Origin: a virus
Reading direction: 5' to 3' (one strand)
Length of the DNA: 36,716 bases
Virus record (IMG/VR): IMGVR_UViG_3300025131_000177
Span: 1 to 36,716 of that record
Positions 1 through 36,716 of the stretch are shown one piece after another. Numbering within the stretch: position 1 is the stretch's first letter; every line of letters begins with the position of its first letter. The notes beneath the pieces were generated by a model. The model saw nothing but the letters and a program-made list of their open reading frames with translations. It was not told the origin of the DNA and did not search any database. The translations under genes were made by a program, and so were the position numbers.

Positions 1-223
1 TATAAATGTGTTCAATGGGATAGTCAGCAAATCCAAACTTAGCATGTTCCCCATCGCATTGATAAGCTTCAAACAAATCATCAATCTTATCTTTTAATAC
101 TTGCGCCTTTTTTATAACACCCTTGTGTTTGCGCAAATCAATATGATTATAATATAATATCTGATTATTCGCAACCACGGAAAATCCACAAATACTAGTC
201 GATACATCTATTCCTAAAATCAT
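1..223 (-). CDS. RuvC-like / RNase H-fold nuclease, N-terminal part (cut by window edge)
   Basis: The ATG at 223-221 opens a frame that stays open for 74 codons to the window edge. The protein begins MILGIDVSTSICGFSVV, matching the first strand of RuvC-type Holliday junction resolvases and related RNase H-fold nucleases; Asp6 would be the first catalytic acidic residue. The last visible residues (PIEHIY) sit where the second strand, with its catalytic Glu, is expected, but that residue lies outside the window. In phages such enzymes resolve branched DNA before packaging. The gene starts 12 bp after the stop of the 468-residue gene. No good Shine-Dalgarno is seen before the ATG, but promoter-like hexamers lie just upstream. 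The family call is fairly secure. Whether it is a true resolvase cannot be decided from the N-terminus. Confidence 0.72.
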   Translation of the reverse strand, partial: MILGIDVSTSICGFSVVANNQILYYNHIDLRKHKGVIKKAQVLKDKIDDLFEAYQCDGEHAKFGFADYPIEHIY

Positions 224-229
224 ATTTGT

Positions 230-265
230 ATTATATCATATATCCAAACGGATTTTAAATGTCAA
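230..265 (-). promoter_or_regulatory. Possible sigma70-like promoter for the RuvC-like gene
   Basis: Read on the minus strand, TTGACA (265-260) is followed after 17 bp by TATATG (242-237), and a TATAAT follows at 235-230. The -35 lies inside the last codons of the 468-residue gene. Transcription from the first pair would begin only a few bases before the ATG at 223, giving an almost leaderless message, which fits the missing Shine-Dalgarno. AT-rich DNA produces such matches by chance, so support is weak. Confidence 0.3.
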
Positions 266-1642
266 ATCTTGATCTTCTTCTTTTAATACAGGATTAGACA
301 ACGTGGCAACACCTATCAAATTCTTACTTTCATCATATATTGCAACTCTACCGACATACACTTGTCTTTTAAAAGAAGCAGAATAGTCAGAATAACTGGA
401 ACTAGCTATGTTTTTGATTTTTCTATCCGTATTCTCTTGATATACTTTTGATGAAGTTACTTCCAATAATGTCTGACCATACTCTAAAAATGTTGGATTG
501 TTTGAATAGTTTACTTCGCCTTTTCTAGCGTTGGCAAACATCGTCATAACTTGTGTCTCTGTTGTGCCTTTGAAAGATAGATTAAATGAAGCTTTATTGT
601 AGTTGGTGCCGGTTGGGGTGTCTGTGACTTGGCCGCGCGCGGCCAAGATTGTTGCTTGTGTAACTCCATCCTGGGCGCCGGCGCCGAAGTAAATCCATTT
701 TAATTCATCATCAGCATCGCCAGAGCCGGTTGTTATAGGAATCGCTGTGGGGCTTAAATCCCAAGAGCCAGTTAAAAGTATGAAACCTTCATCATAAAGA
801 ACAACTCCTGCAACTTTATTATCAAAGCCGTTAGCAGATGCATGTTCGCTGGATGCGGATACTTGAATCAGTTCTCCGTTTCGTTTGCTGTCGCGCAGTT
901 CGCCGGCTAATGTGCCGGTATAATACGTCTTTAGCGAAACCGTTCCTGGTTTAATCTTAGTTCCATAGAATATCGAAGGAATGGATATCAAATTAATTTG
1001 CTGATCATCTTTGTTCCAAGGCATATCTATATCAACTGAGCCAGTTCCAATAACTTTATGGTGTATACTTCTTAAGCCATAAAGATTTAATCTATTTTTC
1101 AATGAATAATAATGTCGGTAAAGAGGGGCTTCAACGAAGTCAATCGTGTTTCCATCTTCGTTCGTAATAGTTGTTGCATTACTGTTTCCCTTGTCATAAC
1201 CTGGCACTCGAAGACCGGCAGGATAATACATAAACTCTCTTGTAATCGATGCAGACATAGGATATTTCCCTTCGAGAACATCTCCATATTGAAACTCATT
1301 ATTGTAGCTTGTTTTGCCTGCTGTTTTAAAACTTGATCGAGCAGAATCTTTAGTAATGAAAGGATAAATTATGCCTTTGTCCTCAACCTTTCTGTCAGAA
1401 TCAAAAAGTCGCGATTCCGCTGGAGGCACGTATCTTCCGGTAGAATGATGATGTCTATCAACGTTATATTCGTATAAACTAAGGAAACCACCAGTTATAG
1501 GCACATCCGGCCCATATGCTCCGGAGTGTTGAGGAATATTATTATAATACACATTACCATCAAAAATAAAAAACTCACAACTAGGATAAGTTTTCATCGT
1601 ATTTAATAGAATATCGGTAGGTTTGAACTTTCTGTATGACAT
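236..1642 (-). CDS. Probable tail-fibre/baseplate decoration protein, 468 aa, paralogue of the preceding gene
   Basis: This is a 468-residue protein rich in Ser, Thr, Gly and Tyr with a beta-rich look, and it has no recognisable enzyme motif. Its last 92 residues resemble the last 67 of the upstream 367-residue protein: both have NYS(N/S)NPT, then an (A/G)(I/L)Y(D/N)xSxxL stretch, a VAxLSxP(V/I) stretch, and a final RLD(I/Y). Looser similarity continues upstream (GVVLYDEGFILLTGS against GLVFYQAGIVVLTAS). Three consecutive His occur at 64-66. The ATG at 1642 follows a GAGAG purine tract. Being last in the structural run, just before a nuclease gene, suits a peripheral adhesin or fibre role. 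That role is inferred from composition and position only. Confidence 0.6.
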   Translation of the reverse strand: MSYRKFKPTDILLNTMKTYPSCEFFIFDGNVYYNNIPQHSGAYGPDVPITGGFLSLYEYNVDRHHHSTGRYVPPAESRLFDSDRKVEDKGIIYPFITKDSARSSFKTAGKTSYNNEFQYGDVLEGKYPMSASITREFMYYPAGLRVPGYDKGNSNATTITNEDGNTIDFVEAPLYRHYYSLKNRLNLYGLRSIHHKVIGTGSVDIDMPWNKDDQQINLISIPSIFYGTKIKPGTVSLKTYYTGTLAGELRDSKRNGELIQVSASSEHASANGFDNKVAGVVLYDEGFILLTGSWDLSPTAIPITTGSGDADDELKWIYFGAGAQDGVTQATILAARGQVTDTPTGTNYNKASFNLSFKGTTETQVMTMFANARKGEVNYSNNPTFLEYGQTLLEVTSSKVYQENTDRKIKNIASSSYSDYSASFKRQVYVGRVAIYDESKNLIGVATLSNPVLKEEDQDLTFKIRLDI

Positions 1643-1653
1643 ATTACTCTCGT

Positions 1654-1663
1654 ATTAAATAGT
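1654..1663 (-). promoter_or_regulatory. Intergenic motif ACTATTTAAT, copy 1
   Basis: This 10-mer on the minus strand lies in the 36-bp gap before the 468-residue gene, 11 bp before its start codon. An exact second copy precedes the 331-residue gene. It could be a late-promoter or translation-associated element, or it could be chance in AT-rich DNA. Confidence 0.25.
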
Positions 1664-1678
1664 CATCTACTTAGTATT

Positions 1679-2782
1679 TTAATAGTCCAATCTCACTCGT
1701 AAGGTAACCTCGTTGGTTGGGTCCTTCTTGATAGGCTCAGACAGTTTAGCGACCGCAAGCAACTCATTACTAGAATTATAAAGCCCAATAGTAGTAATAT
1801 ACGACACAGGAGTATCAGAAGCAATAGTCTTAACTCTCACTTTGCTACCACTAGTATAAGTGGGATTTGAACTATAATTAAATTTACTAGATGGCACTCT
1901 ACAGAAGTAAATCGTTGAATTAATTTCAGTTGTATTGTTATAAGAAATATTCCCAATTCTATGCCGAAGAGCATCACAGTTTCCAGAGATTGAAGAACTA
2001 ATCATTGATTGTGATAGAATGAGGCCGGCGGCACCAGACACAGTGGCAGTCGAGCCGCTGTTGAAACTGTATGAAGCCGTAAACAACGAAGCAGTTAGTA
2101 CAACTATTCCTGCTTGGTAAAACACAAGTCCATGACCAACAGCGCCCAGAACAGGATCAGCGCCGTTGCTACTATAAAGCACGCCATATTGTCCAGAGTT
2201 GCCTTTGTTGTTTGTTCCTGCGGTAGAAGAGGCGCTTACATCGCTCAAAATAACAGAGCCAGATGTAGCATGAAAGGGATTCGCCCACGAACCAGTACCC
2301 AAGGTAATACTAAATGTTCCTTTCTTAATCTGATCTTTTGTTATCAAACGAGAAAAATTAAGAAAGAATACCTCTTTCATTTGACGGTTGTTGTCAGCGA
2401 AACTTAAGTCGCTTTCAAAAATTTCTGTTGTGTTATTACTACCGGTATATCCAAGCAAAACCTGTGAGAACTGATTATACATATTGATCTTTTTGGAATT
2501 CTGTGTATAAGCAGAGGCACTCATAACGGAGCTTTCATCATATCCCATAGTAATATCAAAAATATGGTTCGCTGAAGAACTCAAATAAGGATAATCATAA
2601 ACAGTTTGAAACATTCCATGGGAATAGTTTTTAATGTTTGGCTCGCTTCCAAGGGAAACGGCATCACCCCCATACGTTCCGCTGACGATTGTACCAGTTA
2701 ATGGAACCACTTCATGAAGTAAAGTTGTAGTCGTAGTTTTATCGGTAGTCGTATTAAATGTTTCAAAATTTTGTACTGGCAT
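1679..2782 (-). CDS. Probable tail-fibre/baseplate decoration protein, 367 aa
   Basis: This 367-residue protein has a Thr-rich N-terminus (residues 9-20 are mostly Thr) and then many short Ser/Gly/Ala stretches of the kind found in phage fibre proteins. Its C-terminal domain (about 300-367) and a central strand-rich segment are recognisably related to the 468-residue product of the next gene, so the pair looks like a tandem duplication that has diverged. The ATG at 2782 has GGAG at a good distance and lies 19 bp after the 331-residue gene. No catalytic motif, membrane segment or signal peptide is seen. An adhesin or fibre role is inferred from style and location, and no specific family is recognised. 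Confidence 0.6.
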   Translation of the reverse strand: MPVQNFETFNTTTDKTTTTTLLHEVVPLTGTIVSGTYGGDAVSLGSEPNIKNYSHGMFQTVYDYPYLSSSANHIFDITMGYDESSVMSASAYTQNSKKINMYNQFSQVLLGYTGSNNTTEIFESDLSFADNNRQMKEVFFLNFSRLITKDQIKKGTFSITLGTGSWANPFHATSGSVILSDVSASSTAGTNNKGNSGQYGVLYSSNGADPVLGAVGHGLVFYQAGIVVLTASLFTASYSFNSGSTATVSGAAGLILSQSMISSSISGNCDALRHRIGNISYNNTTEINSTIYFCRVPSSKFNYSSNPTYTSGSKVRVKTIASDTPVSYITTIGLYNSSNELLAVAKLSEPIKKDPTNEVTLRVRLDY

Positions 2783-2801
2783 TTATATCTCCAAAATATT
2801 C

Positions 2802-3797
2802 CTATGATGCTCTTCTAATAAGTCTAACTGGCAGTTGCAACATCGCGCTGGTTGACTGCCCTTGAATATAAAGCGTCGTGTCAATATAATCATATGTATT
2901 GCCATCACCAAATAAATTTGCCCCAACAGTACCATAATTAGTGTATTTAACATTTGTTGATGCGGCTTTAGTGGCAGTTAAGCCTGAATCTATAGTCGCA
3001 TTAACCGCTGTCGCAGATCCGCCGGGGCCAGCCATAACTGATATAGTGCTACGATCTACTAATGCATTTGAATAAAAATACACAGTATTATCGATTCCTA
3101 CGGCTGTTGCTGCACTATAGTCTTCCAAAAATGTCGTAGAAGTTGCCGTCGCAGATGACATTGTAAAACTAACTTGATCTTCACCAGCTGAGCTATTGGT
3201 AAATGTAGAAGCAGCAGTTGGCGTCACAACAGAACTAATAAAACGATTATCAAAATAAATAGAATATTTGCTATCCAGTAAGTTTGTGCTTAGCATATAC
3301 GAACTTCTATTAGTCGAATCAGCAGTTATTTCACTAGTGTCTAATCCGGATTCAATAACAATTTTCCTACCAGATGTAGAGTTCGATAATGCCCAATATT
3401 TCGTATCTCCGAAAGCAGTAGTCAGTGCTGTGCCTGTTTCGTTATTTGCTGCAATATAGTAAACGCTCGATGTCTTAAACAATGGCGAATCGGCAACCAA
3501 CTCATTTGCCTCCAATGAAGGTAAATAAAGCAGATCTTTTCTCGTAAAAGAAAGCAGCCCATAATTAATATTCGCATTATCCGTTGTGAATGCCTCAAAA
3601 CACGGTGATTGAAGAATTTCAATATCGTAATACGCTGAACCAGAAGGATGATCCTTATTGTACAGTGTATAATCAATCTCATCATCGCCTAAAGCAAATT
3701 TAGTAATTTTAAAATTACCTTGAGCCATTCTTTTTCTACCTAAATCTGTCAACACGGCATCTAGTATAATATCGCCGCTGTTATCAAGAAACGCCAT
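2802..3797 (-). CDS. Tail-fibre-like structural protein with N-terminal docking-type motif, 331 aa
   Basis: The N-terminus contains LTDLGRKRMAQGNFKITKF followed by GDD (residues 16-39). This resembles the opening domain of many phage tail-fibre proteins (LT..G......G...I....GD), which usually fixes the fibre to the particle. The same pattern occurs at the same residue numbers in the 513-residue protein encoded about 8 kb upstream in the operon. The rest (about 100-331) is Ser/Thr/Ala-rich and beta-like, and ends with LQLPVRLIRR. The ATG at 3797 is preceded by AGAGGAAAATAA, a clear ribosome-binding site. The docking role of the N-terminus is an inference from similarity to fibre N-terminal domains (DUF3751 type). 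The C-terminal part is unrecognised. Confidence 0.65.
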   Translation of the reverse strand: MAFLDNSGDIILDAVLTDLGRKRMAQGNFKITKFALGDDEIDYTLYNKDHPSGSAYYDIEILQSPCFEAFTTDNANINYGLLSFTRKDLLYLPSLEANELVADSPLFKTSSVYYIAANNETGTALTTAFGDTKYWALSNSTSGRKIVIESGLDTSEITADSTNRSSYMLSTNLLDSKYSIYFDNRFISSVVTPTAASTFTNSSAGEDQVSFTMSSATATSTTFLEDYSAATAVGIDNTVYFYSNALVDRSTISVMAGPGGSATAVNATIDSGLTATKAASTNVKYTNYGTVGANLFGDGNTYDYIDTTLYIQGQSTSAMLQLPVRLIRRAS

Positions 3798-3860
3798 TTA
3801 TTTTCCTCTCTTCATTAAATAGTTATAATTTTATTATTTACCAACACTTCTTCAAGTTTC
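3798..3860 (-). promoter_or_regulatory. Longest intergenic gap: ACTATTTAAT copy 2, small hairpin, ribosome-binding site
   Basis: This 63-bp AT-rich gap is the longest in the operon. On the minus strand it holds ACTATTTAAT (3823-3814), shared exactly with the gap before the 468-residue gene, and an AGAGG ribosome-binding site. A six-pair inverted repeat (CAAGTT and AACTTG, 3853-3868) overlaps the stop codon of the upstream 912-residue gene. The stem is AT-rich and no U-run follows, so it is not a convincing terminator. A promoter here is possible but unproved. Confidence 0.25.
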
Positions 3861-6599
3861 TTAACTTGTCTCAAATTGATTGTCCACCTTGTAAGTAATA
3901 TTGAAATCAATTTTTTTACCTGTTTTTTTAGAAGTCAAACGTAATTTGAATGTTTGATTCCAAATTGGATCTTCCGCTGAACCAACCGCTATATTCGCCG
4001 CCTCATCTATAGCCAACCCTTCAAAGTCTGCTGCAGATGTATCTAATAAAAGATGTGATATGTTTGGCTGTAATTGTATTAATTTTTTAAACGGCTTAGA
4101 TGGATTTACAAAAACCTCTTCTCCAAGTTCTGATTCAAATATTACATTAAAAACAGCATATTTATATCCTCCATCGTCTACTAATTCTGTTTCATATATT
4201 TCTGATAGCTGGCCAGGTATTCTCTGTTCGTTAACAAATCTAAATAAATAATAATATTTTTGATTAGTTTTTATTCTATCACGAAAATCTGTACTTGAAT
4301 AGGTATATTTTGTGGAAGAAATATTTAAATCAATTGTTCTTATCTTATTGCCGTCAAAATCTCTTATTGAAACTGGCTTTTTGTCTAAACGATATACTTC
4401 AAAATATCTCTGACGGGATATACTTTCTAAATCCATATAACTGCCACTCAATAAATCTCTACTATTAAGATAATCTGATCTAACACTATCATCTGCTGGT
4501 GAAATTGGTGTCGGATATGTTGTTCCCGCCACATCATCTCCAACAAAATAGAATGTCTCATAATTAACTAAAAATCCAATTGTTTGTGAATTGTCTTTTA
4601 CTTGATAAGGATTAATGTCAAACGTATTAGGAGGATGGTCTTGCACTGTTAATGTTTTAGAAAACATTGGAATTTCAACTAACTTAAGATTTGGTTCCTG
4701 ATTAATATAATAATCAGCCATATAATCATAAGTAGTGGTTACCTGTGCATTTGAGGCGTATGTAGTGCTGCCGCTAAGTGGGTTTGACTCCCATGGAGCT
4801 AATTGATCAACTGCGTCTCCCGTCTCAGGATCATAATATTCAAGACAATTCTTGGTGCTGTCTTCAGCTGCTCCTATGTGTCTTGTAAGTCTTAAATCAG
4901 AAATACTGTATTTGGTGCCAATTGTTAAAACATAAGCATAAACATTATATGTATATGGCGCGCCATATTTAACCTGCGAATCGCATAGGTTTATCTCTTC
5001 AATGTCGCTGCGGTTAAAAAACCAAAAGTTTTGTAACACATTTTGTGTTTGTGAGTCGCCCGTTGCTGCACCGCCGACTTTTTCTACTCGATATGCTAGC
5101 GTTTCATAATATTTTGGTGCGAAGTCATCACAACTATCGTGTTGGGAATCATTATACAACGCGCACATAGAGTCAATATTATAATTACCCTCGTCACTTA
5201 CCCAACCTACTGCATCATTTATAACAGCCAATGAACTTCTAACATTTGAATGACGATAAACGCCAATGCTATCAAAAACAGCTTTTCTATTAAAAGTTTC
5301 TCCACCAACAAAATAACAATTAGTTGTTGTTGAAGTAAAATTATTATACGCATAAGTCAACATCTTTAAATAATCAACACTACGATAAGAAACATTATTA
5401 ATAGTTGTAACATCATAATATTGCACAGAGCCACTATCTGCTGAAGCGCTTAGATAAGCAGCTTCTGTCGCAAATGTTTTCTCATCTGAAGTGAGTGTTG
5501 TTTCGTCTAAAAATGTCTCTTTTAATGTTTTCAAAAACTTTTGTGAAAAATTATTATCTTGAATTGATTCAATAAAACTGGTTTCGTCGCTACGTGCGGT
5601 GTTAAAGTTGATTGTTGTGTAATATGGAATCTTAGACTTATATGTAAGAGTATGAGAATCGTCAGATTCAATTCCGCCTGAATCAAGATAATCATCCAAT
5701 GATGTATATGGGCTTGTAGTCGAATCGCTATCTAAAACATCATAATCAAACATTATATTCTGAAATTTTGATTTAATTTCTGTAGAGGTAGATGCAGATA
5801 ATGGATAAAGCAACAATGATGATGTTAAATATTCAGACGCAAAATCATTTTTTAATAATAAACTATTCCAATCTAATGCATTATTACTATCAAAATCCGT
5901 AGTAGGAAAATCAAAATAAGTATAATCATCATCGGCGGTTAAAACATTGTTTTCGCGTGTTATAAAGTTAACAACTAAATCTCCTAAATCAACTTCAGTC
6001 GAATCTGCTATAAAACTATCATATGATTTTAATAAATATATATTTGGAATTAATAACTCTGAATCTAATTTGGCAATATAATCTTGATATTCTTTTAAAT
6101 AGCGATTATACTCATAAGTAACCTGATATACATCTGCAAATTCAGTGCCACCATAAATATTGACAGCCTCTTGTTGACTATATGGCAAAGAATATTTAAA
6201 AGAATGATCATCAAACACTGCGTCTGTAAAGACAGCAGGAAAAGATGAAGTTCCCCACGAACCTCCTGTGAAAATACCTTTCCAAAAATCATCGTCTTTG
6301 ATTTTATCAACCTGACCCCGGAGGCGGTATGGATAGCTTTTATTTGGAATAATTACATCACTTGATCTTGTTAATATTGTTTCTGGATATGTTACACCTA
6401 TTGACCAATATCCGTAGCCGTCGCCATCGTTAATCACATATTCCTGACACCAAGAACCATCTTTATAATCTACCCAATTAAGATATTCGCCTGTTGTTCC
6501 GCTTAGAATCTCATAATAGCTTCCCAAAGCCATCCTAAAAGTATCGGATGATCCGGATAATAAGTTTAAGTCTATTAAATTTAATTCTTTTGTTGACAT
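3861..6599 (-). CDS. Large virion structural protein with FN3-like C-terminal region, 912 aa
   Basis: This 912-residue protein is rich in Asp, Ser, Thr and Tyr, with no catalytic motif, signal peptide or membrane segment. The stretch from about residue 725 to 805 (RYFEVYRLDKKP, later KYYYLFRFVNE) reads like a fibronectin-III type beta-sandwich. The following C-terminal part contains NQTFKLRL, close to the C-terminal NQTFKFRV of the DNRLRE-like protein. The start codon lies only 2 bp after the stop of the 358-residue gene, and the purine-rich end of that gene probably supplies the ribosome-binding site, so the two are likely co-translated. A baseplate-peripheral or fibre role is inferred from context. 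No named family is recognised with confidence. Confidence 0.6.
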   Translation of the reverse strand: MSTKELNLIDLNLLSGSSDTFRMALGSYYEILSGTTGEYLNWVDYKDGSWCQEYVINDGDGYGYWSIGVTYPETILTRSSDVIIPNKSYPYRLRGQVDKIKDDDFWKGIFTGGSWGTSSFPAVFTDAVFDDHSFKYSLPYSQQEAVNIYGGTEFADVYQVTYEYNRYLKEYQDYIAKLDSELLIPNIYLLKSYDSFIADSTEVDLGDLVVNFITRENNVLTADDDYTYFDFPTTDFDSNNALDWNSLLLKNDFASEYLTSSLLLYPLSASTSTEIKSKFQNIMFDYDVLDSDSTTSPYTSLDDYLDSGGIESDDSHTLTYKSKIPYYTTINFNTARSDETSFIESIQDNNFSQKFLKTLKETFLDETTLTSDEKTFATEAAYLSASADSGSVQYYDVTTINNVSYRSVDYLKMLTYAYNNFTSTTTNCYFVGGETFNRKAVFDSIGVYRHSNVRSSLAVINDAVGWVSDEGNYNIDSMCALYNDSQHDSCDDFAPKYYETLAYRVEKVGGAATGDSQTQNVLQNFWFFNRSDIEEINLCDSQVKYGAPYTYNVYAYVLTIGTKYSISDLRLTRHIGAAEDSTKNCLEYYDPETGDAVDQLAPWESNPLSGSTTYASNAQVTTTYDYMADYYINQEPNLKLVEIPMFSKTLTVQDHPPNTFDINPYQVKDNSQTIGFLVNYETFYFVGDDVAGTTYPTPISPADDSVRSDYLNSRDLLSGSYMDLESISRQRYFEVYRLDKKPVSIRDFDGNKIRTIDLNISSTKYTYSSTDFRDRIKTNQKYYYLFRFVNEQRIPGQLSEIYETELVDDGGYKYAVFNVIFESELGEEVFVNPSKPFKKLIQLQPNISHLLLDTSAADFEGLAIDEAANIAVGSAEDPIWNQTFKLRLTSKKTGKKIDFNITYKVDNQFETS

Positions 6600-6601
6600 T
6601 A

Positions 6602-7678
6602 TTAATATGAACTCTCTTCTGAACTCTCTTCTATTGTTGATAAACCTGTAGCGACAGTTTGCTTGACTTCTTCTTCGTCAAAGGATGAAAGATTATCAGT
6701 ATCAAGCGCTAGATGTTTTATTTTTTTAAAAGTATATTGAGGCGTGCCCAAAGTGGTTGTCATGTCTGCCACTCCAGCGCTAATGAGTTCCTCTATCACT
6801 TCTAATAAATCTTCTTCAGTGTTGCCCATATAATAATTAAACTTTTTAAACAGCGCGGTGGTTGAGTCGTTGTCGCCCCAATCATCGGCCAAGCCGAGTT
6901 CTGCGGCGTCGTATTCCCATGTCAAATAGTAGGTGTCGTCATCGTCATCTTGCACCCATCCATCAGTGGAAGGAGAAGGATTGGAGATGTCGGAGTCGTC
7001 ATTATACACCGCATTACTATAGATAACTTGGGCGTTGCCGTAAGCATCAGTAAAAATAGAAGCCGAGATTGCCATGGCGTCTGTAGCTATTCGGCTTGTT
7101 GTTGCGCCGAGATAGGAAAGAATTGGTGAATCACTAGTAGTATCATAAAACAAACCAAATTCATTTATAGTTGAAGTAGAGTCACTATCAACGCCAGGAA
7201 AAATTTGCATATAAGTTAACCGACCGGATTCCGTTCCTATCTCTCCATCTTCGGGGATAGCATCATATGCTGTCGAATATAAATCTGTGTCGGCGGAAGC
7301 GCTATCGATGGCATCTTGGACAGCCTCCATCATTTCTATGATATCTTCGATGGAAGTCTCCGCTGCCTCTATAGCTTCGCCGCTATCTTCAACGCCCAAG
7401 TCGGTGCAGGCGTTTTTGAACTGGATTGTGCCGCAGTCGAAATCGGCAATCGCATCGACTAATTCTAACTGGAGTAATGCTGCAGCCTCGGCGCCGGAAT
7501 CAGCGAGTTCATCTTCAATCATCTTCTTGAAGACGTTACACAAGCCGTATTTACTATAACACGTAGCGTCATAACACCATTGCTTGGTGGGGGAGGCGGA
7601 TTCGCATCCCAAATTCTTACCCCACGTGCGTGGTGCCGCAAGGCATTTTAGGGGGCAAGATGGCGTCGGGGCTGTCAT
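6602..7678 (-). CDS. Acidic protein with Cys-rich N-terminus, 358 aa, unknown function
   Basis: The first 91 residues hold eight cysteines (8, 12, 25, 35, 40, 47, 82, 91), including a CPLKC pair, which could bind metal or form disulfides. No signal peptide precedes them. The rest is strongly acidic, with Asp/Glu/Ser runs such as VQDDDDDTYY and an EESSEESSY end encoded by a perfect 12-bp tandem repeat. Parts of the gene are clearly richer in G+C than the flanking genes: hand counts on three 60-base lines (6841, 7381, 7561) gave 53-57%. The ATG at 7678 is preceded by AGGAG. It sits inside the structural operon, so a virion or assembly role is likely. No family is recognised. Confidence 0.55.
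   Translation of the reverse strand: MTAPTPSCPLKCLAAPRTWGKNLGCESASPTKQWCYDATCYSKYGLCNVFKKMIEDELADSGAEAAALLQLELVDAIADFDCGTIQFKNACTDLGVEDSGEAIEAAETSIEDIIEMMEAVQDAIDSASADTDLYSTAYDAIPEDGEIGTESGRLTYMQIFPGVDSDSTSTINEFGLFYDTTSDSPILSYLGATTSRIATDAMAISASIFTDAYGNAQVIYSNAVYNDDSDISNPSPSTDGWVQDDDDDTYYLTWEYDAAELGLADDWGDNDSTTALFKKFNYYMGNTEEDLLEVIEELISAGVADMTTTLGTPQYTFKKIKHLALDTDNLSSFDEEEVKQTVATGLSTIEESSEESSY
6609..6632 (-). repeat. Perfect 12-bp tandem duplication
   Basis: Two adjacent copies of GAACTCTCTTCT (plus strand) lie at 6609-6620 and 6621-6632. On the minus strand they encode the duplicated EESS at the end of the 358-residue protein. They also give two purine-rich AGAGAG tracts just before the start of the 912-residue gene. 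Confidence 0.85.
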
Positions 7679-7719
7679 TATATTTCTCCTCTTCTCATGT
7701 AATTACTCCTAAATTTCAT
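7678..7719 (-). other. Possible 13-codon leader ORF with nested 6-codon ORF
   Basis: The 42-bp gap before the 358-residue gene is one open frame, ATG (7719-7717) to TAA (7680-7678), encoding MKFRSNYMRRGEI. Its stop overlaps the next start as TAATG. The inner ATG has its own AGGAG 7 bp upstream, better placed than for the outer ATG. This could allow termination-reinitiation coupling into the 358-residue gene, or it could be an accident of two closely spaced ribosome-binding sites. Confidence 0.3.
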
Positions 7720-7720
7720 T

Positions 7721-8143
7721 TTATTTATTTTCTATTTTAAATAAAGCCACTGCTACTTTCACAAGATTTGGCTCAGAAGTTTTAGCCATTGCCGATAACA
7801 TTAGCTTTTTACTTTCCGGCAATTCATCATCAAGTTCATAAAAAGGATCATCAGTATTTGCAAACTTGTCAGTAGCTGATGTTGTGCCACTTTTAAGTTT
7901 GGTAAATTTATCTGTTTCATCAATATTCTCATTTTCTATATTTTCTGTATCTGTCTGAGTATCCAATAAAGAATAATTTGCATTTTCTGATGAAACTGCA
8001 CAACCTAATGCAGTTAAATATGTTTTTGCTAAATCTTTTGTTGACAATGATTCCACCCCGGCTCTCACCGAAACACCATCTTGCCCGCTTAACTTAAGCA
8101 ATGCTCTTTTAAGTATTGTTGAATTTTTTTTTATATTTGCCAT
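7721..8143 (-). CDS. Small unknown protein, 140 aa
   Basis: This 140-residue protein has a basic, probably helical N-terminus (MANIKKNSTILKRALLKLSG), an acidic disordered-looking middle (Asn/Glu/Asp/Thr-rich, about 65-110), and a second helical stretch near the C-terminus. It starts 12 bp after the stop of the 1186-residue gene; an AGGA tract beside that stop can serve as the ribosome-binding site. It is followed by the 358-residue gene. The small size and helix-loop-helix layout would suit an assembly factor or linker between larger structural proteins, but no family is recognised and no function can be assigned. Confidence 0.55.
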   Translation of the reverse strand: MANIKKNSTILKRALLKLSGQDGVSVRAGVESLSTKDLAKTYLTALGCAVSSENANYSLLDTQTDTENIENENIDETDKFTKLKSGTTSATDKFANTDDPFYELDDELPESKKLMLSAMAKTSEPNLVKVAVALFKIENK

Positions 8144-8155
8144 TTTACGTTATTC

Positions 8156-11100
8156 CTAAGTGCTCCAATTCCAATCTTCCATTTTTTCCCACTCGGATTC
8201 ACCGTCGTACCCCAATATTTCCTCGATTTCTTCGCGTAATAATTCAGACACTCCCTTTCCTGATGAGTTTATTGTTAAATAGTTGCCAGCGGAATCTTGA
8301 AGATCTTTATTCATAGCGTATAATCCCACAAAAGATAAAATATAATCTAGATAAAGCGGGTTGGGATCGTCGCTGTCTGTCCAAGTAAATTGGCCGCCAT
8401 TATCGGAATTCATTATATTATAAATAGGATTATTGCCACCGGAGGAGTCATCCATATCAATTATCATACCCTCTCCTTCGCCTAAAATGGCGCCCTCTGA
8501 TTGGAAAGCATATTGGAAAGCTGCTGTAATATTCGACGACACATCTGCGGCCGTCCAATCGAGTTCTTCGCCAGCATCGACATCAACCCACCAGGCGTCA
8601 ACAGTCATAATATCATACCAACTTTGGAATTGCGCGATTAGTTCGTCATATGTAAATGCCTCAACATTCTCCTCTGACCATATAGTTGATTGATCAGATG
8701 AATCAGAATAAAATACCGATGTGAATATTTCATCTTCTAGAATTGCGGAATCTATCTGTTCTTGTAAATCTGTTACCTCATATATACTTGGAAAGGGTAT
8801 CTCGATGCCCATATCGCGCCATACATCTTCTTTCAACTGAGTCGCAATTGCACCCAAAAAACTATCTTCAGCATTATAATATGTGTTGTATAAAGTTTCC
8901 ATTTGTTCTTGAAACAATTCCAAATTGGCCCTATTGCCAGCCCATGGACTTATTTTGTCAGCTAAAATTATACTTCTTTCAGCAATTAGTTCTTGATCTC
9001 CGTCAAAAGTATCAAACAACAAATCAAGGTGAAAATTATAAACAAAAGCACAACGATACCATGGAGCTTCTGAAAAGTCACCATCTCCATATGCTGTTGT
9101 TATGCCTTCTTGAAAGAATGCATTGAACGTTCCATCAGCTTCATTATAATGACAATCTTCCATGGCTAAATCATAATAGTCACTAAAATCACCATAAAGT
9201 GTATCATAATAATTTGTCACCAAAGCATCATATATATCCATAGTTGCATCATAAAACCAAACTTGAAGATAATATGTCCAATCCACAGGCTCGCCCCACA
9301 TAGAATCAACTGCACCTTCTTCGTCAAGTGCCGGCATTAAATCTTGAAATTCAATACAAAACAAACGATAATCTTTCAAATCTGTATTCCAATAAGCTGT
9401 ATCATAATTTCTTGGGCGAATATATGTATAGCGATAATGACCTTCGGCGGTATGAACTCGCATCTCAGACGAGTTGTTAGCAGAGATAGTTTCGGCAGAA
9501 TAATCCCAAGTCTGAACATGATCGCCGTAACCAACATATACTTTGCGGCTGTCTATATCTAACGCCTGAGTACCCTCATCTATTGTTCCTTCAAAACGCT
9601 TCAAGTGCATCCCTACAGCTTTGCCGCCAAATCTACAATTTAAGAAATTTGTACCAAAAATATTTTCAATCTTTTGAGTGTCAAAAATTCTAGATATATT
9701 TGATGCACGGAATAGTAAACTCTCTAAATCTACAAAAGCATATCCCTTTACTTTAATATAATCAGCAAAATTCGTTGATTGATCCTCGATTGCAGATGAA
9801 TAAAAAGTTTCTGCAGAAGCCATAGCCCAAAGAAAATCTGCGTCGGCGGTTTCCGATTCGGTATAACTCCAAGAGCCATCATTATATTGCCACTCATCAA
9901 CCTCATTTGGAAGATATAATTCGACATTAACGAGGTCGGAGAGCGTCGCTAAGGTGGCGGCAGGGAGATCATCGGCAAGGTGCTTCTGAAGCTCATTATA
10001 GGTATAATAATCACCATCATAATACCATATCTCTCTGCCGCCGTCAGTATAAGTATAAGCTGGATCGCCGTCGCCGTCTGTTGGACTAATTCCATAAAGT
10101 TCTTCATAACTATAAGACGAAACAGATTGTTCTGGTGTAGTTATTCTTAAATCCAATAATTTTGGGTTCAAAAATAAACGCTTTGTTAACTCTTCCGCCC
10201 TACTCACTATAGCATTTGTATTAAATAAAGTCTTTTTAAAAGCATGATATAGTTTGCCTGCGTTTGTTGCAAAGCTCTTATCAGCCCATGCTTTTCTTAA
10301 TTCATTAAGTCTCGGCAGTAAATCAAACTGTGTTCCATATGTACCTAACACATGTGAAACATTATCCATAGCGTCTTGCAAGGTGCTATCTGTTTCTGCT
10401 GTAGTTTTGAAATTTTCCAACAACTCCTCAAAGCCGCTTACTATTTCTTTATGCGTTATCTTTGTTGGTTTATGATATTTTGCCATTATTTGCTGTAACG
10501 GTACACCATCAAATGGATTTCCTTCAGAATCCACCCAAGCCGGATCCCTTACACTAGCCACTGCACTATCTTCAATGAGTTTTTCATATGATATATCGCT
10601 AATATTTTGCTGCAACAAAATTGGATTATTTTCTATCATATTTATAACTGCATCGCCGTCATCGTCAATCCAAGATAATGTTGATGAAAATGTATATACA
10701 TTAATATTATCAAAATCTTCAAGAGTATCCATGCCTGGTGCGTCGGGGGAAATTAAACCTTTTCCGTATACCCTATCATTATTACTATAATCGGCAAATA
10801 TCTTATTAACATTCGGATCAAGATCTCCAGGTTCTCTGCCTTCTTCGTCTGTATCTGTTTCATAGATATATTTGAAAATCTTATTTCCGGCGGAATCATA
10901 AACCGATTCTACATATTCAAAGTCAGTAAAATTTATTTCTAAATATTGCGCCAAGCCATCGGGATTAAGATGATAGTTTTTTGTTGATGTGCCTTCTGTC
11001 CATACCACTGCGCCGCCGCCCGCCAGATCTGCCCCTGCTCCGGGTGTTCCACAATCCTGACAGCCCCATACTTGATAATGTTCCCATTCCATTTCTGACA

Positions 11101-11716
11101 TGCCGCTTTCATCATCCTCGTCGTCGTCAGAAGGTTCAGTGGTGGAATATTTAGATGCAAATCTTGTTGCAAAATCCCAATCACATTCTGCGCCGGCGCC
11201 GGCCCAATTGTAAGGATAGCTATATGTAGTACCAGAAGGCAGACGAGCTAAAGCCTTCAAATAACTACCATCTAACGGTTCACCTACAGCTTTCATTATT
11301 CCAGTCTGTATGTTGCCCCAATTCCACCAAGGTGCCCAAAACTCATTCCATTTATACCAATATGGCCAAGTATATCGATAATGTGTATATGCGGCGTCAG
11401 CTTCATAATCAGAACTGAAAAGGGAATTAAATATACTTATCTCTCTATTGGCTATAGCTTCAAAAGTTTCTCCTTTGGCAGAGTTAGCAATAACTATATA
11501 ATATTTTAACTCGCTCAAATCAGCCTCTATAATAGTCTGTTCATGTTCATCTGATGGGGCGTCCGAATCATATTCTATTTCTTGAGGTACTGTAATATAC
11601 AAAGCAATTTTCACTTGTATATCATTTTCATTAAGGGTGATTCTTTCAATAAATGGCGCAGGTAAAAATGAACCAAAATTATTGATAGTATCACCTTTAT
11701 AAATTAATGTTGGCAT
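8156..11716 (-). CDS. Large acidic, aromatic-rich virion protein, 1186 aa, unknown function
   Basis: This 1186-residue protein is dominated by Asp, Glu, Tyr and Trp. Residues 110-134 form an extreme aromatic cluster, with 7 Trp, 5 Tyr and 1 Phe in 25 positions (for example WPYWYKWNEFWAPWW). Acidic runs occur near residue 200 and repeatedly later. No enzyme motif, signal peptide or clear membrane helix is seen. The start overlaps the end of the 513-residue gene by 13 bp in another frame, with GGAG upstream, which suggests translational coupling and perhaps a joint complex. It lies among probable fibre and decoration genes, so a host-contact or adaptor role is plausible. The protein matches nothing I can name. 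Confidence 0.55.
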   Translation of the reverse strand: MPTLIYKGDTINNFGSFLPAPFIERITLNENDIQVKIALYITVPQEIEYDSDAPSDEHEQTIIEADLSELKYYIVIANSAKGETFEAIANREISIFNSLFSSDYEADAAYTHYRYTWPYWYKWNEFWAPWWNWGNIQTGIMKAVGEPLDGSYLKALARLPSGTTYSYPYNWAGAGAECDWDFATRFASKYSTTEPSDDDEDDESGMSEMEWEHYQVWGCQDCGTPGAGADLAGGGAVVWTEGTSTKNYHLNPDGLAQYLEINFTDFEYVESVYDSAGNKIFKYIYETDTDEEGREPGDLDPNVNKIFADYSNNDRVYGKGLISPDAPGMDTLEDFDNINVYTFSSTLSWIDDDGDAVINMIENNPILLQQNISDISYEKLIEDSAVASVRDPAWVDSEGNPFDGVPLQQIMAKYHKPTKITHKEIVSGFEELLENFKTTAETDSTLQDAMDNVSHVLGTYGTQFDLLPRLNELRKAWADKSFATNAGKLYHAFKKTLFNTNAIVSRAEELTKRLFLNPKLLDLRITTPEQSVSSYSYEELYGISPTDGDGDPAYTYTDGGREIWYYDGDYYTYNELQKHLADDLPAATLATLSDLVNVELYLPNEVDEWQYNDGSWSYTESETADADFLWAMASAETFYSSAIEDQSTNFADYIKVKGYAFVDLESLLFRASNISRIFDTQKIENIFGTNFLNCRFGGKAVGMHLKRFEGTIDEGTQALDIDSRKVYVGYGDHVQTWDYSAETISANNSSEMRVHTAEGHYRYTYIRPRNYDTAYWNTDLKDYRLFCIEFQDLMPALDEEGAVDSMWGEPVDWTYYLQVWFYDATMDIYDALVTNYYDTLYGDFSDYYDLAMEDCHYNEADGTFNAFFQEGITTAYGDGDFSEAPWYRCAFVYNFHLDLLFDTFDGDQELIAERSIILADKISPWAGNRANLELFQEQMETLYNTYYNAEDSFLGAIATQLKEDVWRDMGIEIPFPSIYEVTDLQEQIDSAILEDEIFTSVFYSDSSDQSTIWSEENVEAFTYDELIAQFQSWYDIMTVDAWWVDVDAGEELDWTAADVSSNITAAFQYAFQSEGAILGEGEGMIIDMDDSSGGNNPIYNIMNSDNGGQFTWTDSDDPNPLYLDYILSFVGLYAMNKDLQDSAGNYLTINSSGKGVSELLREEIEEILGYDGESEWEKMEDWNWST

Positions 11717-13245
11717 ATTTCTGGCTCCATAGCTGTTCCATAAATATCATAATAAGTAGCATCATCGTCAAGAGTACTATCGCAATCAATATCAATATCA
11801 ATATAATATGATGATTTATTAAAATCCTCTACCCCTTTACATGCTAATTCTCGATTCACTGCAGCATCTGTTAAGATATCAAAATAATATTCAACACTAT
11901 CAGTGTCGGTGTTTTCAGAACTATCAAAAATTTGACTATCCGTTGGGCTTCTCATAAATCCATTAATTATTTGATTAGATGCTTTTCGAAAGTATTTCCT
12001 TTCCAATGTATCATATACACTAGAATCTGAACTAGCGATAACTTTAAACACCTCAATATTAAAATTCTCTGTCAAAACATCTGTATTTACTTCTTCGACA
12101 AACATCATAACATCATCTGACTTAAGAGATAAAATAGATCCATCAACAAATGGAGAAGTCGAATCAACAGTGCTTCTTAATGTTGTTGGGTTGTAATTAA
12201 AACTTGAATTCTCAATATCCAGTGTGTAATTCAATACAATATTTATTTGTGGAATCTTGGTAGCATTCCTATCATCCTCTATAGAAGATGAAGCAATTTT
12301 ACCTTGAAGGGCTACTATCTTCCATGCTGGAACTGCCTGCGCAGTTCCATCAAGATGAGCATCTCCGATAATGCCATTAAATTTAAAAACATCTGGAGCA
12401 GGATATATCATTGTCGGTGTAACATCGCCTTCGAAATATGCATCTGTTGCATATGTATAATACGAACTCAACCCATCAGCGGTGGCCACTTCGGTGGGAT
12501 CACGACCGGCTGCCCCTAGAAAATCCTGCACTGTTCCACCTGAACCTGATTCAACATCTCTAAATAAAACAAAGCTTTCGAGATATTGCGTTTCGTTTTT
12601 AATCCGATTATAAACTTCGTTTTGTGGCTCTATTACCGGATCAAAGCCGCTACCAAATACCGTGGCATCTGCAAGATTCGGGGTGGCGCTAATAATAGTG
12701 CCACCAACGGTTTTGCCGTTTCCTTGAGTCCCTGTAAGATCCATTGTGATGCCAAATGATGCTGTGGCGCCCGACTTAGCATGTGGAACATCATACGTGT
12801 CGTTATCTTCGGTTTCAAGACCTCCAAAAACTTCGCCGGCTCTCATCGCGATTAGACCTTCGGCGCTGGCTGAATTGATCGCTATGGCTGCAATCGTGGC
12901 AATATCATAGGATGTAGTCAAGTCAGTAACAATGGCCACAGTGGAGGTGGTGTCGAGAATTGGATCGTGGGTATCTGGAGCTTTAAATGTTATCGTATGT
13001 TGGGTACTAGATGCATCCGTGAGAACGAGTGTTTTTAGGGTCAACGCCGAACCAGTCGAGTCGTTGACTTGCGTATATATTGCATGGGCGCGACGAGCCA
13101 TCGCATATCGCTTATCATAAATAACATTATCATCTAAAAACGTATAATATACTGGCTTAAATTTGCCAACGGAAAACAAATAATTTCCATAGGACGTAAG
13201 CTTTAAATCGTAAACTTGTTCTTTTTTATCGATAAATTTAGCCAT
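11704..13245 (-). CDS. Tail-fibre-like protein with docking-type N-terminus and probable inserted domain, 513 aa
   Basis: Residues 16-43 (LTSYGNYLFSVGKFKPVYY then LDD and IY) match the N-terminal motif of the 331-residue protein at identical numbering: Leu16, Thr17, Gly20, Gly27, Phe29, Lys30, Asp38, Asp39 and Tyr43. This suggests a shared docking domain. After YDKRYA the sequence switches for about 155 residues to a Thr/Ala/Gly-rich segment in distinctly more GC-rich DNA. It then returns to EVYNRIKNETQYLESFVLF and AT-rich coding to the end. The start at 13245 lies 9 bp after the LamG giant gene, whose final GGAGG can serve as ribosome-binding site. The role (fibre or baseplate attachment) is inferred. 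Confidence 0.6.
   Translation of the reverse strand: MAKFIDKKEQVYDLKLTSYGNYLFSVGKFKPVYYTFLDDNVIYDKRYAMARRAHAIYTQVNDSTGSALTLKTLVLTDASSTQHTITFKAPDTHDPILDTTSTVAIVTDLTTSYDIATIAAIAINSASAEGLIAMRAGEVFGGLETEDNDTYDVPHAKSGATASFGITMDLTGTQGNGKTVGGTIISATPNLADATVFGSGFDPVIEPQNEVYNRIKNETQYLESFVLFRDVESGSGGTVQDFLGAAGRDPTEVATADGLSSYYTYATDAYFEGDVTPTMIYPAPDVFKFNGIIGDAHLDGTAQAVPAWKIVALQGKIASSSIEDDRNATKIPQINIVLNYTLDIENSSFNYNPTTLRSTVDSTSPFVDGSILSLKSDDVMMFVEEVNTDVLTENFNIEVFKVIASSDSSVYDTLERKYFRKASNQIINGFMRSPTDSQIFDSSENTDTDSVEYYFDILTDAAVNRELACKGVEDFNKSSYYIDIDIDCDSTLDDDATYYDIYGTAMEPEICQH
12628..13098 (-). other. Probable inserted beta-domain inside the 513-aa protein
   Basis: Residues about 50-206 read like the small repeat domain often spliced into phage tail proteins: a HTITFKAP strand, then a helix with IATIAAIAINSASAEGL, then a GTQGNGKTVGGTI turn and a closing VFGSGFDPV. 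Four sampled 60-base lines here (12661, 12901, 12961, 13021) count 53, 43, 43 and 47% G+C, against 28-30% for lines 12001 and 12181 in the same gene. The boundaries are approximate. Confidence 0.5.
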
Positions 13246-13254
13246 TACTTAACT

Positions 13255-16200
13255 CTATCCTCCATTACTACCGCTAGCATATAACACTTCTGCTTCAAAT
13301 TTAACCATTTCTACAAAAGATAAATAATCATACGGCCAATTAAATGCTAGATTATAGTCATCACTTTCACTAGTTCGATTAAGACTTCCTTCTTTCATAT
13401 TAAAAATAGATGAATTACTGCTGCCGGCTTGGGTAACTATCTGATCATTATACTCTGTTTGGCCTTTTTGTTTAACTTTAAACACCATCCAGCGAAGATT
13501 TTCATTATTCATAAGGATATCCTCATCTAATAACTCTGTGTTAATCAATTCATGTGCAACCGATTCTACTTGAATTTCCATCTTTCTATAATCTCTTGGA
13601 GCAATATTTTGCCAAATATATGATAAATCATCTTTATCTAATTTATATTCAAACTCAAACATATACATCACAATAGGATCAACACTATCGTTATTTTTGA
13701 AATCAAACTGTGGTGGCAAAATATATTTATCCATCTTCTGTAATAACTTTCGAATAGATTTTCCTGCAGCATCTAATGAATCACCAGATAAACTACCAGC
13801 AGCATCTTCCAGCGCTGCAGCATATCTTTCTTCTGGTAATTCAATAAACTTCTTTCTTGTTGAGCGAAACTCGCTAGACAACGTTGTATTATCAGCTAAA
13901 CTAACGCTTTCTATGATATATGGAATCGCCACTACTGCTTCTTTTATTGTTTTAGTATTCGCCAACTCACCAAGTCGAACGGAAGAATTTGTTTTTTCAA
14001 ATCCTACTAAATCAGATAATGATTTCATTTTCTTATTAACAGTCGAACCTAAAATGCTTCCGTTATTATTATAAAATGAATTATTTTCTAAAACATCATA
14101 ATGATATTTCAACCAGTTCTTCGGAATATCGCCAATCTCCATAAATACACCCAAAGTAGATTTCTCTGGAATTACTCCAAACTGATGCCACATACCCCTA
14201 GGTGTTGCTGCTGCTCCAAAATTATCTGGCACTGTGAGATTATTATTTGATGCTTTAATACCATGAATACCAACATCATTAAAATTCAGCATTGGTGTCT
14301 CAAATTTTGGTTGAATTATCCAACGCTTACCTGAAATCTTATTGGTTGTTTTGATTAGGTTTCCAAATTTATCCTTTTCTTGTTCAAGTATCGTATCAAC
14401 ACCAAACAAATTTATACTAGCGCTTAGTTGCATAGCATTATCATTAACTGCTTTACCGCCATAAATTGATCTAAAATGTTGCCCACTTTCATAGAAAGAA
14501 CTAGTATTAGAGAAATTTGCTAGCAATGCTGTCTCTGTGCCTTCTCCCGATGCATCAGCATATTCGTGGCCTGAATCCACACGACGATATATAACCTGAG
14601 TTTCTGCAAGGATTTGTTCTAAATCATAGCTCTTGGTGTGGTCTGGCCAGAAAACAAAATCCACCCAAGCTTCACCGTAATAATATGGAGGAGTATATGC
14701 CCAGTTAAAACCATTAAAACAGTCGGCAGGTGCTCTATTGATGACATAGGAGCTAGTTGCGTATGAACCAGTAGGTCTGCCAGCGCAATCCGGGCCAAAG
14801 GATGTTGGGCGGCTATACATCGTAAAAGTTTCTTTATAGCCTGGATTTTGTCGAGGATCTTGTGGAATAGGATATTCTGAACTCGATACATAATTTGAGG
14901 CAGTGTAAAGAAGTGCTCCGAATTTGCCGTAACCTTGATTATTACCCCATGAACTAGATTCATATTGATACGTTCTAGCTCCCAAAGCAGAGCGTCTTAT
15001 CTTCAATCTCGCCCCATAAACACTACCAGATTCGAATCTCAAATCATTAGTTACAACGCCAGATTCTAATTTTGTGTATGTTCCATCTTTTAAGAAAAAA
15101 CTTCCAACCTCTCCAAAGAAGTTACTTGCCATCTTAGAATATAATGTATCCGCTGGAGTGCCACCCCAAGATGCCGTCGCATTAACTGACGCTGATGGAT
15201 GAGCTTCCATGTCTGGTAGCATAACTCCATTAATATGATTTTCCGGATTAATGATTGCTTCGAAGGGAATTCTCACATCGAAATAAGAACCAGTACCATT
15301 CCAGCCAGAATCTGTTTGATCGGAAGAAGTTGCATATGTTCGAACTCCCAGCGCCCAATTCGAACCAGAACCTACCGCTTCTGCTGATGCTGATCGGAGA
15401 GTTCCTGTTGAAGTGTTTAATGCATATGCGGTGCCGTTATATGTAACTGAACTACTATAATAGAATTTGCCTAATTTTGTTTCGTCAACAACCACAGGAT
15501 AATCTACAGCTAATCCAGATTTTATTGAATTATATAAAATACCAGGCGCAAATAATGGCTGCACAAGTGGGCGAAGAGCGCCACCTAGACGATTAATGAG
15601 TTGCTGGCCACTAGGAGCTGTTCTGCCATCTGGCGCAGTTTCCGCAATACCACCGGCGCCGGATATAAACACCTCACTACCTGTTGCATACAGCCCATCA
15701 ACATGTGAACTTGAAAATTGTGATACTAAATCAAGGGTTCGTTGGGCTGGGTAAAATCCCTTATATGGATTAAATCTGATTGCTGCGCTGCAGACCAATT
15801 TAATCTCTTTTGCATTCAACGAAGTGCTGTTCTTAATATTTAAGAAATTACTCATAAAATCTGAATTTGAATAATCTTTATAAAACCCACTATTGCTACT
15901 ATCAAGCGATGTACCTGGAATCGAAAATGTATCTGTTTTTCCTTTATTAAATAAGCCATATTTTTCATAATCGTCAATATGCTCGCTAATTCTAAACTCT
16001 GGCAATACTGAAAAATCTTTTGCTATCAACTTTAATTCATAACTATAATCTGAATATTCATTAAACCATGGCTTAGAAGGATACGATTGATACGTTACAG
16101 TGCTCCCGTTTTTTACAACTAAACCAGCTTGCGAACCAGCTTCCCACAACGCTTCGCCGCAATATATATCTACCATCGAAGCAATTTTAAACCCATCAGA

Positions 16201-19200
16201 AAAATATGATAATGAACCTGTTTCTGCGACAGCAACACCCATCTTAGCTACCACTGATTTTGGATTAGGCAGCATATGCTTTCTAGAATATAAAGCTGCC
16301 GGTGACAAACCTCTAATCATAGATCTATCATGCATTCGCATTGCCGCAGCAACGCCAGAGCCTGTACCATAATAAGGATTGGAAAAGAAATAATTATTTT
16401 GCAACTCACCTGAAGATCCTGAAAGTCTTAGGTCTGCCGATGATAAAATGGCGCCAACTGTTACCGCCGTATCAGTAGCCGGATTAACAGCAGACGGGCC
16501 TGCTGCGACAGTTCTAGTTAAGAAATCATCTTGTGGATCGAGCAGCCACGCACTTTGACTAATATTATAATTGTTTACACCAAACGAATTATTAAATGTG
16601 GCGCCTAATGTAACTCTATTAGCAGAATTATCTCGCCAATATTCATTATCATACCCAGCACGTTGAATTGATGATGAATAATATTCATTATACAATGAAG
16701 GATATAAAGCTTCTGAATATACAACCCAATTTACACGATACCCAGTTTGAGCAACTGCAGATGTCAGTTTATCAAACGAGGTTTGACTGTTAAGTTGATC
16801 AGAAGAAAAAACAAAATTATTAAAAGCAGTTTCATCAAAAAAGATATGACTGTTATTATGTGTCGCTTTAATAGTTACATCTTTAGTTGTCGATATAGAA
16901 AAATTAATAAGAGTTGGCCTTCCTTTTGTAGACAACGGAGTAAGTCTATATTTAGCTATCGAATCACTAGAGCCGGTTAAAACTGAAATCTGGTTGTTCA
17001 GCTTTTCTTTATAAAGAATTGGGTTATCACTTTGCCTAAATCCAGCTTTCTTCCAACTCCATCCATATAGATTTCCTCTCTTTGCCATAAGAAGATTAAA
17101 ATAATGAGTATCTAGATTATTTGCAGCTATAGCAACTCCCATAGTATCTACCACTAATGGGGTATTAATATAATTTGCAACATTAGCAGTTGTAGCATAT
17201 CCAATAATATTAGTTGAATCATCAACTGGATCTCTAATAAACAAATTTAATCTATTTGTAGACTGCACAAAAGAAGGATGAGCAGATGCTGTATAACTAC
17301 TACCGGTAATGAAATCAAAATACGATTCTATGCCAGCAGAAGTTGAATAATATCCTTCAAGTGTGCCAAACGTAGGTGCTAGTTGATAATATCTCATATC
17401 ATTTGTAGAAGAAGATATGTTCAACGATGCAGTAAACCAAGCATAGTTTTTGTCTTTTCTTGGAATTTGATGTTGTACAAAGAAATTGTCATAAACAGAA
17501 GCAGTTGTCGGCGTATCCGCAGAAAGTCGTATGTCTTTTGTAGTATTACGAGGAATCTTATGAAAACTTGCTGATTCATCAGTAGAGGCTCCCCAATTAG
17601 ATGTCACCCAAAAAGAATCCCTGCCAAATTTAGCAGAATGTCTAGCCAAGTGTGCGCGCAGTCCATAGTCCTTGCCATGAATATCATACACTCTAATGCC
17701 CGGTATGCCTGAGCCGGTTGCTTCCGAAATTGTCCCACTAGGGCCTTGAGATGGTTTAATTACTGTTAGGTTTCGATAACTTATACAATTATATGGAGAA
17801 AATTCAGAACCACGAAGATCTTGAAATCCCCTTGACATCACTTCAGGTCCGCCATGTACTGCAAATCGATTGACTATTACAGTTTTATTACCAGAACCAG
17901 TAAATTGCGTCGGGGCATATGTTAAATCAAAATCAAAATGGCCATCTTCTCCACGGTGTAAATTAATAAAGTTATTTATAATATTCGTAGAAGAGGATTT
18001 AACCGTTGTTATATGATTAACTACAGGCGTTGGAAGTGCGGGTTGTTTATCGATAAACCTTCTTGGATTTGTATATGCGCCTACAGTATATACAACTTCA
18101 TAATTCTTACTATAGTTACCCAAAACAGAAGACGTAGTGCTCTGTATATTGCGAATATTTACTGGGCGTTTTGCTAACTCATCACGATAATAAACTGCTT
18201 TTTGCGATGCAGTCATTGGATAAGGAGTTGCGCCTACAGCATTTGCTTCAGGCCAGGGATAATCAGCCCCAACCATACCTATCGCACCTGTTGTTGTATT
18301 ACCCGGCCCATGCCCAGTATCACACACACCTAACACTATCTTCCAGGCTTCAGGGCGAGTTAAATAATTATCTAAACCACTGGTAAAAAGAGTCTTAGTA
18401 GAGCTACTTTTGTTTAATGCAACATGTCGCGATTGATGACCACCAACGGCGAACTCTGTGAATGTGCCCTGCATTGGCTTTTCCATATCTGGGCCATATA
18501 CATCATGATGTAAGTTTGTAATTTCAACAGCGGCAGTAACTTTCTGTACAACTTGCATATTATAACCAGACACCACAGAAGAGCTAATAACATTGAAAGG
18601 AAAAGCGAAAGAAGACTTAAAATTACTATATCCCAAACCATCTTCCCAATCTCTACCATGTTGAACCTTCATATGTCTCTTAATGTGATCTTTATATTTA
18701 TTGCTAACTTCCCATTGCGATGTTTCTTCAAGTAATTCCATATCATCTCGAAATGAAATCAAGATATTCTTAGGAATAAAATTGCCATCATCGGTATTAA
18801 CTGGCCCTGCGGGATACAAAGCATTATAAACAAAGTGAATATCTTTTTTATGTTCAAAATTTGTTCCACCTCTGAGAAGTATTGCTTTATTTTTCCGACC
18901 AAAGGGATTTTGTAATTCAAGATTATACGTTTTAGCAAACTGTCTATCTGACATCCAACTACCGGTATAATTTGTTCCACCAGCATCACTAACAACTGGA
19001 GCGCTTTGTGTTAACGTGGGGGCAGACCATATAGTATCGCGAATTGTATTTCTTTGAGTATCAACCGTGGCATCGCCGGATGTAAGCTCGGCCGAGGATC
19101 TATCTGCACGTTGAAGCCAAAAACGTGGTTTTTCGTTTGTTTTTCGCGGAGATGCTGGAGGTGGAGACGAATCTTGCACCGCTGCCCAGGATGCCTCTGA

Positions 19201-22200
19201 CCAACCTGTCAACAATCCATATGGATCGTCTGATTTAAACTCCATTGTTGGAAATTTTGTTTGATACTTATTTCTCTCCAACACATGACTTTCAATAACA
19301 TTATAAATATCACCACTATAATCTGCTGATGCTGGCAATAATTGTCCGATAATTTCTGCGATTGATGAATCGAACCATTTAAAATATTCAATATACTTCT
19401 CCACATGCTTAACTTCTGTTACTCTGCGAAAGAAAATATTCCTCAACTTCTCCAATGCTTTATATCTATCACGATATCTATTAACGGGTTCGCCAATGAT
19501 ATTATTAAAATCAACAACACCAGCAAAGAATTGTAACATCTCTTCTGAAATTATACCATATATGCTCTTTTCTAAAACAAATCTATAATCTGGTACTGTT
19601 TGAACATTTCCAAATACCTTATCATCATCAGATAAAATTTGGACCATATCTGACGATACAACTATTTCCGGATCTGTAAATTTATATGCACTTATTGCCT
19701 GTGAGTTTACAACATCACTCGACGAGGTACCAAAACCAGAACCAGATCCGGCAAGTTGATATCCAGCTAAATTTCCTAACCAGCCGTAATTATTACGAAG
19801 CACAGCAGAGCCAGAGCTTATATCTGTCACTTCGTTTAATGCGCCGTTTGCATTAGAGCCTGTGACGTTATCAAAATTCCAATTAAGCGCTAATGTATTC
19901 CAATTTAAAATATCCAATCCTTGATTGTGTGCATGATTTTTATCACCCCAAGGAGAAAGATGGCGATTCGATCCAGAAACTCCGCGATTATTTACATCAA
20001 AAGCATGTTGTTCTAAATCACTATCCTCAAGATATTTTGCCCAATATTTAACATCATTCAATAAAACATCAGACTTGTATAATAAAGCGCCAGTAATATT
20101 TGTTTTTTGGGCGCCGGCATATAGTCTTTTATTTGACCTTAATATCTTCTGGCCAGCCGTTTGCGTAATAGAGGCTGATGTTGAAAACGTGTTTTGCACA
20201 TCTCCCATTACTGTATTGATGCCTTTAAATATAACATCATAAGTGTATGTGGTAGAACCAGTAACAATTTCTGTTAAAGGATAATTGCTTGGCTTTATTC
20301 TAACAGAGAAATTCCATTCGGTGTTATCATAAACATCATAAAATATACTACTTGTTAACGGCGTATATTGACCCGCAAGAGGATCGCCCGAAGATGTAAG
20401 CATAAAATAAGCATTTTTAGAATACTCTGTATCTCTAACAGCAAAAGCTTGAAAATTGGCGTAGTTATCGGAACCTGTTACAGTTGTTGTATCTATTCCA
20501 AGGCGGGCGCCCGACAACGACGAAGACGCAGGGACCGTCGCCATCCCAAACAAAGAAGAAGTTGTAAAACTTCTATCAAAAGTATCGATTCTTTTTTCAA
20601 AACTCGGAAATAACACACCTGCTTCAACAGTAAAGCCGTATCTGTCTTCGTATGTATTAAGCGATGAACTAACATTGCTTCCAGAAATATAACCGCGTGT
20701 TTCGCCGTCTGAAACAGCAGTTACCCCCTCTTTTGAAGCATTATAAATTGCCTTAACTTCTGTCGCAGATAAAATATCATTCCAAACGGCTACATCTGAT
20801 AGCTGGCCATTGAAGCCGTAGCTGCCGCCTTTATAATTTCCAATACATGCATCAGTTACTTTAATTGCATTCCAATCTGAACCGGCAGAATCTTGCGCTG
20901 TCACCGTTTGTTCTACGCCATTAACATATATTTTTGGAACATTAGCACCAGCAGTCGCATCATAAGTAATAACCACATGGGCCCATGTATTTAGAGATAT
21001 AGCGGCGGCGGAAGTATAAAAGTCTTTCCATGTATCATCCCAAAGAGTATTAAACCAAATAAGTTCTGTCGCTGTTGTCCACGCACGAACGATACCATCG
21101 GCTGCGGCTTCATTGCCCCTGCCGAATTCAAAAAGCCTACCAAGCGAACCACCGCCATCACCAACTTTATAAACCCACATAGAAAAAGACATTTTTGAAG
21201 TGCCGCCGTCTCCTATGATATCGTTCCAAACCGCAGCAGTTCCAATATTAACCCCCATATCGGCGCCGTCAAAACCACAACTAGCGGTTTGAACATAAAT
21301 GGAAGGATAATTCGATTCAGAAAAAGAAAGTCGCGAAAGAGTTGACCAATCGTCACCATCTACGTTACTAACCGCAAGGGCTTCATCCAAGATATTGTCG
21401 GCAGCAGATCGATCTTTGTCCATCCTCCACCAACCCTTTAAAGAGCTAGACGCAGCATACATATGGGCGCCGCCGAACCAATCATTTTTAGTTAAATCAT
21501 AAGTAGTCGCATATGGGCGGGCTTGATAAACAGTTCCAGATAAGTTATTCTTATGATTAAAATTCAAAGCTGTCTTATTAACGAGAATTTGAGTAAGATT
21601 GTTTTTTAACTCATAAGTTCGTCTATTAGAATAAGCATTTAATTTGATCAGTCTTTCATCGATATTAAAACATCTAAATACATTGCGAATTGCTTTTTCT
21701 GTGCCTTTTGCTTTAAAGATGTGAGCAAGGTTGTTGTAAAGATTCAAATAAATTAAGTTCTTTGTTTCTGTTAGATCGCCTTCAAATAATGTAGTTTGAT
21801 CTCGATTCATAAAACGCTCAAGTACATCTGAATCAATAAATGTTTCTGGGGTGTATAAACCCAATGACTGTGGCATATGCTGCGCGAACGGCAACGGCAC
21901 ATACGAAGAGCTAGTATATGTTTGATTTCTAAATCTGGCAACAGACGATATTAAAAGATAAAGTTTATCAAAATAAACACCAATAATGTGTGACATTATT
22001 TTTAAATTATTAATGTCTGCGCCGGCATCATTATTTTCTTGCTCTTCCACCACCCAAGCCGGTAACATGCTCAATATTGAAGTATTATTATTTGAATCAT
22101 GAAAGGAGCCGCTACTTAATAGATTTGTTTTTACCGTCACCACGTCTGGATGATCTGTGCGAATAATTGGATCTTCGTATTCTACCGTCGCTGCGCTAGC

Positions 22201-23601
22201 TGATATTATCGCGGAACCGGTATTTCTAGAATTTGAACCATAACCAGTCCAAGTTCCGTTACTAATCCTTCCGCTATAGTCTAATACTACATTATCAGTG
22301 GTGCTGGTTCCCGTTATACCTTCGTTAAATTTATAATAGAGTCCAAGCGTTGTATTGGAAATATCTGTATTTGTGCCGGCGCCTACTTGGGTAAAATAAT
22401 GTTTGGCAATCTCATGAGAGCTTCTTCGGATTTTCCAAAAACGGAATTCATCGAGAGAGCCGTCTAGTTTACCGCCGCCGGCTAGCTCAGATGGGCCGTC
22501 ATGACTAGCTGACGCTTCCGAAAGCGTACCAGACGGAGCAGTCAAGAGGCCGGCAATTCTGCCCATCATATTTTTGGAATTTAGCTCATTTAGATTTGCC
22601 GTAACAACATTGGTATCATCCAACTGTCCGTTGATGTGTAGTTTAGAGATAAAGTTGGATCCACTATTATAGAATGAAAAAGCGTAATGTCTCCATTCTC
22701 CTAAAGAACTTGAACCGGCGCCAATTGATTGTTGAAAAATTCCTGTTGCCTTCGTATTTGGAGCAGCAACACCATTATCATTACCCGATTGCGCTGTGAC
22801 TATCCATGGTTGGGCGCGAGTGCTAGCATTTCTCAAATCAAGCGCAATCGTAATACGACCAAAATCGGCGCTAGAGCTTAATTCATTGTTCCACATATCA
22901 AAAACTACTTGTCTTTGGGTGTCTGTCACTGTCGCATCCGATCCGCTTTTATACCAAAATTCAACAGTTATGCCATTATCAAAGTCTGATTTTAAATTTG
23001 ATTCACGTGAGCCTGAACCATAATTGCTTATGAGACTATTGTTTGTGTAAATGTCGGTATCATATACATTGGCAAAACTTCTGTTCGACGAATTAGGATT
23101 TTGAAATAACTTCGCCGTAGTTGCAGCTGTGACTGTATTTGGGCCACCATAAACGGTAATATATTCGGTGGTAGTCGATACACCATAGCCGCCGCTAGCT
23201 GCCAATACATTTTTTCCAGCGGCAGTGGAACCCCTATTTCCCCAACCATCAGCACTTAAGATGACATAACCTGTGCTTTTAGGATAAAGATTGTCAAAAA
23301 CATATTTGTCAATATCTAATGATTCATTATAAAATTCATTAGTCTCGGCGTCAGAGCCATCATATGGATAGAAATCAGCAACCCTCTCCATTGCAGATTT
23401 ATAATATAAATATGCAGAACCATATCTAGCAAAGTTGGCAGGATCCGTATAATCAACTTGAGGAATATATGTTTCCTGCTTCTCGCTGACAGCCTTAACA
23501 TTTCTTTCCGACTCTACCTCTTGAAAAGCTTCTTTATTGGTAGTATCGGAAAGGTAATTGTTAGAGTTGTCTGTGGAATCGAAAAGCTTTTTAATACTCA
23601 T
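13255..23601 (-). CDS. Giant baseplate-associated protein with two LamG-type domains and a possible gpI/gp7-like region, 3448 aa
   Basis: This 10.3-kb frame fills over a quarter of the window. A conserved-looking start (about 45-100, including DYTDPANFARYGSAYLYYKSAMERVADF across several strands) leads into a first LamG/concanavalin-like domain (about 200-400; VEFWYKSG, EWRHYAFSF, LDEFRFWKIRRS). Next is a helical part (about 490-660) with LYNNLAHIFKAKGTEKAIRNV, which recalls P2 gpI/T4 gp7 wedge proteins. A second LamG domain follows (about 715-955; FSMWVYKVG, NTWAHVVITYD, LSDVAVWNDILSA). The remaining 2400 residues are beta-like and Ser/Gly-rich, with another helical section near 1350-1460. 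Its start overlaps the DNRLRE-like gene by 11 bp and has only a weak ribosome-binding site. LamG folds commonly bind glycans, so host-surface binding is likely. The gpI relation is tentative. Confidence 0.72.
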   Translation of the reverse strand: MSIKKLFDSTDNSNNYLSDTTNKEAFQEVESERNVKAVSEKQETYIPQVDYTDPANFARYGSAYLYYKSAMERVADFYPYDGSDAETNEFYNESLDIDKYVFDNLYPKSTGYVILSADGWGNRGSTAAGKNVLAASGGYGVSTTTEYITVYGGPNTVTAATTAKLFQNPNSSNRSFANVYDTDIYTNNSLISNYGSGSRESNLKSDFDNGITVEFWYKSGSDATVTDTQRQVVFDMWNNELSSSADFGRITIALDLRNASTRAQPWIVTAQSGNDNGVAAPNTKATGIFQQSIGAGSSSLGEWRHYAFSFYNSGSNFISKLHINGQLDDTNVVTANLNELNSKNMMGRIAGLLTAPSGTLSEASASHDGPSELAGGGKLDGSLDEFRFWKIRRSSHEIAKHYFTQVGAGTNTDISNTTLGLYYKFNEGITGTSTTDNVVLDYSGRISNGTWTGYGSNSRNTGSAIISASAATVEYEDPIIRTDHPDVVTVKTNLLSSGSFHDSNNNTSILSMLPAWVVEEQENNDAGADINNLKIMSHIIGVYFDKLYLLISSVARFRNQTYTSSSYVPLPFAQHMPQSLGLYTPETFIDSDVLERFMNRDQTTLFEGDLTETKNLIYLNLYNNLAHIFKAKGTEKAIRNVFRCFNIDERLIKLNAYSNRRTYELKNNLTQILVNKTALNFNHKNNLSGTVYQARPYATTYDLTKNDWFGGAHMYAASSSLKGWWRMDKDRSAADNILDEALAVSNVDGDDWSTLSRLSFSESNYPSIYVQTASCGFDGADMGVNIGTAAVWNDIIGDGGTSKMSFSMWVYKVGDGGGSLGRLFEFGRGNEAAADGIVRAWTTATELIWFNTLWDDTWKDFYTSAAAISLNTWAHVVITYDATAGANVPKIYVNGVEQTVTAQDSAGSDWNAIKVTDACIGNYKGGSYGFNGQLSDVAVWNDILSATEVKAIYNASKEGVTAVSDGETRGYISGSNVSSSLNTYEDRYGFTVEAGVLFPSFEKRIDTFDRSFTTSSLFGMATVPASSSLSGARLGIDTTTVTGSDNYANFQAFAVRDTEYSKNAYFMLTSSGDPLAGQYTPLTSSIFYDVYDNTEWNFSVRIKPSNYPLTEIVTGSTTYTYDVIFKGINTVMGDVQNTFSTSASITQTAGQKILRSNKRLYAGAQKTNITGALLYKSDVLLNDVKYWAKYLEDSDLEQHAFDVNNRGVSGSNRHLSPWGDKNHAHNQGLDILNWNTLALNWNFDNVTGSNANGALNEVTDISSGSAVLRNNYGWLGNLAGYQLAGSGSGFGTSSSDVVNSQAISAYKFTDPEIVVSSDMVQILSDDDKVFGNVQTVPDYRFVLEKSIYGIISEEMLQFFAGVVDFNNIIGEPVNRYRDRYKALEKLRNIFFRRVTEVKHVEKYIEYFKWFDSSIAEIIGQLLPASADYSGDIYNVIESHVLERNKYQTKFPTMEFKSDDPYGLLTGWSEASWAAVQDSSPPPASPRKTNEKPRFWLQRADRSSAELTSGDATVDTQRNTIRDTIWSAPTLTQSAPVVSDAGGTNYTGSWMSDRQFAKTYNLELQNPFGRKNKAILLRGGTNFEHKKDIHFVYNALYPAGPVNTDDGNFIPKNILISFRDDMELLEETSQWEVSNKYKDHIKRHMKVQHGRDWEDGLGYSNFKSSFAFPFNVISSSVVSGYNMQVVQKVTAAVEITNLHHDVYGPDMEKPMQGTFTEFAVGGHQSRHVALNKSSSTKTLFTSGLDNYLTRPEAWKIVLGVCDTGHGPGNTTTGAIGMVGADYPWPEANAVGATPYPMTASQKAVYYRDELAKRPVNIRNIQSTTSSVLGNYSKNYEVVYTVGAYTNPRRFIDKQPALPTPVVNHITTVKSSSTNIINNFINLHRGEDGHFDFDLTYAPTQFTGSGNKTVIVNRFAVHGGPEVMSRGFQDLRGSEFSPYNCISYRNLTVIKPSQGPSGTISEATGSGIPGIRVYDIHGKDYGLRAHLARHSAKFGRDSFWVTSNWGASTDESASFHKIPRNTTKDIRLSADTPTTASVYDNFFVQHQIPRKDKNYAWFTASLNISSSTNDMRYYQLAPTFGTLEGYYSTSAGIESYFDFITGSSYTASAHPSFVQSTNRLNLFIRDPVDDSTNIIGYATTANVANYINTPLVVDTMGVAIAANNLDTHYFNLLMAKRGNLYGWSWKKAGFRQSDNPILYKEKLNNQISVLTGSSDSIAKYRLTPLSTKGRPTLINFSISTTKDVTIKATHNNSHIFFDETAFNNFVFSSDQLNSQTSFDKLTSAVAQTGYRVNWVVYSEALYPSLYNEYYSSSIQRAGYDNEYWRDNSANRVTLGATFNNSFGVNNYNISQSAWLLDPQDDFLTRTVAAGPSAVNPATDTAVTVGAILSSADLRLSGSSGELQNNYFFSNPYYGTGSGVAAAMRMHDRSMIRGLSPAALYSRKHMLPNPKSVVAKMGVAVAETGSLSYFSDGFKIASMVDIYCGEALWEAGSQAGLVVKNGSTVTYQSYPSKPWFNEYSDYSYELKLIAKDFSVLPEFRISEHIDDYEKYGLFNKGKTDTFSIPGTSLDSSNSGFYKDYSNSDFMSNFLNIKNSTSLNAKEIKLVCSAAIRFNPYKGFYPAQRTLDLVSQFSSSHVDGLYATGSEVFISGAGGIAETAPDGRTAPSGQQLINRLGGALRPLVQPLFAPGILYNSIKSGLAVDYPVVVDETKLGKFYYSSSVTYNGTAYALNTSTGTLRSASAEAVGSGSNWALGVRTYATSSDQTDSGWNGTGSYFDVRIPFEAIINPENHINGVMLPDMEAHPSASVNATASWGGTPADTLYSKMASNFFGEVGSFFLKDGTYTKLESGVVTNDLRFESGSVYGARLKIRRSALGARTYQYESSSWGNNQGYGKFGALLYTASNYVSSSEYPIPQDPRQNPGYKETFTMYSRPTSFGPDCAGRPTGSYATSSYVINRAPADCFNGFNWAYTPPYYYGEAWVDFVFWPDHTKSYDLEQILAETQVIYRRVDSGHEYADASGEGTETALLANFSNTSSFYESGQHFRSIYGGKAVNDNAMQLSASINLFGVDTILEQEKDKFGNLIKTTNKISGKRWIIQPKFETPMLNFNDVGIHGIKASNNNLTVPDNFGAAATPRGMWHQFGVIPEKSTLGVFMEIGDIPKNWLKYHYDVLENNSFYNNNGSILGSTVNKKMKSLSDLVGFEKTNSSVRLGELANTKTIKEAVVAIPYIIESVSLADNTTLSSEFRSTRKKFIELPEERYAAALEDAAGSLSGDSLDAAGKSIRKLLQKMDKYILPPQFDFKNNDSVDPIVMYMFEFEYKLDKDDLSYIWQNIAPRDYRKMEIQVESVAHELINTELLDEDILMNNENLRWMVFKVKQKGQTEYNDQIVTQAGSSNSSIFNMKEGSLNRTSESDDYNLAFNWPYDYLSFVEMVKFEAEVLYASGSNGG

Positions 23602-25165
23602 AATCTTCTACTCGAAACTTAAATGTTTGATTTTGCTCCATCCAGGATCGTAAAGCTGCATCGTAAAACGAGAACTTAAATGCATATTCATATCCAGGCT
23701 CTAATAAGCCCATATCAAAATCAAAATAGTTCCCAGAAACGTCATGTGATAGATATGTGTGATAATCGCTTCCAGTGCCATATGGAACTGCCTCATAAGC
23801 ATCCAATGTTCTTAATACCCGATAAGAAGCACTATAGATTGTTACCACAGGTGGAGATGTTTTTGCTTTAGTATAAATGGTTGGATTCCAATTTTTATTC
23901 CTTACATATAAATTAAATCTTGCCGTTTCATCTGATCGATATTTATCATGTAAATTAGTAATATTCAAATAATAAATTGGCTTTGCAATATTATCGCCAC
24001 CAGATAATGTCTTGGGTTTAAACGAAGCAGTTGCATATTCCGTACTTCCGCTGTGCCATATATCATATAGCGTCCCTACGGGTGTTGAGGCGGCAGTAAT
24101 AGCGACAGAAGCTGAATAAATACCGGTAGAGACATATCCACCAGTTATATTAAGCTTACTATCATATAAAATCAACTTTGAACCTGATGGTGCTGTGTCA
24201 TCTGTTGAGCCAGAATATAAACTAACTAAAACGCTTCCCGTAAGAGTCTCGCTGCCAGTGCCAGGAAGATTGGATAATTGTCCACGAATATAGTTATAAA
24301 GATAAATTGTATTCAAATTATCAGCAGCTTGTGCCATGGAGCTACTATAGTAAAAGTCGCCTCGTTGATCTACAACGCGATTATCCCAACGGGCTTCAAC
24401 AACAGGTCGTTTGAAGAAATATTCTGAACCTCTGGCGAAAAACCGTTTAGTATAATAAGAAACAGTGGCGCCTCCGGTAAGAGGCAAGACAGAATATGAA
24501 GCAGTGTTGGCGCCAACTGAAGCGCTGGCTTCATAACTAGACGAAAAATGAACGCCTATTCCATTATTTGTGATTGTGTCTGCAATCCAATGTTCTACTA
24601 AAGGCGTTATGTCAACTCTAATGTCCTCTAATCCAGTAGTTAACGAAACATTAAATTGAGGATCTGCTGAGCCAGTTCGATAGGAGCCGCCAACGCTGTC
24701 ATATGTCGCGTAACTACTTCCTGTCCAGGGCATAGTGTTTGATGCGCTCATCCAGTTGGCGCCGATGCTTCCTCTAGTAATGTCGCTATAATTTTCGAGA
24801 TCCAGACCAACACCCTCTTGCCAAGTTTGTGCCACAGCACGAATCGATAATGTATAATCAACTGGAACGGTTTTTGAATGCCGTGCGTTAAACATTCGAA
24901 GATAAAAACTCACACTACCACTAGCAGGAATTACTGAATTTGTTCTATCAGTAGTAATGTCTGTAATAGGAAACTTTAATAAAATTCTAGAAAGCTCTTG
25001 CGATCCTTCTGTTGTTGATGTATTTTCAGTTTGTCTTCCATAAACTGAAAACGTCTCCAAAACATCGGCATGCCCTGCATTAGCACCAGTTCCTCGTGTA
25101 GCTAAATTAGACTGATATGCATTTGTAATCGTTGTATCGGCCGAAGCAGTATAGCGTTTTAGCAT
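23591..25165 (-). CDS. DNRLRE-like beta-sandwich structural protein, 524 aa
   Basis: The N-terminal 200 residues follow the DNRLRE pattern: an opening SADTTITNAYQSNLATRG, then SRILLKFPITDI, SVSFYLRMFNA and TWQEGVG, then VDITPLVEHWI near 225. This module is a jelly-roll seen in surface and carbohydrate-associated proteins and in phage tails. A second half of beta-like Ser/Tyr-rich sequence ends in NQTFKFRVEDYEY, similar to the ends of other proteins in this operon. The start ATG shares one base with the gp6-like stop (TAATG) and has AAAGGA upstream, so it is translationally coupled to the wedge gene. Position between gp6-like and the LamG giant suggests a baseplate component, perhaps linking wedge to adhesin. 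Confidence 0.65.
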   Translation of the reverse strand: MLKRYTASADTTITNAYQSNLATRGTGANAGHADVLETFSVYGRQTENTSTTEGSQELSRILLKFPITDITTDRTNSVIPASGSVSFYLRMFNARHSKTVPVDYTLSIRAVAQTWQEGVGLDLENYSDITRGSIGANWMSASNTMPWTGSSYATYDSVGGSYRTGSADPQFNVSLTTGLEDIRVDITPLVEHWIADTITNNGIGVHFSSSYEASASVGANTASYSVLPLTGGATVSYYTKRFFARGSEYFFKRPVVEARWDNRVVDQRGDFYYSSSMAQAADNLNTIYLYNYIRGQLSNLPGTGSETLTGSVLVSLYSGSTDDTAPSGSKLILYDSKLNITGGYVSTGIYSASVAITAASTPVGTLYDIWHSGSTEYATASFKPKTLSGGDNIAKPIYYLNITNLHDKYRSDETARFNLYVRNKNWNPTIYTKAKTSPPVVTIYSASYRVLRTLDAYEAVPYGTGSDYHTYLSHDVSGNYFDFDMGLLEPGYEYAFKFSFYDAALRSWMEQNQTFKFRVEDYEY

Positions 25166-26961
25166 TATCTAATCTTTCCTTTGAAATCCGACTTAGGAAA
25201 TTTAATCTCCAAAATAGCATTCTTTGGAACAACTAAATAGCTTCCATCCGGTGATAAATTTGAATTAATATTTATTTCTGCTCCGGAGTAATCACCGCCA
25301 GTTTTATTATTCAACTTTACTTTCACCACATCCAAAACACCTTTTACATTCTTCAATGTTGCATAAATATCACTAATATAAATCGGTTCTCCAATAAAAA
25401 ATGCTGTCGAATATTTGTTTTTCAAAGCAGTCATACAAGCGTCTAATAAAATAAATCTATCTGCATTCGTTGCCGGTTTGACAATAAAATCAATTCCTAT
25501 ATTAATAATATATGGATCTAAAATATCAATTGTATCACTTATCATTCTAAAATTATTTAGCCAAATTTTTAAGTTGTTTTTTATTGTTGAATTTGTTAAT
25601 GTTAATTTATTATTTTGATCTTCTGAAATAACATACAAATTCAAATTTCGTTTAAGTGAATCTGGATCTCTCTGTATTGAGCATCTTTTAATCGAACCAA
25701 ATTTCGGTGCCATTCGATATGCAAGATTTTCGTAATCTGCTTGTGTAACTGCTCTATTTTGAGTAGGAAATGTATCAAAAATTCTTCTTTTGATTTCATT
25801 AGTGGTAACACTCGTAACATCCCCAACTATCGGCTCTTCATTGTTAACTTCTAATGACGAAATAACCGACTGCAATGTGCTTTCAGTTAATGTCTCTCTA
25901 TTCGCAAAATCCATCATAACGCTACTAACTGTCTTAATTCCACCAACGCCAATATTTGAATTAGTTGGATTTGTGACTCTATACATAATTGTTAATTTAG
26001 TATTACTAGGAACAATTCCATAATTTTCATTTCTAGAAAGACGAGTTGGATCAAAAGTAGTATCAGTAACGTAATCTTTTCCAAAAACATTCATTGCTAC
26101 AGCTTGTGGGTTAGCAACAACATTTGATTCGCCAGATTTACCACTTCCAAACTGAAGATATGAATTAGTTCTATCTCTATCGACAACAAATTTGCGAGAA
26201 ACCAAAAATGGCTTAATAATAGAAGGAACATTATCATTCTTAAAATTAGTATTCGATATCTCTTTAAATACCATATCTTGCGCAAGATATTCTACTTCAA
26301 AATATTCATTACCTTCTGAATCGGTAACGCTAATAATTTCCGAAACATTTGCTGACGCTATTTTTATCTTTTTAAATCTCTCATAAGCTCCAATATCATA
26401 TTGTTCCTGTTTAAAATACCCTGAAACAACTCTTCCGTAAGCTTTAATAGCATAATAAGTGGGAGCACCGGTGCTAGCATCCACTCTTGCAGTAACAACT
26501 GGATTTCTTGGTGCTGCAAAATCTATATTTTCTGTTAAAACAAAATTTATTCCTGTTGAAGAAGTAAATCGAGTACCTTTTTTCAAGATAGGAATATAAT
26601 CTGTATCCGGTCCAATACCAGTGGAGGATGCCGGCACAAGAATAAAAAGAGCAACTACTCCATATGTCGATGGTCTGCCGGTATGTTTGTACCCCATTAT
26701 TTTACCATGACGTAATACATTATTATACTGGTAAGCAGTATCTAAAAAAGCTTCATTGACGTTATAATCTAAATAAAATGAAAGCTGATCACCAACATAC
26801 GCCACAGCATCTAACATCATAGAGCCAAACGATGCTTCGCTAAAATCCTGAAAAGTATCTGGATAAAACCGTTCTGCAATTCCCATTAAATCATTTCGAA
26901 TGCTTTGATATTCTCTATGAGTATAATCAATCGGTACAATCTTTTTTTGTTCATCTGACAT
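25165..26961 (-). CDS. Baseplate wedge protein, gp6/baseplate J-like
   Basis: At 598 residues it is close in size to T4 gp6 (660). The N-terminal region (about 10-100) carries the family pattern: FSEASFGSMMLDAVAYVGDQ, then FYLDYNVNEAFLDTA, VLRHGKIMGY and GRPSTYG. The C-terminal third includes NRAVTQADYENLAYRMAPKF and GSIKRCSI, then a domain typical of J-like proteins. In contractile tails this protein dimerises to form the ring of the baseplate that triggers sheath contraction. It follows the gp25-like gene by 15 bp, the standard W-J order. The ATG at 26961 has GAGGG upstream. No sign of truncation or frameshift is seen. Confidence 0.88.
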   Translation of the reverse strand: MSDEQKKIVPIDYTHREYQSIRNDLMGIAERFYPDTFQDFSEASFGSMMLDAVAYVGDQLSFYLDYNVNEAFLDTAYQYNNVLRHGKIMGYKHTGRPSTYGVVALFILVPASSTGIGPDTDYIPILKKGTRFTSSTGINFVLTENIDFAAPRNPVVTARVDASTGAPTYYAIKAYGRVVSGYFKQEQYDIGAYERFKKIKIASANVSEIISVTDSEGNEYFEVEYLAQDMVFKEISNTNFKNDNVPSIIKPFLVSRKFVVDRDRTNSYLQFGSGKSGESNVVANPQAVAMNVFGKDYVTDTTFDPTRLSRNENYGIVPSNTKLTIMYRVTNPTNSNIGVGGIKTVSSVMMDFANRETLTESTLQSVISSLEVNNEEPIVGDVTSVTTNEIKRRIFDTFPTQNRAVTQADYENLAYRMAPKFGSIKRCSIQRDPDSLKRNLNLYVISEDQNNKLTLTNSTIKNNLKIWLNNFRMISDTIDILDPYIINIGIDFIVKPATNADRFILLDACMTALKNKYSTAFFIGEPIYISDIYATLKNVKGVLDVVKVKLNNKTGGDYSGAEININSNLSPDGSYLVVPKNAILEIKFPKSDFKGKIR

Positions 26962-26976
26962 AAAAAACCCTCATTT

Positions 26977-27345
26977 TTAAATAGTAATTTCTAAGAAATC
27001 TCTATCACCAATATTCGGAATAGAATAAATTATAGAAAACGCTAAACGATTATTATCTGCATCAGCAATACCGAAAGCAATATTCATTATTGATATAACT
27101 GGTAAATAGATATTAACTTGTTCTCTTATTTTACTATCTATTTGTGATTCGATTCCAGAACCATAATTTTCAAATAAAAACTGTTTCAAACCTACTCCGA
27201 AATCTGGATCCATCACACGTTCACCAGGATCAGTCAATAAAAGCATCTTTAAATTTTGTCTAATCAACTTCTTAATACTCTTTATCATTACAAACCCGTC
27301 GCCATCATCCAATTCTAACGGAAGTGCTACACTATAAGAAGCCAT
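26977..27345 (-). CDS. Baseplate wedge protein, GPW/gp25 family
   Basis: This 122-residue protein has the usual length and pattern of the GPW/gp25 family: an N-terminal strand, a helix (IKSIKKLIRQNLKMLLLT), the signature PGERVMDPDFGVGL at residues 40-53, then helices and a final strand. In T4 and related contractile systems gp25 joins the wedge to the first sheath ring. The Glu-Arg pair (42-43) is the family's most conserved feature. GAGG lies upstream of the ATG at 27345. Its position directly before the gp6-like gene is the classical wedge order and makes the assignment robust. Confidence 0.92.
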   Translation of the reverse strand: MASYSVALPLELDDGDGFVMIKSIKKLIRQNLKMLLLTDPGERVMDPDFGVGLKQFLFENYGSGIESQIDSKIREQVNIYLPVISIMNIAFGIADADNNRLAFSIIYSIPNIGDRDFLEITI

Positions 27346-27371
27346 TTTTATTTACCTCACTATAAATAGGA

Positions 27372-30300
27372 TCAATCTTCTTTTTCACATAACTGTCCAT
27401 TAGAATCAAAAGGATTAGATGCTTGCATCCGTTTTTGCCAACGAGGAAGCAAGTGCTGGCCGGGTGGAAGCTTGAATGACTCACGTAGGCTATTTAAAAT
27501 AATCTTACCTGGCTTATCGGCGGCAGCATCGCCAAGATCAAAATCTCTAGAATTATAATGCGTTTTAAATAACTTTTTCAAGCGACTCTTTGTTCTTCTT
27601 AATAATACTTGATCCCACTCATCGTAAGTGGTAATAAACGGCGCTGGCCATTTGGTGCGATCATCAATATTAGCCCAACCTTCTGCGCTAACCGTTGGTT
27701 CACTAAATGTACTGACGCCATCGTCGCCTTCGGCGGCTGCATATTCAATATACATCCCTGGTTTTGTGCCGGCACCTATTGTAGTGCCAGAGGCGGCGCC
27801 AAACGCATTGCCGGCGGCAACAGTAACCTCTCCAATGGATGGCAAAAATGCTTCAGTATTATATATTGCCAACATTGATAGAATCTTCTTCATTGGAAGG
27901 GCATATTGTGCTACTAGTTTATATGTATCATCATTTTTAAGCATATTAACCAAACATAACAACAATTTACTATCCCCATCAAATGGAGGTATTTTGCCAA
28001 CCAACGTATCTAGCGCATCAACTTCTACCGTTGTCACAGGATATGCAATGCCGCTCATTACAACTGAAAACTCTAAACCATATCTTACTCCTAATTTTCC
28101 AGTTAATCCAACAACTCTTCCGCCAGCATCAACAACATGTTCCAAAGTGCCAGGATAAACTTCAGATATCAATAAACTATTATCATTTGCTTTAATAGTC
28201 TCTAACGCAGCAGCTGGTGAAGTTTTTGTACCATTGATGCTTATATATTTTTCGATTCGATATGGTTTAGAGGTTCCGGTACTTTCACCATAGATAGCCA
28301 CATCGCCAATCGGAACTGTTACCTGATCTGCCAAGGGACGCAAAACATCATGATCTTCTTCTACATGAAATTCTCCTGCCATATACACAGTATCACCATC
28401 GTCATCAGTTGCAACATGATAATAGCCAGTATACATTTCGCCTGTTTCTGTATTCGAAAATTCAGTACCATTAGTGTATAATTCTTCCCCTTCAGTTGGA
28501 AGATCTACAACCTCTTCTTTGACATCCTCGGCAATATCCAATGTGCTATCGTTAGTAAATGCTGCAGACATAAGATAATAATCTAAATCAAATACATCTG
28601 GTTTCATATCCACAATCTTTAAGTTATCAACGAACTTTTCACCCATATAATTCAATTGTTCAATAACCAATTCCTTAAGAACTAACTTAGCATATTCTTC
28701 AGTTACTTGAATAAACTCCAGATTCTTATTAGAACGATAATTTTTCAATGTTTTAAATTTACTTACTTCATCTAAATCTTTCGCTTCTTTTAAATCCTCT
28801 CGATAATAATAATCAAAATCTTTTACTTTTTTGCTTAAATATTCTAACGCATCATATGTGCTTTGCGGTGGAGTGAATCCCTCTGAATCCATTCTTCTTA
28901 CATATGTCTGAACAGACTGCTCCAAAAAAGCATACCAAAATTCACTATCCTTAAAGGGATTAAAGAATTCCCAGCCGGCTTTTTGGGCGCTCTTAAAATG
29001 TCTTTCCATATCTTCAACAATATATTGTGCAAAAAGCGAACTATAAGTCTCTGTAAATTTAGGATAAAACTTTGTAAACGTTGCTATAGCTTTAATAAAA
29101 TGTACACTTACGAATGCTCTAATGCCGGCAGTTATAAGCCCCTCAATTGCCGCCACCGATGGGCGTTCTAAAATCCTCTCATATGGCAACTCTTTAATAC
29201 AATCTGGATCGGATTTTAACCTTTCGTCTTCTGGTAATTGAGGATAAACCTCATCTATTTTGCCTTGAATATCTCCAAAATCAATCAAATCTGTTCTCTG
29301 TGGCTTACAAGGACTTATTTCAGGAAACATTACATCCACGAAACCTACCCAAGCTGAACTAGTTATTGGAGTAATATATACTGGTGGATTCATATACGTT
29401 CCGCCAAATTGTGCAGGATCTAAATAGAAAACCCTATTAGGTGGGCCATCGTTATTCTCTTCATTATATTGCATCCGACTAATGCCCAGTATCATATCAT
29501 CGTTTAAAATCTTTCTTTCCTCACCATCCTCATCTAGAACTGTTGCTTCATAATACGAAGCGCCGGCGCCGGTGGATGTCTGATCATTATCAACAACATA
29601 CTCAACATCCTCTTTTGTCAAGCTATCAAAAGAAGCACCATAAGTGAACGCTGGAGTATTGCCGGAAATTTCTAAAGCAAATGTTTGCGCAATAGTAGTC
29701 ATAGCAGTATCGTGAAAAGTTTTAACACTATCATTAGCCACACTAGCTCCGTTTTTATTCAATATCTCTTTCAAAAGTATGACCTGTGGTATATAATTGG
29801 AGGCTGCTGTTTCAAATGTTGACATAAATTCTGGATAATCTGATAAATCAATGCCATCAAGTGTGTCATCAACTGATAAAAATTCATATGCTCTTTCATG
29901 AAACGGCTCTGCATCGTCAAGACTCGACACCGCTTCCTTCATCGCTGCAAGTTTCGGCACAACAGATAATAATGCAAACTTTACCCAATCTATTTTATCA
30001 GCTACATTATATTCATTAACTATCTTAACTCTAGCATTATCACCGGGACGATTAAGAACAGTACCGCCGGATTCATATAAATCAGACATATACATTCCCA
30101 TCGTAAATCCAAAAGAATATGTAGCTGCATTGTCGCGGTCGAGTTTTCCAGCGCTCAAATCTTGAAATGTCAAAGTCATATCTGGTTCTGCTTTTCTTGC
30201 TTTTTCAATAAAATATACACTCTCTTCGGCATAAGAAGCTGATATATCATAGTTGTAGCCAAAATCCGGTAATGCTAATAAATCTATATTTTTGCCAAAT

Positions 30301-33300
30301 CGATCAATGCCCAATTGTTCAAAACTTGCACTAGTGTTGTAATCGTCTTGAGCTACATTTGTCGTTGAAAAAGACAAGGCAGCTTCGTCCCCGATACTAT
30401 AATTGGATGAACCCAACGCCATTTCGCCAAAATGATCTTGCAAAAGCTCTGCTACTTTATATGGATATGCGCCTCTTTGTTTTGCAATCGGTGCAAAGTC
30501 GTCAAGTTCAGCATCGGCTTCGGCGGTCGGATCAACATAAAAATTTACCCATTTTTCGAAAAGATTAGTTTTTCGCTGGTGGGCTGTGAATGGCATTCCC
30601 ATTGTATCAGAAAGAATCATATTTATAAGCCCCCAATTCTTCATACCAGGACCATTGCCCAGCATATCATAAGAAAAAGCGACCTTCAATTGTTCCATAT
30701 CACCACCAAGCACAGCAGACACAACTGCTTTTTGCTCTTCAGATTCAAATGGAATTACCCCATTATCACAACCAGGATCAGACACCAATGGAGGCATATT
30801 ATCATCAATATAATTCGGTATACCTTTCATAAGAATTGCTCCCAAATCATCTAAATCATCAAGCATTGAAGGTTGCAGCCGCATTGCTTCACATTGTTCC
30901 TTAGTTGCTCTGCCTTCTAATAAATTACATCTATGCTCATTAAACTGATCTATTTGCTCTGGTGTTGCGCAAAGTGATGGATTTGCCGGCAACACTTCAT
31001 CCTCTGGTATGTTATTTAAGGCGTCTTTCATTTGTTTTGTAAAATCTGCCGGCATCAAATTACCGCAATTTTTAAAGAAATTACCTATTTTTTCTTTATT
31101 TGGAAAAGCTGCTTGCATATCTGGATATTCATATTCGATAATTGTACTAAAAATATTTAAAAATTCATTAGATGGCTCACCTGAAAAAGCTTGCAGCATT
31201 TCTGTTTGGGTTGATGCCGATGATACATCTTCTGCCATTGCTAATACTTGTTCCTGATCAGCCAACGCAGAACCGCCGCTACCTAAAGAATTAAACATGT
31301 CCATTATTGTATCATTAACTTGCTCTTCATCGGCTTCCGGGCCGCAGATAGATTCACGAACAACATCTGCAAAGGTTGATCTTCCGGTTGCTATGGAAGG
31401 TAAGGCGGCAGCAATATCACCAACAGTCTCTAGTGCTTTACAGATAGCATTTCCTATTAATTCACATATTTTCACTAATAATTTCATTATAATTTTAATA
31501 ATTAATTTCTGCAGTGCTATTCTTAAAGCCATCCAAATAAACTTCATAATATCTTTAAATTCTGGAATCCAACCAAATGGATTCTCTAATCTTGGAAATG
31601 TAATATCGGTGATATTATTGCACCAAGGAATTTCGAGATCTTTAATAAAATCCATAAAACTCGGATTAAATATTGGCGGGCGTGGGCAATCTAATAATGC
31701 AATAATTTTTGCTACAACAGGGGCGCCTGGGAACTTATTAAATTCATCGAGTAATTCTAAAAGATTATCTTGATATAATTCTAGAAGCGCTAGCATATAT
31801 GCTTCCATTACAATATTTGGACTAAGTTGGTTTTGATTAGCCTCAGAGCCAACATTAAACTGTTCTGTTAAAGTGGCGTTGCCGGTTTCTGAAGTTTGTT
31901 GCAACTCCGAAGCCGTCATGCCGCTTTCGGTTCCTTCCTTTTTATTTTCTCTTTCTTGTTCTACTAACTCTTCTGACTCCCAAGGATTCGACCACTCTAA
32001 TTTGCCTTCGATAGTATCAGAAATCTGTTGACCAGAACTTCCTTCTTTAAACACATCACCGCTTTCAATCTTTTTCTGAACTAATGCTCCTAACTCTGCT
32101 TGTTTATCTGCCGGTAATCCAACAAACAACTCACCGAATTGTTCTATTCCCATAGCTTTAAAGGCACTTTTTAGCATACTTGCTAGCGCCTCTTCGAGAG
32201 ACAGGCCACCCATTAAACACCCAATTGCGTCCATCAATAAATCAAACAACCCACAAAGCTTAATTTTATCAAATCCGTGTTTCCAGATATCATTTACTGC
32301 ATTTCCACCACCACCGCTGGCACCAAATAATATTCTTGCACAAAGCTCTGTAAATACCTGATCATTTTGATCAAGTTCTTTGAACGCTTGTTCTTGTGCC
32401 ATGGCGTATAGTTCAACAAGATTTCCCTTCACAGAACCAGTATCAATGCCGGCGGCGCGTGGGCCAGCAATTAATCCTGCGCCAACTTTATCATCAAGAA
32501 CTTCTCCTAAAGATGTTTGACAAATATTGTCATGAAATTTTAAAGAAATAGCATCTCCGATACTAAACACATCACTAAGAATATCCTGCCCTAGTTGCTT
32601 ACCTTCGTCTCGTAACGCTTCTCCGATACAACTAATAACGGTATTACTAGGATCTATATCAGTAATCGCCGGGTTTGTGGTGTCATATATGGGAGGATAT
32701 GTATACTCTTTAATAAACTCCAGCCATGGCTTTGGAGTGCGAGCCTGAAAATCATTATCCATATCATGCAAACGAGCAAAATACGCCATAGCTGTTGGAT
32801 CTTTCCAAGCAGACTGAGCCAGGAGAGGTTTTAGTTTTTCTCGAAAAGTTATTGGTTTCTCACCGCAGCCTTCTGTCCAGATCTTTAAACGTTTTAATTT
32901 AAACTTTTTATTAAATTTAAATTCTGCTTTTACCACTCTATCATTGCGAGATCCTTTAAGACCACCAACCCCAGGAAGATTATAATTTTTCTGAACCATA
33001 AAACCATCTAATTGTGTTAAAGCTTTACCTAATAGTGATGTTGGAAAAAACCCAGCATCACCATATAAACTTAAATCGAAAAGACTATTATTACTAGTAA
33101 AATATAAATTTCCTTCTTCCATGGCACGATATACATTAAGATATCGGTTATAATGATTAAGCCCTTTTCTTATTCGAATCAAAAGCGGCTTAAGTTCATT
33201 TGTACTATATGTGACAGTCGTATCGCCGGATTCATCATCTTCATCGCTCTCATCATCTTCAGCTATTGCGTCTTCTAAAGCATTTAAATCATCATAAGGT

Positions 33301-33761
33301 ACTGAATACAATAACTTTAATCTCGACATAGGACGAGGATCAAGATAATACTCTGTATAATCAATTACTTCTTTAATGGCTTCTATTGATACATCGGAGT
33401 CATCTTTATCATATACCTCTAAAAGTGATTTAATGGCATCTTCTACAAACTCATCAAACCGCTCTATTATTGCCTCACTAGCTGCATCCTCTGTCAGATT
33501 ACCTTCTCCATACTCTGCCAGGTCATCTTTCCCAATAGTTGTTGTATATTTTGTACCAACTGTTATCTGATATTCACATATTTTTTCATTGAGAAATGGT
33601 TCAGTGATTGTTTTTTGGCGCCAATTGTCAACAAGAGCATTCGGATTTGGCGAACAATCTAAACACGCAGAAACTTCTTCAACACTAACGAAATCATCGC
33701 AAACATCTACCATTCCATCATTATTTTTATCTTGATATTTTATAAATTTCGATTCTGCCAT
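27372..33761 (-). CDS. Very large virion structural protein with N-terminal calcium-binding-like loop, 2129 aa, role unknown
   Basis: Residues 11-22 (DKNNDGMVDVCD) fit an EF-hand/dockerin-type calcium loop, with acidic or amide residues at positions 1, 3, 5, 9 and 12 and Gly at 6. A CLDC pair follows at 33-36. A highly acidic linker occurs near 165-185. Two hydrophobic helical regions lie at about 500-550 and 734-790 (including FIWMALRIALQKLIIKIIMK) and could be buried helices or membrane-active segments. The C-terminal half is mixed alpha/beta. It sits between the spike-like gene and gp25, where hub or hub-wedge connector proteins are expected. Tape-measure identity is possible but less likely, given the position after the tail-tip hydrolase and the non-repetitive, mixed composition. 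AGGAAG precedes the ATG. Confidence 0.65.
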   Translation of the reverse strand: MAESKFIKYQDKNNDGMVDVCDDFVSVEEVSACLDCSPNPNALVDNWRQKTITEPFLNEKICEYQITVGTKYTTTIGKDDLAEYGEGNLTEDAASEAIIERFDEFVEDAIKSLLEVYDKDDSDVSIEAIKEVIDYTEYYLDPRPMSRLKLLYSVPYDDLNALEDAIAEDDESDEDDESGDTTVTYSTNELKPLLIRIRKGLNHYNRYLNVYRAMEEGNLYFTSNNSLFDLSLYGDAGFFPTSLLGKALTQLDGFMVQKNYNLPGVGGLKGSRNDRVVKAEFKFNKKFKLKRLKIWTEGCGEKPITFREKLKPLLAQSAWKDPTAMAYFARLHDMDNDFQARTPKPWLEFIKEYTYPPIYDTTNPAITDIDPSNTVISCIGEALRDEGKQLGQDILSDVFSIGDAISLKFHDNICQTSLGEVLDDKVGAGLIAGPRAAGIDTGSVKGNLVELYAMAQEQAFKELDQNDQVFTELCARILFGASGGGGNAVNDIWKHGFDKIKLCGLFDLLMDAIGCLMGGLSLEEALASMLKSAFKAMGIEQFGELFVGLPADKQAELGALVQKKIESGDVFKEGSSGQQISDTIEGKLEWSNPWESEELVEQERENKKEGTESGMTASELQQTSETGNATLTEQFNVGSEANQNQLSPNIVMEAYMLALLELYQDNLLELLDEFNKFPGAPVVAKIIALLDCPRPPIFNPSFMDFIKDLEIPWCNNITDITFPRLENPFGWIPEFKDIMKFIWMALRIALQKLIIKIIMKLLVKICELIGNAICKALETVGDIAAALPSIATGRSTFADVVRESICGPEADEEQVNDTIMDMFNSLGSGGSALADQEQVLAMAEDVSSASTQTEMLQAFSGEPSNEFLNIFSTIIEYEYPDMQAAFPNKEKIGNFFKNCGNLMPADFTKQMKDALNNIPEDEVLPANPSLCATPEQIDQFNEHRCNLLEGRATKEQCEAMRLQPSMLDDLDDLGAILMKGIPNYIDDNMPPLVSDPGCDNGVIPFESEEQKAVVSAVLGGDMEQLKVAFSYDMLGNGPGMKNWGLINMILSDTMGMPFTAHQRKTNLFEKWVNFYVDPTAEADAELDDFAPIAKQRGAYPYKVAELLQDHFGEMALGSSNYSIGDEAALSFSTTNVAQDDYNTSASFEQLGIDRFGKNIDLLALPDFGYNYDISASYAEESVYFIEKARKAEPDMTLTFQDLSAGKLDRDNAATYSFGFTMGMYMSDLYESGGTVLNRPGDNARVKIVNEYNVADKIDWVKFALLSVVPKLAAMKEAVSSLDDAEPFHERAYEFLSVDDTLDGIDLSDYPEFMSTFETAASNYIPQVILLKEILNKNGASVANDSVKTFHDTAMTTIAQTFALEISGNTPAFTYGASFDSLTKEDVEYVVDNDQTSTGAGASYYEATVLDEDGEERKILNDDMILGISRMQYNEENNDGPPNRVFYLDPAQFGGTYMNPPVYITPITSSAWVGFVDVMFPEISPCKPQRTDLIDFGDIQGKIDEVYPQLPEDERLKSDPDCIKELPYERILERPSVAAIEGLITAGIRAFVSVHFIKAIATFTKFYPKFTETYSSLFAQYIVEDMERHFKSAQKAGWEFFNPFKDSEFWYAFLEQSVQTYVRRMDSEGFTPPQSTYDALEYLSKKVKDFDYYYREDLKEAKDLDEVSKFKTLKNYRSNKNLEFIQVTEEYAKLVLKELVIEQLNYMGEKFVDNLKIVDMKPDVFDLDYYLMSAAFTNDSTLDIAEDVKEEVVDLPTEGEELYTNGTEFSNTETGEMYTGYYHVATDDDGDTVYMAGEFHVEEDHDVLRPLADQVTVPIGDVAIYGESTGTSKPYRIEKYISINGTKTSPAAALETIKANDNSLLISEVYPGTLEHVVDAGGRVVGLTGKLGVRYGLEFSVVMSGIAYPVTTVEVDALDTLVGKIPPFDGDSKLLLCLVNMLKNDDTYKLVAQYALPMKKILSMLAIYNTEAFLPSIGEVTVAAGNAFGAASGTTIGAGTKPGMYIEYAAAEGDDGVSTFSEPTVSAEGWANIDDRTKWPAPFITTYDEWDQVLLRRTKSRLKKLFKTHYNSRDFDLGDAAADKPGKIILNSLRESFKLPPGQHLLPRWQKRMQASNPFDSNGQLCEKED

Positions 33762-33769
33762 TATACTTC

Positions 33770-34900
33770 CTAGTTTGAGAAAACGTTCCTACTTTCAATA
33801 AAACGATAACCAGTTCTCTGTAAATGGTTTGCTTCCCAAATTGTTTTATTACTGCGCGTATGATAAAGAGGATTAAGTGAGTAAATTATTTGCGCGGTTG
33901 TTGCTGTGCCACAAGCACCAGCAACTATAGGAGCAGCAGGCAACGGAGATAGTGCGGGGCCAATGGCTGCGTTAAACACCATTTGATAGCACATAAAGTT
34001 AAATAATGCACTCCATATTTCATCAATAATCTTACCTAAATCACTAAATGCCTCTACTGTGTTTTCCCCTCTCGCAACTCCTTGTAAATTATTATATGTC
34101 TCTGGTGTATTGAATAAACCACCAAATACTGTTCTTGTGTCTGAATTATTGCCGGCAATAAGTTCAATTGGAGGGGCTGGTTGGCTTATTTTGCCGCCAA
34201 GAGAATTTGGCTCACCTTTTAAACCAAAACCCTTCCAACCTTTTGCTCTTCCTGTAACTAGTTTTATTCCTTCTCTTCCAATAATTCTAACGCCATCTGC
34301 TTTGATACCTATACCTGATCTCTGTTTCATAGTGCCATAGGCGCCCTCGGCTATGTCAAAATTATTATCAATATTTGTTAACTGGCTAATATAAATTCTT
34401 GCAGCATCGGCAGCAAAATCATTTCCAACGTATGTTCCGTCTTTTGGCCCTTTTCCGTTTCGTATACTAGACATTCTGCCAACAACAATATCAATACTTG
34501 CGGCGCGGTTTGAACCTAATTTTCCCCAGCCGCTTTTCCAAGTGCCAGGTCTGTCGGTTCCGAAAACTATCTGTGCCTGATCGGTGTCAGAAGGATATAC
34601 TTTTTCATTACCTGCCGCTTTAAAAAAAACATCTGGCTTTGGAGAGAAAGTATGAAATATACCACTTTTTTTAGGAACTTTATCAGGTTTATAAAATGGA
34701 TCCTCTAATAGCTTTTTAGGGCTATATGCATTGTTTCGCCTCTTTTTTCTTCGCTTTTTCTTACTCTCACTTTCAGAGCCTTTTTCTTCTCCACAATCAG
34801 ATGGATTATTTGCAAGGATATCCTCATCAGTGCCTTTTTCGATATCGCACATTGCTTTTTCTAGTTCTGGATTACTCCATAATGGTATTTTTTTTGGCAT
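33770..34900 (-). CDS. Probable baseplate spike/beta-helix protein, 376 aa
   Basis: The N-terminus is charged and disordered-looking, with KKKRRKKRR at 47-55. Residues about 134-218 are strand-rich and quasi-repetitive (ASIDIVVGRM, AARIYISQ, GIGIKADGVRIIGREGIKLV), resembling the intertwined beta-prism of T4 gp5 C-terminal or VgrG spikes. A mainly hydrophobic C-terminal region (about 285-345) contains a likely helix. It directly follows the OB-fold/M15 gene (16-bp gap) and precedes the 2129-residue gene by 8 bp. Together the three look like tail-tip components. The ATG at 34900 is preceded by AAAGGA. The spike role is inferred from the repeat style and the neighbours. Confidence 0.55.
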   Translation of the reverse strand: MPKKIPLWSNPELEKAMCDIEKGTDEDILANNPSDCGEEKGSESESKKKRRKKRRNNAYSPKKLLEDPFYKPDKVPKKSGIFHTFSPKPDVFFKAAGNEKVYPSDTDQAQIVFGTDRPGTWKSGWGKLGSNRAASIDIVVGRMSSIRNGKGPKDGTYVGNDFAADAARIYISQLTNIDNNFDIAEGAYGTMKQRSGIGIKADGVRIIGREGIKLVTGRAKGWKGFGLKGEPNSLGGKISQPAPPIELIAGNNSDTRTVFGGLFNTPETYNNLQGVARGENTVEAFSDLGKIIDEIWSALFNFMCYQMVFNAAIGPALSPLPAAPIVAGACGTATTAQIIYSLNPLYHTRSNKTIWEANHLQRTGYRFIESRNVFSN

Positions 34901-34916
34901 TTTAATCCTTTACTTA

Positions 34917-36350
34917 TTATACTTCATCACTTACAAGTACATTAGTTACGGTGGCTTTGGCTGCAACAGCGGGGGAAGTGACGCCGATAACTTCAAGATT
35001 ATCCGGCCTGTCTTTCATTAAATCGTATAATTCCTTACTTTTTTCTCCATTTTTTGATGGATACATTTCTCTACTTAAAGCGATTCCTAAGTCTTTATAA
35101 AACTTTATACATGCTTTCTTTCGTTCGTCTCGCAACGATCTCATATCTGCTGCATAAAAATGTATAGGATCCCAGCTGCCTTGAGTTGTTGAGCCGGAAG
35201 GTTGAGTCGTCCATCCTGCAGTCACCCATGCTGCCCAAGTAATTTGATTCTTGTCAGCAATTTGTCTTAATGTCATTTCTGGTTTTTCATAATCTGTATA
35301 ATATTTAATTTCCTTTATAGGGTTTTTAGGGTCATCCCCGGCGTCTCCTGTCGGTGTTGGGGTTGGTTCTCCTGTCCATAAAGTTTGCCAGCAAGCAATA
35401 TTCTGATCACCAAAGTAAGGCTTCTTCAAACAATGATTTTTCATTCCGGGGCCTTTGATATTCATATCCATTGCAAATCCATATTGATGATCTGAGTGGC
35501 ACGGCAGCGCGCCGTCTGCTGACAATGACAAATAGAGTTGATGCTTAGGGCTGCGTCGAACACTATTTATAATATATGCATAGCCATTTTCTCTCAAATC
35601 TTTGAGAAACTGGTCAAACCTCTCTCTCACTTCATCAGCCATAAAATCGGTAGTGTTTTGCTTCAATCTGTTATAGCGAATCTTATATTTATTAGATTTC
35701 GACGATAAATACTTAATCTCACCTGTTGCGTGTTCCACGCTCCATGTAGCTTCAATTAATGGAGTATCTAACGTTGACGGTGGGGGCGTTTCAGTAACAT
35801 TATCAAATTCTCCACTCAACGGTTGCTGACAGCTTATATCTGTTTCATCAATATTATTAATAACTAATGCATCATCAATTATACCTATATATTCACCAGA
35901 TACCAAATTATATCCAAATTCATTCATTGGCGATAACTCAACAATCACCATATTGCCAATTTTGACTTGACCGGGCTTCGAGGCTGCGGTTGAATAAAAC
36001 TCTGTATGTAGTCTTATTATTTTGCGTTCTTTTGGCGAGGGATCATCAGCGTTACATGGCATAGGGTATATTGCATGCGGAGATGGATTATCAACTATTC
36101 TTGCTCTAAATTTAAAAAGTTTTGTGGTGGCATTACTATCATTACCATCTGCATCATCCGAATATGCATAATAACCAACAGGCACTTGCTCTGGATCTGT
36201 CAAAACTATTGCATTAAATCTTGTCTTTCCTTTGAAAGCATCAACCGCCACACTCTCTCTTATAGAGTTGATATATAAATCAGCAGCAGCTTTTGGATCT
36301 GTGACAGCTTCCGGATCAAATGCAATTTTATTTTTACCACAACAAGCCAC
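34917..36350 (-). CDS. Tail-tip cell-wall hydrolase: OB-fold-like domain plus M15 (VanY-type) peptidase, 477 aa
   Basis: The C-terminal half carries the M15 zinc-peptidase signature: Ser286-Asp-His288-xx-Gly291-x-Ala293-x-Asp295 in a HSDHQYGFAMD context, and a later DPIHF supplying His397 as third zinc ligand with a nearby acidic residue. This family cuts peptide cross-links or stems of peptidoglycan. The N-terminal part (about 75-165) is beta-rich, with PHAIYPMPC, GNMVIVEL and SGEYIGI, consistent with the OB-fold found in gp5-type tail-spike proteins. There is no signal peptide, so action from the virion during infection is more likely than secretion for lysis. The start is a GTG at 36350, with AGGAG upstream inside the previous gene and 1 bp between genes. 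Confidence 0.78.
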   Translation of the reverse strand: MACCGKNKIAFDPEAVTDPKAAADLYINSIRESVAVDAFKGKTRFNAIVLTDPEQVPVGYYAYSDDADGNDSNATTKLFKFRARIVDNPSPHAIYPMPCNADDPSPKERKIIRLHTEFYSTAASKPGQVKIGNMVIVELSPMNEFGYNLVSGEYIGIIDDALVINNIDETDISCQQPLSGEFDNVTETPPPSTLDTPLIEATWSVEHATGEIKYLSSKSNKYKIRYNRLKQNTTDFMADEVRERFDQFLKDLRENGYAYIINSVRRSPKHQLYLSLSADGALPCHSDHQYGFAMDMNIKGPGMKNHCLKKPYFGDQNIACWQTLWTGEPTPTPTGDAGDDPKNPIKEIKYYTDYEKPEMTLRQIADKNQITWAAWVTAGWTTQPSGSTTQGSWDPIHFYAADMRSLRDERKKACIKFYKDLGIALSREMYPSKNGEKSKELYDLMKDRPDNLEVIGVTSPAVAAKATVTNVLVSDEV

Positions 36351-36351
36351 T

Positions 36352-36642
36352 CTATTGCTTCTCCTGTATCATATCAAAGAGACTATTTTTATCTTCATCT
36401 GAGAACTCAATAGTTTGTGTGTGAGTTTTTTGTCTCAAACTAATAATCTTTACTAGCTGTTCATTGGAACGCTGCATTGTTTCAATATGCTTTGCCGCCA
36501 CAGGACTAAGATATTTGTTCTGCTCTGCATCAGACGCTATCTGATTTGCAATTTCATTTAGAAATTCTCTTGCTACTTTTCTATCGTTGCGAATATTATC
36601 GAGTGCTTCGTCAATAAGAACTTCTAAATCTTGCTTACTCAT
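36352..36642 (-). CDS. Small helical protein, 96 aa, unknown function
   Basis: I place the start at the ATG at 36642 (MSKQDLEV) rather than at an in-frame TTG 18 bp upstream. The ATG overlaps the preceding gene's stop as ATGA, and a GGGAG tract lies upstream. The 96-residue product is almost entirely charged amphipathic helix (VLIDEALDNIRNDRKVAREF, then RSNEQLVKIISLRQK), with no cysteine and no membrane segment. It precedes the tail-tip hydrolase by 1 bp, so the two are probably co-translated. A chaperone, adaptor or packaging accessory role would fit the size and fold, but none is supported by a recognised motif. Confidence 0.65.
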   Translation of the reverse strand: MSKQDLEVLIDEALDNIRNDRKVAREFLNEIANQIASDAEQNKYLSPVAAKHIETMQRSNEQLVKIISLRQKTHTQTIEFSDEDKNSLFDMIQEKQ

Positions 36643-36716
36643 GTACCGTGATTCTCCCAATCACTTCGAAAAGTGCCGTATTTCTTTCTAAACTTCTTTA
36701 GTGAATTAACTATCTG
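36639..36716 (-). CDS. C-terminal end of an upstream gene (cut by window edge)
   Basis: From the right edge the minus strand reads 25 codons without interruption (ending KKYGTFRSDWENHGT) and stops at TGA (36641-36639). That stop overlaps the ATG of the next gene as ATGA, the usual arrangement of coupled phage genes. The fragment is basic and cannot be assigned to a family. The frame is inferred from the overlap and the absence of stops. Confidence 0.55.
   Translation of the reverse strand, partial: QIVNSLKKFRKKYGTFRSDWENHGT

Follow-up and report, generated by a model that had tools for sequence, protein, structure and literature searches.

The locus and its relatives

The window (the whole stretch of DNA that was analysed) comprises the 36,716 bases of one virus record, and this 36.7-kb fragment encodes a giant protein next to genes for baseplate wedge proteins:

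13255..23601, minus strand: giant ORF of 3448 codons (3448 aa), a probable gpI/gp7-like wedge-type protein with LamG/ConA modules (open reading frame and translation)
23591..25165, minus strand: 524-aa beta-rich protein, between the gp6-like gene and the giant
25165..26961, minus strand: gp6/J-like baseplate wedge protein (phrog_6, 4.3e-18; phrog_219, 3.9e-17)
26977..27345, minus strand: gp25/gpW-like baseplate wedge protein, or sheath initiator (Pfam GPW_gp25, 7.1e-14, over the cut-off)

ORF calling and translation show the giant ORF to be intact and to start with ATG on the minus strand; stops are abundant on the plus strand across 13255-23601. The ATG shares 11 nt with the 3' end of the upstream 524-aa ORF. 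The giant is not a chance frame, since 59 complete relatives of 2921-3976 aa can be aligned over its whole length. The first-pass annotation was therefore right to report a real and intact protein of 3448 residues, but its coding strand has to be corrected to minus.

Along the direction of transcription, the genes are an endolysin-like gene, two uncharacterised genes, the gp25-like gene, the gp6-like gene, the gene for the 524-aa beta-rich protein and the giant, followed downstream by more large uncharacterised genes that are possibly fibre-like. This arrangement is kept in two cultured relatives, Microcystis phage Mel-JY01 and Flavobacterium phage immuto, both of which have gp25, gp6, two genes and then the giant's counterpart, and in a 191-kb relative gp25 precedes the giant by a few kb. 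Proteins of gpI/gp7 type had been described earlier as normally following gp6/J, and the order gp25 - gp6 - beta protein - giant fits that description with one extra gene intervening.

Several neighbouring genes deserve mention in their own right. The Mel-JY01 counterpart of the 524-aa beta-rich protein has a CBM96 match (5.5e-5, under the cut-off), and given this weak match the 524-aa protein may be another binding part. The endolysin-like gene (34917-36350, minus strand; phrog_894, E = 0.003) marks the upstream end of the baseplate cluster and may encode a hub-associated peptidase. Directly upstream of gp25, a 2129-aa protein (27372-33761, minus strand) has no PHROGs match at 0.01. The protein encoded at 2802-3797 (minus strand) begins MAFLDNSGDIILDAVLTDLGRKRMAQGNFKITKFALGDDE, which we take to recall the N-termini of cyanophage tail fibres.

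Searches of viral contigs with part of the giant (residues 474-700, segment A below) returned 18 and then 460 relatives, with more from two further scans; 103 distinct relatives were retained, including the 59 complete ORFs. All close relatives are metagenome contigs. By tblastn, segment A of the window had zero matches among 50,697 known phage records, and segment A of another member, L155, likewise found nothing among known phages. The divergent member L120 reached Mel-JY01 (1336 aa) and immuto (1265 aa), and Mel-JY01 as query then led to an uncultured 484-kb phage. A gp23-type major capsid protein (PF07068, 7e-60 to 8e-63) is present in three large relatives. The family appears to be a large, uncultured and mostly marine group of T4-like phages. 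A genome collection held only three relatives, in contigs of Maricaulis and WOR-3 MAGs. One of these (L214, CP070664.1; 41% in segment A) lies within a 2.8-Mb MAG chromosome of candidate division WOR-3, where the adjoining frames look broken, as in a prophage, a frameshifted long-read assembly or a chimera.

The gpI-like region

The proposed wedge region of the giant comprises two conserved helical segments, with a further domain between them:

21502..22182, minus strand: segment A, helical gpI-like wedge segment, residues 474-700 (Tail_P2_I, hhalign to gpI, predicted helices)
21586..21732, minus strand: helix - KGT turn - helix - strand motif (gpI signature), residues 624-672 (invariant K and K-G-T, aligned to the KGT of P2 gpI)
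19687..20709, minus strand: ConA3, predicted LamG/pentraxin fold, residues 965-1305 (AlphaFold model with Foldseek/VIA; conserved, between A and B)
19234..19674, minus strand: segment B, helical, proposed second half of the wedge region, residues 1310-1456 (conservation, collinearity with A)

Segment A ranks among the most conserved parts of the giant in the alignment of relatives, and runs in the order helix, helix, helix, KGT turn, helix, strand. The stretch KAKGTEKAIRNVFRCF (residues 630-645) lies inside it, and the KGT with its flanking lysines is invariant across 90 relatives. The resemblance to gpI that had been proposed for this helical segment is borne out by Pfam, by searches of whole contigs and by profile alignment. 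Tail_P2_I (PF09684) is its commonest Pfam match, found in 25 of the 90 relatives at E <= 1 (best 6.5e-4), and a Pfam search of the window's own giant ORF gave no Tail_P2_I match. When the entire contigs of twelve relatives (96-191 kb) were searched for Tail_P2_I, six had a single match each, which always coincided with the KGT motif of the giant ORF (open frames of 2949-3513 aa). In one of the twelve the match passes the Pfam cut-off (20.9 versus 20.6 bits), and the five others match below it in the same place. This search found no separate gpI gene in any of the twelve contigs, in agreement with the earlier expectation that no other gpI-like gene lies elsewhere.

Alignment by hhalign to eleven gpI proteins gave P values of 2.3e-4 to 2.3e-3 with a constant register. 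The scores of 27.7-32.3 exceeded the shuffle maxima of 20.8-26.3, and none of 150 shuffles scored as high for each of three profiles that differ in make-up. Taken one sequence at a time the match is weak, and it covers mainly the ~45 residues that surround the KGT. The case for gpI, drawn from sequence, thus combines these ~45 residues with gene order and uniqueness, and makes it likely that the giant is gpI-like. The earlier claim had named gp7 as well as gpI. The gpI half is upheld by Tail_P2_I and hhalign, but direct profile similarity to T4 gp7 was not detected: the giant had no match to a gp7 profile that is shallow (Neff 2.4) and lacks a positive control at this distance, and a search of thirteen relatives' contigs, also without a positive control, found no T4-gp7-like gene. 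The giant can be called gp7-like by position.

Structure prediction was less informative for the helical parts. AlphaFold of segment A alone, with 90 sequences, gave a pLDDT of 64 and a pTM of 0.34, with low-confidence helices at positions 12-39 and 59-85 of the segment; for A, ConA3 and B together the overall pLDDT was 45, and the helical parts were uncertain. No gpI or gp7 chains appeared among the Foldseek/VIA matches of the low-confidence segment A models, comparison of the low-confidence models with viral models gave no significant match, and profiles of segments A and B found nothing relevant among PDB sequences. In solved baseplates the gpI-type helices are packed on the gp6 dimer, and for this reason the absent fold match was not counted against gpI membership.

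Other matches of segment A were set aside. Those to Pfam S-layer, DUF2850 and further families were scattered and judged to be due to chance. The family phrog_3465 ('head closure Hc2', 978 aa) was matched by 15 of the 90 segment A relatives (best 2.9e-6) and by the window only at E = 0.027; this family may be mislabelled and may instead represent a further wedge protein.

Segment B is the most conserved piece of the giant, with 75% mean column identity. The gap between A and B is 320-400 residues in most giants and holds ConA3. The two segments occur in the same order in Mel-JY01, where a ConA-sized gap of ~355 residues lies between them, and in immuto only ~80 residues separate them, so the ConA domain must be absent there. 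The predicted ConA3 model has a LamG/ConA jelly-roll fold; its top Foldseek/VIA match has Z 14.6 over 215 residues (rmsd 3.7), and its neighbours include the PAPP-A LamG domain, pentraxins, neurexin LNS and phage tailspike domains (CBA120 TSP2, Pan3). Profiles of ConA3 and of the more N-terminal LamG1 matched the ~1300-aa relatives only marginally. Most simply, A and B would make up a single wedge region into which a LamG-fold domain has been inserted, and the two segments would then pack together. The wedge-type domain of the first-pass annotation thus survives as a gpI-like segment embedded among LamG domains, but consists of two conserved pieces flanking the third of these domains.

Permanent and exchangeable LamG domains

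The remainder of the giant is made up of two further LamG-type domains and a long C-terminal part:

22192..23274, minus strand: LamG1, residues ~110-470 (second Laminin_G_3 stretch, alignment; conserved in all relatives)
20722..21477, minus strand: LamG2, an optional exchangeable LamG/ConA module, residues ~709-960 (best Laminin_G_3 stretch, 801-950)
13258..19233, minus strand: family-specific C-terminal part, residues 1457-3448 (conservation and insertion map)

Laminin_G_3 matches the window's giant in two stretches (E = 3.9e-19; 69.7 bits versus a cut-off of 27.6) and is matched by 10 of 13 relatives. The helical segment had been described as lying between two LamG-type domains. The LamG assignment was correct, but there are three LamG/ConA-like domains, at residues ~110-470, 709-960 and 965-1305. 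Conservation of LamG1 and ConA3 extends to all relatives, a few of which have further inserts within LamG1. LamG2 has the best Pfam score of the window's LamG domains and yet is optional: it sits as an insert between A and ConA3, and nearly all relatives lack it.

The exchange of LamG2 is clearest in the nearest relative, a sister contig with 99.2-99.5% DNA identity over the rest of 16 kb. Its LamG2 has 40-54% protein identity to that of the window, with sharp borders at codons 709 and 937; 108 of the 152 differing codons in this stretch are non-synonymous, versus 16 of 46 among the compared codons around it. Inserts at the LamG2 site occur in nine members. On a tree of segments A and B the 709-960 site must have changed at least 8 times, and well-supported branches require every one of these changes. 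Two further close pairs (L070/L079 and L129/L149) also differ there.

In other members, modules related to LamG2 (35-53% identity) occur elsewhere in the same protein. In the window's numbering they lie within LamG1, close to residues 260 and 331, and also around 2000 and 2335. The module profile matches LamG1 itself weakly, at 287-399 in the window and ~210-398 in relatives. Insertions in the C-terminal part fall near residues 1789, 2000-2029 and 2335, and weaker members of the LamG2 profile family lie near 1789 and 2029. In all, one module family occupies about six discrete sites, each time as a pure insertion relative to the core alignment, and an insertion map of 60 full-length proteins picks out the same few sites. 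The backbone of ~3050 core columns is thus stable, while modules come and go. The most used site is at residues ~1995-2029, with 26 events of >= 170 aa among the 60 proteins; only part of the modules at this site match the LamG2 profile strongly. The comparisons among relatives demonstrate gain, loss and exchange of LamG modules, by recombination as read from the alignments.

Interpretation and comparison with known systems

The best reading of the giant is as a baseplate wedge protein of gpI/gp7 type that doubles as a modular receptor-binding scaffold. Its wedge identity is well supported, its place in the baseplate is suggested by homology and gene order, and glycan binding by its LamG-type domains is inferred. 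Segment A, probably with B, would pack on the gp6/J-like dimer and so anchor the giant in the inner baseplate, as the gpI similarity and the gene order suggest. The LamG/ConA-fold domains would sit around and inside this anchor, with LamG1 and ConA3 as permanent parts, while additional modules of the LamG2 kind would occupy loops at a small number of permissive positions. The LamG-type domains would face outward, and the exchangeable ones would most likely bind host surface glycans, in which case the baseplate itself would carry receptor-binding units. Swapping a module would then alter binding and leave the core untouched. We assign a probability of roughly 0.68 to this reading, namely a wedge protein in the gpI/gp7 position of a T4-like contractile-tail phage, with permanent LamG1 and ConA3 and exchangeable glycan-binding modules.

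A different possibility is that the giant is a separate tail fibre or adhesin docked on the baseplate through a helical docking domain, with a chance KGT and with the true gpI or gp7 having escaped recognition. The giant is indeed far larger than gpI (176 aa) or T4 gp7 (1032 aa), the gpI match is short, and the extra 524-aa gene stands between gp6 and the giant. Such a fibre would not be expected to hold the Tail_P2_I match in all six contigs that have any match (6/6), nor to share the conserved segments A and B with wedge-position relatives of 1265-1404 aa, and the relatives' contigs yielded no other gpI or gp7 candidate; we consider a docked fibre improbable.

Somewhat more credible, if still unlikely, is that the giant is a wedge protein whose LamG/ConA domains are structural rather than glycan-binding, their exchange tracking that of the fibres they hold. 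LamG folds also serve as protein-protein modules, the conservation of LamG1 and ConA3 throughout the family is what one would expect of structural parts, and the large genes downstream are possibly fibre-like. Against this, near-identical phages can differ in whether they have an optional module and in which version they have, as would be expected if the modules bind receptors, and the tailspike domains of CBA120 TSP2 and Pan3 are among the fold neighbours of ConA3. The LamG2 difference between the window and the sister contig could also be an assembly chimera, as both contigs are metagenomic and short reads could join different templates at module borders. This explanation is very hard to reconcile with two versions that are both in frame with exact domain borders, and with same-site inserts in nine members, at least 8 tree changes and contigs from different samples.

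The baseplate wedge with exchangeable modules therefore remains the preferred reading. In contractile phages the receptor-binding parts are normally pictured as fibres or spikes that are fixed to the baseplate. The bolder proposal, that a gpI-type core split by a LamG fold is a docking scaffold for mobile LamG modules at about six sites, with receptor-binding exchange taking place inside the baseplate and not in fibres, seems to us evenly balanced. If true, a numerous group of uncultured, mostly marine T4-like phages would have made their binding parts integral to the wedge, the trigger of sheath contraction, and would vary them by module exchange at set sites, linking host recognition directly to that trigger. 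Natural insertion sites in a baseplate protein would also have been identified, and the LamG2 allele would be a sequence marker for adsorption changes in natural phage populations.

The closest parallels in well-studied phages are P2 gpI and its homologue in phage XM1, gp17. Like these proteins, the giant has a helical pair followed by the KGT helix-turn-helix motif and is encoded after homologues of gp25/W and gp6/J. It differs in being ~20 times longer than P2 gpI (176 aa) and in the lengthening of segment A between helix 2 and the KGT. XM1 gp17 holds the tail spikes via a flexible loop in its first domain and its C-terminus (PMC10457771). In gp17 the spikes are attached, whereas the giant has LamG/ConA domains in and around the gpI-like segment, so by analogy its binding parts would be built in.

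T4 gp7, another wedge protein with several domains, likewise follows gp6 in gene order and carries a KGI/KGT motif (at ~residue 738 in T4), but has 1032 aa and no similarity to the giant found at the profile level; we know of no LamG module in it. A link between the two is suggested by gp015 of Synechococcus phage S-SCSM1 (Kyanoviridae, 4120 aa), a wedge-annotated protein with the same gp25 - gp6 - giant order and an N-terminal KTKGT motif that matches T4-type gp7 there. In gp015 the motif is at ~residue 205, Laminin_G is not matched and segment B is undetectable. A YHYH domain (1.3e-26) is present at residues 1287-1384 of this protein (L213:2038-14400). The proteins of Mel-JY01 (WWT39511, 1336 aa) and immuto (QQO92079, 1265 aa) share collinear segments A and B and the same gene neighbourhood with the giant, and A and B are also the conserved part in the wedge-position relatives of 1265-1404 aa. 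Both proteins are 2-3 times shorter than the giant, whose C-terminal 2000 aa were not detected in them.

Phage receptor-binding proteins are well known to exchange domains. Like the giant, tail fibres and tailspikes of modular build do so with sharp borders between near-identical phages, and ConA/LamG-like folds occur in tailspikes. In the giant, however, the exchanged domain lies inside a wedge-type protein beside a gpI-like segment, and a single protein carries one module family at several sites. Cyanophage deposits (S-SCSM1) already include giant proteins encoded directly behind gp6, and a search on LamG together with phage baseplates and receptor binding, short of the whole literature, found nothing comparable. 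As far as the searches reach, what is new is a gpI-type wedge region that is split by a LamG fold and hosts a mobile LamG family at several sites.
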